Source: Gemmatimonadota bacterium
Lineage (GTDB): Bacteria; Gemmatimonadota; Gemmatimonadetes; Gemmatimonadales; Gemmatimonadaceae
Assembly: GCA_021324775.1 (NCBI GenBank)
Contig: JAJPIM010000045.1
Location: 1-64,000 of the forward strand
DNA length: 64,000 bases
Direction of reading: 5' to 3'
Numbering within the stretch: position 1 is the stretch's first letter; each line of letters opens with the position of its first letter. The position numbers were made by a program, and so were the translations under genes. Of this stretch, positions 1-64,000 are shown in pieces. Below the pieces are notes generated by a model. The model did no database searches and was not told the DNA's origin. It saw nothing but the letters and a program-made list of their open reading frames with translations.

Positions 1-40
1 GATCCCGCGGCACGCGGCGGCGTGGCGCCACTCTTGCCGG

Positions 41-48
41 TATATTGG
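41..48 (+). promoter_or_regulatory. -10-like box TATATTGG upstream of the BON gene
   Basis: An AT-rich octamer in otherwise G+C-rich DNA, about 80 bases before the BON-domain start. The same or nearly the same octamer precedes three other genes (41374, 62197, 63311) at similar distances. No TTGACA-like -35 is visible at 17 bases. It is read as a -10 element by position and recurrence only. Confidence 0.4.
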
Positions 49-120
49 TCTTGCTCCATGTCAGAGCAAAGCTAACCGCGGACCCTTTGCACTCGCTACG
101 GATCGTAGCTGGGAGTGACC

Positions 121-1128
121 ATGGCGCGCTGGCGCGTGCGGCACCACGAGCCGGAATCGATGGGTGCCGGAAAGATCGCCCTCCTGGCCGCCGGCGTGTT
201 CGCCGGCCTGGCAGCGGGCGCCTACGTGGCCCACCGGCTGGGCGGAATGTCGGGCATCTCGGCCCGTGTCCGGAAGCGCTGGCCGACGCGCGCCGAGCGC
301 GAGGCCGCGGACGCCGGCGACGACGATGAACGCGAAGAGGCCGGCGACGGCCCGCATGCCACCCACGATGTCGCGCACGCCTACGCGGCCGACCACGCCG
401 CGACGTACGACAGCGATGACGACCCCGGCTACGACGCGGAGTTCGACGAGGACGAGGACGCCAGCGAGGACGATGACGACGCAGAGTTCGGTGACGACGA
501 CGATGTGGATGATGACGATCTGGCCGCCGCGGATAGCGACGCCGGCGAAGACGACGACGGCGAAGCCGACGACGGCGAAGACGAGTTCGCGAGCGCCGAC
601 CCGGAACTCGAGGATCGGGTCCTCGAAGCATTCGTCAACGACCCGGTGCTCACCGAGTGCCCCGTGGATATCGGCGCGATTCGCCAGGGAACGATCGAGC
701 TTACCGGCAGCGTGCAGACCCAGGAGGAGTACGAGCACGCCACGACGCTGGCACGCGGCGTCCCCGGCGTGGAAACCGTCGTCAATCGCCTGGACGTGCT
801 GGAGGACGAGACGGTCGAAGACGATGCCGCGGCCCATTACTCGGCCGACGATCCCCGCTACGCGGAATCCGGATGGGAGGGCGACATCGTTGGCACCGGA
901 CGCCGCCGGCAGGGTACGTCCGAGGATGTGGACCGGCACCAGGATCCAAAGGTCCCGCTGGAAGACCGCGCGACCAGCGAAGACGCCGCCATACGCGACG
1001 CCGCGGGCGACATCGATGACATCGCCGAGCGCCGCCGGCGCCGTGGGCGGACCGGCTCGCGATCCCGCGCGGCTGGCGCAGAGGCGGAGCCGCATCAGGA
1101 GCCGCGTCAGGAGCCGCCCGCGACCTGA
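121..1128 (+). CDS. Acidic BON-domain membrane-anchored protein
   Basis: A 335-residue protein. Residues about 17-36 form one hydrophobic segment, probably an N-terminal membrane anchor. Residues about 70-160 are extremely rich in Asp and Glu, and a BON-like domain follows at about 163-228, ending near GVPGVETVVNRLDVLED. BON domains bind phospholipid or help envelope integrity in OsmY-type proteins; that role is family knowledge, not shown here. The tail is Arg-rich and then Gln/Pro-rich, so charge is strongly split along the chain. ATG at 121 is preferred because GGGAG lies five bases upstream; GTG at 115 is in frame. It stands alone, separated from valS by a hairpin. Confidence 0.75.
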   Translation: MARWRVRHHEPESMGAGKIALLAAGVFAGLAAGAYVAHRLGGMSGISARVRKRWPTRAEREAADAGDDDEREEAGDGPHATHDVAHAYAADHAATYDSDDDPGYDAEFDEDEDASEDDDDAEFGDDDDVDDDDLAAADSDAGEDDDGEADDGEDEFASADPELEDRVLEAFVNDPVLTECPVDIGAIRQGTIELTGSVQTQEEYEHATTLARGVPGVETVVNRLDVLEDETVEDDAAAHYSADDPRYAESGWEGDIVGTGRRRQGTSEDVDRHQDPKVPLEDRATSEDAAIRDAAGDIDDIAERRRRRGRTGSRSRAAGAEAEPHQEPRQEPPAT

Positions 1129-1150
1129 CCCTCGCGGGACTCCAGCGGCT

Positions 1151-1175
1151 CCGGCGCCGTCCGATCGGGCGCCGG
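1151..1175 (+). terminator. GC-rich hairpin between the BON gene and valS
   Basis: CCGGCGCC pairs with GGCGCCGG across a nine-base loop, and TGTTGTG follows. It may end the BON transcript, but the T-run is weak, so this could also be a leader structure or a protein-binding palindrome. Confidence 0.35.
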
Positions 1176-1182
1176 TGTTGTG

Positions 1183-1188
1183 TACATT
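1183..1188 (+). promoter_or_regulatory. Leaderless-type -10 box (TACATT) of valS
   Basis: TACATT fits TANNNT and is followed by exactly six bases and then ATG at 1195. That spacing is the known signature of leaderless transcripts, in which transcription starts at the start codon. No Shine-Dalgarno sequence precedes the ATG. The purN start has the same arrangement. Confidence 0.45.
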
Positions 1189-1194
1189 TGTTCG

Positions 1195-4065
1195 ATGACC
1201 GCCAGCCCGCCGTCGCCCCACACCACCCCGGCCGGGTCTCCACAGGGGCTTCCCGCGCAGTACGATGCCGCGGCGACGGAACGTGAGGTCGCGCGGCGAT
1301 GGCAGGACGCCAACGCCTTCGCCGCACAGGATTCACGGTCGCGCCGGGCCGGCGGCACCCACGATCCGTTCGTGATTTTCATGCCGCCGCCAAACGTGAC
1401 GGCGGTGTTGCACACCGGGCACGGCCTGACGTATACCGTGCAGGACGTCCTGATCCGGTGGCGGCGGATGGCGGGCGATGACACCCTCTACCAACCCGGC
1501 ACCGATCACGCCGGCATCGCGACGCAGAACGTCGTGGAGAAACTGCTGGCGGCCGAAGGCACCACCCGGCGGGCAATCGGGCGAGACGCCTTCGTCGCAC
1601 GCACCGCGGCGTTCGTCAAGGAGACGGGCGGCCTCATCATCGAGCAGCTCCGCGCGATCGGCGTGTCGGCCGATTGGTCGCGGACCGCCTACACGCTCTC
1701 CCCTGCACTCTCGCGCTCCGTCCGCGAAGCGTTCGTGCGGCTGTACGACGAGGGGCTGATCTACCGCGGCCACCGCGTGATTCATTGGTGCCCGCGGTGT
1801 CTGACCGCGCTCAGTGACGAAGAGGCCGAGCACACCGACGAGACAGGCGCGCTCTATCACGTGCGGTATCCGGTGGCGGGCGATCCGGCCCGCGGCATCG
1901 TCGTGGCGACCACACGCCCCGAAACGATGCTCGGCGACGTCGCGATTGCGGTGCATCCGGAGGATTCGCGATACCGCGACCTGATCGGCCGGCGCGCGGT
2001 GCTGCCGGTCGTGGGCATCGAGATTCCGATCCTCGGCGACTCCGCCGTGGACCCGGCATTCGGCACCGGCGCCGTGAAGATCACGCCGGCCCATGATGCC
2101 AATGACTTCGAGATCGGGCAGCGGCACGATCTGCCGATGCCGGTGATCATGAATCCGGCGGCGGAGATCGAGGAAGGAGCGGGGGCCGCCGGGCGAATCC
2201 CTCCCGGCCTCGGAGGACTCGACCGGTTCGACGCCCGAAGCCGCATCGTGGAGATGCTGGGATCGGCCGGCGCTCTCGTCCGCGTCGAGGACCACCGGCA
2301 TGCGGTGCGGCATTGCTACCGCTGCGACTCGGTCATCGAGCCCCGCCTCTCCAACCAGTGGTTCGTGCGGATGGCCCCGCTGGCCGCGCCGGCGCTCGAC
2401 GCCGTGCGCTCGGGCGCCGTCCGCATTCTGCCCGAACGATGGGTGGCCGTGTACATCAACTGGCTGGAGAACATCCGCGACTGGAACATCTCGCGCCAGT
2501 TGTGGTGGGGACACCGGATTCCAGTCTGGTACTGCGATGCGTGCGGATGGCAGGCCGCGCTGCGCGAGGATCCGTCGGCATGCCCGGCCTGTGCGGGCTC
2601 GCTCCGCCAGGACGAGGACGTGCTCGATACGTGGTTCTCGTCGTGGCTCTGGCCGCTGTCGACCCTCGGGTGGCCCGACGACACGCCAGCCCGGCGCGCG
2701 TTCTATCCGGGCGACGTTCTCGTGACCGGCGCCGACATTCTGTTCTTCTGGGTCGCGCGGATGATCATGGCGGGGATGCACTTCGATGGCCGTCCGCCGT
2801 TCCACACGGTGTTGCTCCACGGCATCGTGCGCGACACGCAGCATCGCAAGATGTCCAAATCGCTTGGCAACGGCATCGACCCGCTGGACGTGGTCGCGCT
2901 GTATGGCGCGGACGCGCTGCGCTACACGCAGATCGCCGGAATGGGACTCGGCACCGACGTGATTCTCGACCCCGGGAACCTGGAACGGTCGTTCGCCCCG
3001 GGACGGAATTTCGTCACGAAGCTGTGGAACATCGGGCGGTTCCTGCTCACCAACGTCGGTGACGAGCCCGTGACGGCCGGCATTGCCGACCTGGCCAGCG
3101 CGCGATCACTGACGCGGGCGGACCTCTGGATCCTCGCGCGGCTCGACGCCGCCATCGAGGCCTGCGATGCCGCGCTGGGCCCCGCCCGCCCGGACGCGAC
3201 CGGCGTGTGGACTGGCACGGACCGGAAGACCGGCCTCCACCTCAGTGAATTCGTCGAGGCGGCACGCGGGTTCGTGTGGAGCGACCTCGCCGACTGGTAT
3301 CTCGAGCACTGCAAGGGACGGCTATCGCCCGAGTGGGACGCGCGCGATCGTGCGGTCGCCCGCAGTGTCCTGCTTCACGTGTTCGACGCGGGGCTGCGGC
3401 TGCTGCATCCGGTCGTGCCGTTCGTGACCGAAGGGCTCTGGCAGCGGTTGCCATCCACGGATCCGGACACCGTTCTCGCACGGGCGGCATGGCCCGCGGC
3501 TCGCGACCTGCCGACTGCTCTCATCGGGCGACGGTCGGGCGCGGCGCGCCTGGCCGCGTATGCCGCGGCGGCCGAGTACGATCTCGTGCGCGATGCAGCG
3601 TCCGCCGTGCGGCAGATTCGTGCCGACTACGCGATCCCGCCAGGGACGGTCATCGACGTGATGATCGAGGCGGCGGCCGGCAGCCGGGAGGTGTTCGTGG
3701 AGGAGGCGGAAGGTCTGGGACGGCTCACCCGAAGTCTCGTCCGCGTCGCCGCGTCCCACGGCCCGGCACCGTCAGCGGCGCGATCCGGCCGCGGCGCGGC
3801 GGCGACCGCCATACTCAGCGATGGTACGACGGTGGTCGTGCCCCTTGCCGGACTGATCGATGTCGGCAAGGAATGCGCGCGCCTCCGCGGTGAGCTGACT
3901 CGGCTCGACACGCAATTGGCGGCCCTTCGCGACCGCCTCGCCAACACCGCATTCCTGGGCCGCGCGCCGGAGGAAGTCGTCCAGGCCGAACGGGCCAAGG
4001 AGCAGGAGTGGGCGACTCGCGCCGGGCTCCTGCGCTCGCGGCTCGACGGACTGTGTGCGGAGTGA
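1195..4065 (+). CDS. valS: Valyl-tRNA synthetase
   Basis: Cytoplasmic class I aminoacyl-tRNA synthetase that charges tRNA-Val, about 956 residues, normal for the family. The HIGH-type motif is HTGH within PPPNVTAVLHTGHG near residue 65, and the KMSKS loop is RKMSKSLGNGIDPLDVV near residue 556. A four-Cys zinc-type knuckle (CDACG...CPACAG) lies near 445-470. The connective-peptide editing domain contains TTRPETMLGD. The C-terminal tail from about 895 is the typical ValS coiled coil with LIDVGKECARLRGEL. GTG at 1180 is also in frame, but ATG at 1195 fits the six-base gap after TACATT. The stop overlaps the next gene by four bases. Confidence 0.97.
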   Translation: MTASPPSPHTTPAGSPQGLPAQYDAAATEREVARRWQDANAFAAQDSRSRRAGGTHDPFVIFMPPPNVTAVLHTGHGLTYTVQDVLIRWRRMAGDDTLYQPGTDHAGIATQNVVEKLLAAEGTTRRAIGRDAFVARTAAFVKETGGLIIEQLRAIGVSADWSRTAYTLSPALSRSVREAFVRLYDEGLIYRGHRVIHWCPRCLTALSDEEAEHTDETGALYHVRYPVAGDPARGIVVATTRPETMLGDVAIAVHPEDSRYRDLIGRRAVLPVVGIEIPILGDSAVDPAFGTGAVKITPAHDANDFEIGQRHDLPMPVIMNPAAEIEEGAGAAGRIPPGLGGLDRFDARSRIVEMLGSAGALVRVEDHRHAVRHCYRCDSVIEPRLSNQWFVRMAPLAAPALDAVRSGAVRILPERWVAVYINWLENIRDWNISRQLWWGHRIPVWYCDACGWQAALREDPSACPACAGSLRQDEDVLDTWFSSWLWPLSTLGWPDDTPARRAFYPGDVLVTGADILFFWVARMIMAGMHFDGRPPFHTVLLHGIVRDTQHRKMSKSLGNGIDPLDVVALYGADALRYTQIAGMGLGTDVILDPGNLERSFAPGRNFVTKLWNIGRFLLTNVGDEPVTAGIADLASARSLTRADLWILARLDAAIEACDAALGPARPDATGVWTGTDRKTGLHLSEFVEAARGFVWSDLADWYLEHCKGRLSPEWDARDRAVARSVLLHVFDAGLRLLHPVVPFVTEGLWQRLPSTDPDTVLARAAWPAARDLPTALIGRRSGAARLAAYAAAAEYDLVRDAASAVRQIRADYAIPPGTVIDVMIEAAAGSREVFVEEAEGLGRLTRSLVRVAASHGPAPSAARSGRGAAATAILSDGTTVVVPLAGLIDVGKECARLRGELTRLDTQLAALRDRLANTAFLGRAPEEVVQAERAKEQEWATRAGLLRSRLDGLCAE

Positions 4066-5471
4066 CGCCATCACACCCCGGTGTCCCGCCATCGAAGCGC
4101 CACGTCGCAGTGGTGTGCTGGGCAGTCGCAGCAGGCGCGGCAATCGCCGCGGCGTGCGCCGGCACCATTCCGCCGCCGGGTGGCCCGACCCGCAAGGAGG
4201 CGGCGATCATCCTGTCGTTCTCACCCGAGACGAGCGCCGTCAACGTCCATCCGCACGCGGCGGTCATCCAGTTCGACGAGGTGGTGTCCGAGCGCGGGGG
4301 CGGATCCGGCTCGAACAATCTCAGCAGCCTGTTCCTGATTTCGCCACGCACCGGGGATCCGGATGTGGGGTGGCATCGTTCGCGAATTTCCATTCGGCCG
4401 AAGCACGGGTTCCGGCCCAATACGGTCTACACGATCACGATGCTGCCGGGACTGGCTGACCTGCACAACAATGTCCGGAAGAATGGCGCGGTGCTGACAT
4501 TCTCCACTGGCCCCACGATTCCGGCGACCGTCGTACGCGGCCGCGTGTTCGACTGGATGACGGGGCAAGTCGCCCCACGAGCGTTCGTGCAGGCCATCGT
4601 CCGGAAGGACACATCGATCGTGTACGTGACCGTCGCCGATTCGAACGGCGCCTTCGTCCTCCGCCATCTGCCGCCCGACTCGTACCTCGTTCGCGGATTC
4701 GTGGACGCGAATAACAATCACATGCTCGATCGCATCGAGATATGGGACAGTACGGCGGTCAATCTCGTCGACAGCGCGCAGGTCGAGTTTCTGGCCTTCC
4801 TGCACGATACCCTTGGCCCGCGCATCTCCGAGATCGCCGTGACCGACAGCGTGACGATCCGCGTCACCTTCGACCGCGGGATCGACACCTCACTGGTGAT
4901 CAGCCCGAGCCTGTTCGCCATCAAGGCCAAGGACTCGTCGCTCGTGCCGATCACGACGGCCCGTTCGGGCCCGGACTTCGATTCGGCGGTTGGGGCGGCC
5001 ATACGACTGCGCACCGACTCGGCGCTGCGCGCCGACTCGATCCGGCGCGTCGACTCGGGCCTTGCGTCGCGCGATACCGCGGCTGCTCGCGAGCGCCGTG
5101 TGCGCCTCGCCGAACGGCGCGATTCCGTGGCTCGGTCGCGACTCCCGAAACCGAGCCGGCGCAGTCCCGTGAAGGAGGTCGTGATCCAGGTCGGGACGCC
5201 GCTCGAGACCGGCAAGTTCTACCGGCTGGAAGTGACCGGCGTTCGCGGACTCCTGGGCAAGGCGCACACGGGCGACCGGGTCTTCAGCGGCCCGAAACCG
5301 GCGCCGTCGGACACCGCGCACCGGTCACGAGCCGATTCCGCGCGGCAGGCAAAACTCCGGCGGCAAGGCAAGGCGCCACCGGGGGCGCCGCCGCCAGCTC
5401 CGGCGCCAGCGCCGGCCACACCGGCCACGCCGCCGCCCGCAGCTCCGCCATCCGGATCGCAATCCCCGTGA
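4062..5471 (+). CDS. Ig-like (BIG_5-type) lipoprotein
   Basis: A 469-residue exported protein. The N-terminus is a lipoprotein signal with lipobox IAAAC and then PPPGGP. Residues about 45-150 look like the bacterial Ig-like domain found in Bacteroidetes and Gemmatimonadota lipoproteins (SPETSAVNVHPHAAVIQFDE). A second beta-rich module that may be carboxypeptidase-regulatory-like follows (GRVFDWMTGQVAPRAFVQAIV). The C-terminal 60 residues are Ala/Pro-rich. GTG at 4062 is chosen because it forms GTGA with the valS stop; the upstream frame runs inside valS. The role is unknown, probably outer-membrane or periplasmic scaffolding. It is coupled to valS before it and selA after it. Confidence 0.75.
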   Translation: MTPSHPGVPPSKRHVAVVCWAVAAGAAIAAACAGTIPPPGGPTRKEAAIILSFSPETSAVNVHPHAAVIQFDEVVSERGGGSGSNNLSSLFLISPRTGDPDVGWHRSRISIRPKHGFRPNTVYTITMLPGLADLHNNVRKNGAVLTFSTGPTIPATVVRGRVFDWMTGQVAPRAFVQAIVRKDTSIVYVTVADSNGAFVLRHLPPDSYLVRGFVDANNNHMLDRIEIWDSTAVNLVDSAQVEFLAFLHDTLGPRISEIAVTDSVTIRVTFDRGIDTSLVISPSLFAIKAKDSSLVPITTARSGPDFDSAVGAAIRLRTDSALRADSIRRVDSGLASRDTAAARERRVRLAERRDSVARSRLPKPSRRSPVKEVVIQVGTPLETGKFYRLEVTGVRGLLGKAHTGDRVFSGPKPAPSDTAHRSRADSARQAKLRRQGKAPPGAPPPAPAPAPATPATPPPAAPPSGSQSP

Positions 5472-6826
5472 CCGACCCACGACGCGACCTGCCGTCTGTC
5501 AACGCGTTGCTCGAGAGCGCCAGCCTGATGCCGCTCCTGCAGCGCGCCCCGCGTGCGGTCGTCGTGGAGGCGATCCGCGTGGCGATCGATGACGCGCGCC
5601 GCGAGCCAGGCGGCGCGCCGGCCGGCGACGACGCGTGGGCGCGCCGCGTCGAAACCGTCATGAACACGCATCTGCAGCCCTCCCTGCGGGCCGTCTTCAA
5701 TGCCACGGGTGTGATCCTCCACACGAACCTGGGCCGCGCGCCTCTGGCCGAGGCGGCGGTGCGCGCGATTCAGGACACCGCGGCGGGATACTCCAACCTC
5801 GAATACGACATCGATCGCGGGGAACGCGGCTCACGATACGTCCATGCCGTCGCCCTGCTGCGCGAGTTGACCGGCGCGGCGGATGCAATCGTCGTGAACA
5901 ACTGCGCCGCGGGGTTGGTACTCGCTCTCAACACCCTCGCGCGCGGACGCGAGGTGCTCGTGTCGCGTGGAGAGCTGATCGAGATCGGTGGCAGATTCCG
6001 GGTCCCCGAGATCATGGCCAAGAGCGGCGCCAGGCTCGTGGAAGTCGGATCGACCAATCGTACCCACACGAGCGACTACGCCGCCGCGATGAGCGACCGG
6101 GTGGCTGCGATCGTCAAGGTGCACCGCAGCAACTTCGCCGTAGCGGGGTTCGTCGCCGAGGCCTCGGTCGGGGAGCTGGCGTCACTGGCGCGAGATCGCC
6201 AGGTGCCGGTCCTGCACGACCTCGGCAGCGGGCTCCTCGTCTCGCTCGAACGCTACGGGCTACCCGGAGAACCAACGGCCCGTGATTCGATCGCCGCGGG
6301 AGCCTCGCTCGTGTTCATGAGCGGTGACAAGCTGCTTGGCGGTCCGCAGGCCGGAATTGTCGCAGGCGACCCGGCGCTCATCGCCCGGCTCCGCAGCAAT
6401 CCGCTCGCGCGCGCCTTGCGCGTGGACAAGCTCACGCTGGCCGCGCTGCAGGCAACCCTTGCGCTTTATCGGGACCCGGAGACCGTGGTTCGATCGGTCC
6501 CGGTACTCGCCATGCTGACGGCGCCGGTGGTGGCGGTCCGGGCCCGGGCCGATGCGGTCGCCGCGCGGCTACGAGGGCACGGTATCGAGGTCGCCGTGGT
6601 GGACAGCACGGCAAGCGTCGGCGGAGGAGCGTTTCCGGCGGCGCGCATTGCGTCGGTGGCGCTCTCGATTACCGGCGACGCAGTTGGCGTCGAGGCGCGG
6701 CTGCGCATGGGCCAACCACCGATCGTGGGGCGGATCGCCGACGGCGCGGTGCTGCTCGACCTGCGGAGCGTGGCGGCCGCGCAGGATGCGGCGTTCGGCG
6801 ACGCGCTGGCGCGCGCCCTGTCCTGA
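5468..6826 (+). CDS. selA: L-seryl-tRNA(Sec) selenium transferase
   Basis: PLP-dependent enzyme that converts seryl-tRNA(Sec) to selenocysteinyl-tRNA using selenophosphate; 452 residues, normal for SelA. The N-terminus has LPSVNALLESASLMPLLQR, and the core has FNATGVILHTNLGRAPLAEA. The Schiff-base lysine is K288 in FMSGDKLLGGPQAG. The open frame continues upstream inside the lipoprotein gene, but GTG at 5468 overlaps that gene's stop as GTGA and matches the SelA N-terminus. No selB, selD or tRNA-Sec is in the window, so the partners must lie elsewhere if the pathway is complete. The gene order suggests translation coupled to the upstream lipoprotein. Confidence 0.95.
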   Translation: MTDPRRDLPSVNALLESASLMPLLQRAPRAVVVEAIRVAIDDARREPGGAPAGDDAWARRVETVMNTHLQPSLRAVFNATGVILHTNLGRAPLAEAAVRAIQDTAAGYSNLEYDIDRGERGSRYVHAVALLRELTGAADAIVVNNCAAGLVLALNTLARGREVLVSRGELIEIGGRFRVPEIMAKSGARLVEVGSTNRTHTSDYAAAMSDRVAAIVKVHRSNFAVAGFVAEASVGELASLARDRQVPVLHDLGSGLLVSLERYGLPGEPTARDSIAAGASLVFMSGDKLLGGPQAGIVAGDPALIARLRSNPLARALRVDKLTLAALQATLALYRDPETVVRSVPVLAMLTAPVVAVRARADAVAARLRGHGIEVAVVDSTASVGGGAFPAARIASVALSITGDAVGVEARLRMGQPPIVGRIADGAVLLDLRSVAAAQDAAFGDALARALS

Positions 6827-6834
6827 TCAGCGGG

Positions 6835-7383
6835 ATGCGAGCAGACCGGCCGGCGGTGTTGCTCGATCGCGACGGCACGATCGTCCGCGACGAGCGGTAT
6901 CTGGCGGACCCCGCCCGGGTCGTACCGATGCCAGGCGCCGCCAGCGCGGTCGCGCGCCTTCGGGAGGCCGGGTACGCGATCGTGGTCATCACGAATCAAT
7001 CCGGGATTGCGCGAGGACTTTTCACCGCCGAGCAATACGACGCGGTGCGTGAACGCACGGATTCCGTGTTCGCGGCGGCCGGCGCCACGCTCGATGCGAC
7101 GTACATGTGCCCGCACCATCCGGCGTTCACCGGACCGTGCGAGTGCCGGAAGCCCGGGCTCGAGCTGTACACGCGGGCGGCGAGAGATCTGGGCCTCGAC
7201 CTCCACAAGTCGGTGCTGATCGGCGATCGATGGAGCGACATCGCGGCGGCGCCCGCACTCGGAGCGCGCGGCATCCTGATTCCGGGCCCGGACACCCCGC
7301 CCGCAGAAACCAGCCGCGCTACCCGCGAGGGCATCGTGGCGCCGACGCTCGAAGCGGCCGCCAGCTTGATTCTGGCGTCGTAA
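6835..7383 (+). CDS. gmhB: D-glycero-D-manno-heptose 1,7-bisphosphate phosphatase
   Basis: HAD-superfamily phosphatase of 182 residues that removes the 7-phosphate in heptose synthesis for lipopolysaccharide or S-layer glycan. HAD motif I is LLDRDGTIV, motif II is VITNQSGIARG, and motif III/IV is CRKPG with LIGDRWSDI. The zinc-loop ligands are CPHHP and CEC near residues 92-108, which is characteristic of GmhB and separates it from the histidinol phosphatase relative HisB-N. It starts eight bases after the selA stop and is probably in the same transcript. A surface-glycan role fits the glycosyltransferase cassette near 20 kb, though the two are not linked. Confidence 0.9.
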   Translation: MRADRPAVLLDRDGTIVRDERYLADPARVVPMPGAASAVARLREAGYAIVVITNQSGIARGLFTAEQYDAVRERTDSVFAAAGATLDATYMCPHHPAFTGPCECRKPGLELYTRAARDLGLDLHKSVLIGDRWSDIAAAPALGARGILIPGPDTPPAETSRATREGIVAPTLEAAASLILAS

Positions 7384-7474
7384 CCTGCAGTGTGCGCGCG
7401 TCATCCGTCGTGCATCCCGGATCGATCGGGGACGCTCTCGCGCCGGCGCTCTTACCGCACCGTCGCGCTGACGA

Positions 7475-7480
7475 TAAACT
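7475..7480 (+). promoter_or_regulatory. Leaderless-type -10 box (TAAACT) of purN
   Basis: TAAACT fits TANNNT and is followed by exactly six bases and then GTG at 7487, the same geometry as at valS. There is no Shine-Dalgarno sequence. It lies in the roughly 100-base gap after gmhB, so a new transcript start is plausible. Confidence 0.45.
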
Positions 7481-7486
7481 GACGCC

Positions 7487-8155
7487 GTGATGCAACGTAT
7501 CGCCGTTCTGGCTTCGGGAGCCGGGTCGAACCTTCAGGCTATCCTCGCCTATCTGGCGGCCGCCGGACCGGCGACGGCCGGGGCTGTGTCGCTCGTCGCG
7601 TCGGACAGGCGACAGGCCGGCGCACTGGCGATCGGCGCCCGCGCCGGGATTCCGTCCGCCACGATCACCGACGCGAACGACGCGAGGTCGATTCTGGCCC
7701 TGCTGGCAGAGCACCAGATCGGCCTCGTGGCATTGGCAGGCTATCTCAAACACATACCCGAGGCAGTGACGGCGCGATACCGGGGGCATATTGTCAACGT
7801 GCACCCCGCCCTCCTGCCGGCGTTTGGCGGCCCGGGCATGTACGGCACGCGCGTGCATCGGGCGGTGCTCGACGCGGGAGTGAGGATCACCGGCGTCACG
7901 GTGCATTTCGTCGATGAGGCGTACGACCACGGACCGATCATCGCGCAGTGGCCCGTGCCGGTGCTGGCCGGCGACACACCGTCCGTGCTGGCCGCGAGGG
8001 TCCTCAGAGCCGAGCACCGCCTGTATCCATGTGCGGTCGCGGCGGTCGCCAGCGGCCGCATCTCACTCGATGCAGCCGGCACGGTTAGAGGGGAGGCCGG
8101 GGCACCGGTCGCATCCCCGGTGTTTCGACTTCAGACCGAGGAATCCGAACTGTGA
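7487..8155 (+). CDS. purN: Phosphoribosylglycinamide formyltransferase
   Basis: Cytoplasmic enzyme of purine synthesis that transfers formyl from 10-formyl-tetrahydrofolate to GAR; 222 residues. The N-terminal phosphate-binding motif is LASGAGSNLQAI. The catalytic Asn-His pair lies in IVNVHPALLPAFGGPG, and the catalytic Asp lies in HFVDEAYDHGPII. All key residues are present. GTG at 7487 is preferred to ATG at 7490 because it sits six bases after TAAACT. The stop overlaps the following peptidase start by one base. purH, the later transformylase and cyclohydrolase step, lies one gene downstream, so two purine enzymes flank a peptidase. Confidence 0.95.
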   Translation: MMQRIAVLASGAGSNLQAILAYLAAAGPATAGAVSLVASDRRQAGALAIGARAGIPSATITDANDARSILALLAEHQIGLVALAGYLKHIPEAVTARYRGHIVNVHPALLPAFGGPGMYGTRVHRAVLDAGVRITGVTVHFVDEAYDHGPIIAQWPVPVLAGDTPSVLAARVLRAEHRLYPCAVAAVASGRISLDAAGTVRGEAGAPVASPVFRLQTEESEL

Positions 8156-10335
8156 TGTCAGACGTCCGGGCACGCGTGTCGATCGTGGTGATCGTGGTGA
8201 TCGGGGTCGCGGCTGGCGCCGCGCCCGTCGCAGGCTACGCTCAGCCGGCACCAGTGCAGGCGGCGGCGAGCACGGAGGCGGTCGCCCAATGGATCGCGCT
8301 GCCGGTGCCCCCAGGCGCCGAGCGTACCGCGACCGACATCATCTCGGCGTCGATGCCGGGTTGGACGCGAGACCACCTGGGCAATCTCATCATGCACCGT
8401 GGATCAGGGTCGCCGCGGCGGGTGGTCGCGTGTGGTCTCGATGAGGCGGCCTACGTCGTCAGCGAAATCACGGCGGACGGATATGTCCGGCTCCAGTCCA
8501 GCGGGCGGGCCCGGCGGTCGGCGCTGTGGGACCAGTTCCACGAAGGACAACGGATCCGGATCATCACCCGAACTGGTGCCCGCCCGGCCGTGGTCGCCGT
8601 GCGCAGCGTGCACCTGTGGCGCGCTCGTCCTCCGTCCGAGCCGATTGTCCGCGTCGACGATCTGTGGGTGGATGTGGGGGCCCGGTCGCGCGCCGAGGTT
8701 GCGCAGCTCGGGATCGCGCTGCTGGATCCCGTGCTCCGCGAGTGGCCGTCATGGCGCTTCGCGGACGCCGTCGCCGGTCCGGCAGCCGGCGACCGGGCCG
8801 GATGCGCAGCAGTGGCCGCAGCCGCGTCGCTCACGCCGGGACAAGGAGAGACGGTCTGGGTGATCAGCGTCCAGCACGCGTTCGGGTACGCGGGGCTGGA
8901 GGCGGCGCTCACTGCTCTCGGCCACACCGATTCGCTTTTTCTCGTTGATGCCGCGCTCGCACGCGATACCGTGGCGGCCACCACCGAGGCGGTGACGCGC
9001 CGTGCCGTGACCGGCCCGTTTGCGCGGGCTCTCGCCGGCCGCGCCGAAGCCGTTGTCTCGATCGGCATTCGAACGGCGCATCCGGGGACGTTGGCCGAGA
9101 CCGTGCACGACAGCGACATCATCGCCCTCGCGGATGAAGTGGCCCGGGCGTCCGGCGCCGCCCAGGCGGCACAAGTCCCCGTGCTCGCGCTGCATGGAGT
9201 GGCTGGCGCGCCGCCGCCTGCCATTGGGACCGACTCCCTGGCGGGCGTGGCGAGGCTCATGGCGGCCCTCTCCGACGCCTACGGCGTCTCGGGTCACGAG
9301 GGGCCGGTGCGCGCTGTCGTGAGTGCCGCCATACCGGCGGCCTGGCGTAGCCAGCCCACACGAGTCGACTCGGCCGGCGACCTGATCGTGGCCGCCGGTC
9401 CGGACCGCGATACCGTCGTTGTCGTCGCGCACATGGACGAGATCGGGTACCAGATCACCCACATCGCACACGATGGTGCCGTGACTCTCTCGCAGCTCGG
9501 CGGATTCTATTCGTCGCTGTGGGAGGGCCAGCCGGCGCTGGTCCACCTCAGTGATGAAGCGCGCCCGATCGCGGAGAGCGCGACGTGTCCGCTGGCGGCG
9601 GCCGCTGAGTCCGAGCGTTCGGTCGTTCCAGCGGGGACCCTCCCGGGCATTTTCATCCCGCGGACCCACGCGACATCGAAGGAGCCGGATACTCTCAGCG
9701 CCTGGTTTGGCGCGGACTCTGCGGGACTGGCTGCCTGTGGTGTCACGACGGGCATGCGGATCTCGGCCTACAAAGTGGCCTCGCGGCTGGCGGGGGTGCG
9801 GTTCACGGCGCGGGCGATCGACGATCGCGCCGGATGCACCGCGCTGTTGATGGCGCTCCGGCAGATCGATCCAGCGCGCCTCAGCCACAAGGTCATCTTC
9901 GTCTGGTCGGTGCGGGAGGAAGTAGGCCTGGAAGGCGCCGCAGCCGCGGCAGCGGAGTTCGGGCCGGCCGTCCGGCGGGTCCACGCCATCGACACGTTCG
10001 TGTCATCCGACTCGCCGCTCGAGAGCCCGCGATTTGCGCTGGCGCCGCTGGGCGACGGCGCTGCCCTTCGATCGCTCGACAACTCGAGCGTAACGCCGCC
10101 GGATGAAGTGGCGCGCGCACTCCGCCTGGCGCACGCCGCGCACATCCCCGTGCAGTTCGGCACCACGAACGGCGGGAACGACGGATCGGTGTTCGTACCG
10201 TGGGGAGCCGTCGACGTCGCGGCCGGGTGGCCGCTCCGCTACAGCCACTCGCCCGCCGAAGTCGTGGATTTGCGCGACATCGATGCACTCGGCCGCATCG
10301 TCGCCACTCTCGCCGTGGCGGACCAACGGCCCTGA
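8155..10335 (+). CDS. Exported tandem M42 peptidase (inactive + active domain)
   Basis: A 726-residue protein with a signal peptide at about 7-30. The C-terminal half is an M42-type metallo-aminopeptidase: AHMDEIGYQ (H426, D428), AIDDRAGC (D556), VREEVGLEGA with the catalytic Glu pair, and a late YSHSPAEVVDL His. The N-terminal half repeats the same order in degraded form: CGLDEAAYV at 93-101 lacks the metal His, AGDRAGC at 212-218 keeps the Asp, and VQHAFGYAGLEAA near 239-251 lacks the Glu pair. So an inactive copy precedes an active one. Dodecamer assembly is typical of the family. It probably acts on periplasmic peptides. The ATG overlaps the purN stop. Confidence 0.85.
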   Translation: MSDVRARVSIVVIVVIGVAAGAAPVAGYAQPAPVQAAASTEAVAQWIALPVPPGAERTATDIISASMPGWTRDHLGNLIMHRGSGSPRRVVACGLDEAAYVVSEITADGYVRLQSSGRARRSALWDQFHEGQRIRIITRTGARPAVVAVRSVHLWRARPPSEPIVRVDDLWVDVGARSRAEVAQLGIALLDPVLREWPSWRFADAVAGPAAGDRAGCAAVAAAASLTPGQGETVWVISVQHAFGYAGLEAALTALGHTDSLFLVDAALARDTVAATTEAVTRRAVTGPFARALAGRAEAVVSIGIRTAHPGTLAETVHDSDIIALADEVARASGAAQAAQVPVLALHGVAGAPPPAIGTDSLAGVARLMAALSDAYGVSGHEGPVRAVVSAAIPAAWRSQPTRVDSAGDLIVAAGPDRDTVVVVAHMDEIGYQITHIAHDGAVTLSQLGGFYSSLWEGQPALVHLSDEARPIAESATCPLAAAAESERSVVPAGTLPGIFIPRTHATSKEPDTLSAWFGADSAGLAACGVTTGMRISAYKVASRLAGVRFTARAIDDRAGCTALLMALRQIDPARLSHKVIFVWSVREEVGLEGAAAAAAEFGPAVRRVHAIDTFVSSDSPLESPRFALAPLGDGAALRSLDNSSVTPPDEVARALRLAHAAHIPVQFGTTNGGNDGSVFVPWGAVDVAAGWPLRYSHSPAEVVDLRDIDALGRIVATLAVADQRP

Positions 10336-10399
10336 CGATGTACTCGCCGGCGGCTGCATCGGTCGCCAGCTCATTTTCCCTGGAGAGTTGCTGAGCCTC

Positions 10400-11938
10400 A
10401 TGCCGATCGCGCTTCTGTCCGTCTCCGACAAGACTGGCCTGGTCGAATTCGCGACCGGTCTCGTCCGGTTGCAGTGGCAACTGGTCTCGACCGGCGGCAC
10501 CGCCGCGGCATTGCGCACGGGAGGATTGCCGGTTCGCGACATTGCCGATCTCACGGGGATGCCGGAGATGCTCGACGGACGCGTCAAGACGCTGCATCCC
10601 GCCGTCCACGGCGGCATACTGGCCCGGCGTGATCTGCCGGAACACCAGCGCCAGATCCGGGAGGCAGGGATCCAGGACATCGGCCTCGTCGTCGTCAACC
10701 TCTATCCGTTCCGTGAGACGGCCGCACGCGCGGACGCCACTCCGGATGACGTCATCGAGCAGATCGATATCGGAGGCCCTGCGCTGCTCCGGTCAGCGGC
10801 GAAGAACTTCGCCGGCGTGACGGCGGTGGTCGACCCGGCCGACTATGGCCGCGTGCTCCAGGGACTGGAGACGGGCGACGATGATCTCGATCTGCGGCGC
10901 CTGCTGGCCGGCAAGGTCTTCGCGCACACGGCATCATACGACGCGGCGATCGCGGCGTGGTTCGCGGCGCGGCGCGATGACATGTTCCCGGACCGGATCA
11001 CGCTGCCATTCGAGCGGGCGCACGTGCTGCGCTACGGCGAGAACCCGGACCAGCGTGCGGCGTTCTACGTCGAGCGCCCCGGCGCCGGCCTCGACGCGTT
11101 GGATCAGCGAGGCGGCAAGGAGCTGTCATTCAACAACGTCCTGGATCTGGAAGGCGCACTCGTGGCCGCTGATCCGTTTCGGGCGGCGGGCGAGACCTGC
11201 TGCGCGATCATCAAGCACACGACGCCGTGCGGGTTGGCGACCGGGGCGAGTGCCGTCGACGCGTACCGGAAGGCGCTGGCATGCGATCCGATGTCGGCGT
11301 TCGGATCGGTGATCGCATTCACGGTCCAGGTGGACGATGCGGCGGCCGATGCCATCTCCAGCCTGTTCGTGGAATGCATCGTGGCACCCTCGTTCACCGA
11401 GAGTGCTCTCGAGATCCTCGGCCGCAAGAAGAACCTTCGCATTCTGGTGGGGTCGGCGGAGTGGACAGCGGGCGCGCTCGACTTCAAGCGCGTCCGGGGC
11501 GGGCTGCTGATCCAGGACCGGCCCCCAGCCGAGGCCGGGCGGCCGTCGTGGCGCGTGGTGAGCCAGCGGCAGCCGACCGCGGACGAGTGGTCCGACCTGG
11601 GGTTCGCATGGCGGGCCGTGGCGGCCGTGAAGTCCAACGCGATCGTGATCGCCAAGGCGGGCGCGACGATCGGTATCGGCGCGGGCCAGATGTCGCGGGT
11701 CGATGCCGCGTTTCTGGCCGTGCACAAGGCGGGCCAGGCAGGCCTGGACACTCATGGCGCTGTCATGGGCTCAGACGCGTATTTCCCCTTCAGGGATGGC
11801 GTGGATCATGCCGCCGACGCCGGCGTCACCGCCATCATCCAGCCGGGCGGCTCCGTCAAGGACTCCGAAGTCATCGCCGCGGCGGATGAACGAGGGATGG
11901 CGATGGTCCTGACGGGCCGCCGAACGTTCAGGCATTAG
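10400..11938 (+). CDS. purH: Bifunctional AICAR transformylase / IMP cyclohydrolase
   Basis: Catalyses the last two steps of IMP synthesis; 512 residues, standard length. The N-terminal MGS-like cyclohydrolase domain begins [16 protein letters not shown] and contains [16 protein letters not shown]. The C-terminal AICAR transformylase domain has [25 protein letters not shown] (the Lys-His pair) and a terminal [21 protein letters not shown] at 10400 is chosen because GGAGAG lies upstream and it gives the exact family N-terminus; the open frame extends back into the peptidase gene. An 18-codon open frame ends five bases before this start, but nothing else supports a leader peptide. Confidence 0.97.
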
Positions 11939-11979
11939 GCCCTGTCCGTTGCGGCATCGCCCGCCCAACTTTCTCCCCC

Positions 11980-14334
11980 ATGGCCAAACCCAAAGTCAAC
12001 GAACGCGAAAACCAGCCCTCCTATCGTGCGGCCGCGGTGGCGGCCGGGCTGGTTTTCATCCTGTACGTGATCACCCTCGCGCCGTCCACCGCAATGTGGG
12101 ACACGAGCGAGTACATCTCCGCGGCGTACGTGCTGGGTATTCCCCATCCGCCCGGCAATCCGCTGTTCGTCCTGCTGGGACACGTCGTGTCGCTGCTGCC
12201 CATCGCGCCGAGCGTCGCTCAGCGGATCAACCTGATGGCGGCGTTCTGCAGCGCGGCGTCGGCCGGGATGTGGTTCCTGATCACCGAGCGCGTGCTGGAG
12301 GGGTGGCTTCCGGCGGTGTGGCAGCGGATGGTCGGCGCCTCGCTCGCCGTGCTCGTGGGCTCGACGGCGTTCACCGTCTGGAACCAGTCCGTCGTGAACG
12401 AGAAGGTCTACACCGTGTCACTGTTGTTTTTCGCGGTCGTCGCGTGGCTCACGGTCCTCTGGTGCGACGACACTGATGGCCCCAAAGCCGATCGCCTGCT
12501 CATCCTGATCGCGTACCTGATCGGGCTGGGATACGCGAACCATCCAGCCGGGTTCCTGGTGGCACCGGCCGTCGGCGTGGCGGTGCTGGCGCGCCGGTGG
12601 CGGACGATCCTGCGCTGGCGGCTCGTTCTCGCCTGTGTGGGCGCCCTCGGGCTGGGCCTCACGCCGTTCATCTATGAGCCGCTTCGTGCGGCGCACTTCC
12701 CCGCGATCAACGAAGGGGAGCCCACGGCGTGCCAGACGACGTTCCACGTGTCGTGCACTCTCGACAAGCTGACGTACAGCCGGCTGATGGACAACATCAA
12801 CCGCGTGCAGTACGGGAAGCCCGATGTGACAGACCGGCAGGCTCCGTTCGGCGCCCAGATCGGGATGTACTGGCTGTATTTCAGATGGCAGTGGCTGCGC
12901 GATCCGCAAGGCGTACACCCGACGCTGCAGAACGTGCTGGCAGCCGTCTTCTTCATCCTCGGGCTCTTCGGCGGGTACGCCCACTGGCGATACGACCGAC
13001 GAAGTTTCTGGTTCTTCGGCCCGCTGATCTTCACGGTCACGCTGGGACTCATCTACTACCTGAACTTCAAGTACGGCTACTCGGAATCGACGGAGCTGCA
13101 GGACGTCGCGCGCGAAGTCCGCGACCGTGACTACTTCTACCTGTGGAGCTTCTCGGCGTGGAGCGTGTGGGTCGCGCTCGGGATGGTGTACCTTTGGGAA
13201 GCGATGGCGGCAATTCTTGGCACCGAGAGCACCGGCAACGTCCGGGACCTCGGGGAGCACCCCACGAAGTCGGGCTGGGCCTTCACCTCGCCGATTCTCG
13301 CGCTGGCGTTCGTGCCGCTGTTCGTGAACTGGACGTCGGCGTCACGCGCGCACCAGACCGACACCCGCGACTTCGCCAAGGATCTTCTCGACTCGGTCGA
13401 GCCGTACGGGGTGCTGGTGACGGTCGGCGACAACGACACCTTCCCGCTCTGGTACGCGCAGGAAGTCGAGGCGATCAGAAAGGACGTCGTGGTCGCCAAT
13501 ACGTCGCTCCTCAATACCGACTGGTACACGCGGCAGATGCTGCGGCGTCCGGCGTACGACTACGACTCGCTGGCGGGTCCAGCCGTGTACCGGGGGCATG
13601 CGTGGAAGAAGCCCACCGCTCCCGTGATGCAGATGACGCTCGCGGAAGCGGATGCCGTGCCGCTCACGTACGAACTGGCCGGCCCTCAGGTCATACGGAA
13701 GCCCGGCACCGATCTCGTGGCGACGGTCGACCCGAAGAACCTCGCGCACGGCGTGCTGGAACGCGCCGACGTGTTCGTGCTGCACCTCATTCTCGACAAC
13801 AACGGCCGGTCGGTGTATCTGAGCAGCACGTCCGGCAACTACGGCCAACAGCTCGGCGTCGGCCAGTATCTGCTCACGCAGGGGTTGGCACGCAAAGTTC
13901 TCACGTCGGTGCCGGTCGCCACCAAGGATACGATCGACCTCGCCGGCGAGGGGTGGGTGGATCTCAAGCGGTCGATGGCGCTGTGGGATTCCTTCGAAGC
14001 GCCCGGCGCCTTCATTCGCCGCGGGCAATGGGTGGACAAAGCGTCAGTGAACATCCCCGCTCTCTACGTGATGAGCGGCTATTTTCTGGCCGAAGCGCTA
14101 GGCCAGGCCGGAGACAAGCCGCAGGCGGATTCGGTGCTGCGGAAGGCCAGTGAGGTGGCGCAGGCGTCGTCGCTCGGCGATCTGTTCCGCCCTCAGCTCC
14201 CCCAGATGCAAGCGCTGCCGCCGTCAGAATCGGGTGACGCGCCGCGGGTCGCGGTGCCGCTACCGGGGCCCGCGCAGCCCACCGCCCCACCCACGGCCAA
14301 GCCCGCCACCCCTCCGCGACCCCCCACCCGATAG
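11980..14334 (+). CDS. DUF2723 membrane protein, O-mannosyltransferase-like
   Basis: A 784-residue polytopic membrane protein. The N-terminal DUF2723 region has TAMWDTSEYISAAYVLGIPH followed by PPGNPLF; the acidic loop after the first membrane helix is the usual catalytic site in GT-C glycosyltransferases. About ten hydrophobic helices occupy residues 20-450. A large soluble C-terminal region follows, with VTVGDNDTFPLWYAQEVEAI, and a Pro-rich tail. DUF2723 is related to protein O-mannosyltransferases and eukaryotic TMEM260; the sugar and acceptor here are unknown. It starts 41 bases after purH and is followed six bases later by the DUF4337 gene. Confidence 0.85.
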   Translation: MAKPKVNERENQPSYRAAAVAAGLVFILYVITLAPSTAMWDTSEYISAAYVLGIPHPPGNPLFVLLGHVVSLLPIAPSVAQRINLMAAFCSAASAGMWFLITERVLEGWLPAVWQRMVGASLAVLVGSTAFTVWNQSVVNEKVYTVSLLFFAVVAWLTVLWCDDTDGPKADRLLILIAYLIGLGYANHPAGFLVAPAVGVAVLARRWRTILRWRLVLACVGALGLGLTPFIYEPLRAAHFPAINEGEPTACQTTFHVSCTLDKLTYSRLMDNINRVQYGKPDVTDRQAPFGAQIGMYWLYFRWQWLRDPQGVHPTLQNVLAAVFFILGLFGGYAHWRYDRRSFWFFGPLIFTVTLGLIYYLNFKYGYSESTELQDVAREVRDRDYFYLWSFSAWSVWVALGMVYLWEAMAAILGTESTGNVRDLGEHPTKSGWAFTSPILALAFVPLFVNWTSASRAHQTDTRDFAKDLLDSVEPYGVLVTVGDNDTFPLWYAQEVEAIRKDVVVANTSLLNTDWYTRQMLRRPAYDYDSLAGPAVYRGHAWKKPTAPVMQMTLAEADAVPLTYELAGPQVIRKPGTDLVATVDPKNLAHGVLERADVFVLHLILDNNGRSVYLSSTSGNYGQQLGVGQYLLTQGLARKVLTSVPVATKDTIDLAGEGWVDLKRSMALWDSFEAPGAFIRRGQWVDKASVNIPALYVMSGYFLAEALGQAGDKPQADSVLRKASEVAQASSLGDLFRPQLPQMQALPPSESGDAPRVAVPLPGPAQPTAPPTAKPATPPRPPTR

Positions 14335-14340
14335 GGGACC

Positions 14341-14922
14341 ATGCCGGAAGAGATCGAAGTCGACACCGATAAGCTGCGCGAGCAGATCGACGAGGAGATC
14401 GACAAGGAAGGCGGGAGGTTCATCCGGATGATCGCGCTGACGACGGCGATCCTGGCCGCGCTCGCCGCGATCGCATCGCTTCGGGCTGGCGCGACGGTGA
14501 ACGAAGCGCTGGCGCTCAAGACGGAGGCGACGCAGATCCAGGCGCGGGCATCAGATCAGTGGGCATACTATCAGGCCAAGGGGATCAAGGGCGCAGTTGC
14601 CGCGGCGACGGTTTCCGTCTGGCGCGCCGCCGGCAAGACTCCGCCGCCCGAGACGGAGGCGCTGGTGGAGCGATACGCCACCGAGCAGAAGGCGATCGCG
14701 GATTCCGCGCGAGCCAAGGAGGCCGAGCGCGATGCGCGGACCGAAGAGGCGGAGCACCTGATGCACCAGCACCACGGCTATGCGTACGCGGTCGCGTTTT
14801 TTCAGATCGCGATCGCGCTCGGCGCGGTCGCGGCGCTCACCCGGTCCCGGCCCGTATACGCGCTCTCGCTCCTGAGCGGTGCGGGCGGCCTTGTCATGTT
14901 CGTGCTGCGACTGCTGGGCTGA
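14341..14922 (+). CDS. DUF4337 membrane protein
   Basis: A 193-residue protein of the DUF4337 family. It has a charged N-terminal helix (residues 1-27), a first membrane helix (about 28-48), a soluble alpha-helical middle with WAYYQAKGIKGAV and an acidic coiled stretch, and two C-terminal membrane helices (about 145-190). Function is unknown in the family. It begins seven bases after the DUF2723 stop and is surely co-transcribed, so a supporting role for that glycosyltransferase is possible. It converges with the kinase gene on the other strand, with about 50 bases between stops and no clear terminator. Confidence 0.8.
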   Translation: MPEEIEVDTDKLREQIDEEIDKEGGRFIRMIALTTAILAALAAIASLRAGATVNEALALKTEATQIQARASDQWAYYQAKGIKGAVAAATVSVWRAAGKTPPPETEALVERYATEQKAIADSARAKEAERDARTEEAEHLMHQHHGYAYAVAFFQIAIALGAVAALTRSRPVYALSLLSGAGGLVMFVLRLLG

Positions 14923-14971
14923 GCAACCCTCGCCGGTGGCCCTCGCCGGCGGCTCGTGGCGGCACCACGGG

Positions 14972-17221
14972 TCAGCGGAGACCGATCCGATTCACCAGAT
15001 CCGCATACCGGGGATCGCCACGGAGCGGTTCGTACCCGGGATCGCGGTGGAGGTACAGCAGACCTGCCGAGCGGGCCTGATAGGCGCGTTCGAGCGAGGC
15101 GAACGCCTGATCGAGATGGCCGGCGGCCGCGTAACCCATCGCGATAATCTCGGCGCGCAGGTATTGCCGGCGCGACTCGTCTTCGAGACGCGCGAGAATC
15201 GCATCCGCCTCATCCTTCTGGCCGAGGGCGGCGAGTGCGCGGACGATCATCGCGTCCCATGACCGCGGCGCGCGTTCGAGGGACTGGGCGCGCCGATACC
15301 ACGAGAGCGCCCCCTCGGCGTCGCCCTTGGCCAGCAGCGCCGCCGCAATGTAGTGCTGCGCGCGATGGCAGATCTCGTCCATGTCCATCGTACGTTCGCC
15401 TTGCGCGATGGCGGCGTCGTAGTCACCGTCGTACAGAAGGAACCGGGCCAGCCATTCGCTGTAGTGCACGGACAGCGGATCGAGGACGAGCGCCTGGCGC
15501 ATCGTGTCGACCGCATCTCCGAGGCGCCCCACGCAGGGCAGCATCGTGCCTCGTACGTAATGGGCCTCCGCGTAGTTCGGGCTCAGCTCCGCCGCCCGTG
15601 CCAGCTCTGCCTCCGCATCGGCGAACTTCCACTCATGCCAGCCCAACACCTTGCCGAGCGACGTCATCGCTTCGGCGAGGTTCGGATCACGCTGCAGCGC
15701 ACGCTCGGCCGCTCCCTTGGCCCGCGGATAGGCGTCATCGGGCGCCACCCAGTCGTCGGCCAGGTTGCACCACGCATCGGCGATGCCCGCGTATCCCCTC
15801 GCGAGCGCCGGGTCGAGCAGCAGCGCCTGTTGAAACAGGTCGAGCGAGCGGCGGAGGGCCGGCTCGGAGAGCTTGGCGAAAAAGAACCGGCCTTTGAGGT
15901 ACAGCGTGTACGCCTCGAGATTCTTCGTGGGCGCCACGACCTGCCCCTGATCGCCGCCGAGCCGCAGCTTCAGGGCATCGACGATCGCATGCGAGATCTC
16001 ATCCTGAACGGCAAAAACGTCTTCGAGTTGCCGGTCGTAGGTCTCGTTCCACAGATGATAGCCGCTCGCGACATCGATGAGCTGTGCCGTGAGCCGGATC
16101 CGGTTCCCCACCTTCCGCACACTCCCGTCGAGCACCGTGGTGACGCCCAGCTTCTCGCCGATCTGCCGCACATCCACGTCTTTTCCCTTGAAGGCGAACG
16201 AACTGGTACGGGACGCGACGTGGATCCCGGGCAGTTTGCCCAGGGCGTTGATGATCTCCTCGGTCATGCCGTCGGAGAAATATTCGTTCTCCGGGTCGGC
16301 ACTCATGTTCTTGAACGGCAGAACGCCGATCGCTGCCGGCCCGACGCTGGCTGCGTCCTTGGCGGTCCGATGCGCGCCAGTGGTGCTGGCGCGGCTGATC
16401 GCGCGCAGCGCCTCGGCGAACTCGGCGGCCGTCGTATACCGGTCCACCGGAGTCCGGGCGAGGGCACGCGACACGGCGGCATCGAGCGCCTCCGGCACAT
16501 CGCGTGTCGTGCGCACCTTGGGTATCGGAGATACGAACCGCTTGGCGATGATCGCCTGGGGCGTAACGCCGGTGAACGGCGGCTCGCCGGTGAGCATCTC
16601 GAATAGCACGCATCCCAACGAATACAGATCGCTGCGCCCGTCGGTCCCCGCCTCCCCCGCGGACTGTTCGGGACTCATGTAAGCGGGCGTGCCGACGGCA
16701 AACCCGGTCTGTGTGATCGACCGGTCACCCTGGGAAACCGCCTTGCCGATCCCGAAGTCGGCGACCATCGCGGCGCCTTCATGGAGCAGGATGTTCTCGG
16801 GTTTGATGTCGCGGTGGACGACGTTGTGCCGGTGCGCATAGTCCAGCGCCGAGGCGACCTCGCTTGTCAGGCGAAGCGCCTCAGCGAGCGAAAGCTGGCG
16901 CTCCCGGTCGAGCCGCTCCCGCAGCGAGCGCCCTTCCATGCTCGGCATCACGTAGAAGAGCAGGCCGTTCGCGTCGCCGGAGTCGAAGACGGGCAGGATA
17001 TGCGGGTGCGTCAGCCCGGCGGCCATCTTGATCTCGCGCAGGAACCGCTCGGCGCCGATCTCGGCGGCCACCTCCGGACGCAGGGCCTTGAGCGCAACCT
17101 GGCGATCATGCCGCAGGTCGTGCGCGAGAAAGACGATCGCCATGCCGCCCTGGCCTAGCTCGCGCTCCAGCCGGTACCGGCCCGCGAGGGCAGGCGCGAG
17201 GCGGTCGTGCAGTGGATCCAT
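14972..17221 (-). CDS. Ser/Thr kinase with TolB/FlgO-like and TPR regions, no membrane helix
   Basis: A 749-residue protein. The kinase domain occupies about 15-275: glycine loop LGQGGMAIVF, catalytic HRDIKPENIL, DFG in VADFGIGKAV, and activation segment GTPAYMSPEQ. Residues about 300-440 match the TolB/FlgO-like region (AIGVLPFKNMSADPENEYFS and GVTTVLDGSVRKVGNRIRLT), and TPR repeats fill the rest. Most relatives of this design have a membrane helix after the kinase domain. None is visible here, so the protein is predicted to be soluble. All catalytic residues are present. ATG at 17221 was chosen over TTG at 17230; neither has a good Shine-Dalgarno sequence. Confidence 0.88.
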   Translation of the reverse strand: MDPLHDRLAPALAGRYRLERELGQGGMAIVFLAHDLRHDRQVALKALRPEVAAEIGAERFLREIKMAAGLTHPHILPVFDSGDANGLLFYVMPSMEGRSLRERLDRERQLSLAEALRLTSEVASALDYAHRHNVVHRDIKPENILLHEGAAMVADFGIGKAVSQGDRSITQTGFAVGTPAYMSPEQSAGEAGTDGRSDLYSLGCVLFEMLTGEPPFTGVTPQAIIAKRFVSPIPKVRTTRDVPEALDAAVSRALARTPVDRYTTAAEFAEALRAISRASTTGAHRTAKDAASVGPAAIGVLPFKNMSADPENEYFSDGMTEEIINALGKLPGIHVASRTSSFAFKGKDVDVRQIGEKLGVTTVLDGSVRKVGNRIRLTAQLIDVASGYHLWNETYDRQLEDVFAVQDEISHAIVDALKLRLGGDQGQVVAPTKNLEAYTLYLKGRFFFAKLSEPALRRSLDLFQQALLLDPALARGYAGIADAWCNLADDWVAPDDAYPRAKGAAERALQRDPNLAEAMTSLGKVLGWHEWKFADAEAELARAAELSPNYAEAHYVRGTMLPCVGRLGDAVDTMRQALVLDPLSVHYSEWLARFLLYDGDYDAAIAQGERTMDMDEICHRAQHYIAAALLAKGDAEGALSWYRRAQSLERAPRSWDAMIVRALAALGQKDEADAILARLEDESRRQYLRAEIIAMGYAAAGHLDQAFASLERAYQARSAGLLYLHRDPGYEPLRGDPRYADLVNRIGLR

Positions 17222-17368
17222 GAGAGCCAAGATGCGGCCAGGGGATCGGAGGCGCGAGTGCGTGGCGCTACCGCCACACGGTTGACAGCCGGGATGCTGC
17301 CTCGCATCTGCCCGTCAAGCGCTGGCGGATCGGATGATGCGTGCTCCCTTATCGGACCCGGCGAACTA

Positions 17369-17509
17369 CACCGGCGTCCCGCAGTGCTCACGATGGCGGC
17401 CGCACTCGCCGCCTACCTGGCCGCCCGTCGCGCACTCGCGGCCGATCCGGCGACGGCCCTCAGCCCGAGCGCGCCACCACTCGGCGGGCGCCCCTACGAG
17501 TTGATCTGA
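17369..17509 (+). pseudogene. Remnant of an FtsX/MacB-type ABC permease C-terminus
   Basis: About 46 codons ending in TGA read LAAYLAARRALAADPATALS. This closely matches the last helix and conserved tail (LPARRA-x-x-DP-x-x-ALR) of MacB/FtsX-like permeases, including the duplicated orphan permeases common in this phylum. Nothing upstream in any frame extends the similarity, because the divergent kinase starts at 17221. It is read as the stump of a deleted gene. It accounts for part of the otherwise empty 17222-17542 gap. A chance match is possible because the segment is short. Confidence 0.4.
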
Positions 17510-17542
17510 ACCCTCCGACTGAGTATCAGCTCGCGGCTGCGG

Positions 17543-17872
17543 TCATCCCTTCGCACCTGGCGGCCGGTAGGTGACGGACTTCTTCGCGGCCGCGTCCAAC
17601 TCGTCCGGCGTGATCAACACGGTCGAGCGGAACGACGATACGACCCCGGCGCCACCCACCGCCATGGCCACCGACGCCGCGGTCGCATTGTCGGGGTATT
17701 CGGCGATGATGACGACATCGGTGTCGCCATACGCGAAGTAAAAGGCGTGCAATTTACCACCGGCCGCCTCGACCATCTGCTTGACCGCGGCCTTCCGCTT
17801 CGACCCGCCGTCCTGGATAACGCCCTTGATGCCGGCCGGCGAGTACGTCACGTGCGTCATGACAATGGGCAT
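17543..17872 (-). CDS. GYD-domain protein
   Basis: A 109-residue small soluble protein of the GYD family, related to the dimeric alpha/beta-barrel fold. Visible family features are MTHVTYSPAGIKGVIQDG at the N-terminus, GGKLHAFYFAYGDTDVVIIA in the centre, and a C-terminal Pro/Gly tail. The central YGDTDVV corresponds to the GYD signature. The biochemical role is unknown. ATG at 17872 has GGAGAG just upstream; a longer in-frame start at 17932 would add a poorly conserved Arg-rich leader. It is a single gene. Confidence 0.82.
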   Translation of the reverse strand: MPIVMTHVTYSPAGIKGVIQDGGSKRKAAVKQMVEAAGGKLHAFYFAYGDTDVVIIAEYPDNATAASVAMAVGGAGVVSSFRSTVLITPDELDAAAKKSVTYRPPGAKG

Positions 17873-18113
17873 CGCTCTCCCTGGTGCGAGTGGGCGGAAA
17901 ATGTACGGTCGGCGAGTGATCCAAGTAAGCACCCACCAACGACGCTGCCGAGGTCATTGGTGGTCGTCGAGCCATGGCATCAGAGCGTGTATCGCGAGAT
18001 GGATACCGCACAGGAACCAAAGCCGGAGGGGCAATGATAGCTCTCCGGTGAAGCTGGCCACGGTGGTGCCGGCCATCTACGTTGTTTGGGTGATGCTCTT
18101 GTGCCGAGCGTGC

Positions 18114-18119
18114 TATAAG
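18114..18119 (+). promoter_or_regulatory. Possible -10 box (TATAAG) for tRNA-Ser
   Basis: TATAAG lies 46 bases before the tRNA in a locally AT-richer stretch. No matching -35 hexamer is found at 16-18 bases. This is a weak call. Confidence 0.3.
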
Positions 18120-18164
18120 TTCCCCTATAGTCAGTGAAGCCGTCTGAGCCGTGTAAGTCGTTGT

Positions 18165-18249
<85 letters not shown>

Positions 18250-18344
18250 TTGACGCGGCCACCTGCCGCCTACCGCGAGCCGGTGGCGTGTGTCCGCGTC
18301 GGCGTACCGCACCCGCGCTTTCGCGGGGCGCCCGGGCTCCGTCG

Positions 18345-19049
18345 TCATTCGGTCCGGCGCCATACAGCCAGGATGCTCTTGCCGGCGCGGTAGCCGAAGA
18401 CGGGGTCCAGCGCTTTCGACGCGGGCACGATGTACGTGTCCCAAAACGCTATCTGGCGCTTAGTCGGCAGGCGCTGCCTCAGTACGAGTTTGTTGGCGCC
18501 CGACGCCAGCAATCCCACCGAGTCGAGGTACCACATTCTCTCGAGACGCGCCGACGGCGGCGAGCACGCGGCCAGACTGGACCGGTCGTAGCGCCGATAG
18601 TGTCCGAGCGCCGCATCGAATGGGTTGAACAACGCCTGGTGTGCGGGAGCGAGAACGATCAGGGTGCCGCCAGCCCGCAACAGCGCGGCCGCTCGCCGCA
18701 GTTCCCCCTTGTCATCCTCGATATGCTCGAGCACATCGGCGTAGAGCACCGCATCGAATGACTCGAGGGCGAGGTCAGCGACCGTCCCGGCGCTCACCGT
18801 GATGTTCGGCTGTCCGCTCGCGGCCTGCCGCAACTGGGCGGCTAGCGCCTCATCAGGTTCGAGACAGTGCAACGAGCGCACAGCCGGATTGTTCAGGTAG
18901 CCGATGTTCGCCCCGAGCCCGGCGCCCACTTCCAGCACGTCGCCCGCCAGATAGGGCCGCACGAGAGTGGCCCAATAGCGCTTCCAGTTCCGCGCCTCGA
19001 GGAAGATGTCGAGCTCTCGCCCGACATACTCGAACGTGGCACCGGTCAC
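18345..19049 (-). CDS. Class I SAM-dependent methyltransferase
   Basis: A 234-residue methyltransferase. The SAM-binding motif I is VLEVGAGLGANIGYL near residue 39, with the acidic residue of motif II in HCLEPDE and motif IV in AVLYADVLEHIEDD. The C-terminus has FNPFDAALGHYRRYDRSSL, typical of methyltransferases found in glycan clusters. GTG at 19049 overlaps the upstream glycosyltransferase stop as GTGA, so the genes are coupled; the longer frame upstream is a shadow. Likely substrates are a polyprenyl-linked sugar or a surface glycan, inferred from the neighbours. Confidence 0.85.
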   Translation of the reverse strand: MTGATFEYVGRELDIFLEARNWKRYWATLVRPYLAGDVLEVGAGLGANIGYLNNPAVRSLHCLEPDEALAAQLRQAASGQPNITVSAGTVADLALESFDAVLYADVLEHIEDDKGELRRAAALLRAGGTLIVLAPAHQALFNPFDAALGHYRRYDRSSLAACSPPSARLERMWYLDSVGLLASGANKLVLRQRLPTKRQIAFWDTYIVPASKALDPVFGYRAGKSILAVWRRTE

Positions 19050-20107
19050 GACGACGTTTGCCCTTGCACCTGCCCTTGCACGTGCCCCGGTGCCTCGGTC
19101 GCACCGGACGGACCACCCGGCATCCGCTCGACCGCGCCAACGAATACCCGGTAGTCGCGGATCGGAACGAAGGTCATGTTCTGCCGCGTGTTGATCATCA
19201 GGAAGACGAGACTGAACGACATCGAGACAAACTGGAGCATCAGGAGCAGTCCCAACCCTCCCGCGACCGTCGCCCAGCCGGGTATCGCCAGGTGCGTGCC
19301 GAGCCGAATGCCGACGACGGCCGCGAGCGCCAGCGCCAGCACGATCATGCAGGCGATGCTCGCCATGAGAATGCGCGTCGCCACCACGTCGTAGAACGTG
19401 CTGATCCCGGACAGGCCGTGCACGACCAACGCCACGAGATCCATGTGCGAGGTGCCACCCAGCCGCCGCCCCCGGTCGACAGACACCCGTACAAACGGAA
19501 GCTTCGACTTGTGAATCGCGCCGGCGTAGTGGTTCCACAACTCCGACATGGTCACCAGACGCGTGACGGCCGATCGCGGGACGATGCTGAAGTTGCCCTC
19601 ACGGACCGCGACCCCGGTGAGGATCCGGTGGAGCAGCCGATAGCCCCAATACCCGGCGCGAAAGCCCGCGCCGGCGAAGCGCCGCTGGCGGGCGGCGAAG
19701 ATGATCGACCCGGATGTGTCGCGGAAGCCACCGATCAGCCGGACCACATCTTCCGCCCGATCCTCGCCGTCGGCATCCATCACCAGCACCGCATCGCACT
19801 CGATCTCGCTCTGGATCAGGCACAGGCCCATTGCGATGGCCCGCTGGTGCCCCATGTTGCGCCGCAGTTGCAGTACATCGATCCGGGTGATGTGCGCGGG
19901 CGCGAACGGCGCCCACCCCTCGAGCGGCTCGGGACTGCCGTCGTCCACCAGGAGGATGCGGATCGCGACGCCGTCGAGGTCCGCAGCCCGCTCATCGATC
20001 TGCCGGCAGAGCCGTGACGCGGCATCCCAATCCCGGAACACCGGCATCGTGATGACGACGCGCAACTCCTCGTTCGGGTGCCCAATCACCATGCGGTCTC
20101 CGGCCAT
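19046..20107 (-). CDS. GT2 glycosyltransferase, polyprenyl-phosphate hexose synthase-like
   Basis: A 353-residue protein of the DPM1/GtrB type. The GT-A domain carries VVITMPVFRDWDAASRL, LLVDDGSPEP with the nucleotide-binding Asp pair, LRRNMGHQRAIAMGL, and the DXD-like VMDADGEDRAEDV. Two C-terminal membrane helices lie at about 240-265 and 280-310. This group transfers a sugar from a nucleotide donor to polyprenyl phosphate at the inner membrane. The tail has an imperfect VQGQVQGQ repeat. ATG at 20107 starts one base after the upstream stop; GTG at 20119 would overlap it. It is the middle gene of a three-gene coupled cassette. Confidence 0.88.
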   Translation of the reverse strand: MAGDRMVIGHPNEELRVVITMPVFRDWDAASRLCRQIDERAADLDGVAIRILLVDDGSPEPLEGWAPFAPAHITRIDVLQLRRNMGHQRAIAMGLCLIQSEIECDAVLVMDADGEDRAEDVVRLIGGFRDTSGSIIFAARQRRFAGAGFRAGYWGYRLLHRILTGVAVREGNFSIVPRSAVTRLVTMSELWNHYAGAIHKSKLPFVRVSVDRGRRLGGTSHMDLVALVVHGLSGISTFYDVVATRILMASIACMIVLALALAAVVGIRLGTHLAIPGWATVAGGLGLLLMLQFVSMSFSLVFLMINTRQNMTFVPIRDYRVFVGAVERMPGGPSGATEAPGHVQGQVQGQTSS

Positions 20108-20108
20108 G

Positions 20109-22793
20109 CTACTCAACACTGATCGTCAGTTGGCGAATCTTGATGAGCGCCGGCGTATAGGCACCGCCCCGGACGACCGGTGGCGCCGGGATGAATTGGA
20201 GAACTTGCGGGGCGCGGTCCTCCCGGAACCGGAGCGTATCCGTCGTGACGTCCGGCCCCAGCGACAACACACGCGACTGATCGCCGAACGTGATCGTGAC
20301 GGGGGTCCGGCGGAGGGAATCCGGCGCCGATGCCTCGACGACCATCGTGACGTTTCCCATAAAGGGACGGCTGAAATACATGGATGCTCTCGACGGTCCC
20401 CCCGGCGGGCGGGCGACGAGCCGGCCGCCTGTGTCCGGGCGTTGAAAGCCAGCCATGGAGTCCACGACGCCGGCGGGATCGCCCTTCCGCAAATCGACAT
20501 GCAACACCGTGGAGGGCGGCACCGGCTCCTGCTGCATCAGCAGCCGCGTGAGCGGTGCGACGGCTGTCGTCGGACCGGGACGCGCCACGCAGACGTTGGC
20601 CTCCTCGATCGTGCCGCACACGACCCGCCCATGCGCCCACCATTCGATGGCCTCCCGATACGTTGCGCTTGGAATGTATATCGTCGCCGGATCCAGCAAA
20701 CCGCGCGCGAGACTGTCGAGCATCGGAAAGCACAACGGCCCGAGGTCGTCGATGCGCGCCGGGTTGGCGCTGTTGAACGACATGCGCTGCGTCGCGGCCA
20801 GCACTCCAAAGCGAATCTCGTAGTCGTAGGGGCGATCGTAACGCCGGCACGCGGTGCGGTTCGCTATGATCGGCGGCACCAGCCGCAGTGACCGGAATGA
20901 ATGGCCGATCCCGTCCCACGCATGCGACTCCAGACGGGGCCACTGCCACGTATAGTCCCGCTGCACCGTGGCCCGGAGAGTGCGCATGTCGGCCACCTGC
21001 AGGCCAAGGCCCGCCGCCAGCAGGGCGTAGGCGACCGCAGGACGAGTGAATCGCGTAATCGCCGCCACGGTCAGCGCCATCACGAGGTAGTACGCCGGCC
21101 ACGCGAAGCGTCCCGACCCGCGGAACCACGACGTGAACCGTGGCAGATGAGCATAGAACGGCACCGTGAGCACCTCGTGTCCCGCGAACCGGACCGGCGT
21201 CGCCAGCGCGTACGCGAACATCAGGGCCGCCGCCAGGATCCCGGGCCACAACGGCGGCCAACCGGCCCGCGTCCGCGCGCGGCGCGGGGCATGTTGGCTG
21301 GCCGCGCCGCCACGGCGCGACCTGATGGCCGCCACGACAGCGACCGCGATGGCAATGGGGATGAGCGCGATCAGCCCGAGTCCCAGATAGAAGAAGTTCT
21401 CGTATCCGCGCTGGATCGCCTGGATGGGTTTGAGATAGGGCGAGAAACCGGCGGGGTTGACGAACGCCAGCAGGTCGGCGGAAAACTGCCCGAACCCCGG
21501 CTCGCCGTGGCTGGTGAGCACGAAGAATCCGAAGACCCAGAAGACCCCGAGGACCGTGGCGAGGCCAACGACGGCGTGCCAGACGGCGGTCCACCATGTG
21601 ATCACCCGGTCTACACACACAGCGCGCACGTACGCGGCGCCGCAGGCGACGCCGACCATGAGGCCGAGGTAGGCGTACGTCGGGATGGTCACCGCCAGCA
21701 GGAGCAACCATGGAACCAGAAAGCGCCACGACGCGCCGGCCGGGGGCCGGCGGAGGTAGAGCCACCACGCCGCAAGCAGCTCCCAATGCGCGGCCAAGCC
21801 CACGTGCTCGAACCGGTGCAGCATGGCCGGACTCGCCGCGAAGAACGCGGCCCCGACGAGACTCAGACCGCGGTTGGCACGGAGCGCCCGCAGCACGAGG
21901 TAGCCAAAGACGCCCTGCAACATGTAGCCAGCCAGGAGAAACAGCCCGCTGTACTGCCACGGGGTCTGGACCCATCCGAAGAACAGCTTCGCCGGCACCG
22001 CGGCGATGGGCAGGGCGTCGGAGTACCCGACGGTGATCACGAGCGGCGCGATCATCGTGTGCAGAATCCCGAACGGCAACGTCCAGGGCTCGTTGCGCTC
22101 GAACAACCAGCCCGAAAGCATCGCCGCGCGGTCAGCCTTCATCAGCCAGTGGATGTTCGTCGGGTCGGCCACCACGAGCGGCACCTGATAGATGAACACC
22201 ACGAGCCCGATCAAGGCGGGCAGGACGAGGCGCTTGGCCGTCTCGCCGGAGTCGCCAGCCAGGATGCGCTCGATCACCGCGGTCTTGGCCTCGGCGTAGT
22301 GTTGCATCGACCTCCATGGACGTGACGCCAGCTCGCGCTTGGTCGCGGCGTAGGCATCCCGGTCCCGCGCGCTGCGCCGTAAGCGATCCCGGAAATCGAG
22401 CATCCGTCCAATCTCCGCGGAGTCCGCCGGATAGATGTGGACGTGCACATCGGCATCAGGTGTCCGAAGCATGCGGTGCTCGTGGAAGGCAGGTTCGCGC
22501 ACGCGCAGCAGGTACCCGGCGCGCTCGAGGTCCGGGAGGTAGGTATCCTCGCGGCTCGCGTCCTCCACGGCGACCAGGATGTCGATGATCGCCTTCGCGA
22601 CCAGGCCCGGCACTGCGGTCGAACCGATGTGCTCCACGCGGAGGGCACGCGTGCCAAGCGCCGCGCGAATCGTCGCCGCCTCACGCTCGTACCGCGGCGC
22701 CCAGTTCGGGTCGTGCGGGGCGAGAACGATCCGGCCGGCCTCCATGCCGCCAATCAACACTTCACCAAGGTATGCCTCGAGTTCGTCAGCCAC
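20109..22793 (-). CDS. GrpB-domain / polytopic membrane glycosyltransferase-like fusion
   Basis: An 894-residue fused protein. Residues about 20-185 are a GrpB (UPF0157) nucleotidyltransferase-fold domain with RVEHIGSTAVPGLVAKAIID, HEHRMLRTPDADVHVHIYP and FRDRLR. Then, with no break, comes a membrane protein of about ten helices (about 198-600) and a soluble beta-rich C-terminal domain. The membrane part resembles DUF6311-like and GT-C glycosyltransferases, including MKADRAAMLSGWLFERNEPW, but that family name is uncertain. GTG at 22793 is best supported by GAGGAGG eight bases upstream; GTG 22823 and ATG 22814 are alternatives. The function of the joined enzyme is unknown; the neighbours suggest glycan transfer. 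Confidence 0.78.
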   Translation of the reverse strand: MADELEAYLGEVLIGGMEAGRIVLAPHDPNWAPRYEREAATIRAALGTRALRVEHIGSTAVPGLVAKAIIDILVAVEDASREDTYLPDLERAGYLLRVREPAFHEHRMLRTPDADVHVHIYPADSAEIGRMLDFRDRLRRSARDRDAYAATKRELASRPWRSMQHYAEAKTAVIERILAGDSGETAKRLVLPALIGLVVFIYQVPLVVADPTNIHWLMKADRAAMLSGWLFERNEPWTLPFGILHTMIAPLVITVGYSDALPIAAVPAKLFFGWVQTPWQYSGLFLLAGYMLQGVFGYLVLRALRANRGLSLVGAAFFAASPAMLHRFEHVGLAAHWELLAAWWLYLRRPPAGASWRFLVPWLLLLAVTIPTYAYLGLMVGVACGAAYVRAVCVDRVITWWTAVWHAVVGLATVLGVFWVFGFFVLTSHGEPGFGQFSADLLAFVNPAGFSPYLKPIQAIQRGYENFFYLGLGLIALIPIAIAVAVVAAIRSRRGGAASQHAPRRARTRAGWPPLWPGILAAALMFAYALATPVRFAGHEVLTVPFYAHLPRFTSWFRGSGRFAWPAYYLVMALTVAAITRFTRPAVAYALLAAGLGLQVADMRTLRATVQRDYTWQWPRLESHAWDGIGHSFRSLRLVPPIIANRTACRRYDRPYDYEIRFGVLAATQRMSFNSANPARIDDLGPLCFPMLDSLARGLLDPATIYIPSATYREAIEWWAHGRVVCGTIEEANVCVARPGPTTAVAPLTRLLMQQEPVPPSTVLHVDLRKGDPAGVVDSMAGFQRPDTGGRLVARPPGGPSRASMYFSRPFMGNVTMVVEASAPDSLRRTPVTITFGDQSRVLSLGPDVTTDTLRFREDRAPQVLQFIPAPPVVRGGAYTPALIKIRQLTISVE

Positions 22794-22942
22794 CCTTACT
22801 GCCTCCTCAGGCATGCCCTGCACGGTTCCGAGCGGGCCGCCGTGGCGGCGGCGACCAGTGAGAACGTGATCCGCATCACGATGCGGCCGAACGCCGACAA
22901 ATGTGCGTCAAATCACTGCAGGCGATTTGTCCCGAAGGCATT

Positions 22943-22972
22943 TTGACATCACGAAATCGCACGATCTATTAC
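22943..22972 (+). promoter_or_regulatory. Consensus-like sigma-70 promoter
   Basis: TTGACA at 22943-22948, an 18-base spacer and TATTAC at 22967-22972. This is the closest match to a housekeeping promoter that I found in the window. It points toward the small gene starting at 23033, leaving a leader of about 54 bases. Confidence 0.55.
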
Positions 22973-23032
22973 ACCGCACGCCGGCCCGCCACTCACCCGC
23001 AGCTACGACCGCGTCACGGACGCAAGCAGATC

Positions 23033-23326
23033 ATGACCACGTTTTCCATCGTCTACACCATCGGTACCTGCCGAACCGAAGTCCACCTCGGCTCCTGTGG
23101 ACGCATTCGCTCAGGTCGTGGCCTGCTGCGGTACGACGTCCCTGCCACGTCTCCCCACGGCGCGATCGCGCGATACGTCGTCGACCAGCACCTCATCGTC
23201 GATGGGATGCCCGAGCCGGTGATGTGCGCGTGCACCAGGGACGCGAGCGCCCCGGTTTCGGTCGCCAGCCCGCGAGAACTCGAGGTCGAGGTCTATCCAA
23301 CGTTCGGAGCCGACCTCGGAGTCTGA
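23033..23326 (+). CDS. Hypothetical small protein
   Basis: A 97-residue predicted protein that I do not recognise. It has four Cys residues (C13, C22 and a CAC pair near 73-75), alternating hydrophobic strands such as IARYVVDQHLIVDGMP, and no signal peptide or membrane helix. Third codon positions are strongly G/C, as in its neighbours. A consensus-like promoter lies 60 bases upstream, but the Shine-Dalgarno sequence is weak. In-frame upstream starts at 22901 would place the start before the promoter, so ATG at 23033 is preferred. It is followed by a gap of about 210 bases with no gene. Confidence 0.45.
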   Translation: MTTFSIVYTIGTCRTEVHLGSCGRIRSGRGLLRYDVPATSPHGAIARYVVDQHLIVDGMPEPVMCACTRDASAPVSVASPRELEVEVYPTFGADLGV

Positions 23327-23535
23327 GACCAACGTCCAACCGAAGGCCATATAAAGGCTCCCTCCGTCCCCGGCGCAGTGTTCGGGGTGAGAGATCACGG
23401 CCCAAGCCACGAGGGCCCGGACGGGGCCCCACCCGCCGATCCTTCGGATTCGAACTTAACCCAGCGCGAAGTCCCGTGTGTTTGCGCGCCGCGAACGAAA
23501 GATTACGTTGCGCGTAAGACTACCGAGGCCGGGTC

Positions 23536-24186
23536 GTGTCGGACATCGAGGTACGCAGGTCCCCCGAAACTTCCCTGGGCGAGCGGATTCTGATCGCCCG
23601 GTTCGAGGCGTCCGCCCTTCGGAGTGAGAAGCTGTCGCAGGAGCGCCTCGGCGTCCTCGTCTCCCGGGAGTTGTCGAAAGGCGCTCCGGTGACGGCCGCC
23701 ACCGTGTCGAGGTGGGAGTCCGGCGATACGGTCCCGTCGGTGACGACCATCGCCGCCATCGCGCGCGTCTGTGGAGTGGATCCCGGGTGGCTGGGATTCG
23801 GCGCGGAGTCTGCGGCGCCCAGTCCGAGGCGTGGGAAGCCTCTACTCGCCGGCCAGAGTGTCGCAGCCGAGGAACCGCGCCGCGAGGAACCGCGCCGCGA
23901 GGAACCGGCGCAGGATCCGCAGTCGTGGCTCAGGCGCCAGCAGCGCATCTATCAGACCCGCCTGGCGAAGCTCAATGCGGAGCTCAAGGATGCCTATCGC
24001 GCCTCCCCGAGTGTCGCGCGCGCGAGCAAGATCCGTCATCTCACCGCCGAGCTGCGCCACCTCGATCAGTGGCTCGATCGCGCCAAGGGGGCTGCCGACG
24101 CGTCGGCGCGCCTGGCGCGCGACGGCGTCCCGGCGCGTTCGCCGCGCGAGCTGATGCTCGAAAGCACGGGGGAGGCCACCGAGTAG
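23536..24186 (+). CDS. XRE-family HTH regulator
   Basis: A 216-residue DNA-binding protein. A helix-turn-helix of the Cro/CI type spans about residues 12-85, with LSQERLGVLVSRE, VTAATVSRWESGDTVPSVTT and IARVCGVDPGWLGFG. Residues about 112-128 hold an imperfect EEPRRE repeat encoded by a short tandem DNA repeat. The C-terminal half is a charged helix (WLRRQQRIYQTRLAKLNAEL) that may dimerise. The target is unknown. The start is GTG at 23536 with GAGG upstream. A stop-spanning hairpin follows. It is a single gene with no obvious partner. Confidence 0.82.
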   Translation: MSDIEVRRSPETSLGERILIARFEASALRSEKLSQERLGVLVSRELSKGAPVTAATVSRWESGDTVPSVTTIAAIARVCGVDPGWLGFGAESAAPSPRRGKPLLAGQSVAAEEPRREEPRREEPAQDPQSWLRRQQRIYQTRLAKLNAELKDAYRASPSVARASKIRHLTAELRHLDQWLDRAKGAADASARLARDGVPARSPRELMLESTGEATE

Positions 24187-24202
24187 TTCGGCAGCCTCCC
24201 CC
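24168..24202 (+). terminator. Hairpin spanning the XRE stop codon
   Basis: GGGGGAGGC pairs perfectly with GCCTCCCCC across a 17-base loop that contains the TAG stop. There is no T-run after it, so it may be an mRNA-stabilising or Rho-linked structure and not an intrinsic terminator. Confidence 0.4.
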
Positions 24203-24290
24203 GCCCTGCAACTGCACCGTCTCGCCTCGCCGCAGCCGGGGATGACTTGCCTCCCCGGCCACAGCCCGACGATGTCCTAGGAACTGCTGA

Positions 24291-26030
24291 TCACGGCGAC
24301 GCGACTGGCGGAATGAACGGCGTCACCGAGGAGACACGCAGATCGACGTACGATTCGTCCCCGCGGTCGCGAGCCCGAACGGCGATCACGTTGGGTGTGT
24401 TGCCCGTGTGGAACTTGGTCACGGGGAACGTAATCACATAGCTGTCCTGCGTTGCGCAGCCTTCGTGAATCAGGAACTGGCTTCCGTCATAGAAGGCGTT
24501 GGTGCCTGCAGTGACGGTCCCCGAATCCGTGACATCCTGCCCGTTCAGGAAGATCTGGATGTCGTTGTCGATGGCGACGCCGATCTGGACGTTGGGTGTC
24601 CAATCGGTTGGAATGAAGAACGTCGCCTGCAACAGGAAGATCGAGGATGGATCGTTATTGAGGTTGCCCGTGCTGGCCGGCACCGGGAAGAACGTCGGCC
24701 AGACGAGGTGGAGGTTGGGGAGATTGGAGAGCGCACACCCGAATGCGTTCCCGTCGGCGGCGGTGCCGCTCCCGAATGGTGCCGTGCCGAATGGCGAGTT
24801 GCTCACCACCCATCCGGGCGAGCCGGCCGGCACGAACGCCGGGTTGGTGCCGTACCCCGCAATATCACCCGTCATGGGCAACGGGGTCCCGATGAAGGCT
24901 GGCGCGTGGTACGCCCACATGCCGTTCTGGTAAGGGATGATGTCGTCCACGTCCACGAGCCCGAACGGACTCGCCGAGTGCGCCGTACCGCTGATGCTGG
25001 TTTTGGTCCCGCTGGCGAAGGCGTCGGTGACGAAGAGTCCCTCGGCGGCCGACGCAAGCGATTCCACCGCGCCACGCACATCACCGCGGCGGGCCAGCTC
25101 GAACAGGCTGGCGCCAGATGCCGGGCGCATGCCGATCTGCGTATCGCACTCGAGACCGAGGTTGCCCGCTGGCTTGGGCAGGATCTGCGCGGTCGTGACG
25201 CCGTTCATGGTGTTGGTGACGTTGTGCGCCAGGAACAGCTGCGACACCGGAACGTTGATGTTCGTGGTCGTCGCGCAGACTTCGTACGTGAACGGATTGG
25301 GCGTCTGCGTCGAGTCCACCGACGGAGTGAAGGTGTACTGGTAATTCGGCGGGAACTGCGCCAGCGGTGTGCACAGGACGCCGCTATAGGGCGCACACGG
25401 CGGTCCCGTGATCGGGGTGATCGTCACCAGCGTCGCGGTCTTGAGATTCCCCTGCGGGATCTGCACCCCGGCGTTCTGATCGCCGGTGGCGACCGTCGTC
25501 GTCGGCGCGTTCGCCTGCACGACCTGCGCGGCGCCCGTCGAGCCGGCGCCCAGCGAGGCAGTGGTCAGTGATTGCGGGAGTCCAGCACTGCAGAGAAACG
25601 CGTTGAGGACGGTGACCGTGAGCTGCGCCGTCGCCGCACTCTGGCCGCCGATCAGATCACCCGCCTGAAAGAGCTTGAGCGTCGTGTCGACAAGCTGCAA
25701 GGCGATCTGCTGGCCAAGAGCCGTATCAGGCTTGACGCCCTTGATGGGCCCCACCGCAACCAGCTCGGCTGCATACAGCAGCGCGGCTTTGCCGGCCAGA
25801 TACATCGGCTTCGTGTTGGGATACAGGGCATTGATGTCCTTGACCACGGTGGTTGCCGACAAACACCCGTTGCCCGCGCTCCGATCCGACATCTGCGCAT
25901 TGAGGTCGCGCTGGGCGGCGCTCGGCGACAATGGACTCTGGCTGGAATCCGAGCACGCGGCGATCGCGATGGCGACCATCGTAATCGCTGCCGCACCGAG
26001 GATTCCACCGAGTTTCCTTGCTGGTTGCAT
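24291..26030 (-). CDS. Large hypothetical lipoprotein
   Basis: A 579-residue exported lipoprotein with signal MVAIAIAACS (lipobox AIAAC) at residues about 14-24. The early region has Ser/Gln-rich linkers and a helical part. The middle contains ITPITGPPCAPYSG, typical of beta-sandwich surface proteins. The C-terminus (about 480-579) looks like a galactose-binding or choice-of-anchor fold: AIDNDIQIFLNGQDVTDSG and NVIAVRARDRGDESYVDLRV. No catalytic motif was found. It is probably an outer-surface protein. ATG at 26030 follows a GGGGGAGT Shine-Dalgarno; the longer frame upstream lacks a signal peptide. It lies downstream of a kinase gene on the same strand, 138 bases away. Confidence 0.7.
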   Translation of the reverse strand: MQPARKLGGILGAAAITMVAIAIAACSDSSQSPLSPSAAQRDLNAQMSDRSAGNGCLSATTVVKDINALYPNTKPMYLAGKAALLYAAELVAVGPIKGVKPDTALGQQIALQLVDTTLKLFQAGDLIGGQSAATAQLTVTVLNAFLCSAGLPQSLTTASLGAGSTGAAQVVQANAPTTTVATGDQNAGVQIPQGNLKTATLVTITPITGPPCAPYSGVLCTPLAQFPPNYQYTFTPSVDSTQTPNPFTYEVCATTTNINVPVSQLFLAHNVTNTMNGVTTAQILPKPAGNLGLECDTQIGMRPASGASLFELARRGDVRGAVESLASAAEGLFVTDAFASGTKTSISGTAHSASPFGLVDVDDIIPYQNGMWAYHAPAFIGTPLPMTGDIAGYGTNPAFVPAGSPGWVVSNSPFGTAPFGSGTAADGNAFGCALSNLPNLHLVWPTFFPVPASTGNLNNDPSSIFLLQATFFIPTDWTPNVQIGVAIDNDIQIFLNGQDVTDSGTVTAGTNAFYDGSQFLIHEGCATQDSYVITFPVTKFHTGNTPNVIAVRARDRGDESYVDLRVSSVTPFIPPVASP

Positions 26031-26167
26031 GTGTCTTACTCCCCCTGTCCATCGTTGATGGTTTGCGGGCCATGCCACTGCGCAGCGCGCCCCGCGCTCG
26101 CCAGTCGTGCATCCCCCGTTTCCGTCCCGGACGTCTCCCAACGCGATCTCTCGCATCATCGCAATCG

Positions 26168-28717
26168 TTATCGGGCTCGCCCTCCCGACAGGCCGCTTTG
26201 GACGAGGGCCTTGAAATGCGGGTCGTCGCGTAGCCCGCGGAAGCGCCAGTCGTGGTTGTCGCTCAGCGACGAGTCGGCGCTCGGATTCGCGCTGATCCAG
26301 ACCTTCAGGTCCTGTACGGCCGCTCCGTTGTCCCCGACGAGGGTCCAGGCATATGCCTTGTCGAGCGAGATATCGCGGGTCGCATCGATGGCAGCGGGCA
26401 CCGACAGCCGCTGCAGCACGTGCCGCGCACTGTCCTTGAGCCCCGCCCGGGCCAGCGGCGCCGCCACCAGCGCCTGCGCCAGCGCCTGCCGGAAGGGGCG
26501 CCCCGCCTCGGGGGGCATGTTTCCGAGGCTGTCCGCGAGGCGCCAGGCGCGGGTCACGTCGCTACTGACCACCGGCGTGCCCATGAGCCGGAGCCGGCAT
26601 TCCGCGAAGCGCGGATTTGCCGGGAACCGTTCGACGCCGACATCGCACCAGTGCATGGCCTCCGGCATCTGCTCCAGGTCATAGGATGTGCCGAACAGCC
26701 GCCACAGCACGACATCGGCGTTACTCAGGTACGCGTCCTCCTCGTAGGCCCGGCGGGCCGCCAGCTTGGCGCCCGTCTCGTCGCCCTGGTTGGCGTACAG
26801 ATGTCCGAGCATGGCCCACGCCGACGCGTCGGCAGGATCGATGCGCGTTGCCGCCTCGAGATCCGCCTGGGCCGCCCGCAGGGTGTCACCATCCTGCCTG
26901 GTGTCGGGCAGCAGGTCGAGGAGATGCCTCCAGTAGCGGAGTGTCCCGCGCATCTCCAGCGCGTAGGCGTCCTGCGGCGAACGCTGGAGCGCCCGCGCGG
27001 CGTGCACCGTGCCGCTGTCGATGAACGCCGACGCGCGCACGGGCGCATCGATGAAGAAGCGCACGGTCCGGTAGGCGATCTGTGCCTCCCGCACGTCGGG
27101 CTCGGCCCAGTTCTCGTCGAGCGCGGCCGCCTGTTCGAGCAACGAATCGGCGCCCCGGAAAGCGGCCAGCATGCCCGCGGTGTCGTTCGCGGCCATGAGA
27201 CGCTCACCGGCTTGATGGCGCTGCTCGCCGCGTTGCACGAGCACCCACGCATCGGGATTCTGCGTGCCGTCGCGCGTCGCGCGGAGCCGTACTTCTTCTC
27301 CCAGCCGGCGCCGAATCATGCGCGCCACGTTCGCAACCAGCGAGTCCTGCAGGACGAGAACCTTGGCGACCGGCTGGTCGAAGGCTCCTCGGTCGAAATC
27401 CGCGCCGCTGGCGGCATCGACGAGCCGGACATCGACGTGCACCTTGCCACCCGACTGTTCGACGCTCCCGCGCACGAGCGTGCCGGCCTTGAGGGCCCGG
27501 CCGATGCTGTCCGTGCTCACGTTCGTGCCCTTGTACGGCTGGACACCTCCGCGCGAGATCACTTCGAGATTCTGCACCTCCGAGAGTTGCCCGATCAATC
27601 CCTCGGTGAGACCGTCGGCGACGTAGCCCAGCGAGTGACCCGGTGACAGGTCGTCGAAGTACAGCACGGCGAGCGTCCGGGCGTCGGGGCCCGTCGCTGG
27701 CCTCACGTTGCTGTGGTGCAGGTAGCGCCATCCGGCGGCTCCCGCCGCCGCGATCAGGACTGCGGCGACGAGCGAGCCCCCGATGACCCGGCGCGTGCGG
27801 GGGCGCTGCGCCGCTGGAGCAGCAATGACGCCAGTCGGCACCTGCGTGGTCGCCGTCCACCGAGACTGCGTCAGTTCGCGCTCCGGATGGCGCAGCGCCT
27901 CGGCGAATTCGTGCGCGGTCTGGAAGCGGTCCGCGGGCACTTTGGCCAGCGCCCGCATCACGACCGCCTCGAGCTGCGGCGAGACGGTCGGCCGGACTAT
28001 GGTCAGCGACGGCACCTGCCCCATCGCGTGGCGCGCGATGACCGCGTGCGCCGAGCCGCCACCGAACGGCGGCTGGCCGGCCAGCATCTCGTACAGGACG
28101 CACCCCAGGCTGTAGACGTCGGACCGCCGGTCGAGATTGCGGTCCGCCATGCCCTGTTCGGGGCTCATGTAGTGCGGCGTGCCCAGCGTGATGCCCGTCT
28201 GCGTCAGCTTCTCCTCGCCCGCGGCCGCCGCCGCACGGGCGATCCCGAAGTCCACGACCAGTGCGTGCCCGTCATCGATCAGGATGTTCTCGGGCTTGAT
28301 GTCGCGGTGCACGACGCCCTGCTCGTGGGCATACTCGAGCGCGTCGGCTGCTTCGGCCGCGAACAGCACGGCGTCGTCGATGCTGAGGGGACCCGCACGG
28401 TCGAGCCGCGCCCGCAGCGACTCGCCGGCGATGAACGGCATGACGTAATACAACTGGCCGTCGTACTCGCCGGAGTCGTAGAGCGGAAGGATCCGCGGAT
28501 GGCTGAACTTGGACGCGACGGCGATCTCGCGCAGGAACCGTTGCGAACCCAGCGCCATGCCGACGTCCGGGAGGAGCACCTTGACCGCCACATCGCGGGC
28601 GTCGCGCTGGTCACGCGCGAGATAGACCGTGGCCATTCCGCCGCGGCCGATCTCTCGGGTGATGAGGTAGCGGCCGTTGAGCAAGACGTTCAACAGTTGC
28701 CCGACCGCGTCAGCCAC
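26168..28717 (-). CDS. Membrane Ser/Thr kinase with TolB/FlgO-like and TPR regions
   Basis: An 849-residue protein. The kinase domain is at about 17-280: REIGRGGMATVYLAR, the Lys of VAVKVLL, HRDIKPENIL, VVDFGIARA and GTPHYMSPEQ. A single membrane helix lies at about 312-330 (GGSLVAAVLIAAAGAAGWRY). The outside region begins with the TolB/FlgO-like LAVLYFDDLSPGHSLGYVA, followed by TPR-type repeats to the end. The design suggests a receptor kinase sensing from the periplasm and signalling in the cytoplasm. The GTG start has GGAGGAGG upstream. It shares the design of the soluble kinase at 14972-17221 but keeps the membrane helix. Confidence 0.9.
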   Translation of the reverse strand: MADAVGQLLNVLLNGRYLITREIGRGGMATVYLARDQRDARDVAVKVLLPDVGMALGSQRFLREIAVASKFSHPRILPLYDSGEYDGQLYYVMPFIAGESLRARLDRAGPLSIDDAVLFAAEAADALEYAHEQGVVHRDIKPENILIDDGHALVVDFGIARAAAAAGEEKLTQTGITLGTPHYMSPEQGMADRNLDRRSDVYSLGCVLYEMLAGQPPFGGGSAHAVIARHAMGQVPSLTIVRPTVSPQLEAVVMRALAKVPADRFQTAHEFAEALRHPERELTQSRWTATTQVPTGVIAAPAAQRPRTRRVIGGSLVAAVLIAAAGAAGWRYLHHSNVRPATGPDARTLAVLYFDDLSPGHSLGYVADGLTEGLIGQLSEVQNLEVISRGGVQPYKGTNVSTDSIGRALKAGTLVRGSVEQSGGKVHVDVRLVDAASGADFDRGAFDQPVAKVLVLQDSLVANVARMIRRRLGEEVRLRATRDGTQNPDAWVLVQRGEQRHQAGERLMAANDTAGMLAAFRGADSLLEQAAALDENWAEPDVREAQIAYRTVRFFIDAPVRASAFIDSGTVHAARALQRSPQDAYALEMRGTLRYWRHLLDLLPDTRQDGDTLRAAQADLEAATRIDPADASAWAMLGHLYANQGDETGAKLAARRAYEEDAYLSNADVVLWRLFGTSYDLEQMPEAMHWCDVGVERFPANPRFAECRLRLMGTPVVSSDVTRAWRLADSLGNMPPEAGRPFRQALAQALVAAPLARAGLKDSARHVLQRLSVPAAIDATRDISLDKAYAWTLVGDNGAAVQDLKVWISANPSADSSLSDNHDWRFRGLRDDPHFKALVQSGLSGGRAR

Positions 28718-28882
28718 GAATGCCTCCTCCAGCCTTACGACGTACTTGGTGAACGGTGCTGAATCTGCCGGTGGCGCGGCCCAAAGGCCACTCCGAAATG
28801 GGACCGGTTATCACTTTTGCGTGACGGACGGCGGGACCCCGGTGCGGGGATCACGAACGACTCGCACGTTTCATGACTGCGG

Positions 28883-29557
28883 CTACCACGTCTTCCTGAC
28901 GACGGCAAGGTGCTTGTCATTGAAGGCTATCGTATTCAGCACCGTAGACCCGCCACCCCAGACCGCCGTATAGGCCGAGAGGGGTCGCGGCTTCTCGATC
29001 CGATTGAGACGCAGCCGCGTCGCCAGCATCTTGTTGGTCGCCGGGTCCCAATAGGTCACGAGGAATGTCCCCCCCGGGGCGATGGCCTGCCAGACATTCG
29101 CCATGGCGCGCGAAAATGCCGCATCGTCGGTGATGTGCTGCGTCACATCGACCATCAGCGCCAGATCGTACGCGGCCGGTGACAGCGAGATCTCTCCGGC
29201 ATCGCCCTGCACGAACTCGAACTCCGGATAGCGCTGGCGCAGGGTCGTCACGGAAACGGGCGTGATGTCGTTGCCGGTGTAGTGCCGGACACCCCGGCCC
29301 TTGAGGTACTCGGTCCAGTATCCCACGCCGCACCCGATTTCGAGAACGCGGGTGGCCGGTCCGGCGGCAATGCCGAAGCGATCGAGCTGGCCGGCAATCA
29401 GGTCCCGCTTCGCTTCGTACATCCGGCGGTTGTCATCCTCACTCAGCCGGTAATGGCCAACGCCGCGCAGATCGAACGACTCCGATAGCACGTCGTTCCA
29501 GAACTCCCGCGGGCGATAGCGGAACAGCATCTGGGCGTAGATTTTGAGCCGGCTCAT
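28883..29557 (-). CDS. Class I SAM-dependent methyltransferase
   Basis: A 224-residue methyltransferase. Motif I is TRVLEIGCGVGYWTEYL, with GNDITPVSV for the acidic SAM contact and DLALMVDVTQHITDD for motif IV. The N-terminus has KIYAQMLFRYRPREFWNDVL. The substrate is unknown. ATG at 29557 gives the more natural N-terminus; ATG at 29587 adds ten hydrophobic residues (MRRVVVLYVL) that could be a second-choice start. It is transcribed away from the UBP-finger gene. Nothing in the immediate context identifies its target. Confidence 0.82.
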   Translation of the reverse strand: MSRLKIYAQMLFRYRPREFWNDVLSESFDLRGVGHYRLSEDDNRRMYEAKRDLIAGQLDRFGIAAGPATRVLEIGCGVGYWTEYLKGRGVRHYTGNDITPVSVTTLRQRYPEFEFVQGDAGEISLSPAAYDLALMVDVTQHITDDAAFSRAMANVWQAIAPGGTFLVTYWDPATNKMLATRLRLNRIEKPRPLSAYTAVWGGGSTVLNTIAFNDKHLAVVRKTW

Positions 29558-29736
29558 GAGTACATAAAGTACCACTACGCGTCTCATCCGCCCACACAGA
29601 AACGAGTAAATTCGGGCCCGGGGGCGCTCCCCCCTCCCCGGGTCCGCGATGCCAGGTCGCTGGCCGCGACCTTAGCCGCAACCCCTAACCCGCTGATCGG
29701 ACCGCGGACCGGCCGCCTCCCACCCGAGGATCCGCC

Positions 29737-30000
29737 ATGCAGACCTGCACCCACCTCGATCAGATCCGGCCTGTGACGCCGCACACGCGCGGCTGCGAGG
29801 AATGCCTCAAGACCGGCGACACCTGGGTCCATCTGCGACTCTGCCTGGAGTGCGGCAAGGTTGGCTGCTGCGACTCCTCCAAGAACCGCCACGCGACCAA
29901 GCACTTCCACCAGAGCGGCCATCCGATCATGCGGTCCATCGAGCCCGGAGAACGCTGGGGCTGGTGCTATGTCGACGCAGTGGAGGTGGATCTTCCCTGA
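29737..30000 (+). CDS. UBP-type zinc finger protein
   Basis: An 87-residue protein made almost entirely of one Zf-UBP domain. Ligand-like residues are C4, H6, C20, C23, C36, C39, C44, C45, H52, H56, H58 and H62, in the order expected for the domain. In eukaryotes this finger binds the C-terminal diglycine tail of free ubiquitin; bacterial single-domain versions exist with unknown role. The start at 29737 has GAGG upstream. The gene stands between a methyltransferase on the other strand and an ECF sigma factor about 330 bases downstream. No ubiquitin-like protein was seen nearby. Confidence 0.85.
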   Translation: MQTCTHLDQIRPVTPHTRGCEECLKTGDTWVHLRLCLECGKVGCCDSSKNRHATKHFHQSGHPIMRSIEPGERWGWCYVDAVEVDLP

Positions 30001-30330
30001 AGGCGGCGATTCTCCTGGCCGCCGGCCGCGCGCCGGAATCCCATCGGTCAAATCGCCTGTTGCGCGAACGCCACGGCGTCTGCGGGAGCACGCAATCGCC
30101 AGCGCCGGCGGGGCCCTCTGCGCGAGCCACGTCCCCCTGGCCGACGGCCCGCTCCGCGGCGAGAGGCGACGGGCAAGCCGCAGCGCGCAGAACGACGGAC
30201 GGGAGAACGCCGAGTCGCAATATCCGGGTCGTGGACCCATTTTTCTTGGACGCGGGCCGGCGGTACGCGGGCTCGCCCCGGGACGGTACCGCCGGTGCGG
30301 ACCCGCGAATCATCTCATCGGAGACCCGAC

Positions 30331-30909
30331 GTGGAGCCGGAGATCGACACGCTGATCCGACGCGCCGACCAGGCCGATCCAGCAGCGGCCGATGAGCTCT
30401 TCGCCCTCCTGTACCATGAGCTCCACCGGCTCGCGGAGATCAACCTCCGTCGCGCCGGGTCCGCGTATACGCTCGGAACCACCACACTGCTGCACGAGGC
30501 GTATCTGAACATCGCCGGGCGCCCCGATGTGGCGTTCGCCGACCGGTCACGCTTCCTCGCCTACGCCTCACGCGCGATGCGCGGACTGACGATCGACTAC
30601 GCGAGACGGCGCCAGGCCACGAAACGCGGGCGCGTACTGGAGATCACGCTCGCCGACGAGGTGGGTCCCACCGATGAGACCCTGCGGACCGGGGAGGAAC
30701 TGGAACGACTCGGGGACGCGCTGAATCAACTGGCGGAGTTCGAACCCTCTCTCGTCGAGCTGGTGGATCTCCACTTCTTCTCGGGGTTCTCGTTCACCGA
30801 GATCGCGACGCTGCGCGGCGTCTCCGACCGCACGGTCCAGCGGGACTGGCGCAAAGCGCGGCTCCTCTTGCAGGACGCGCTCCTGGGCGACGACACGCCC
30901 GTCTCCTGA
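30331..30909 (+). CDS. ECF sigma factor (TIGR02999-type)
   Basis: A 192-residue RNA polymerase sigma factor of the Sigma70_ECF family common in Planctomycetes, Acidobacteria and Gemmatimonadota. Region 2 has LFALLYHELHRLAEINLRRA, TLLHEAYLNI, and FLAYASRAMRGLTIDYARRR. Region 4 has LVDLHFFSGFSFTEIATLRG and then VSDRTVQRDWRKARLLL as the helix-turn-helix. GTG at 30331 is preferred because GGAG lies seven bases upstream; GTG at 30295 would add an Arg-rich leader. Members of this family are usually paired with a Ser/Thr kinase that may replace an anti-sigma factor. Here the kinase converges from the other strand with stops ten bases apart. Confidence 0.9.
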   Translation: MEPEIDTLIRRADQADPAAADELFALLYHELHRLAEINLRRAGSAYTLGTTTLLHEAYLNIAGRPDVAFADRSRFLAYASRAMRGLTIDYARRRQATKRGRVLEITLADEVGPTDETLRTGEELERLGDALNQLAEFEPSLVELVDLHFFSGFSFTEIATLRGVSDRTVQRDWRKARLLLQDALLGDDTPVS

Positions 30910-30919
30910 CCGCTCCGGG

Positions 30920-32056
30920 TCAGTAGTCGCGGCGGAGCATGCCCGCGACCTTGCCGCCGTTCCGCCGCACGAACGTCTGCACGCGATCGGCCAGCGATGC
31001 CCGGCGGGCCACGATGGGCTCGTGGCGCAGGTATCGCTGTACGTCGTCCGTGAATGCGCCGATGGTCCGGTACCGGTCGCGCGGCTGCTTGCGGAGCGCC
31101 TTGTCGGCGATGGTGCCGGCGTCACCCAGATCCAGCACCGGAGCCTCTACCTCGAACAGCGCCCGGACGATGTCGCGCTGGGTGCAGAGCCCGTCGGCCG
31201 TCGGATGGCGGCCGGACAGGAGCACATAGAGGAGGGTGCCGAGGACGTAGACGTCCGTCGCAGGAGTGATCGGGCCGCCAGTCACCTGCTCGGGCGCCGC
31301 ATACTCTGGCGTGAGCATGAGCATGCCGTCGGTGGTCGTCCACGACTGATCGGTGCCGGGTTCCGGCTCGAGCAGCTTCGCGATTCCGAAGTCCAGCAGC
31401 TTGACCGTCCCATCGCGCGTCACCAGAATGTTGGACGGCTTGAGGTCGCGGTGAACGATCAGATTCTCATGCGCATGGCCGACGGCGTCGAGCACTTGCA
31501 CGAACAGCTCCAGCCGGCGCTCGACGCCCATCGCCTGTTCCGTCGCATACAGGTCGATGGGCTTGCCGTCGATGTACTCCATCACGAGGTAGGGTTGGCC
31601 GCCGGAGCTGACGCCCGCGTCGAGCAGCCGCGCGATTCCCGGGTGAGCCAGCCGGGCGAGAACGGACCCCTCGCGGCGGAAGCGCGCCTGTGCGGTCGGG
31701 CTCGCGAGCGTGAGATTCCGAAGCTTGACCGCGGCCTTCTCGCCGGGGATCGCGGTGCGGCGTGCCAGCCACACCGAACCCATGCCGCCCTGCCCGAGCG
31801 GGCGCTCGAGGGTGTAGGCACCGAGCTCGAGACCTTCGAGCCCGATCTCGGGCCGCACCGCGTGACCCGCCGTCAGAAATCCCGTGCGGTCCGCCGCGAC
31901 CTCGCGGGCCAGAAGGCGCTTCAGTTCAGCGGCATCATCCGGTGACCGCTGGCCCAGCTCGCGAAGCCAGCGCTCGCGTTCCTCCGCCGGCAGATCGAGT
32001 GCTTGATCGAGCAGTGGCTCGAGCTCGCGCCAGCGATCGCGGTCCATGACCACCAC
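30920..32056 (-). CDS. Short Ser/Thr kinase paired with the ECF sigma factor
   Basis: A 378-residue kinase. The N-terminal helical part ends with LLDQALDLPAEERERWLREL, a segment typical of ECF-associated kinases. The kinase domain runs about 79-335: LGQGGMGSVWLAR, HRDLKPSNIL, LLDFGIAKLL and YAAPEQV. It then reaches YLRHEPIVARRASLADRVQT and stops after 20 more residues. Relatives continue with FVRRHR, a membrane helix and TPR repeats, so this gene ends just before the helix. It may be a natural short form or a truncation. GTG at 32056 has GGAG eight bases upstream. All catalytic residues are present. Confidence 0.87.
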   Translation of the reverse strand: MVVMDRDRWRELEPLLDQALDLPAEERERWLRELGQRSPDDAAELKRLLAREVAADRTGFLTAGHAVRPEIGLEGLELGAYTLERPLGQGGMGSVWLARRTAIPGEKAAVKLRNLTLASPTAQARFRREGSVLARLAHPGIARLLDAGVSSGGQPYLVMEYIDGKPIDLYATEQAMGVERRLELFVQVLDAVGHAHENLIVHRDLKPSNILVTRDGTVKLLDFGIAKLLEPEPGTDQSWTTTDGMLMLTPEYAAPEQVTGGPITPATDVYVLGTLLYVLLSGRHPTADGLCTQRDIVRALFEVEAPVLDLGDAGTIADKALRKQPRDRYRTIGAFTDDVQRYLRHEPIVARRASLADRVQTFVRRNGGKVAGMLRRDY

Positions 32057-32257
32057 GGTCGACGCTCCGATTGATGAGCGTGCAGCTTATCACCGCCGCG
32101 GTGCCGATGCCAGCGCCGAGGCACGAGCAACGCACCAGGGCAACCGCACGTGCCGGCGGACACCGTCATTCCTGTGGGAACCGCCGGGCCGCGTGGTAAG
32201 ATTCTGACGGCGGTCGCCCTCGGGGCTGGGCCGGACACAACACTGTACGGAGGTTCG

Positions 32258-33655
32258 ATGCCGAGTAGCGAACGGAACTGGCGTGGACGAAGGTCGTGGA
32301 CCGTACTCGTGGGATGCGCCGCGCTCGTCGCCGCCTGCAAACCCTCGGACCGGGCGCCGGACGCCGCGGCATCGGCGAATGTGCCGCCCGAAGGCACATG
32401 CCCCTCCGGCAACGGGGGCATCACGCTGCCGCCGGGATTCTGCGCGACGGTGTACGCCGACAGCGTCGGCCATGCGCGTGACATCGTCGTCGCGCCGAAT
32501 GGCGACGTCTTCGTGAACACGTGGAGCGGCCGTTATTACGACACGCAATCGCCGCCCGGCGCATTCCTCATCGGACTACGCGACACACAGCACGCTGGCC
32601 GAGCCGACTCCATCGTTCGCTTCGGGCAGTCCTCGGCCACTGGCGGGACGGGCGGGACAGGCATCGCGCTGCACGGCGGGTACCTGTACGCGGAGGCGGG
32701 CAGCCAGATCGTGCGCTACCACCTGCCGGCGGGCCAGCTTCGCCCCGACACGGTGCCCGAGGCGATCGTGACGAATCTGCCGCTGACGGGCGACCACCCG
32801 ATGCATCCCTTCGTGATCGATTCATCGGGCAGCATCTACATGGACGTCGGCTCCGCCTCGAACTCGTGCCAGATCAAGAACCGCACGCTACAGTCACCCG
32901 GCGCGAAACCCTGTGTCGAGTTGAACACGCGAGCCGGCATTTGGAAATTCGACGCCAACAAGGCGGGCCAGCGCTTCTCCGCGGCGCAGCGGTTCGTGAC
33001 GGGCCTGCGCAACGCCGTCGGCATCGCGATCGAACCGTCGACCGGACAGATCTTCGCGACGCAGCACGGCCGAGACCAGCTCGGTGAGAACTGGCCGAAG
33101 CTGTACACGCTGGCGCAGAGCGCGGAGCTGCCCGCTGAAGAACTCGTGCATCTCACCGCGGGTGCGGACTTCGGATGGCCGGAGTGTTATTTCGACGAAG
33201 ACCAGAAGAAACTCGTGCTCGCACCGGAGTACGGCGGCGACGGCGGTCACGCGGTCGGGGTGTGCGAGCACAAGATCGCGCCGGTGCTCGCGTTCCCCGG
33301 GCACTGGGCGCCCGACGGACTCGTCTTCTATTCCGGCAATGCGTTCCCGAGCCGGTACCAGGGAGGCGCGTTCATCGCGTTCCACGGATCCTGGAACCGG
33401 TCGGTGGGGCCGCAGGAAGGGTACGATGTGGTGTTCGTTCCGTTCTCCGCGGGACAGCCTTCGGGTCCGTACGAAGTGTTCGCCAACGGTTTCGCGGGCG
33501 CGGTCGTGCAGCCTGACAAGGCGGCGCATCGCCCGGTGGGGCTGGCGGTCGCGCCGGACGGCGCGCTTTACATCGCGGATGATCAGGCCGGTCGCGTCTG
33601 GCGGGTGACGTACCAGGGCGCCGCGCGGGGGGGCCAGCCGGCGGCCACGCCGTAG
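32258..33655 (+). CDS. PQQ-dependent sugar (sorbosone-type) dehydrogenase lipoprotein
   Basis: A 465-residue periplasmic beta-propeller of the glucose/sorbosone dehydrogenase family. The signal has lipobox LVAAC. Propeller motifs include GHARDIVVAPNGDVFVNTW, GLRNAVGIAIEPSTGQIFAT, QHGRDQLGENWP, GADFGWPECYF, and FIAFHGSWNRS, the last holding the conserved HGSWNR. It probably oxidises an aldose or sorbosone with PQQ; the substrate is inferred from the family only. ATG at 32258 has GGAGG five bases upstream, and upstream in-frame starts lack a signal. No PQQ biosynthesis genes are in the window. Cys pairs occur near the N-terminus (CPSGNGG...GFC). Confidence 0.88.
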   Translation: MPSSERNWRGRRSWTVLVGCAALVAACKPSDRAPDAAASANVPPEGTCPSGNGGITLPPGFCATVYADSVGHARDIVVAPNGDVFVNTWSGRYYDTQSPPGAFLIGLRDTQHAGRADSIVRFGQSSATGGTGGTGIALHGGYLYAEAGSQIVRYHLPAGQLRPDTVPEAIVTNLPLTGDHPMHPFVIDSSGSIYMDVGSASNSCQIKNRTLQSPGAKPCVELNTRAGIWKFDANKAGQRFSAAQRFVTGLRNAVGIAIEPSTGQIFATQHGRDQLGENWPKLYTLAQSAELPAEELVHLTAGADFGWPECYFDEDQKKLVLAPEYGGDGGHAVGVCEHKIAPVLAFPGHWAPDGLVFYSGNAFPSRYQGGAFIAFHGSWNRSVGPQEGYDVVFVPFSAGQPSGPYEVFANGFAGAVVQPDKAAHRPVGLAVAPDGALYIADDQAGRVWRVTYQGAARGGQPAATP

Positions 33656-33812
33656 CGGCTCCGATCAGGCAGACGTAGCGCGCGGCTGCTGGACCATCCC
33701 GCGGCCGGGCGCTACTGTCTGTGGCGCGCTCGCAGCGCTGCATCGCACGACGTACCTTCGTCGTGCCTGTCTCCTCGCTGGCTCGCGCTGGTGTCCTTCA
33801 CCCTCGCCTGTC

Positions 33813-35987
33813 ATGTCCCCGTACATGTTCTCGCGGGCGATCGCCCGATTCACGCTGCCACTCGTTGCGATGCCTGTCCTTCTCGCCGCGCAGACGGCCG
33901 GTCCCCCACAGTATCCCGCCGCTCGCACCGTGGATCAGGTGGATGACTGCCACGGGCTTCGCGTGGCCGATCCGTTCCGGTGGATGGAGGACCTCGACTC
34001 GCCCGAGGTGAAAGCGTGGGCCGCAGCCGAAAACCGTGTGACCATGGAGTATCTGTCGCGCCTGCCGAACCGCGACGCCATCAAGGCGCGGCTCACGACA
34101 CTGTACAACTATCCGCGCGTCACCGTGCCGTACTGGGAAGGCGGCCATTGGTTCTACCGGCGCAATTCCGGGTTGCAGCGCCAGGCGGTCTGGTACACGC
34201 GCGTGACCCTGGATGGACCCGAGCGGGTGCTCCTCGATCCGAACGTATTGTCTCCGGACGGCTCGGTCGCGCTCTCGCAGTTCTCGCCGTCGCCCGACGG
34301 GACGCATTACGTCTACGGGCTGAGCGAAGGCGGATCGGATTGGGAGACGTTCTACGTCCGCGACTTCGCGACGGGCCGGAATACGGCCGATACGGTGCGG
34401 TGGGTCAAGTTCTCGGGGGCCTCGTGGACCAAAGATGGCAGGGGCTTCTTCTATTCGCGGTTTCCGGAACCGCCCAAAGGGAAAGAGATCCAGACCGCGC
34501 TGGTCAATCAGACGATGTACTACCACCGGCTGGGCACCCCGCAGGGGGCGGATGTCACGATCTACGCCCGGCCCGAGCACCCGGCGTGGCTCGTGGGCGG
34601 TGGCGTCGATGAAACGGGCCGGTACCTCTTCGTTCAGACCGCCAAGGGCACCGACAAGAACGAGGTGTACCTCGCGGATCTCGGTGATCCGCGCAAGCCC
34701 AACATCCAGGCCCCGATCGTCCCTGTCGTCACGGGCCATGACGCCAACTACTTCCCGCTCGGCGTCGTCAAAGGCCAGCTCTATCTCCAGACGGACCGGG
34801 ATGCGCCGAACCGGAAGATCGTGGCGACGCCCATCGCCACACCGGATCCTGCCCACTGGCACGATGTGGTTCCCATGGGGAAGACCGCCATCCAGAACTC
34901 GGCGCTTGTCGCCGGGCGGCTCGCGGTCGTGACGCTGGAGGATGTTGCCGGAGTGATCCGGACCTACTCGGTGGACGGCAGGGATGCCCGCGACGTCGCG
35001 CTTCCGGGACTCGGCACCGTGAACGGCGTCTTCGGCCGCTTCGGCCGGCCGGAAATGTTCTACGACTATCAGTCGATGCTCGTCCCGCTGGAGGTCGTGC
35101 GCTACGACCCCGCGTCCGGTGTGAGCCAGCCGTTCGAGGCGCCCCATCTGACGTTCGACCCATCGCAGTTCGAGATGGACCGCGTGTTCTACAATTCGAA
35201 GGACGGCACGCGCGTGCCGATGTTCATCGCGCACCGCAGCGGCATGGTGCGCGACGGATCGAATCCGACGATGATGTACGCGTACGGCGGTTTCGACATC
35301 CCGATCGGTCCGGATTTCTCCCCCGCGCTCATCGCGTGGCTCGAGATGGGCGGCGTCTACGCGCAGCCGAGCATCCGCGGCGGCAGCGAGTACGGTGAGG
35401 CGTGGCACCATGCGGCCATGTTCGAGAAAAAGCAGAACGTGTTCGACGACTTCATCGCGGCGGGCGAGTACCTGATTCGCGAGAAGATCACGTCACCGGA
35501 GAAGCTCGCGATCAACGGCGGGTCGAATGGCGGTTTGCTGGTGGGGGCCGTGATGACCCAGCGCCCGGAGCTGTTCGCGGTCGCGCTGCCGCAGGTCGGC
35601 GTCATGGACATGATGCGCTATCACAAGTTCAGTGGTGGCGGTCTGTGGGCGGCCGAGTACGGGAACTCCGACGACTCCGTCGCGGCGCGGTACCTGCGCG
35701 CGTATTCGCCGCTGCAGAACATCAAGCCGGGCATTTGTTATCCGGCGACACTCGTGACGACGTCGGATCACGACGACCGTGTGGTGCCGAGTCATTCGTT
35801 CAAGTTCGCGGCGACCTTGCAGACAGCGCAGTCGGCGGTGGCGAACTGCACGCGGCCGGTGTTGCTCCGGGTGGAGATCGCGGGCAGTCACGGCTACCGT
35901 CCGACGGATCGGCAGATCGCCGAGCGCGCCGATCTCTGGGCGTTCGCGGCCGCTGGCCTCGGGATGGGGGCGGCGCCGGTTCCGTAG
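33813..35987 (+). CDS. Prolyl oligopeptidase (S9A), exported
   Basis: A 724-residue serine peptidase that cleaves after proline in short peptides. The signal peptide covers about residues 1-26. The early family signature is DPFRWMEDLDSPEVKAWAAA. Residues 70-420 form the propeller. The catalytic Ser lies in GGSNGGLLVGAVMTQRPELF, the Asp in DHDDRVVPSHSFKF and the His in AGSHGYRPTDRQIAERADLW. All three are present. Peptide scavenging in the periplasm is likely and fits the exported M42 peptidase at 8-10 kb. It is the only gene between the dehydrogenase and the DUF3224 gene on this strand. No Shine-Dalgarno sequence was seen at 33813. Confidence 0.93.
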   Translation: MSPYMFSRAIARFTLPLVAMPVLLAAQTAGPPQYPAARTVDQVDDCHGLRVADPFRWMEDLDSPEVKAWAAAENRVTMEYLSRLPNRDAIKARLTTLYNYPRVTVPYWEGGHWFYRRNSGLQRQAVWYTRVTLDGPERVLLDPNVLSPDGSVALSQFSPSPDGTHYVYGLSEGGSDWETFYVRDFATGRNTADTVRWVKFSGASWTKDGRGFFYSRFPEPPKGKEIQTALVNQTMYYHRLGTPQGADVTIYARPEHPAWLVGGGVDETGRYLFVQTAKGTDKNEVYLADLGDPRKPNIQAPIVPVVTGHDANYFPLGVVKGQLYLQTDRDAPNRKIVATPIATPDPAHWHDVVPMGKTAIQNSALVAGRLAVVTLEDVAGVIRTYSVDGRDARDVALPGLGTVNGVFGRFGRPEMFYDYQSMLVPLEVVRYDPASGVSQPFEAPHLTFDPSQFEMDRVFYNSKDGTRVPMFIAHRSGMVRDGSNPTMMYAYGGFDIPIGPDFSPALIAWLEMGGVYAQPSIRGGSEYGEAWHHAAMFEKKQNVFDDFIAAGEYLIREKITSPEKLAINGGSNGGLLVGAVMTQRPELFAVALPQVGVMDMMRYHKFSGGGLWAAEYGNSDDSVAARYLRAYSPLQNIKPGICYPATLVTTSDHDDRVVPSHSFKFAATLQTAQSAVANCTRPVLLRVEIAGSHGYRPTDRQIAERADLWAFAAAGLGMGAAPVP

Positions 35988-36044
35988 TCGCGACCGCTCT
36001 TGCCGCGCGGTCATATCCTCGTCTTGCGGGAGAGGGGAAAAGAC

Positions 36045-36443
36045 ATGAGAAAGAGTGCGAGGGCTCAGTTCGCCATCAAGAGTTGGGACGAGAAGCCGTA
36101 TAGCGAAGGTACGGATCTCCCAAAACTCACACGGGCCAGCGTCACCAAGACCTTCAGTGGCGACATCGAAGGGGAAGGACACGTCGAGTACCTGATGATG
36201 TACAGGAGCGACGGCTCGGCGACATTCGTCGGCCTCGAGCGGATCGTTGGACGCGTGGGGGGCAAGGCCGGCACGTTCGTCCTCCAGCGCACGGGCGTCT
36301 TCGAGGGCGGCCAGGCCAAGGAGTCCTATTCCGTGGTGGCGGGCTCCGGCACCGGGGAGCTGCACGGCTTGCGGGGCGATGGCACGTCAGCGCTCGGACA
36401 CGGCAGTGACTATCCGTTCTTACTGAACTACGAGTTGGACTAG
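36045..36443 (+). CDS. DUF3224 protein
   Basis: A 132-residue small cytoplasmic protein of the DUF3224 family, a beta-barrel fold of the allene oxide cyclase-like type. Family features are ARAQFAIKSWDEKPYSE, a central VEYLMMYRSDGSATFVGLER, and GTGELHGLRGDGTSALGH near the C-terminus. It has no signal peptide. The role is unknown; family members are often annotated as stress or redox-related without proof. ATG at 36045 follows GAGAGGGG, and the longer frame from 36000 is not needed. It ends before a 178-base gap holding the minus-strand terminator. Confidence 0.85.
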   Translation: MRKSARAQFAIKSWDEKPYSEGTDLPKLTRASVTKTFSGDIEGEGHVEYLMMYRSDGSATFVGLERIVGRVGGKAGTFVLQRTGVFEGGQAKESYSVVAGSGTGELHGLRGDGTSALGHGSDYPFLLNYELD

Positions 36444-36519
36444 GCGAATCGTCACTCGAGATCAATTCGAGCGGTTCGCGGTACGGCGCCGATACCCTAG
36501 GCGAGCGGGTCGCGCCGAC

Positions 36520-36557
36520 GAAAAGCGACCCCGCACCTGGAGCCGGTGCGGGGTCGC
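36520..36557 (-). terminator. Rho-independent terminator of the 36622-36984 gene
   Basis: A perfect 13-bp stem (GCGACCCCGCACC with GGTGCGGGGTCGC) around a 7-base loop, followed on the minus strand by TTTTC. It is the clearest intrinsic terminator in the window. Confidence 0.85.
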
Positions 36558-36621
36558 CGTCGTGGTACCCTTCGGTCAGTCTGGCACGGTGCGGTCACAC
36601 CGCACGCGCCCGTCCTGAGTC

Positions 36622-36984
36622 TTACCTGCTCGGCGTGTCGCCGTGGTCGTCGTGCTTCTGATCCGACGGCGGCAAGGTCTGCGCGTGCGAGGCCTTCCCC
36701 TGCGCATACCGTTTATCGAGATCCTGGCTCTCGGCAGACTGCCGCTGTTTCGCCTGATCCGACGATTCGCCAGCGCGCGGGTTAGCGATCTCCTGCTGGT
36801 GGCGCGCGTCCATCTGGGTCCTTTCGCCCTGATACGAGCGGTCGAGCGGCCCGGAATCCCACTGGACGGCGACGACGGCGTCGTTGCCCTCGGGCTGGTG
36901 TCGTCCACCCATCGAGCCGCACGCGGTGAGCGCGGCGACGGTCGTCACGAGAGTCAGTGCCTGCATCGAGCGGTGGATGCGCAT
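36622..36984 (-). CDS. Small hypothetical lipoprotein
   Basis: A 120-residue exported lipoprotein with signal ALTLVTTVAALTAC, cleaved at C22. The mature part is short, very hydrophilic and rich in Gln, Asp, Lys and Arg (RTQMDARHQQEIANPRAG). No domain is recognised. The start at 36984 has GGGAGG just upstream, and a strong terminator ends the gene. It is divergent from the MarR regulator, and the AT-rich operators lie between them, so it may be part of that regulon. That link is inference. Confidence 0.7.
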   Translation of the reverse strand: MRIHRSMQALTLVTTVAALTACGSMGGRHQPEGNDAVVAVQWDSGPLDRSYQGERTQMDARHQQEIANPRAGESSDQAKQRQSAESQDLDKRYAQGKASHAQTLPPSDQKHDDHGDTPSR

Positions 36985-37070
36985 GGGCCCTCCCGGGCCA
37001 AGAGTATGCCGGCACGCGCTCCGCGGTGAATCCGAGATGAGTGCACGCCATTTCTATCTGCGTCATAATA

Positions 37071-37137
37071 TATTGTGCACAACTAAATAAGTCAATGTCT
37101 TATTGTGTGATATCACATAAGACGCTATATTATTGTG
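37071..37137. promoter_or_regulatory. AT-rich operator cluster: three TATTGTG sites at 30-base spacing
   Basis: TATTGTG begins at 37071, 37101 and 37131, exactly 30 bases apart. The first lies within the palindrome TTGTGCACAA (37073-37082) and the second adjoins the 12-bp palindrome TGTGATATCACA (37106-37117), flanked by GTCTTA and TAAGAC. TATATT at 37126 could be a -10. It lies between two divergent genes, one encoding a MarR regulator, so autoregulation is likely. Confidence 0.65.
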
Positions 37138-37189
37138 CATTGGCCCACATGGGGCCGCCCGCGACCGGCTCGTAATGGAGGGAGACGAC

Positions 37190-37672
37190 GTGACGAAGCT
37201 GACAGGACCGAGCGGCAGCGGCTCGGTTGCGCTGAGCGACCTGGTGTGTTTCGATCTCTACTCCGCCGCCCGGGCGATCATCCGGGCCTATCGCCCGATT
37301 CTGTCCGGGTTGGGGCTCACCTACCCGCAGTACCTGGTCATGGTGATGCTCTGGCAGCACGCCCCACGTACCGTGAAGGACTTGGGCGACAACCTGGATC
37401 TCGACTCCGGCACCCTGTCGCCGTTATTGAAACGCCTCGAGGTATCCGGCCTGGTGACCCGCCGGCGCCGGGCCGACGACGAGCGCACCGTCGAGATCAC
37501 GCCGACCTCCAAGGGACGGTCCCTTGAGCGCGACGCGAAGCGCGTTCCGTTGGAAATGGCCACCGTCATGGGGATTTCGGAGACCGAGGAGCGCAAACTG
37601 CGGGCGCTCCTGCGCAAGCTGAGCGCCTCGCTCGCGACGCAAGTGGATGACGTGGCGACCCGAGTGGCGTAG
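37190..37672 (+). CDS. OhrR-like MarR-family regulator
   Basis: A 160-residue winged-helix repressor. DLVCFDLYSAARAIIRAYRP carries C20, in the position of the redox-sensing Cys of OhrR. The recognition helix and wing are DLDSGTLSPLLKRLEVSGLV followed by TRRRRADDERTVEITPT, very close to OhrR. Organic-peroxide sensing by C20 oxidation is the family expectation. No ohr peroxidase gene is adjacent, which is unusual. GTG at 37190 is chosen because GGAGGG lies seven bases upstream; ATG 37175 and 37133 are longer options that start at or in the operators. It likely represses itself through the palindromes upstream. Confidence 0.88.
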   Translation: MTKLTGPSGSGSVALSDLVCFDLYSAARAIIRAYRPILSGLGLTYPQYLVMVMLWQHAPRTVKDLGDNLDLDSGTLSPLLKRLEVSGLVTRRRRADDERTVEITPTSKGRSLERDAKRVPLEMATVMGISETEERKLRALLRKLSASLATQVDDVATRVA

Positions 37673-37691
37673 GCGGCAGGGTGGTGCCAGC

Positions 37692-38111
37692 CTACGCCTC
37701 CCACGGGTTGATCACTGTCACGCCACAGTCCGCGAAGTCGGCGGAGTTCCGCGTTGCGACTGCGGCATCGCGCGACCGGGCGATAGCGGCGATCTGCGCG
37801 TCGGCTTCGGCGATTGGCCGGCCAGCACGACGCCGAGCCGCGGCGATGTGGGCGTATTCGCGTGCCGCCGCGCTGTCAAAGGGCAATACCCGTCCGGCCA
37901 ACTCTTCCGAAAAAATCGCCTGCGCAACGGATTCGAGTGAGCGACGGCGCGCGCCGTTCGGCAACAACGCAATGCCATAGAACAGTTCCGCCTCCGTGAT
38001 CGTGGTCGTGAAGAGCACCGCCATAGCCTGGGCGCGCATCCAGGCGATCACTTTGGGGGACGGTTTCGGCCGCCACGTCTCGGACAGAACGTTCGTGTCC
38101 AACACGATCAT
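37692..38111 (-). CDS. PIN-domain toxin (VapC/FitB type)
   Basis: A 139-residue predicted RNase toxin. It starts MIVLDTNVLSETWRPKPSP with the first metal-binding Asp, and the other acidic residues lie in TITEAELFYGIALL, AEADAQIAAIA and NSADFADCG. All four PIN positions seem present. ATG at 38111 overlaps the antitoxin stop by four bases (ATGA), so antitoxin is translated first. FitB-type toxins act on tRNA or mRNA; the specific target is not visible. It is convergent with the MarR gene, about 20 bases away. Confidence 0.93.
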   Translation of the reverse strand: MIVLDTNVLSETWRPKPSPKVIAWMRAQAMAVLFTTTITEAELFYGIALLPNGARRRSLESVAQAIFSEELAGRVLPFDSAAAREYAHIAAARRRAGRPIAEADAQIAAIARSRDAAVATRNSADFADCGVTVINPWEA

Positions 38112-38353
38112 GCGAAGTCCGGCGGTGCACGTTTCGGTCCTCGCGGGGGCAGCGAGAGTTCGACGCCCCCCACCGACTCGATGCGCTTGCGGATCGCGTC
38201 GGCCAGATTCCCGCTCGACGGCCGTTCGTGAGCGAGCGCCGTACGCAAGATGTCCCGCGCCTCATCCTCCATCGAATGATTCCGGTGGGCCGCGCGCAGG
38301 CGCAGCTTGCGCTTGAGGGATTCGTCGAGATTCCGAATGGTGATGCTGGCCAT
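38108..38353 (-). CDS. FitA-like antitoxin (ribbon-helix-helix)
   Basis: An 81-residue antitoxin. The N-terminus MASITIRNLDESLKRKLRLR is a ribbon-helix-helix DNA-binding domain, followed by AAHRNHSMEDEARDILRTAL, the FitA/Phd-like signature. The C-terminus (LPPRGPKRAPPDFA) would wrap the toxin. It usually represses its own operon, and its promoter should lie in the AT-richer bases near 38375-38400. The start at 38353 has GGAGG upstream; the longer frame from 38368 is less likely. Confidence 0.92.
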   Translation of the reverse strand: MASITIRNLDESLKRKLRLRAAHRNHSMEDEARDILRTALAHERPSSGNLADAIRKRIESVGGVELSLPPRGPKRAPPDFA

Positions 38354-38368
38354 TGGCTCCTCCTGCAA

Positions 38369-38759
38369 TCAATGCCATCATATTAATCATTGCTGCGACT
38401 GATGGCAAGACGGGCGCCGTTGCGATCGAGTCAGCCTGGCAGGAGCGCCAAGTCGCGTCGCGACGCGCATGTAGGGCGCCCGTACAGACGGTCACAGTGG
38501 TGCCACACACGTGGCGAGCCACACCGTGACCGCTGGCTCCCGTAACGCGCGTGCAGGCGTAGTGCATCGCATCCGATCCTGCCCGCGGGAGGCAACACCG
38601 TCGGACTCCATGGCACGAGAGCAGATCGCGAAGCGCGACGCCGGGACGGACGCGCAGCCCGAGTCAGAGTCCCCTCTGTTCTCAGGGAGAGGAGGGACTA
38701 GCTTTGGGCACGGGTTGGCGGAAGGCCAGCCCATGTGGGCGAAGGATCTGTATCCACTT
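38369..38759. other. Gene-poor gap before tRNA-Ser(GCT)
   Basis: A 390-base stretch with no convincing gene. It starts with an AT-rich patch, probably the antitoxin promoter. It contains a hairpin (GCCAC, loop ACAC, GTGGC at 38502-38515) inside a wider inverted pair CGGTCAC/GTGACCG (38489-38532). Open frames here are G+C-rich shadows without family features. Confidence 0.45.
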
Positions 38760-38850
38760 GGAGCGGTGGCCGAGAGGCTGAAGGCGGCGGTTTGCTAAAC
38801 CGTTATAGGGTCTTAAAGCCCTATCGAGGGTTCGAATCCCTCCCGCTCCG
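38760..38850 (+). tRNA. tRNA-Ser(GCT)
   Basis: A 91-base class II tRNA. Acceptor GGAGCGG pairs with CCGCTCC, and the discriminator is G. The anticodon loop TTGCTAA is closed by GCGGT/ACCGT, giving GCT for AGC/AGU codons. The long variable arm (TATAGGGTCTTAAAGCCCTAT) and the T-loop GGTTCGAATCC are present. CCA is not encoded. gltX starts 60 bases downstream. Confidence 0.95.
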
Positions 38851-38909
38851 TCGTCGTACGCGGGTCCGTCGCCCAGGCGGGCCCGCTGTCGTTTGAACTC
38901 AATCCAGGC

Positions 38910-40433
38910 ATGACCGAGATGTCCGTCGCAGCCGCCGCCGCGCCGTCAGCCGCACCCCGAACCGCCCCTTCACCAGCGCCCGATAGGTACGCGCCCGCCG
39001 GACGCCCGCGCCTCCGCTTCGCGCCGTCGCCCACGGGATACCTGCACGTCGGCGGCGCGCGCACCGCGCTCTTCAACTGGCTCTACGCGCGGCATTTCGG
39101 CGGTGATTTCCTCCTCCGCGTCGAAGACACCGACAAGGCCCGCAGCAACGAGGCGTCGACCCGCGCCATCTTCGAGGGGCTCGAGTGGCTCGGGCTCACC
39201 TGGGACGAGCCGGTCGTCTATCAGGGCGCCAACGTCGCCCGGCACGCCGATGACGGCGCACGGATGCTGGCCGCCGGCGCGGTGTACCGCTGCTTCTGTA
39301 CCGCCGAAGAGCTGGACGAGCGCCGCGCCGCCGCCCACGCACGCCACGAGACGTTCACCTACGACCGGCGGTGCGACCGGCTCGCACCCGCGGAGATCGC
39401 CCGGCTCGTCGCCGCGGGCACGCCCTACGCTCTGCGATTCCGCGTCCCCGAAGGCACCACGGGATGGAACGATCTCGTGCACGGCGAGATCGCGTTCCCC
39501 AACAAGGACATCGACGACTTCGTCGTCCTGCGCTCCGACGGCACGCCCGTGTACAACATGGCGGTGGTCTCCGATGACATCGCGATGCGCATCACACTCG
39601 TGATGCGCGGCGACGACCACATCTCCAACACACCCAAGCAGATCCTGCTCTATCACGCACTCGGCGCCCCGCTCCCCGAGTTTGCACACCTGCCCATGAT
39701 CCACGGCACCGACGGCAAGAAACTCAGCAAGCGCCACGGTGCGACCGCCGTCGCCGACTACCAGAACCAGGGCATCCTCCCCACGGCCATGCTCAACTTC
39801 CTCGCGCTCCTCGGCTGGTCCCCCGGCGGCGATCGCGAGATCATGACGGTGCCGGAGATGGTGAAACTGTTCTCGCCCGATGGACTGCTGCGCAAAGCGG
39901 CGATCTTCGATCTGCAGAAACTGGAGTGGATGAACGGCCAGCACCTGTCGCTCATCGCCCTCGATGACCTCCTGCCGCGCGTGGTGCCAGCACTGGTCGC
40001 CGCGGGCCTCGCGACGACGGAGTCGCTCGCTGCGCGGCCGGATTGGTTCCGGGCACTGATCGACCTCCTCCGGGTACGGGCCCGCACGGTCCTCGACATC
40101 GTGCGCCAGGCGGAGCCCTACCTCCGCGACGTGATCGGGTACGATCCCGAGGCGGTCGCCAAGCAGTGGAAGGATCGGGAAGGAGCCGCCAGCCTGCTCG
40201 CGCTCACGCGAACGAAGTTGGCCGGCGTCACGGAGTGGACGACTGCCGCGCTGGAGCCCGCCCTCCGGGAGTTGGCGGAATCGCGGGGCCTCACCGCCGG
40301 CAAGATCTTCCAGCCGTTACGCGTCGCCCTCACCGGGCTGACCGTCAGCCCGGGGATTTTCGACGTCCTCGTCATGTTGGGCCGCGATCGCTCGCTGGCT
40401 CGCATCGATGCGGCGCTCGCCTATCTGCGGTGA
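38910..40433 (+). CDS. gltX: Glutamyl-tRNA synthetase
   Basis: A 507-residue class I synthetase that charges tRNA-Glu, and probably tRNA-Gln too if this genome relies on the amidotransferase route. The HIGH-type motif is FAPSPTGYLHVGGARTALF near residue 38, and the KMSKS-type motif is DGKKLSKRHGATAVADY near residue 271. The Glu-recognition segment is RFRVPEGTTGWNDLVHGEI. An Ala/Pro-rich extension of about 30 residues precedes the catalytic core, which is not essential to the family. ATG at 38910 was chosen; no nearer start precedes the core. It lies immediately after tRNA-Ser(GCT). Confidence 0.95.
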   Translation: MTEMSVAAAAAPSAAPRTAPSPAPDRYAPAGRPRLRFAPSPTGYLHVGGARTALFNWLYARHFGGDFLLRVEDTDKARSNEASTRAIFEGLEWLGLTWDEPVVYQGANVARHADDGARMLAAGAVYRCFCTAEELDERRAAAHARHETFTYDRRCDRLAPAEIARLVAAGTPYALRFRVPEGTTGWNDLVHGEIAFPNKDIDDFVVLRSDGTPVYNMAVVSDDIAMRITLVMRGDDHISNTPKQILLYHALGAPLPEFAHLPMIHGTDGKKLSKRHGATAVADYQNQGILPTAMLNFLALLGWSPGGDREIMTVPEMVKLFSPDGLLRKAAIFDLQKLEWMNGQHLSLIALDDLLPRVVPALVAAGLATTESLAARPDWFRALIDLLRVRARTVLDIVRQAEPYLRDVIGYDPEAVAKQWKDREGAASLLALTRTKLAGVTEWTTAALEPALRELAESRGLTAGKIFQPLRVALTGLTVSPGIFDVLVMLGRDRSLARIDAALAYLR

Positions 40434-40596
40434 TCCGCCCGTCGGTCCACTCTTATTGACCGCATGGTTGTCCGGGCTCAGATTGGGGTGGCTGTGACCC
40501 CCCCTGAGCCCGGTTCGGCGACGTGCTCGCGGGTACGTTGTGAGCGGGCCATCCGGTGTTCGGCCCGCGCCGCGCGATCCGATGCACCGAGGATGT

Positions 40597-41259
40597 ATGG
40601 CTGAGCCCCTGAGTCCGATCGAGCGACGCGTCTACCACTATCTCCTCGACTTCCTCGCGGAGAATACGTACCAGCCGAGCATTCGCGAGATCGGGAAGCG
40701 CTTTCGCATCAAGTCCACGAAGACGGTGTCGGACATTCTGCAAGCGCTGGCCGAGAAGGGCTACATCGAGCGCGACCCGTCACGTTCGCGCGGCGTCCGG
40801 CTCCTGGGATTCGCGGCGGCGCCGCTGACGCAGCCGGTGCCGGTGTACAGCAAGATCGCCGCGACCGAGCCCGTGCTCCTCCCCGAGCACCGCCAGTCGT
40901 TCCTGACGATGGACCGCCGGTTCGTGCCGAGCGACGACGTCTACGCGCTCCGCATCAAGGACGACAGCATGGCGGGACGCGGCATCTTCGATGGGGATTT
41001 CGTCCTGGTCAACCCGTCGGCGCGCGCGCGCGATGGCGAGATCGTCGCCGCGCGCCTCGGCGAAGACGCGACGGTCAAGACGCTCACGCACCGCGGCGCC
41101 GCGATCGTGCTCGAACCGGCCAACGCCACCGACCGCGAGATCGTCGTCGGCCCGCACGACAATTTCGCGGTGCTAGGGGTGATCTGCGGCGTGTTCCGCT
41201 CGTACTTCGACGCCGAGACGGAGCAGCGCGAGCCAGCGGAGCCCGACGCCGCGGCCTGA
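40597..41259 (+). CDS. lexA: LexA-like SOS repressor with altered cleavage site
   Basis: A 220-residue repressor. The winged HTH spans about 1-68 with YQPSIREIGKRFRIKSTKTV. The C-terminal peptidase has Ser124 in IKDDSMAGRGIFDGDFVLV and Lys161 in GEDATVKTLTHRG, the self-cleavage dyad. The hinge aligns VPVYSKIAATEPVLL with the usual VAAGEP, so the scissile pair is Ala89-Thr90 instead of Ala-Gly. This may slow or change cleavage. No SOS box was identified. ATG 40597 is chosen because GAGG lies upstream; GTG 40540 and ATG 40582 are in frame. An alternative identity is a LexA paralogue with another regulon. Confidence 0.88.
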   Translation: MAEPLSPIERRVYHYLLDFLAENTYQPSIREIGKRFRIKSTKTVSDILQALAEKGYIERDPSRSRGVRLLGFAAAPLTQPVPVYSKIAATEPVLLPEHRQSFLTMDRRFVPSDDVYALRIKDDSMAGRGIFDGDFVLVNPSARARDGEIVAARLGEDATVKTLTHRGAAIVLEPANATDREIVVGPHDNFAVLGVICGVFRSYFDAETEQREPAEPDAAA

Positions 41260-41373
41260 GCCGCGCCCTTCACCGCCCCGCTCGTTCCGCTGGGCGCGGT
41301 CCACGCCGGACCGATCGTGGCGCCCCTGTATCGCAATGTTGATCGGCGGCCTCTACCGTGCTCGGATGGTCAG

Positions 41374-41381
41374 TATATTGG
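41374..41381 (+). promoter_or_regulatory. -10-like box TATATTGG upstream of the dehydrogenase
   Basis: Identical to the octamer at 41, about 108 bases before the start codon. No -35 hexamer fits. The leader of about 96 bases to the ATG has no riboswitch-like structure that I could find. Confidence 0.4.
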
Positions 41382-41481
41382 CGTGCGGCCGGTCCTCCGA
41401 TCCGGGAAAACCGGCGTGCTGGCGCATCACGGCGGCCGCCAGGCCACCACAACCTTTTCCGTCCTCTCCGAGGTGACACCG

Positions 41482-42582
41482 ATGGCGTCCACGGCCCATC
41501 CCGACGCACAGGAAGGCACCGCATCCGGCGTGCTGGCCCGAATGAGCGCGCGCGGCCATGAGCAGGTGGTCTTCGCGTCCGATCCCGCCAGCGGATACCG
41601 GGCAATCGTGGCAATCCACAGCACGCGGATCGGTCCCGCCCTCGGTGGCACCCGCATGTGGGCCTATGCCACGGAGGAGGCCGCGCTCACCGACGCGCTC
41701 CGGCTGTCCGAAGGGATGACGTACAAAGCCGCCGCCGCCGGCGTCCCGTTCGGCGGAGGCAAATCCGTCGTGATCGCGGATCCGAAAACAGCCGACCGGC
41801 CCGCGGTGTTTCGCGCCCATGGGCGCGCGGTCGAAGGACTCGGCGGCCGCTACATCACGTCGGTCGACATCGGGACGAGCCCGGATGACATGCGGTACGT
41901 TCGCGAGGAGACCACCCACGTGGGCGGACTGCCCACCACCGTCGGCGACCCGTCACCGGCCACCGCCCGCGGGGTCCAGCGCGCGATCGAAGCGTCGCTC
42001 CACCACGTGCGCGGATCGGCCGATCTCGCCGGCCGCACGATCGCCATCCAGGGGCTCGGGCACGTGGGCTACCACCTCGCCCGGATGCTGCACGACGCGG
42101 GCGCGCGCCTCATCGCGAGCGATACCAATGACGAGCGGGCAGCACGCGTCGCCAAGGAGTTCGGGGCGCAGATCGTCGCGCCCGAATCGATCCATACGGC
42201 CAAGGCCGACGTGTTCGCCCCCTGCGCCTTCGGCGCCGGGCTGTCCCCGGCCACGATTCCCGCGCTCCGGTGTGAGGTGGTCGCCGGCGCGGCGAACAAT
42301 CAACTCCTGAGCGATGCCGACGGCGCACTCCTGGAGAAGCGCAGCATCGCGTACGCGCCGGACTTCATCGCGAACGCCGGCGGATTGATCTACCTCTGCC
42401 AGGAAGTTGCGGGATGGACGGCGGAGCGGGTGGCGCGCACGCTGGAGGGGATCTTCGACACGACGGTGGCGGTGTTCGACGCGGCGTCCAAGCGCGGCAT
42501 CCCGTCGAGTGAGGCGGCCGTGCAGATCACGCGCGAGCGGCTGAACGCCGCGCCGCGGCTCGCTACCGGAAGGCCGCGATAG
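41482..42582 (+). CDS. Glu/Leu/Phe/Val dehydrogenase (leucine dehydrogenase-like)
   Basis: A 366-residue NAD(P)-dependent amino-acid dehydrogenase that reversibly deaminates branched-chain or related amino acids. The catalytic region has MTYKAAAAGVPFGGGKSVVI with the active lysines, and TSVDIGTSPDDM. The Rossmann domain has IQGLGHVGYHLARMLHDAGA, with the acidic residue at IASDTNDE. The C-terminus has YAPDFIANAGGLIYLCQEVA. Length and the short N-terminus match leucine dehydrogenases, but phenylalanine specificity cannot be excluded. ATG at 41482 has GAGGTG seven bases upstream; the longer frame from 41317 starts before the predicted transcript. Confidence 0.9.
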   Translation: MASTAHPDAQEGTASGVLARMSARGHEQVVFASDPASGYRAIVAIHSTRIGPALGGTRMWAYATEEAALTDALRLSEGMTYKAAAAGVPFGGGKSVVIADPKTADRPAVFRAHGRAVEGLGGRYITSVDIGTSPDDMRYVREETTHVGGLPTTVGDPSPATARGVQRAIEASLHHVRGSADLAGRTIAIQGLGHVGYHLARMLHDAGARLIASDTNDERAARVAKEFGAQIVAPESIHTAKADVFAPCAFGAGLSPATIPALRCEVVAGAANNQLLSDADGALLEKRSIAYAPDFIANAGGLIYLCQEVAGWTAERVARTLEGIFDTTVAVFDAASKRGIPSSEAAVQITRERLNAAPRLATGRPR

Positions 42583-42600
42583 CGAGGCCCACCGCCGCGG

Positions 42601-43515
42601 TCACTGGACCGGCGGCGGCGTGTCGGAGTCTTTCGGCTTGTCGGCCGGCGGCGGCGGGGGCGAGGATTTCTTCGCCGCCTCTTCGTGCTCTTTCTCCAGA
42701 CGCTGGCGCACGTGGCGCACGGCGTCGCGGAACTCGTCTTCGTTGAGCGTTCGCTGCGCCTGGTACATGATGTCGTCGTGGCGCATGTTCAGTGTCCGCT
42801 CGTTCTCACCCATGATCGGATTGGCCGTCACGTTGAGCGGCAGGAACGCGAGCACTGCGGTCGGAATCTTGAACGATCCGAGCTGGATGAACTTGGAATC
42901 GATTCCGTACTTCTTCCCGTTGTGCTCGAACGTCCAGTCACCGGGTTGACGGCGGCCCGCACCAAGCGCCAGCGTGTCGTTGTGCGCGCGGACCCGCGCC
43001 GCGAGCGCGCTGTCCGCCGCTTCCTCGATCGTTTTCGGCGCCGAGACGATCCCGGCGGGAGGCACCCAGACGCGGCCGTCGTGATATTCCGGACGCGCGC
43101 CCTCGGCCGGTCCGCCCACGCCGACTACTGGCCCCGAGCCGACACCCGAATCGGTGGGGGCGGGCGCGGCAGCAGGCGGCGCGACGGGTTGCGCGGGAGC
43201 CGGCGGGGCCACCGGTAGCGCGGCCGGCGTCGACGGGGGCGCCACGAGGGGCGCGATCGGCTTCCGGGGCGCCGGGCGGTTGTCGCCGCCGCTCTTGAGC
43301 GGCGCGACCGTGACGCTGGGCGCCGGCGTCTCGACGTACCGGAGATGCTCGGCCGGCGTCGCGGCAGTCCGGAACGGGTGCATGAAGTCGGAGAACGGGA
43401 GCGGCAGCAGGAGCACCCGCACGAGCGCCGCCACGAACAGCACGTGCGCGACGAGCGACACCGCCAAGGCGCCTCGCGATTCGCGCCTCTTCACCATCCT
43501 GCCAATCACCGGCAT
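42601..43515 (-). CDS. TonB-like membrane-anchored hypothetical protein
   Basis: A 304-residue protein. One membrane helix (about 16-38, GALAVSLVAHVLFVAALVRV) is followed by a Pro/Ala-rich spacer to about residue 130, as in TonB N-terminal regions. The C-terminal half lacks a TonB fold and instead has FEHNGKKYGIDSKFIQLGSF and KIPTAVLAFLPLNV, ending in a charged coil. It is not recognised beyond its TonB-like layout. ATG at 43515 was chosen; GTG 43521 and ATG 43497 are possible. It is the last gene of the long minus-strand block, four to ten bases after the aminotransferase stop. Confidence 0.6.
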   Translation of the reverse strand: MPVIGRMVKRRESRGALAVSLVAHVLFVAALVRVLLLPLPFSDFMHPFRTAATPAEHLRYVETPAPSVTVAPLKSGGDNRPAPRKPIAPLVAPPSTPAALPVAPPAPAQPVAPPAAAPAPTDSGVGSGPVVGVGGPAEGARPEYHDGRVWVPPAGIVSAPKTIEEAADSALAARVRAHNDTLALGAGRRQPGDWTFEHNGKKYGIDSKFIQLGSFKIPTAVLAFLPLNVTANPIMGENERTLNMRHDDIMYQAQRTLNEDEFRDAVRHVRQRLEKEHEEAAKKSSPPPPPADKPKDSDTPPPVQ

Positions 43516-43524
43516 CGCCACCGC

Positions 43525-44709
43525 CTACCCGACCGGATTGGCGAACGCGGCCAGCACGCGGCCCGCCCGAGCTGCGGCTTCACGCAGACGCTCCGGCGGC
43601 ACGATGAACGACACACGGAAATATCCCTCTCCGCCGGCGCCGAGCGCCGAGCCCGGCATCACGATGACGCCTTCCTCCTCCATCAACCGGTCGGCAAAAG
43701 TGGCGCTCGCGATCGACTCGGGCAGCTCGACCCAGAGATACATCGCCGCCTTCGGCACGGGGCACGTGAAACCCGCTTCCCGGAACGCTGCCACCGCCGC
43801 GTCACGCCGCTCGCGGAAAACGGCCACGTTCCGCGGCACGAACTCCCGCCAACTCTCGATCGCCGCCACACCCGCCGCCTGTACCGCCATGAACGGTCCC
43901 GTATCGACGAATGACTTCACCCGCGACAGCGCGCCCGCGATCTCCTGGCGCGCCACCGCCCAGCCGCACCGCCATCCGGTCATGTTGTACGTCTTCGACA
44001 GCGAATGGAACTCGATCGCGACGTCGCGCGCACCGTCGATCTCGAAGATGCTGGGCGGGACGTACCCGTCGTACGCCAGCTCCGAGTACGCGTTGTCGTA
44101 GACGAGCAAAATGCCGAGATCCCGGCACCGCCGGACGACCTCTTCCAGATACGCACGCGGCGCCACGGCCGCTGTAGGGTTGTTCGGATAATTGAGGTAC
44201 AGCAGCTTGGCTCGGCGCAACACATCGGCCGGCACCTCGTCCAGATCGACGAGAAAGTCGTTGCGCGCGCGCAGCGGATATTTGTACGCCTCGCCGCTGC
44301 TGAGCGCGGTGCCGCCGATATACGCCGGGTAACCCGGATCGGGCATGATCGTGACATCGCCGGGCTCGACGTAGGCCAGCGCCAGATGCGAGATGCCTTC
44401 TTTCGATCCGATCAGCGGCACGACTTCGCGAAGCGGGTCGAATTGCACGCCGAACCGCATGCGCATCCACCCGGCGACGGCCTCACGATAGGCCATCAGC
44501 CCCAGGCCGAATCCATACCGGTTGAGAGCGGGCGTCTCGGCGCCTTTGGTGAGTGCCGTGATCGCTGCCGGCGGCGGCGCGAGATCCGCGTCGCCCGCAC
44601 CGAGGTCGATAACGTCGGCCCCACGGGCCAGCAAATCCCGCTTTCTCTGCGGAATGCCCGCGAGCATGTAGGGGGGCAGAGCCGACAGGCGGGCCGCAAT
44701 CGGGGGCAT
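43525..44709 (-). CDS. Class I/II aminotransferase, LL-diaminopimelate aminotransferase-like
   Basis: A 394-residue PLP enzyme. The Schiff-base lysine lies in EFHSLSKTYNMTGWRCGWAV, NPTAAVAPRAYL carries the Asn-Pro PLP contact, and YDNAYSELAYDGYVPPS carries the ring-stacking Tyr. The order GAGDADLAPPPAAITALTKG and RYGFGLGLMAYREAVAGWM matches DapL and AlaC relatives. If DapL, it converts tetrahydrodipicolinate directly to LL-diaminopimelate for peptidoglycan and lysine; AlaC-like alanine transamination is the alternative. ATG at 44709 starts three codons into the open frame and is close behind the hydrolase gene. All catalytic residues are present. Confidence 0.82.
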   Translation of the reverse strand: MPPIAARLSALPPYMLAGIPQRKRDLLARGADVIDLGAGDADLAPPPAAITALTKGAETPALNRYGFGLGLMAYREAVAGWMRMRFGVQFDPLREVVPLIGSKEGISHLALAYVEPGDVTIMPDPGYPAYIGGTALSSGEAYKYPLRARNDFLVDLDEVPADVLRRAKLLYLNYPNNPTAAVAPRAYLEEVVRRCRDLGILLVYDNAYSELAYDGYVPPSIFEIDGARDVAIEFHSLSKTYNMTGWRCGWAVARQEIAGALSRVKSFVDTGPFMAVQAAGVAAIESWREFVPRNVAVFRERRDAAVAAFREAGFTCPVPKAAMYLWVELPESIASATFADRLMEEEGVIVMPGSALGAGGEGYFRVSFIVPPERLREAAARAGRVLAAFANPVG

Positions 44710-44716
44710 ACCCAAC

Positions 44717-45349
44717 TTACTCTCCTGCGACGACAGGGTTCCCGACCCGGCTGACCGTGCGTGTATCCGGGCCCTGGATCTCGACTTCCACGGTGTCGCC
44801 GGATGTGAGCCGGCCGACCCCGGCGGGTGTCCCGGTCGCGATCAAATCCCCCGGTTCAAGGGTCATTATCGATGAAATGAAGGCGATGAGCTTGGGAATC
44901 GCAAACACCATGAGGCCCGCCTGCGCCCGCTGGCGCTCAACCCCGTTGACCCGGGTGATGACGGTGAGTACACCCCAGTCCTCGGTGCGCGCATACTCGG
45001 CGCCAACCGGCGCGAATGTGTCGAACCCCTTGGCTCTGGTCCACTGGCTGTCGCGGCGCTGAAGATCCCTGGCCGTGACATCGTTGAAGGCGGCGATGCC
45101 TCGCACCAGGCCCTCTGCTTCGCGCTCGGTCACATGACTCGCGCGAGCCCCCATCACGACTGCGATCTCGCCCTCGTATTCGACCTGACCGGAGAGTGCC
45201 GGGAGGCGGATCGGCTCGCCATCCGCGATGACACTCGAGGGAGGCTTGAGGAAGATCAGCGGCTCCGCCGGCACATCGTTGCCCATCTCGGCGGCATGCG
45301 CTCGGTAGTTCCGGCCAATGCAGACGATCTTCGAGGGACGAGCAGTCAT
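44717..45349 (-). CDS. Fumarylacetoacetate hydrolase-family protein
   Basis: A 210-residue metal-dependent hydrolase or decarboxylase. The N-terminal signature is KIVCIGRNYRAHAAEMGN, then LIFLKPPSSVIADGEPIRLP, and VEYEGEIAVVMGARASHVT carries the metal-binding Glu pair. The core has DVTARDLQRRDSQWTRAKGF, and the C-terminus has TGTPAGVGRLTSGDTVEVEI. Short FAH-fold members act as acylpyruvases or oxaloacetate decarboxylases; the substrate is not determined here. ATG at 45349 overlaps the dinG stop as ATGA, so the upstream extended frame is a shadow. It is coupled to the helicase and precedes the aminotransferase by eight bases. Confidence 0.9.
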   Translation of the reverse strand: MTARPSKIVCIGRNYRAHAAEMGNDVPAEPLIFLKPPSSVIADGEPIRLPALSGQVEYEGEIAVVMGARASHVTEREAEGLVRGIAAFNDVTARDLQRRDSQWTRAKGFDTFAPVGAEYARTEDWGVLTVITRVNGVERQRAQAGLMVFAIPKLIAFISSIMTLEPGDLIATGTPAGVGRLTSGDTVEVEIQGPDTRTVSRVGNPVVAGE

Positions 45350-47685
45350 GGATTCATTCCTTCGGAGTGGTAGAACGCGGTGATCTTGGCGCGCATGAGC
45401 GGCCAGCGGCCGATCGCGCGACGCGCCGGAGGCAGGGCGTCGAGCAGCCCGCGCCCGTACGCGCGCGAGACGATCCGCGGGTCGGCGACCACGACGACGC
45501 CGCGATCGGTCGCCGACCGGATGAGCCGGCCGAAGCCCTGATTGAGCCGCAGCGATGCCTGCGGCAGCATGTAGTCCGAGAACGGCTCGCCGCCACGGGC
45601 CGCGATCGCTTCGCACTGCGCGGCGGTCACCGGTTCCGTCGGCACGCGAAATGGCAACCGCGCGATGATGAGAGCCCGCAGCGCGGAGCCCGGAACATCG
45701 ACGCCTTCCCAGAACGAGTTCGTCCCCAGCAGAACCGCGTGTCCGGACTCCCTGAACCGGCGCAGCAGCGCATCGCGGCGGTCCTCACCGTGCACCAGCA
45801 GCTCCAGCGGCCCACCCCCGATCGCCGCCAGGGGCACCGCGCGGAGAGCGGCCGCCGCCTCGCGCACATCGCGGTGACTCGTGAAGAGAGCGAAGACGCC
45901 GCCCTCCGCCGCGCGCGCGACATCGCGGACGATCCGCACCACACCCGCCGCGTGACGCTCGCCGTCAGTGTTGGGAGGCGGAAGGTCCGTCGGCACGACG
46001 AGGAGCGCCTGTCGCGCGTAGTCGAACGGCGATGGGAAGATCCCCGTGCGCGTGGCGAACTCCGGCGCGTCGACGCCCAGACGAGAGGCCAGAAACTCGA
46101 AGCGGCCTTCCGCGGCGAGCGTGGCGCTCGTTACGATCGTCGTGTCCACCCGCGCGAACAGGTCCTCGCGCAGCAGCGGGGCCAGGTCCAGCGGCACCAC
46201 GCACACCGCGACGTTCTGGGCCGCCGGACTCTCGGGCGCGGCCTGCGGGCGGTCCCGATCGCGTGGCGAACGCCGCACTTCGATCCACCGTACGTTTGGC
46301 GGGCCGTCACCAGCAGGATCGAGCGCCAACCTGAGCGTTGCCGCCCCCGCGGCCAGCCGCCGGGATACGCCGCGGAGCTCTGCCAGGATTCGCGCGACAT
46401 TCTCGTCCTCCACGGCGTCTCCCTCGTGGCGCCGCTCGATCAGGTCCAGCGCCGCGTCGACTGCATCGACGTCCCGCAGCAGATCGTCCAGCGCGACCGC
46501 GAGACCGCCGGCCCATGCCGGGTGATCGGCGAATTCCGCGGTGAGCCGGAGCTGCCGGTCGCTCGATGACACGAGAATCGTGGCGAGCATGTCGAATACC
46601 AGCTCTCCGCGCTCGCGGGCAGCCGCGACGGCCGGCGTCACGGTGGTGCGGAGCAATTCCAGCGTCGCGGCGCCAAGCAGGCCATCGGCCGATCCGAGCG
46701 CCTGGGCGAGCCGCGCGAGCAACCCCTTTCCTCCGCGCCGGTCCAGGCGTGCGAACAGCCGCTGCCAGCCGCGGCGTGTGACTGTGCTCCCGAGGTGCGC
46801 GGCCGCCGCCTCTTCGAGGTGATGCCCTTCGTCCACCACGAGCCGCGAATATGGGGGCAGTACGGCCACGTCGTGCCAGTTCTGCTGGACGCGCCGCACC
46901 GCGAGATCGGACATCAGCAGATGGTGGTTGACGACGACGATCGCGGCCTGCGCGGCGGCGCGGCGCGCCCGGAACACAAAACACACATCGTAGTGCGGGC
47001 ACTGCTGTCGCTGGCAGAGATCCGGCTCCGCGGCCACTTCATCCCAGACCTCTGGCCGCGGTTGCGGCGCACCGGCGTCGCCCAGCGAGCCGTCGCCCGT
47101 GTCGCGGGCCCACGCGGCGACCGTCGCCAGGTCGCGCTCCTCCGCAGCATCGAAGAGCGTCCCGCCCGCCGAGCGGGCCTGTTCCAGGCGCGCCAGACAG
47201 AGATAGTTGCGCCATCCTTTGAGGAGCGCGAAGCGGACCGGCTGGTCGGTCAGCGCGGCAGCCAGCAGCGGGAGATCCTTGCCGACTAGCTGCTCCTGGA
47301 GATTGATGGTGTTGGTCGAGACGACAGTCCGGTCGCCGTGGGCTGCCGCCCATCGCAGCGCCGGGACCAGGTAGGCCAGCGACTTGCCGACGCCGGTGCC
47401 CGCTTCGAACAACCCGACGCCGCCCGTCCGGTACAACTCCGCGACCGCCGCCGCCATGTCGCGCTGGCTCGCGCGGTCCTCGTACGGCATTTCGGCGGCA
47501 CCGGACAGCACCGCAGCCACGGGACCGGACGGACCCAGGTCGTCGGCGACCGACGCGGGCGTCGCGCGCGATGCGTCGAGCTGTCCTCTCGCACCGGATT
47601 CGTCCTCGTCATCCGCCAAGCCGACCCGCAGGGGAGCCGGCCGGCGATCGTTCGCCGGGTCCTCGCCGGGCGGGAAGGCGATCAC
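45346..47685 (-). CDS. dinG: DinG-family ATP-dependent helicase
   Basis: A 779-residue XPD-like superfamily 2 helicase. Walker A is FEAGTGVGKSLAYLVP near residue 95, and the DEAH-type box is VVDEGHHLEEAAAAH. The iron-sulphur cysteines are C162 (region YLCLARL) and CQRQQCPHYDVC near 220-232, so a 4Fe-4S cluster is expected. Motif VI lies in LRLNQGFGRLIRSATDRGV. DinG unwinds D-loops, R-loops and DNA-RNA hybrids and is SOS-linked in E. coli. GTG at 47685 follows a 14-bp duplicated segment shared with the end of the preceding gene. Confidence 0.9.
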   Translation of the reverse strand: MIAFPPGEDPANDRRPAPLRVGLADDEDESGARGQLDASRATPASVADDLGPSGPVAAVLSGAAEMPYEDRASQRDMAAAVAELYRTGGVGLFEAGTGVGKSLAYLVPALRWAAAHGDRTVVSTNTINLQEQLVGKDLPLLAAALTDQPVRFALLKGWRNYLCLARLEQARSAGGTLFDAAEERDLATVAAWARDTGDGSLGDAGAPQPRPEVWDEVAAEPDLCQRQQCPHYDVCFVFRARRAAAQAAIVVVNHHLLMSDLAVRRVQQNWHDVAVLPPYSRLVVDEGHHLEEAAAAHLGSTVTRRGWQRLFARLDRRGGKGLLARLAQALGSADGLLGAATLELLRTTVTPAVAAARERGELVFDMLATILVSSSDRQLRLTAEFADHPAWAGGLAVALDDLLRDVDAVDAALDLIERRHEGDAVEDENVARILAELRGVSRRLAAGAATLRLALDPAGDGPPNVRWIEVRRSPRDRDRPQAAPESPAAQNVAVCVVPLDLAPLLREDLFARVDTTIVTSATLAAEGRFEFLASRLGVDAPEFATRTGIFPSPFDYARQALLVVPTDLPPPNTDGERHAAGVVRIVRDVARAAEGGVFALFTSHRDVREAAAALRAVPLAAIGGGPLELLVHGEDRRDALLRRFRESGHAVLLGTNSFWEGVDVPGSALRALIIARLPFRVPTEPVTAAQCEAIAARGGEPFSDYMLPQASLRLNQGFGRLIRSATDRGVVVVADPRIVSRAYGRGLLDALPPARRAIGRWPLMRAKITAFYHSEGMNP

Positions 47686-47704
47686 GTCTTGGCGATCACG
47701 TCTT
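47677..47704. repeat. 14-bp direct duplication at the dinG start
   Basis: GGCGATCACGTCTT occurs twice in perfect tandem, covering the stop of the upstream Tat-protein gene and the GTG start of dinG. It looks like a recent slippage duplication. Because 14 is not a multiple of three, the extra GTG is out of frame. Confidence 0.7.
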
Positions 47705-49012
47705 GAGTGGCTTCTTCTTCGCGGCCGGGAAAAGCACGTTGTTCAGGATCAGCCGGTAGCCCGGCGAGTTCGGGTGCAACCCCAGGTCCGTCGACGGGTT
47801 GCCCACCGCGTGTTGCGGATCTTCGGGGTCGTGTCCGCCGAAGAACGTCCATGAGCCCTTGCCGTAGTCGCCATGGATGTATTTCACCCAGGGCGCTCCT
47901 TCCTCGAACGCCAGTACGACATCGGTGGGCTTGAGCGTCGCCTTGGTGAAACTCGTCGTGACGCCATAGAAGTCCGGGATCGCCGTCCGATGGTCCTGCA
48001 CGAGCATCGTCGCCACGGGATCGAACTTGGCGGAGAACGCGAAGAGTGTGAAGACCCCGAGGGGCTGCTTGCGTGACGGCACGTTGACCTGATGGCCGTC
48101 GATGTCGCTCATCGAATTGATGCTGGGTGACGTCTCGAGCTTCGCGCCACGGAACGCCAGCGTGCGCGACCAGTCCAGCTTCGCATCGGCCCCAGGGTCC
48201 ATGGGCGTGCCGTCGGAGAAAACACCGGCGATGTCGACGTCCCGGGCTGCGATCGCGAGATCGAGCGTCTCCGTCGCCCCGCACATGGCGAAGAGTAGTC
48301 CGCCCCGCTCGACGAACGCGCGGATGCCTTCGGCCACCGCCTTCTTGAGCGCCGGCACGTTCGTGAGACCGTGCCGCTGGGCCGTGGCCATGTCGCGCTG
48401 GACCTCCTCGATGAACCACGGTGCGCCGCGGTAGCTCAGGTACAGTTTGTTGAACTGCCCCGTGAAGTCTTCGTGGTGGAGGTGCACCCAGTCGTACTTG
48501 GCGAGATCGCCCGCCAGGACTTCGTCGTCCCAGACCTGCGTGAACGGAATCCCCGCGTATCGCAGGGCAAGCGTCACCGCGTCGTCCCACGGCGGCGACG
48601 TCGGCGGCTTGTAGATCGCGACGGTCGGCGCCTTTTCCAGCGGCACGGAATCCATATTCGCGCCGGCGATTTCGGCCCGGATCGCCGCGACGGCGCCGTC
48701 ATCGAGCGCCGTGGTCGTGATCCCATCGAGCGCGGCTCGCCGGGCGAGGTCCGGCAGGCCCGGGAGCAGGAACGATCCGCCCCGATAGTTGAGGAGCCAC
48801 TCGCCCCGGAGGCCGTCGCGCAACGCGTTGTACGTCAGACCGTAGGCCTTGAGGTGATTCTGCTGGTTGTCGTCCATGGGGACGAGCAGATGATCCGGAT
48901 CCGCCCACACGATCCGGCGGCGGCCTCCGAGCCCGGCGGCGGCAAGTGCACCCGCCGCGCCGACAACGAATTCCCGCCGCGTGACCAGACTGGTGCTCTG
49001 CGAGCCTGTCAC
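47696..49012 (-). CDS. Tat-exported protein of the family often labelled asparagine synthetase B
   Basis: A 438-residue exported protein. The N-terminus TRREFVVGAAGALAAAG is a twin-arginine signal. The conserved block is HLLVPMDDNQQNHLKAYGLT and EWLLNYRGGSFLLPGLP. Near residue 205-220, RAFVERGGLLFAMCGATETL has a Cys in a nucleophile-elbow-like turn, resembling class I glutamine amidotransferase folds. The common label asparagine synthetase B is not supported by any synthetase motif. It may bind or modify an envelope component; this is inference. GTG at 49012 overlaps the TPR gene stop as GTGA, and the frame extending upstream is a shadow. It belongs to the DUF4175 operon. Confidence 0.72.
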   Translation of the reverse strand: MTGSQSTSLVTRREFVVGAAGALAAAGLGGRRRIVWADPDHLLVPMDDNQQNHLKAYGLTYNALRDGLRGEWLLNYRGGSFLLPGLPDLARRAALDGITTTALDDGAVAAIRAEIAGANMDSVPLEKAPTVAIYKPPTSPPWDDAVTLALRYAGIPFTQVWDDEVLAGDLAKYDWVHLHHEDFTGQFNKLYLSYRGAPWFIEEVQRDMATAQRHGLTNVPALKKAVAEGIRAFVERGGLLFAMCGATETLDLAIAARDVDIAGVFSDGTPMDPGADAKLDWSRTLAFRGAKLETSPSINSMSDIDGHQVNVPSRKQPLGVFTLFAFSAKFDPVATMLVQDHRTAIPDFYGVTTSFTKATLKPTDVVLAFEEGAPWVKYIHGDYGKGSWTFFGGHDPEDPQHAVGNPSTDLGLHPNSPGYRLILNNVLFPAAKKKPLKT

Positions 49013-50340
49013 GCTGTTGCTTTCACCGCATCCAGCTCCTGGCGAGCGAGCGGAACGAGCGCGCTCTCCGGATACGTCAGGATGAGGTGCTCCCAGCGCG
49101 CCACGGCACCCGCCGGATCGGCCGTCCGCTTGAGTGCCCGGCCCCACTCGAGATCTGCCTCCGGCGCCTCGGGTGCATCGGCGTACTGCTCGATGACTTT
49201 TCGCCAGAGCGGGATCGCGAGTTCGTCGTGGTGTTGCTCGGCATGGAGACGCGCCGCCGTGGCGAGGAGGAGCGGTGCGGCGTCCCGTACGACCGAGCTG
49301 GCCGCAACGAAACGGTCGGCCGCCATCGCCGTATCCCCGCGCGCGAGCAGGACGAAGGCTTCGCCAACCGATGGAGCGCTGTCCGTCCGCGTACGCGCCA
49401 GCAGCGCCAACGCGGTGAGCGCGTCGCCCGAGAGTCCGGAGGTCCGGCGGAGTGCGCCACGCGCGTTCTTGAGATCTCCGGCGTAGAGCGCGAGCCACCC
49501 CGTGATGGTGCTGTCATTCATCAGCCCGAAGCGTGTCGCTGCCGACCGGGCTCCCGCGATGTCGCCCACGCGCGCGTAGCCCCACGTGATGTCGCGAGCG
49601 AGGGGCGTCCGCAACTCCTCTCCCCCGCGGCCGGCGTAGCGCCTGAGGTACTGTTCGGCCTCGCTCATTCGCCCGAGGCGCACCAGCGCCCGCACGTGCA
49701 CGGGCACGAGCGCCACCGCCAGCGCGGCGGTGTCGGCGGGAGGCGCGGCCGCCATCACGCGATCGAGCAGCGTCAGCGCCATTGCCGCATCGCCGGATGC
49801 CAGCGCCGCCTCCGCGGCCCGGGCTGCCAGATCCCCTGACGGGCGGACGGCGAGGGCCGCGAGATACGCGTCGCGCGCAACGGCCGGCGAGCCGGCCGCG
49901 GATGCGGCATCGGCAAAATCGGTCCACACATCGGCGACCGAGTCGGAGGCCGGCAGCGCACGAATCGCATCCCATCCGAGGCTCGGTGAACCCCACGAGA
50001 TCTCGAGCTGCGCGAGTGCCCGGCGGCCCCCGATGCTCGCCGGCGGTGCAAGCAATAGGCGGCGGACCACGCCGCGGCTGTCGTTCGACACCGCGCGCAG
50101 CGTATAGGCAGCCGCACCGGCGAGGTTGGGTGTCTGGTCGAGCACGTGCCGCCAGGCACGTGCCGACGCCTCCCAGGCGCCCGACTCGGCCGCGACGTAC
50201 GCCGAATCCAGCACATCGCTCTGCGCTCGGGGCGCGCCGGTCGTCTGGGCCAGGAGGCCGGCACTCATTACAGGCACGAGGCACACGGAAATCACGGCCC
50301 GCGGCACGACATGCCGCCCCACGTTACGGAGACTGCGCAT
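49009..50340 (-). CDS. Exported TPR protein
   Basis: A 443-residue protein with a signal peptide (about 12-40, RAVISVCLVPVMSAGLLAQ) and repeated helical hairpins typical of TPR and Sel1-type repeats from about 50 to the end. Examples are AYLAALAVRPSGDLAARAAE and WRKVIEQYADAPEAPEADLE. It probably works as a periplasmic scaffold for its operon partners. ATG at 50340 overlaps the DUF4175 stop by 17 bases, so translation is coupled. The last 100 residues resemble the outer-membrane-assembly TPR modules that bracket cell-envelope complexes. Confidence 0.75.
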   Translation of the reverse strand: MRSLRNVGRHVVPRAVISVCLVPVMSAGLLAQTTGAPRAQSDVLDSAYVAAESGAWEASARAWRHVLDQTPNLAGAAAYTLRAVSNDSRGVVRRLLLAPPASIGGRRALAQLEISWGSPSLGWDAIRALPASDSVADVWTDFADAASAAGSPAVARDAYLAALAVRPSGDLAARAAEAALASGDAAMALTLLDRVMAAAPPADTAALAVALVPVHVRALVRLGRMSEAEQYLRRYAGRGGEELRTPLARDITWGYARVGDIAGARSAATRFGLMNDSTITGWLALYAGDLKNARGALRRTSGLSGDALTALALLARTRTDSAPSVGEAFVLLARGDTAMAADRFVAASSVVRDAAPLLLATAARLHAEQHHDELAIPLWRKVIEQYADAPEAPEADLEWGRALKRTADPAGAVARWEHLILTYPESALVPLARQELDAVKATA

Positions 50341-53300
50341 TGATTCGTTTGAAATACTCGAGCACCAGTTGCCGCTCGTCTGCCGAGAGGCCCCGAAGCT
50401 CCGACCACGAGGGGGCCTGGAAACGTGTCGCTGCCTGCCCTTGCACGGGACCGGAGGGCGGCGTGTACTGCTCACGCCCGGTCGCCGCCTGCGCGACCCG
50501 CTTGCCGGTGCTATCCCGCTCGTCCTGCTCGAGCGTGTGGCCGGCATCGAGGAGCCGGTGATACAGCCGCTGCTGGCGAATCAGCGTCTGCTGATCGAGT
50601 CCCGAGCGCGCGAGCGCATCCGCGATCTGATGCGCCTCGCTCGCGAGACCGTCCGCACGGCCGGTTTGATCGTCATCGCCAAGCCGGTCGAGAGACTCCG
50701 CGAGTTTGCGCTGCGCTTCGGCCAACGCTTGTGCGCTCTGGCTGCCTGGCGACCCCTGAGAGTTCGCCGACGGATTGAGCGCCAGTCCCTGGGCCTGGGC
50801 GTTGAGCGACCCCTGAGCCTTCGCGAGCTGCTGCATCTCCTGCAGCATCTCGCTGAGTCCCGAGGCCGAGGAGGCCGACGACGCCCGTTCACGGTCGCGC
50901 ACCAAGGCGGCGGCCGCCTGATTCAGGGCGTCGGCCGCTCCGCGCATGGAACTGGCGGTTTGCTGGGACCCCGCGGAGCCGGGCTGTGTCTGCTCGGCAT
51001 CGCGTGTCGCGGCCTGGACCTGGCTCCGGGCCTGCGCCACGGCGCGCTGCGAGTTGCCGGAGACGAGCGCGCTCTGCTGGCCTGCCCGCTGGAGACGTTC
51101 GCTGGCGCGTTGCGTGCCCTGCTCCACCGCACTCTGTTCCGCCTGCAGCGCGGACTTGTCGTCGCCCTGCTGCGCGCGCTGGGCGAGGTCGTTCTCCTGG
51201 CGCCCAAGCTGCAGGGTCTCCTGTATCGTGCGATCGAGCTCGGAGGTCAGCGCCGACTTCCATTCATTGATCTGCGCCTGGCGAGCGTCGCTCAAGCCTT
51301 GTGCCGCCTGATCCATCTGCGAGGACGCCTTGCTCGCATCGCGTCCAGCCATGGCCTGCGCGGACGTATCCACGTGGTCGCGCGCGGCACCCACGCGCTG
51401 CGCGCCGGTCTGCGCCTTGTCGGCGGAGAGCCGCTTGGCCAGATCGTCGATGTCCCGCGAGAGTGAGCGCGACCGCTCGGCGAGTTGATCCGGCGACTGC
51501 TGCGCCGCACCCTGCTGAGACTGTGCGGACTGCTGGCCCTCGTGTTGTGACGACTGCGGCGACGGTTGCTGAGACGCTGATTGTGAGGCCTGCTGGGAGG
51601 CCTGCTGGGACGCCTGCTGTGACGCCTGCTGTGACGCCTGCTGGGAAGCGGCGGACTGCGACTCGGATGACTGGGCGTTCATCGCCTGCTGCTGCGACGG
51701 ATCGCGCGTCTGCCCGCGCGGTCCTGAGCCCGCGCTGTCCGGCCGCCCGGATGTCGCGCGCGCCTGGGCGCTGTCGGGGATGCCCTTGGCCGCCATCTCC
51801 CGCTGGGCGGCGGGCGGCGTTCCCCGCGGTGACGGCGGAGATCCGTTCGCCCGGGCACGTTCCTGTTTCGCGATATCGCGAGCTTCGTCGCGCAGCGTCT
51901 GCATCGAGCCTTCGAGCGCCGCGCGCTTGAGCACATCGAGACTGCGGTCCAACTGGTCGCGCAGGCGCTGTTGTTGCTGCGCGAGATCCGCGAGCGACTG
52001 GCGGGTGTCGCCGCCCCGGAGCGAGTCTGCGCTCTGATCGAGCTTGCTGAGCTGATCCCGCATCTCCGGCGTCAACGCGTCGCGAAGCAACTGCTGGGCT
52101 TCATGCAGCCGTGACGCGAGCCCGCTATCCAGGGCGCCTGCTTGCTTGAGCTGGCGCTCCATCTGCTGCGCCTGCCGCTGCAGTTGGTCGACGCGTGCTG
52201 CCAGTTCGCGCTGCTCTTTCGCCAGGGCCTTGGCCCGCTCGGCAGCCTCGTATGACAGGGACGACCGGCTCGATGATCCGCTGGAAGCACCGGACGCCGA
52301 CCCGGTCCTCGCACCGCGGGCCCGGGCCGCTTCCTCGGTCCGGCGCTGAAGATCGCGTTCCGCCGTAATGGTCGCCGTCGCGTTGGCGACTGCGGAATCG
52401 GCCGTCTCACGCGCCAGCAGGCGCTGGTCGGACAGCGACGGTATGTGGAGCACGAGCACCCGGCTCTCGGTGGACTGATGCCACGGCGATCCGTCAGTGG
52501 CTCGCGCCACGATGCGCAACGCGTCGCCCGGCTGGAGCGCGCGCGACGCGAGATCGAGAACCGAGACACCGGTCCATTGCGGGGCGACGGTATCGGTGAC
52601 GACTTGAAAGACATCGGGCAGCACCGCCCCGGTCGCCGTGGTGCGCCAGGTGCGCAGCACGACTGACGCGAGCGCGTGATCATCCGACGCGCTGATCGAG
52701 AGCGGGATCCGGTCGCCGGGGGTGACGATGCTGTCGCGAGCCGGGCTCAGGATTTCGACGTGCGGCGCCGAGTCCGGAATCACGTCCACCTGGAGCGGAT
52801 CGGGAAGATCCGCGATCGGGGCCGTCGCCGACGCGGCGAGCCACGACCATTCGCCCGGAGTCTCGGCTACGAGGTGCCCGCTGAACTGCCGTCCGTCCGG
52901 CTGGAGCCGCGTGGTGTCGGTGCCTCGCACCAGCGCCACCGCGCCGAGCGTCGTGGAGGCGCGTCCGGCGATATCGATGCGGGTGCCGCGTGGAACCCGT
53001 GCCACTTCGCCCGCCGGAAGCGCTTCTTCGCTCCGGTGCAGGTAGGCCGGGTAGACGGCTCGCAACGCCACACCGCCGACGAACGGGCGGTCGCTCGCGC
53101 GGATGATCGCGGTATCGCTGACGGACCGCCCGTCCGTCGCGACGATCGCCACTTCGGCTGCCACGGGTGCGGTGGCCAGCCGCACGGCGCCACCGGCCGC
53201 CGGATACCATCCCCCGCTCCATCCGGAGCCCGTGGCACGCATGTAGACGGCGATGCGCTGCCGGCCCGGCGCAGCGATGCGAATGCGCGCTTCGCGACCG

Positions 53301-53896
53301 CGCGGCACATCGGCCGGCGCCTCGATGCGCAGCGCGGGCAGTAGCGTGCCGTGCCACGCGCGCACGGGGTGCACCACGGCGCTCCATCCATCGGGCGCCG
53401 CGATCGCGGCCGCCCCGAGTGTGGCCGCGGCCATCACCGCGACGCCCGAAGCAGCGGCAGCCCGGCGGACGGCACCACGCCGAAGCGTGGGCACGAGCGA
53501 GGCGCGTTTGGACTGGCCTGCCGCCAGGCGGGCCGCGATGACGCGCGCGCCCCGGCGGCCCAACGCGCCGGCGTCACCTACTTCGAGCGCACCCCGCAAC
53601 GAACCCGACCGCAGCCGGCGCTCATGCTCGATCGCAGTGGCAATGCGCGCGGTCGCGGTGTCGCGGCGCAACTGGCGGAGCGTCATCCAGGCGAGGCCCG
53701 CGAGCGCCGCGGCCGCCACGCCCCAGGCGAGAAATGGTAGCAGGGCTGGGAGCGCCATCCACCGGCCGCCGCCGAGCGCGAGCGCTCCAAGCGCCAGCAC
53801 GACCGCGACGGCGGCGGCGGCGATCGCGCCGCCCCGAATCGCTACCACGCGACCCATGCGAGATCGCTCGCGGGCCACCAATTCGATGACCGTCAC
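50324..53896 (-). CDS. DUF4175-like large membrane protein
   Basis: A 1190-residue protein. Two or three membrane helices at the N-terminus (about 22-75) and one at about 150-170 are followed by a beta-rich exoplasmic region (about 180-480) and then a very long Gln/Ala/Arg-rich coiled coil to the end. Motifs include ELAARVDQLQRQAQQMERQL and LLDAGHTLEQDERDSTGKRV. In residues about 750-775, SQQA is repeated. DUF4175 proteins occur next to DUF4159 and AAA/vWA envelope operons and have no proved function. The start is GTG at 53896. It is central to the minus-strand operon and is followed by TPR and Tat proteins. Confidence 0.8.
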   Translation of the reverse strand: MTVIELVARERSRMGRVVAIRGGAIAAAAVAVVLALGALALGGGRWMALPALLPFLAWGVAAAALAGLAWMTLRQLRRDTATARIATAIEHERRLRSGSLRGALEVGDAGALGRRGARVIAARLAAGQSKRASLVPTLRRGAVRRAAAASGVAVMAAATLGAAAIAAPDGWSAVVHPVRAWHGTLLPALRIEAPADVPRGREARIRIAAPGRQRIAVYMRATGSGWSGGWYPAAGGAVRLATAPVAAEVAIVATDGRSVSDTAIIRASDRPFVGGVALRAVYPAYLHRSEEALPAGEVARVPRGTRIDIAGRASTTLGAVALVRGTDTTRLQPDGRQFSGHLVAETPGEWSWLAASATAPIADLPDPLQVDVIPDSAPHVEILSPARDSIVTPGDRIPLSISASDDHALASVVLRTWRTTATGAVLPDVFQVVTDTVAPQWTGVSVLDLASRALQPGDALRIVARATDGSPWHQSTESRVLVLHIPSLSDQRLLARETADSAVANATATITAERDLQRRTEEAARARGARTGSASGASSGSSSRSSLSYEAAERAKALAKEQRELAARVDQLQRQAQQMERQLKQAGALDSGLASRLHEAQQLLRDALTPEMRDQLSKLDQSADSLRGGDTRQSLADLAQQQQRLRDQLDRSLDVLKRAALEGSMQTLRDEARDIAKQERARANGSPPSPRGTPPAAQREMAAKGIPDSAQARATSGRPDSAGSGPRGQTRDPSQQQAMNAQSSESQSAASQQASQQASQQASQQASQQASQSASQQPSPQSSQHEGQQSAQSQQGAAQQSPDQLAERSRSLSRDIDDLAKRLSADKAQTGAQRVGAARDHVDTSAQAMAGRDASKASSQMDQAAQGLSDARQAQINEWKSALTSELDRTIQETLQLGRQENDLAQRAQQGDDKSALQAEQSAVEQGTQRASERLQRAGQQSALVSGNSQRAVAQARSQVQAATRDAEQTQPGSAGSQQTASSMRGAADALNQAAAALVRDRERASSASSASGLSEMLQEMQQLAKAQGSLNAQAQGLALNPSANSQGSPGSQSAQALAEAQRKLAESLDRLGDDDQTGRADGLASEAHQIADALARSGLDQQTLIRQQRLYHRLLDAGHTLEQDERDSTGKRVAQAATGREQYTPPSGPVQGQAATRFQAPSWSELRGLSADERQLVLEYFKRINAQSP
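51588..51647 (-). repeat. Five copies of a 12-bp repeat encoding QQAS
   Basis: GCCTGCTGGGAC-like units run five times in tandem with one- or two-base changes (51588, 51600, 51612, 51624, 51636) inside the DUF4175 gene. They give the SQQA repeat and keep the frame, so copy number could vary without breaking the protein. Confidence 0.85.
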
Positions 53897-53965
53897 TAGG
53901 ACAAGGATAACCTCGGTGCGAGGCGCGACCGGATCCCCATCTGGATCCGGATCCGGCGTCCGACG

Positions 53966-54721
53966 CTACGCGCTCGGGCGGCTGGTGACCGCGTACACGA
54001 ACAGGTTGACGCCCATCCGGAGCGCCTGCTCATGCAGGGCGGGCGGATCGTCGTAGGTCCCGACATCCTCCCAGCCGTTTCCCAGATCTGAGGAAAACGT
54101 GTAGTACACGGCGAGCCGGTTGCCAAGGAAAATGCCGAACCCGCGCGCGGGTTTGCCGTCGTGCTCGTGGATCTTGGGCACGCCCTTTGGGAAGTCATAC
54201 ACGAGATGGTAGATCGGATGCGACAGCGGGACGTCGACCAGCGGCCGGTCGGGGTAGACGCGCGCGATCTCGCGGCGGAAGCTCTCATCGAGTCCGTAGT
54301 TGTCGTCCACGTGCAGGAATCCGCCGCGGGCCAGGTACTCGCGCAACCGGATAATTTCGGCGTCACTGAAGTGGATGTTGCCGTGTCCGGTGACGTGGAG
54401 GAACGGGTAGTCCCACAAGCGGTCATCCATCAGTGTCGTCCGCGCTTCGGTTCGCTCGACCTTGAGGGTCGTCCGCTCCGCGATCGCGGCCAGCAGGTTG
54501 GGAAGGCTGGATGGGTTGGCGTACCAGTCACCGCCGCCATCGTACTGCAGCCGCGCGATCGTCATGCGCGTCGCGGCGGCCGCGGCTTCGGATTCGACAC
54601 CGTGCCGGGCGGCGAGCGTTGCAGGCAACGCGTGCCGCGCCGGCACACTTGGCCCCGCGTCCGGCCGCAACCATCCCGCGACGGCGACCACAGCCGCCGC
54701 GAGCGACGTGAGCCTCACCAT
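53966..54721 (-). CDS. DUF4159 protein
   Basis: A 251-residue exported protein. It has an N-terminal hydrophobic segment (residues 3-19) and the DUF4159 core with IARLQYDGGGDWYANPSSL, LWDYPFLHVTGHGNIHFSD, LREYLARGGFLHVDDNYGLD and HPIYHLVYDFPKGVPKIHEH. The RGGFLHVDD turn occupies the place where class I amidotransferase folds carry their Cys, but here it is Asp. Function is unknown. ATG at 54721 has GGAGA six bases upstream; the longer frame from 54784 overlaps rsmI. It is co-transcribed with the DUF4175 gene downstream. Confidence 0.85.
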   Translation of the reverse strand: MVRLTSLAAAVVAVAGWLRPDAGPSVPARHALPATLAARHGVESEAAAAATRMTIARLQYDGGGDWYANPSSLPNLLAAIAERTTLKVERTEARTTLMDDRLWDYPFLHVTGHGNIHFSDAEIIRLREYLARGGFLHVDDNYGLDESFRREIARVYPDRPLVDVPLSHPIYHLVYDFPKGVPKIHEHDGKPARGFGIFLGNRLAVYYTFSSDLGNGWEDVGTYDDPPALHEQALRMGVNLFVYAVTSRPSA

Positions 54722-54746
54722 CTCCAGTCTCCGTTCCGCGTCCTCA

Positions 54747-55592
54747 TCACGGGTCCTCACTTTCTGGACTGATCTCGTGCGCAAGCCGGTACGCGACGTT
54801 CCGGGCGACGCCGTCCTGGGCGACGAGCGCGGCGACGATTTGGCGACGGGTCATACCGGCGTCGCGTAACACCCGCGCCCGATCGCGGGCAGCGGCGGGA
54901 TCCGCCGCCGCGGGCGTACCCTCGCCGATGACGATCACGACTTCTCCCCGGACGGGAGACTCTGCGTAATACGCGGCGAGTTCGTCCACTGTTCCGCGGC
55001 GAAACTCTTCGAATCGTTTGGTGAGCTCGCGGGCCACCGCGGCGGACCGGCCGCCGAGTCCGGCGCCGGCGAGATCCGCGAGCGTTGCCGCGAGCCGGAC
55101 CGGTGCCTCATACAGCACCGACACATGGCCAAGCGCGGCGATCTCCGCGAGCGCGGCCTGACGGGCGGTCCCGCGCCGCGGCAGGAACCCGAAAAAGGTG
55201 AACCGGTCGATCGGCAGGCCGGCACCGGCGAGTGCGGCCAGCAGGGCCGAGGCACCGGGGACCGGTACGACCGGGATCCCGGCATCGATCGCCGCGCGCA
55301 CCAGGCGCGCCCCTGGATCCGACAGCAGCGGCGTCCCGGCGTCCGTGATGAGCGCGAGGTCCTGCCCTTCCGCGAGCCGCGCAACCAGCCGCGGCGCGGA
55401 GCGCGCTTCGTTGTGCTCGTGGAGCGCGGCGGTGGGGGTCCGGATCTCGTACCGGGAGAACAGGGTGCGGGCGTGCCGCGTGTCCTCTGCCAGAACCAGC
55501 GGCACCGCCCGCAAGATTTCGATAGCCCGAACGGTCAGGTCACCGAGATTTCCGATCGGAGTGCTGACGACGTAGAGCGTGCCGGCACTCAC
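54747..55592 (-). CDS. rsmI: 16S rRNA (cytidine1402-2'-O)-methyltransferase
   Basis: A 281-residue SAM-dependent enzyme that methylates the ribose of C1402 in the 16S rRNA decoding centre. Family motifs are LYVVSTPIGNLGDLTVRAIE, LAEDTRHARTLFSRYEI, ALITDAGTPLLSDPGARLVR, PVPGASALLAALAGAGLPID, FGFLPRRGTARQ and RELTKRFEEFRRG. All are present and the length is normal. The start is GTG at 55592, seven bases after the thioredoxin stop, so the two are coupled. Confidence 0.95.
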   Translation of the reverse strand: MSAGTLYVVSTPIGNLGDLTVRAIEILRAVPLVLAEDTRHARTLFSRYEIRTPTAALHEHNEARSAPRLVARLAEGQDLALITDAGTPLLSDPGARLVRAAIDAGIPVVPVPGASALLAALAGAGLPIDRFTFFGFLPRRGTARQAALAEIAALGHVSVLYEAPVRLAATLADLAGAGLGGRSAAVARELTKRFEEFRRGTVDELAAYYAESPVRGEVVIVIGEGTPAAADPAAARDRARVLRDAGMTRRQIVAALVAQDGVARNVAYRLAHEISPESEDP

Positions 55593-55599
55593 CGTTCAC

Positions 55600-55926
55600 T
55601 TAGGCCGCGTGTTTCTCGAACTTCTGCTCGAGTTGTGCCCGCGGCACGGCACCGATCACCTGATCGATCAGCTTCCCATCCTTGAAGAACAGGATGGTCG
55701 GGATCGACCGGACGTTGAACCGCATCGCGGTCTGCTGGTTGGAATCGACATCGAGCTTGGCCACCTTCGCCTTCCCCTCGTATTTGACCGCGAGCTGGTC
55801 GAGCACCGGTGCGATCATCCGGCAGGGGCCGCACCAGGTGGCCCAGAAATCGACGACCGCCAGGCCTGGATGCTTTTCGATCTCTGTCTCGAAGTCGGTG
55901 TCCGACACCGGCACTGCGTGCGACAT
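55600..55926 (-). CDS. trxA: Thioredoxin
   Basis: A 108-residue disulfide reductase, normal length. The active site is FWATWCGPCRMIAPVLDQL with the CGPC pair near residues 31-34. The cis-Pro lies in VRSIPTILFFKDGK. GGAGGT sits eight bases before ATG 55926 and only two before ATG 55932, so 55926 is the better start. It is the first gene of the long minus-strand block. Apart from electron supply to cytosolic enzymes, no link to the envelope proteins downstream is shown. Confidence 0.96.
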   Translation of the reverse strand: MSHAVPVSDTDFETEIEKHPGLAVVDFWATWCGPCRMIAPVLDQLAVKYEGKAKVAKLDVDSNQQTAMRFNVRSIPTILFFKDGKLIDQVIGAVPRAQLEQKFEKHAA

Positions 55927-56035
55927 TATCATCTACCTCCGTGCAGGCGCGACTCGCGCGCCGCTGTTACCCCGTTTGATTCGGCCGCGCGATCCCTCGC
56001 AGGACCGCGGCGGACTGCACTCAATCGACGACTCT

Positions 56036-56455
56036 ATGACCCCGCCCACCACTTCGGCCAGCCCGTCGCCCCGCGTTTCGCACATCGGGATCGCGGTCCA
56101 GTCGCTCGATGGGGCTCTGCCATTCTACCGCGACGTCCTCGGCCTCCCCGTTGTTCCCATCGATGACGCCGATGGGGCCCGGATAGCCGCGGTCGCAGCG
56201 GGTGACGCACTCATCGAACTCCTCGAGCCCGCCATGCCGGGCAGCCCGATCGACAAGTTCATCGCGCGGCGCGGCCCGGGCATACACCATGTCTGCTTCG
56301 CAACGCCCGATCTGGATGCCGCGCTCGAACGGTGCCGGGCAGCCGGTATCCGGCTCATCGACGAGGTGCCACGCGTGGGGGCCGAGGGAAAGCGGATTGC
56401 ATTCGTGCACCCCAGCTCCACCGGCGGCGCGCTCGTCGAACTGACAGAGATGTAA
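56036..56455 (+). CDS. mce: Methylmalonyl-CoA epimerase
   Basis: A 139-residue glyoxalase-fold enzyme that interconverts (R)- and (S)-methylmalonyl-CoA in the propionate route. Motifs are VSHIGIAVQSLDGALPFYRD, LIELLEPAMPGSPIDKFIAR, GPGIHHVCFATPDLDAALER, and SSTGGALVELTEM; these hold the usual metal His and Glu ligands. ATG at 56036 gives the family N-terminus, and the frame before it is antisense to thioredoxin. No methylmalonyl-CoA mutase gene is in the window, so its partner must be elsewhere. Confidence 0.93.
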   Translation: MTPPTTSASPSPRVSHIGIAVQSLDGALPFYRDVLGLPVVPIDDADGARIAAVAAGDALIELLEPAMPGSPIDKFIARRGPGIHHVCFATPDLDAALERCRAAGIRLIDEVPRVGAEGKRIAFVHPSSTGGALVELTEM

Positions 56456-56486
56456 TCCGTGGAGGCGCGATGGAGTTCCGCCGCGG

Positions 56487-56969
56487 CTACGGCGCGCTGC
56501 GGAGCTGCTGGCCGGCTTCCGCCGTGCAGGAATGCACGCCCTTGAGATCGATTTCCTTGACGTACCAGCGCGACGACCCGTCGGACTGCGTCGTGAACGC
56601 TGTCGACCGCGTCACCGGCCCGCGGAACAACACGAAGTGGACCAGATGATCGCCTCCGAGCCCCGGCGACTCATCGGCGAAATGGGCCGAGTCGTTGGCC
56701 AGGCACTGCGTCATGATGACTTCGCGCTTCTCGAGTTGTTCCCGCTGGATGTTGTCGCGTGCGGGTCCCGACTTGGTCCCCCAGACCATCGACATGGCCT
56801 GGAGATCCTGTGCCCGGACTGCCGCCAGGAATCGCTCGACGGCGGCACGCGGAGTCGGAGCGCCCGGCTCGGCGTTCGCACCCGCCGCGCCGTTCCCGGA
56901 GGAGGCGGACTTGCAGGCCGCCGCAGCGGCCAGCGCCATGATGGCGCCCACTATTCTTCTGTACGGCAC
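56487..56969 (-). CDS. Small NTF2-like hypothetical lipoprotein
   Basis: A 160-residue exported lipoprotein. The signal MALAAAAAC precedes the lipidated Cys, followed by a Ser/Gly linker. APTPRAAVERFLAAVRAQDL, then QAMSMVWGTKSGPARD, suggests an NTF2-like ligand-binding fold, a common lipoprotein type in this phylum; this is moderate. The C-terminal half carries two Cys (MTQCLAND and VHSCTAE). GTG at 56969 is used because AGGAG lies about ten bases upstream; the longer frame beyond it is antisense to pdxJ. It is divergent from pdxJ. Confidence 0.65.
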   Translation of the reverse strand: MPYRRIVGAIMALAAAAACKSASSGNGAAGANAEPGAPTPRAAVERFLAAVRAQDLQAMSMVWGTKSGPARDNIQREQLEKREVIMTQCLANDSAHFADESPGLGGDHLVHFVLFRGPVTRSTAFTTQSDGSSRWYVKEIDLKGVHSCTAEAGQQLRSAP

Positions 56970-57020
56970 GCTGAGTCCACTCCTGAGGATGTGACTGCGC
57001 GAAGGTAGCAGAGAGAGAAT

Positions 57021-57842
57021 ATGCCAGCAACCCGATCCCCCGGCGGCACGGGTGCGGCGACTCCGCACCAGCGGCTGTACATCAACGTCGATCATGTGGC
57101 CACGATCCGCCAGGCGCGCAAGACTGACGAGCCGGACCCCGTCGCGGCAGCGGTGGTGTGCGAGGCGGCCGGCGCGGACGGCATCACCGCGCATCTCCGG
57201 GAAGACCGCCGTCATATGCAGGACGCCGACATCGAGCGGCTCGTGGGCGTAGTGCGGACGGTCTTCAACCTCGAGATGGCCGCGACGGGCGAGATGACCG
57301 GGATCGCCGAGCGGCTCCGTCCCTTCCAGGTCACACTCGTGCCGGAGCGGCGCGAGGAGGTGACTACGGAGGGAGGACTCGATGTGGTGGCCGCCGCCAG
57401 CCGGCTCGAGCCCGTCGTGCGGCGTCTCGGCGCAGCGGGCATTCGCGTCAGCGTGTTCATCGATCCGGATATCGCGGCGGTCGAGGCGTCTCACCAGCTC
57501 GGTGTCCAGGCGATCGAATTGCATACCGGACGCTACGCGCATGCCGCGGCTGCCGGATCTATCGGCGGCGCCTCCGGCGCCAGCGCGGAGGCCCGATTGC
57601 TGGCCGATGCGGCGCGGCTCGGACACCGTCTCGGTCTCGGGGTCCACGCGGGGCACGGACTGACGATCCGCAACGTCGCCCCCGTGGCGGCGATCCCGGA
57701 AATCGAAGAGCTTAATATCGGCCACTCGATCGTCAGCCGGTCGGTCTTCGTGGGACTGGCGGCCGCGGTTCAGGAGATGCGGGTGGCGATGGACACCGCC
57801 CGTTCGTCACATTATGTCGAGACCGAACACAGACGCATCTAG
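57021..57842 (+). CDS. pdxJ: Pyridoxine 5'-phosphate synthase
   Basis: A 273-residue TIM-barrel enzyme that condenses 3-amino-2-oxopropyl phosphate and deoxyxylulose phosphate into pyridoxine 5'-phosphate. Motifs are [17 protein letters not shown] near residue 19, [59 protein letters not shown] and [12 protein letters not shown]. All catalytic positions appear intact. A 15-residue N-terminal extension precedes the usual start. It is followed 66 bases later by the Hpt-like gene. The vitamin B6 product serves the PLP enzymes in the window (SelA, the aminotransferase), but no regulatory link is seen. Confidence 0.95.
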
Positions 57843-57908
57843 CGCGGTGGCGCGCGGCGCTCGTCCGGGCCGGCCCGTGGCGCGCGACCGGCGACCAGCG
57901 GGGCACGA

Positions 57909-59771
57909 ATGGCGATGTCGAACGATCCCCTGAACTTCTTCGTCCTCGAGGCCGGCGAGTGCCTCGAACACCTGGACGCCGTGCTGGCAGGCGCCGGGCC
58001 GAACGGCCCTGACGCCGCGGAGTTCGTGCGGTATGCGCGCACCCTTCGGGGTGCGGCGATCATGCACAAGCTGACGGGCATGGCCGACCTGGCGCATGCG
58101 GCCGAACGGGCCGGGCGGGCTCTCCGGGACGGCACGGCGAAGTGGACCCCCGCCCTGGCGGCCGGGCTCGTCGCGGCCGTCGACGACCTCAAGATTCTGC
58201 TCCACAACCTGCGGATTTGGGGACCCAACGAGGAGGCACGGGCCACTCGGCGGCTTGCCGACCTCGCGCGGCTGGTGCCCGGGGCAGCGGCCAGCGAGGC
58301 CCGGTACGTTGACGCAGGCGCCGAATCGTTTCTGGCCGGCGAGATGGCCGAGACGGCCGTGGCCCTGGAGTCGCTGGCCCGGCCCGGTGCCGGCTCGCGC
58401 GAGCCCGCGCTGCAGGCGGCACTCGGGCGGGTCCGCACACTCCGGGGTTTCGCCGCGATTCACGACGTGCCGCCGGTTCCAGAGGCGCTCGACGCCGCCG
58501 AGCGGATCGCGCGGACCCTCGCGCTGACGCGGAGCATGCCGGCGCCGGCCCAGACGGCGTTGTTCGCGACCGTGGCGGCCCTCCTGCGCCGCGTGGGGAA
58601 CGACCTGCGTGCCGGGACCCGCCCGCCCGCTGGAACGCCAGAGGAGCGCCGGTTCCGCGATGCCGCCGACACGCTGGCAGCGACAGCCAGCGACGCGGAT
58701 CGCATCGTCCCCATCGATCAGTTGTTCTACGAGGATGGCAGCGCCAGCGTGATCACGCCCGCGACCCGCCCGCCGACGACCCGCGCGGAACGGTTCCGCC
58801 TCGAGGTGGTGAGCCTGGCCGAGCATCTGCGGGCGCTCGTCCGGGAAGCCCAGGCTGGCGAGCCCGGCCCGATCCCGGACCGTATCACCGCCGAGTTGCG
58901 CCGTGCTCTCCGCGACGTGCACCGCGCAGCGGACAGTTACGGCGAGCGGGACATCGCGAGTGTCCTCACGACGTTCACGGACGAGATCCCCGTCTTCGAT
59001 TTCCTCGCGCTGCACGCACTCGACGAGTTGGGTGCGTTGCTCGCGGACCCGGCGGCGCCGGCCCGCGACCTTGCGGGCCGCATGGCGGAGTTGGCCCGCG
59101 GCCGCACGCTGGATTCCGGGATCGCGCAGGGCCTTGGCACTTCGTCGGCGGCGGGGCGTGCGCCAGGCGCGCCACGCCCGACACCGCGCGGCGTGCAGCA
59201 GGTCGCGGGTCCGACGCCCCCGCCTGCCCCGCGCGCGCGGCCATCGCAGCCCGGAATGGCCCCTGGTGCCCCACCAGTCGCACCACCGGTTGCACCAGCA
59301 GTCGCGCGGCCAAGCACGGCGATACCCAGCGCACCTGCCGCGGCCGCTCCGGCGTCCGCGCCGTGGGGTCCGGGCAGTAATCGCCCGGCGCCGCGCCGCC
59401 TGTCCGGCGAGCGAGCGCGGACCCCGACTGGACGGGCGCTGCAGGCTCTCCTGGCCGATGGCATAGCGGGGATCTCGCCGATCGCGGATATGACGCTCAT
59501 TGATGATGCCTACGTGCCGGGGCCGGTTGCCCCGCCATCGGCACCCGCATTTGGCGCCGCGCCGCGTCCACAGCCGGCGATGGCGCCTCCCGCTCCCGCA
59601 CCTGTGGTCCCGGGTGCATCGCCGGTTCCAATCGAAGCATTGCTCTATCGCGGAGAGTCCGCCCTCGCACGCGCGCGGGCGCTGAGCGACGTGCTGCGCG
59701 GCAGTCCCGTGCCCACACCGGATGCGCTGGCGGAGTTGTACGACCTGCTCGATCTGTCCGCGTCCGCGTAA
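57909..59771 (+). CDS. Protein with degenerate Hpt-like repeats (pseudo-phosphotransfer)
   Basis: A 620-residue protein. Two helical modules resemble the Hpt domain of CheA-type proteins: LEHLDAVLAG then RYARTLRGAAIMHKLTG at 41-57, and ETAVALESLA then RVRTLRGFAAIHDVPPV at 174-190. In true Hpt domains the first residue of this motif is His (HTLKG); here it is Arg (R44, R176). The repeats are spaced 132 residues apart. A third, weaker module lies near 330-360. The second half is Pro/Ala-rich and unstructured, and the C-terminus has a short helix. It may scaffold or inhibit a phosphorelay. The start is ATG 57909 or 57915. Confidence 0.65.
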   Translation: MAMSNDPLNFFVLEAGECLEHLDAVLAGAGPNGPDAAEFVRYARTLRGAAIMHKLTGMADLAHAAERAGRALRDGTAKWTPALAAGLVAAVDDLKILLHNLRIWGPNEEARATRRLADLARLVPGAAASEARYVDAGAESFLAGEMAETAVALESLARPGAGSREPALQAALGRVRTLRGFAAIHDVPPVPEALDAAERIARTLALTRSMPAPAQTALFATVAALLRRVGNDLRAGTRPPAGTPEERRFRDAADTLAATASDADRIVPIDQLFYEDGSASVITPATRPPTTRAERFRLEVVSLAEHLRALVREAQAGEPGPIPDRITAELRRALRDVHRAADSYGERDIASVLTTFTDEIPVFDFLALHALDELGALLADPAAPARDLAGRMAELARGRTLDSGIAQGLGTSSAAGRAPGAPRPTPRGVQQVAGPTPPPAPRARPSQPGMAPGAPPVAPPVAPAVARPSTAIPSAPAAAAPASAPWGPGSNRPAPRRLSGERARTPTGRALQALLADGIAGISPIADMTLIDDAYVPGPVAPPSAPAFGAAPRPQPAMAPPAPAPVVPGASPVPIEALLYRGESALARARALSDVLRGSPVPTPDALAELYDLLDLSASA

Positions 59772-59804
59772 CCCCGTTGAGACCAATGTGCCGCTAGAGC
59801 GCCG

Positions 59805-60905
59805 ATGAAGATCGATTGGCGCGGTGCGTTGGGCATCGTGCTGAGCATCGCCCTGCTGTATTGGGCGTTCTCCGGGATAGCCTTTGGGGAAGTGTGGAGC
59901 ACGCTGCGGGGATCGAACCTCCTGCTGTGGGCCGCGTCATCGGCGACGGCAACCGCGGTGTTCCCGTTGCGAGCGAGGCGTTGGAAGCCGATCCTCGACC
60001 CCATCGCGCCCGATCTTCCCTTCGGCGTGCTGTGGCGCCCCACCGCCATCGGATTCATGATCACGAACGTGGTGCCCGCGCGTGCCGGAGAGCTGGCGCG
60101 TGCGTACGCGCTCACGCGGGAGACGCCGAAGGTGTCCTTCGCGGCGGCGATCGCTTCCATCGCGGTCGACCGGCTCTTCGACGGGCTGGTGGTGCTCAGC
60201 CTCATTCTCGTCGCGATGCTGTCGCCCGCGTTTCCCGCCGGCGTGCATCTGGGTGGCCAGTCAGCAACCCGATGGGCCACGGTGGGAGTGCTCGTCATGC
60301 TCGCGCTGATGGGCGCGCTCTACACCATCGTGTTCTTTCCCTCCTGGCTGATCCGGGCGTACGAGCTGCTCGCCCGGCGGGTGGCCCCGCGGCTCGAAGC
60401 ACGGGGCCGAGTGGCGCTCGAAGCGTTCGCCGCAGGACTCAGTGTGCTCCGCAGCCCCCGGCGGTTCGTGGCGATCCTCGGGTGGGCCATCGCCTTCTGG
60501 CTGACCAACGCACTCTCGTTCTGGTTTGGATTCAAAGCGGTCGGGATCAGCGCGCCGTTCACGGCCGCCCTCTTCCTCCAGGGCATCATTGCCCTTGGCG
60601 TCGCCGTCCCATCGTCGCCTGGATTCTTCGGCGTGTTCGAGACGTTCGGCATCCTGGGGCTGAGCGTGTACGGTGTCGGCCGGACCGAGGCCGTGAGTTG
60701 GGCGATCGGGCAGCATGTGCTGTCGTTCATCCCGATCACCTTGATCGGGGCATGGTATTTCGTCCGCCTCGGACTGCATCTGCAGGACATCAAGCGCGCG
60801 GAGTCCGCGGACGAGGAGGCCGCCGGGACGGAGGCCGCCGGGACGGAGGCCGCCGGCACGGATGCTGCCGGCCCGCCGCCGCGCAAGGAGACGACGCGGG
60901 CGTGA
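59805..60905 (+). CDS. UPF0104 flippase-like membrane protein
   Basis: A 366-residue protein with about eight membrane helices of the lysylphosphatidylglycerol-synthase-TM/AglD2 family. It contains RARRWKPILDPIAPDLPF, GFMITNVVPARAGELARAYA, and SIAVDRLFDGLVVLSLILV, the conserved Arg/Glu residues of the family, and a PSSPGFFGVFETFGILGLSV helix. Such proteins move or modify lipid-linked intermediates; the substrate is unknown. The C-terminus has EAAGT repeats. GTGA couples it to ispE. ATG at 59805 starts 33 bases after the preceding gene. A surface-glycan or lipid role would fit. Confidence 0.82.
   Translation: MKIDWRGALGIVLSIALLYWAFSGIAFGEVWSTLRGSNLLLWAASSATATAVFPLRARRWKPILDPIAPDLPFGVLWRPTAIGFMITNVVPARAGELARAYALTRETPKVSFAAAIASIAVDRLFDGLVVLSLILVAMLSPAFPAGVHLGGQSATRWATVGVLVMLALMGALYTIVFFPSWLIRAYELLARRVAPRLEARGRVALEAFAAGLSVLRSPRRFVAILGWAIAFWLTNALSFWFGFKAVGISAPFTAALFLQGIIALGVAVPSSPGFFGVFETFGILGLSVYGVGRTEAVSWAIGQHVLSFIPITLIGAWYFVRLGLHLQDIKRAESADEEAAGTEAAGTEAAGTDAAGPPPRKETTRA
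60816..60871 (+). repeat. 15-bp tandem repeats encoding EAAGT
   Basis: GAGGCCGCCGGGACG repeats three times (60816, 60831, 60846), with a degraded fourth copy to 60871, at the C-terminus of the UPF0104 gene. The unit is a multiple of three, so it lengthens the tail in frame. Confidence 0.85.
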
Positions 60906-61828
60906 TTAGCCGGGCTGCATCGCTCCAGGCCCAGGCCAAAGTCAATCTCTTTTTGCACGTCGGCGATCGCGAGCCATCCGGCTACCATCGGATCGAGACG
61001 CTGTTCTGCCGGCTCGACCTCGCCGACAAGGTCATCGTGCGGGTCCCCGGCCCGGGCAAGGGATCCGCGCGCGCGCTCGACAGCACGGGTGATGATACCG
61101 GGCCGCCGGACGAGAATCTCGCGTATCGTGCCGCCGTGCTGTACACGGAACGGCGGGGCTGGCCCTCCGGATTCGCCATCGAGATCACGAAGCGCATCCC
61201 CGTCGGCGGCGGTCTGGGCGGCGGCAGCGCCGACGCCGGCGCCGTGCTCCGTGTCCTTCGCGCCCTCGACCCTGAGCCGCCACCCGCCGCGACGCTGCTC
61301 CTCTGGGCCGCGCAGCTTGGCGCCGATGTCCCGTTCATGACGATGGAATCGCCGCTCGCGCTTGGGTCGGGGCACGGGGAAATCCTGGTGCCGCTCCCGG
61401 CTTTGCCGCCTCGCGGCGTAGCGCTCTACCTCCCCGGCCATCGGATCTCTACTCGTGATGCGTACGGGTGGCTGGACGAGGCGCGGGCGGCACCACATCC
61501 ATTGCCTCCGCACGATGCGCCCGCGGCGTCCGGTCGTCGCGCGGTCGATCCCGCCGGCTTGAACGACTGGGACCGCGTGGCGCCACTCATGACGAACGAT
61601 TTCGAGAGCGTGGTGGGCCAGCGCTACGCCGACATCGCGGCCATGGTGTCGCGCCTGCGCGCCGCGCCGAACGTGATTGCGGCCGTGATGAGCGGCTCAG
61701 GATCGACGGTCTACGGCGTGATGAGCGCGCTGGCGGCGCCGCACGGGCCGATCCTGGCACCTGCCAGCGGCAGGATGATGATGACGTCGACCGCGCAACA
61801 CGTTGTCGGCGTGCGCCCAATCGGCTAG
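60902..61828 (+). CDS. ispE: 4-(cytidine 5'-diphospho)-2-C-methyl-D-erythritol kinase
   Basis: A 308-residue GHMP kinase of the MEP isoprenoid pathway. QAQAKVNLFLHVGDREPSGY opens the protein, the ATP-binding loop is RIPVGGGLGGGSADAGAVLR, and ADVPFMTMESPLALGSGHGE and IAAVMSGSGSTVYGV follow. All GHMP motifs are present. GTG at 60902 overlaps the UPF0104 stop as GTGA. The gene order ispE - tRNA-Gln - prs - rplY is widely conserved in bacteria and supports the call. Confidence 0.94.
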   Translation: MISRAASLQAQAKVNLFLHVGDREPSGYHRIETLFCRLDLADKVIVRVPGPGKGSARALDSTGDDTGPPDENLAYRAAVLYTERRGWPSGFAIEITKRIPVGGGLGGGSADAGAVLRVLRALDPEPPPAATLLLWAAQLGADVPFMTMESPLALGSGHGEILVPLPALPPRGVALYLPGHRISTRDAYGWLDEARAAPHPLPPHDAPAASGRRAVDPAGLNDWDRVAPLMTNDFESVVGQRYADIAAMVSRLRAAPNVIAAVMSGSGSTVYGVMSALAAPHGPILAPASGRMMMTSTAQHVVGVRPIG

Positions 61829-61850
61829 CTTAGGCGCGCCGGAGCCCGGC

Positions 61851-61889
61851 GACGACACCCGGTGATGACACCCGGTGATGACACCCGGC
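61851..61889 (+). repeat. Three 13-bp tandem repeats
   Basis: GATGACACCCGGT-like units at 61851, 61864 and 61877 lie between ispE and tRNA-Gln. The first and last differ by one base each. The copy number may vary between strains. Confidence 0.8.
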
Positions 61890-61917
61890 ACCGCGCGGCA
61901 TGCGGAGTGGCGCGCAC

Positions 61918-61988
61918 TGCCCCTTCGTCCAATGGCAGGACACGAGACTTTGGATCTTGGAATGGTGGTTCGAATCCACCAGGGGCAA
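61918..61988 (+). tRNA. tRNA-Gln(TTG)
   Basis: A 71-base tRNA. Acceptor TGCCCCT pairs with AGGGGCA, discriminator A. The anticodon stem CGAGA/TCTTG closes loop CTTTGGA, giving TTG for CAA codons. The T-arm is GGTGGTTCGAATCCACC. CCA is not encoded. The first pair T-A and the D-arm are typical of tRNA-Gln. Confidence 0.95.
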
Positions 61989-62196
61989 TCGCCAGCCATC
62001 AGGAGACGCGCTCGCGCAGCCGGCGGCCGGTAATGGTCTTCACGGGCCACGACAGAGAGTCACGCGATCTGCCCTTCGTGATTCACCCCTCGTGATGCAC
62101 TGGTACCGGGAAGAAGGATCCCCGCCGCTCGGGCCGCTCCGCGCGGACGGGCGCATGGTGCCGCCACGCGGGTCGGCGAAGGCCGACGATCCGCAG

Positions 62197-62204
62197 TAAA
62201 TTGG
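62197..62204 (+). promoter_or_regulatory. -10-like box TAAATTGG upstream of prs
   Basis: Seven of eight bases match the TATATTGG boxes at 41 and 41374. It lies 72 bases before the prs start. No -35 hexamer was found. Confidence 0.4.
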
Positions 62205-62268
62205 CGAGGCTGAGGAGCCGCATCTGCTTCCTGCGACGGCGAGACCAGAACACCCGGGGCAACGACCT

Positions 62269-63222
62269 ATGGAATCGATCGCCATACCGAAGCAGGGGTT
62301 CAAGTTGTTGGCGGGAACCGCCAACCGGCCCCTCGCCGAGGAGATCGCGAAATGGCTGGGCGTCGAGTTGTGCAAGCTGACGACCTCTCGTTTCGCGGAC
62401 GGCGAGATTTTTGTCCGGATCGATGAGAACATTCGCGGCTCGGACCTGTTCATCGTACAGCCGACGAACGCTCCCGCCGACAACATCATCGAGTTGCTGC
62501 TCCTGATCGACGCGGCCCGGCGGGCATCGGCGGCGCGGATCACCTGCGTGCTGCCGTACTACGGCTACTCCCGGCAGGACCGCAAGGATCAGCCGCGCGT
62601 CGCGATCGGCGCGAAGCTGGTCGCCAATCTGATCGAGGTCGCGGGCGCCGATCGGGTGCTCGGCATCGATTTCCACCAGCACCAGTTGCAGGGATTCTTC
62701 GATGTCCCGGTCGATCACCTCTACGCGGCGCCGGTGTTCGTGTCGCACTACCGGAAGAAGCAGCTCAAGGACCTCGTGATCATCGCCCCCGATGTCGGCG
62801 CGGCCAAGATGGCGCGCGGGTTCGCGAAGCGGCTCGATGGATCCTTCGCGATCATCGACAAGCGGCGGCCGCGCGCCAATGTCGCGGAAGTCGTCAACGT
62901 GGTCGGCGAGGTCGCCGGACGCGATTGTCTGATCGTGGATGACATGATCGACACCGCCGGGACCGTGACCGAGGCGGCCGGCGCGCTGAAACGGCTGGGC
63001 GCCCAGCAGATCTTCGTCTGCGCCACCCACGCGCTGCTGTCGGGGCCCGCGGCGGAGCGTCTCGCCAATGCTCCGATTGCGGAGGTCACGGTCACCGACA
63101 CCATCTCGATTCTCCCCGAGCATCGGTTCCCGCACCTGCGCGTGCTCTCGGTCGGCGAGCTGCTGTCCAAGGCGATCCGCTACACGCACAGCGAGCAGTC
63201 GGTCAGCTCGCTGTTCGAATAG
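62269..63222 (+). CDS. prs: Ribose-phosphate pyrophosphokinase
   Basis: A 317-residue enzyme that makes PRPP from ribose 5-phosphate and ATP, used by purine, pyrimidine, His, Trp and NAD synthesis. Motifs are LPYYGYSRQDRKDQPRVAIG (ATP and Mg binding), GIDFHQHQLQGFFDVPVDHL, the PRPP loop CLIVDDMIDTAGTVTEAAGA, and VTDTISILPE. All are intact and the length is normal for class I. It supplies PRPP to the purine genes near 7-12 kb. A moderate hairpin and a TATATT box separate it from rplY. Confidence 0.97.
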   Translation: MESIAIPKQGFKLLAGTANRPLAEEIAKWLGVELCKLTTSRFADGEIFVRIDENIRGSDLFIVQPTNAPADNIIELLLLIDAARRASAARITCVLPYYGYSRQDRKDQPRVAIGAKLVANLIEVAGADRVLGIDFHQHQLQGFFDVPVDHLYAAPVFVSHYRKKQLKDLVIIAPDVGAAKMARGFAKRLDGSFAIIDKRRPRANVAEVVNVVGEVAGRDCLIVDDMIDTAGTVTEAAGALKRLGAQQIFVCATHALLSGPAAERLANAPIAEVTVTDTISILPEHRFPHLRVLSVGELLSKAIRYTHSEQSVSSLFE

Positions 63223-63242
63223 CGCCGGGCGAGCACGCGGAG

Positions 63243-63266
63243 GGCCCGGCCGTCAGCGCCCGGGCC
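63243..63266 (+). terminator. Hairpin between prs and rplY
   Basis: GGCCCGG pairs with CCGGGCC across a ten-base loop. The run after it is GTCCTTGG, so it is a poor intrinsic terminator and could be partial or a leader structure. Confidence 0.3.
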
Positions 63267-63310
63267 GTCCTTGGGGTACAGCCCGGCTACTCGACGAGCG
63301 CCTGATCCGC

Positions 63311-63318
63311 TATATTGA
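63311..63318 (+). promoter_or_regulatory. -10-like box TATATTGA upstream of rplY
   Basis: Matches TATATTGG in seven of eight bases and lies 85 bases before the rplY start, like the other members of this set. No -35 hexamer was seen. Confidence 0.45.
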
Positions 63319-63395
63319 AGGGCTGTAGCGAGATTCCCGGCGCCGCCGCGCACGCTCGCGCTCCGGTGTCCCGATCCGAACATTGAGTCTTCACC

Positions 63396-64000
63396 ATGCC
63401 ATCAGCACAACTCGCCGCGACGACGCGGTCCACGACCGGTAAGGGCGCCGCCCGTACCATGCGCCGTTCAGGCCGCGTTCCTGGCATCGTCTACGGCCAT
63501 GCGCGGGCGCCACAGTCCCTGGCGCTGGACAAGCACGAACTGGACCGGCTCCTGGAACACATCTCGGCCGAGAACACCGTGGTGGAGCTGGTCGTGGACG
63601 GGAAGTCGTCCCGGACGCTGATCCGCGAGATCCAGCGCCACCCGTTCCGCCGGCAGATCCTGCATGTGGATTTCCAGGAGCTCGTCGCGGGCGAGAAGGT
63701 GACAGTTCGTATCCCGATCGTGCTCGTGGGGACGGCGGCGGGCGTCCGGGTCGATGGCGGCGTGCTCGATCAGACGCTGCGCGACCTCGAGATCGAGGTG
63801 GATCCAGCCAACATCCCGAACCACATCGATGTGGACATCAACGACGTGCTGATCGGGCAGTCGATCCACGTCCGGGACCTCGTCCTGCCGCCCGGCGTCG
63901 AGTCGCTCACCGACATGGACACGACGGTGTGCGTCTGCGCCGCACCACGCGCGGTGATCGAGACGGTCGTGGAGCCGGTGGCGGAAGCAGGCGCCGAGCC
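63396..64000 (+). CDS. rplY: 50S ribosomal protein L25/Ctc (partial)
   Basis: The first 201 residues of a CTC-type long L25, which binds 5S rRNA; it runs past the window end. The N-terminal domain has STTGKGAARTMRRSGRVPGI and then VYGHARAPQSLALDKHELDR, and the C-terminal TL5-like domain has VRIPIVLVGTAAGVRVDGGV, LDQTLRDLEIEVDPANIPNH, and IDVDINDVLIGQSIHVRDLV. The conserved order prs - rplY supports the identity. ATG at 63396 fits the family. The remaining acidic tail continues outside the window. Confidence 0.95.
   Translation, partial: MPSAQLAATTRSTTGKGAARTMRRSGRVPGIVYGHARAPQSLALDKHELDRLLEHISAENTVVELVVDGKSSRTLIREIQRHPFRRQILHVDFQELVAGEKVTVRIPIVLVGTAAGVRVDGGVLDQTLRDLEIEVDPANIPNHIDVDINDVLIGQSIHVRDLVLPPGVESLTDMDTTVCVCAAPRAVIETVVEPVAEAGAE

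Follow-up and report, generated by a model that had tools for sequence, protein, structure and literature searches.

A GrpB domain joined in frame to a DUF6311 membrane protein beside a tRNA-gene slot in a Gemmatimonadota genome

The DNA analysed here, the window, is a 64,000-nucleotide stretch of a Gemmatimonadota contig (JAJPIM010000045.1). Its list of open reading frames, with their translations, includes one frame of 904 codons on the reverse strand (20109–22823) that contains, in order, a GrpB domain, a DUF6311 domain and a DUF7024-like domain. The sequence-only reading from which this work started had reported an uninterrupted frame that carries a GrpB signature into a membrane part, and so it proves: the frame is open throughout, and both domain profiles score over their cut-offs. 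We place the start at a GTG at 22823, where that reading had 22793. The GrpB domain (PF04229; residues 32–188; 22260–22730, reverse strand) matches positions 2–157 of the 159 in its profile at 157.7 bits (E 3.6e-46; curated cut-off 25.5). Its closest named relatives are 51–61% identical, and the family motif, HIGST..PGL..AK..ID, is intact in the form HIGSTAVPGL..AKAIID. A link of 11 residues separates this domain from DUF6311 (PF19830; residues 200–493; 21345–22226, reverse strand), which matches positions 7–298 of 303 at 78.9 bits (E 7.4e-22; cut-off 27). Because each profile is matched over almost its full length, the joint falls between two whole domains and inside neither; a chance open frame is no explanation for two whole domains in one frame.

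In the hydropathy profile, eight or nine membrane peaks stand out clearly from residue 193 to residue 548, and the first helix (approximately 193–222) lies directly behind the GrpB domain. The earlier estimate of about ten helices is compatible with this profile, which gives the number only approximately. The C-terminal region (residues 814–883; 20175–20384, reverse strand) matches DUF7024 (PF22895) weakly, at 20.9 bits and under the cut-off of 24.4; the orthologue in a genome of the same genus, G002, scores 25.3 and passes. The region also has a weak match to the C-terminus of OpgB.

Next to the fused gene, on the same strand and overlapping its end by 11 bases, lies a GT2 glycosyltransferase gene (PF00535 by profile match; 19046–20119) whose product has C-terminal hydrophobic segments and is probably GtrB/DPM1-like. 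Downstream, in the same direction, comes a gene for a SAM-dependent methyltransferase (PF08241 by profile match; 18345–19085; start codon provisional). Beyond it a tRNA-Ser (TGA) gene on the forward strand (18164–18250) forms, by DNA comparison with G002, the conserved edge of a variable slot. The GC content of the block, 0.67, is that of its flanks. No integrase or transposase was identified among its genes, and searches within it for promoters and terminators found none scoring above shuffled sequence. A repeat search located two copies of the 12-bp direct repeat CAGCCAGGATGC, one where the block meets GrpB (22256–22267, forward strand) and the other inside the methyltransferase gene, in its 3′ end (18365–18376, forward strand). 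In a control, only 2 of 1714 probes shared an equally long word with the far end of the block. These copies could be a recombination scar; because they were found by looking for them, they are a lead and no proof.

When compared with G002, the fused query splits at residues 191/193. The GrpB half finds its counterpart on contig C22 (69% identical) and the DUF6311 half on contig C54 (73% identical). On the kinase-gene side, C22 and the window are collinear (10036–17224, 80% identity), as they are at tRNA-Ser (98%) and, on the other side, through the GrpB region (22258–23236) and the HTH-gene side (23481–30000 and 30311–30910). The HTH regulator gene itself (23536–24186, forward strand) is 77% identical in the two genomes and is a conserved neighbour of GrpB. 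C22 is, judged by this collinearity, the orthologous locus of the window. Between tRNA-Ser and GrpB, G002 has different cargo—a DUF4160 gene and a DUF2442 gene—and its GrpB frame lacks the usual end: it continues for some 60 codons antisense to the DUF2442 gene. The slot is therefore variable, and the 3′ end of grpB is disturbed in both genomes, so that the ancestral end is not directly visible. The G002 slot (L020:7605–9114) also contains an apparent HigA-type fragment, and looks like a small hotspot of exchange next to a tRNA gene.

The DUF6311 gene of G002 begins a few tens of bases past a tRNA-Asn gene, and beyond it lie GT2 and methyltransferase genes that point the other way. The equivalent tRNA-Asn gene of the window's genome directly precedes purE-like DNA, with no DUF6311, GT2 or methyltransferase gene between. 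Compared across the two genomes, the partner genes are no more than distant relatives (25% identity for GT2, 31% for the methyltransferase) and are differently arranged, which argues against a simple hop of one intact block between sites. Independent acquisition of the same type of DUF6311 by both genomes is possible.

The joint, as delimited by DNA comparison with G002, occupies 22220–22259 (reverse strand), and its link reads AGDSGETAKRLV. Homology to the sister GrpB stops at about 22258, homology to the sister DUF6311 gene starts at about 22219, and at the junction both the GrpB stop and DUF6311's own start are absent; at most other GrpB loci examined, a stop occurs some 5–25 residues beyond the equivalent position. 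Our preferred reading, to which we give a probability of roughly 0.7, is that the fusion is real, in frame and specific to this lineage, that it arose when a gene block was inserted next to a tRNA gene, and that its membrane part is GT-C-like and its GrpB part a passenger. Because the nearest relative keeps the two genes on different contigs, the fusion is most likely an accidental junction. A block comprising the DUF6311, GT2 and methyltransferase genes would have inserted into the slot that runs from tRNA-Ser to the 3′ end of a grpB gene already present and, as the comparison with the sister genome supports, would have taken away the stop of one gene and the start of the other, leaving both in frame. 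The sequence-only reading had counted separate genes in relatives against the fusion; in G002 they are indeed separate, at two loci, which comes close to that case. If this history is right, the locus shows clearly how a multi-domain gene can be born: a block that lands next to a tRNA gene brings two complete domains into one frame, and related genomes still preserve both the unfused state and the empty site.

Does the frame yield one protein or two? DUF6311 might be made mostly from an internal start near the joint, with the full-length fusion as the minor product, an arrangement that we regard as possible although doubtful. There are two candidate starts, ATG173 (22307), with GGAGG ahead of it, and GTG183 (22277), with GAGG ahead. 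Initiation at either could yield a near-normal DUF6311 protein, and relatives of DUF6311 start a few to about 30 residues ahead of the equivalent helix. The ribosome-binding sites of both are imperfect, however: only 3 bases separate GGAGG from ATG173, and the bases of GGAGG double as GrpB codons.

The membrane part is most likely, by analogy, a GT-C-type enzyme of a GtrB-like glycan-modification system. That it is glycosyltransferase-like had been proposed from the sequence, and the profile matches and the gene neighbours of DUF6311/DUF7024 relatives bear this out. In extracytoplasmic glycosylation, a GT2 enzyme makes a polyprenyl-phosphate sugar, a flippase flips it and a GT-C enzyme, which can carry extra outer domains, transfers it; three-component systems of this kind are established (PMC11127046). 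The window resembles the GtrA/GtrB/Gtr-type systems in that a GT2 gene adjoins the gene of a polytopic membrane protein whose C-terminus bears an additional domain. The flippase of those systems is GtrA; within the block (18252–22257) no flippase or GtrA gene was seen. In such a scheme the GT2 enzyme would load a sugar onto polyprenyl phosphate in the cytosol, and DUF6311 would pass this sugar to a glycan outside the cytoplasm; the acceptor may be bound by the C-terminal domain. DUF6311 proteins with a DUF7024-like tail have the same domain order and the same GT2 and methyltransferase neighbours as the window, but elsewhere they begin at their own start codon, which here is replaced by the GrpB frame. 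One unfused example stands on a deltaproteobacterial plasmid (CP026659.1; L073:3870–8058) in the row GT2, methyltransferase, GtrA, DUF6311, and this row lends supporting evidence, again by analogy, to a glycan-modification role.

Membership of DUF6311 in the GT-C class is thus proposed by likeness to these systems. D231, an acidic residue in the first outer loop, is invariant in three DUF6311 relatives and may be catalytic; many helices and an acidic loop residue alone prove no GT-C membership. Structure prediction gave poor models, with a mean pLDDT of 42.5 for the joined protein and 38.5 for the membrane part, and a search of PDB sequences with the latter gave chance-level matches only. The literature collection searched had nothing on DUF6311, and the viral contigs searched contained no DUF6311.

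Among 395 genomes of the phylum, 60 have GrpB and two have DUF6311, both of the latter in the window's genus; the window's genome alone has the two joined. Comparison of the fused protein with some 85 thousand genomes, in a scan that detects close relatives only, returned GrpB relatives and nothing else. The sequence-only reading had looked to the same fusion, with the same joint, in several genomes as support; none was found. Nor is its suggestion of a new design supported, given this absence of recurrence in the phylum and in the scan, and the two separate genes of the sister genome: the fusion gives no ground for claiming a new enzyme design. GrpB does usually stand alone, as that reading said, although fused forms were already known. 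Free-standing GrpB proteins (PF04229; PDB 2nrk) share the full-length domain and motif with the window and end after the domain, where the window's frame has no stop. In mycobacterial CoaE-GrpB (UPF0157; PMC2765170; NF002879; PDB 6n39), GrpB is in frame with a second enzyme, as it is here, and the heads match; there it is C-terminal on a soluble kinase, whereas the window has it at the N-terminus of a membrane protein, an arrangement found once. In the mycobacterial protein, GrpB is needed to help the partner fold, and it showed none of the other activities tested (PMC2765170). An annotated GrpB/GNAT protein is a further fused case.

Two other long frames suggest that GrpB occasionally gains C-terminal partners. 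One, of 402 aa (L032:1465–2673, genome G016), is a fusion candidate that continues in frame from GrpB into a uridine-kinase/PRK-type P-loop kinase domain. In the other, of 389 aa (L030:832–2001, genome G316), a hydrophobic segment and a region resembling secreted proteins follow GrpB, and this may be a lost stop.

The fused protein would carry its GrpB head on the cytosolic side, at the inner end of helix 1. Most likely the head is a passenger there and has no part in driving the enzyme, nor any blocking effect on it. It is improbable that the whole is a selected bifunctional enzyme, with a head that either transfers a nucleotide or acts from the cytosol in some other way as a regulator of the membrane enzyme. 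The intact frame and motif, the low dN/dS of both halves against the G002 genes (near 0.19 in GrpB and near 0.21 in the membrane part) and a topology that allows a cytosolic head would all agree with such an enzyme, but the joining does not recur in the 395 genomes of the phylum or in the scan for close relatives, G002 keeps the genes apart, and the fusion is too young for selection to be judged; those ratios span, probably for the most part, time before the fusion, and so say nothing firm about present use of the head. We give very little credence to a single chain in which GrpB has become a nucleotide-dependent module on the cytosolic side, there to control or feed a glycosyltransferase that works outside the cytoplasm. 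An assembly chimera of two loci is likewise very unlikely: the joint is present in one genome only, the assembly is a draft of 46 contigs and there is a short repeat at the joint, but the contig is 371 kb long, collinearity with G002 on both sides of the block speaks against a simple artefact, block and flanks agree in composition, and the reading frame is exactly preserved.

Two serine/threonine kinase-TPR genes of related sequence flank the region, one at 14972–17230 and one at 26168–28717, and each cross-matches the G002 orthologue of the other at about 67% DNA identity.
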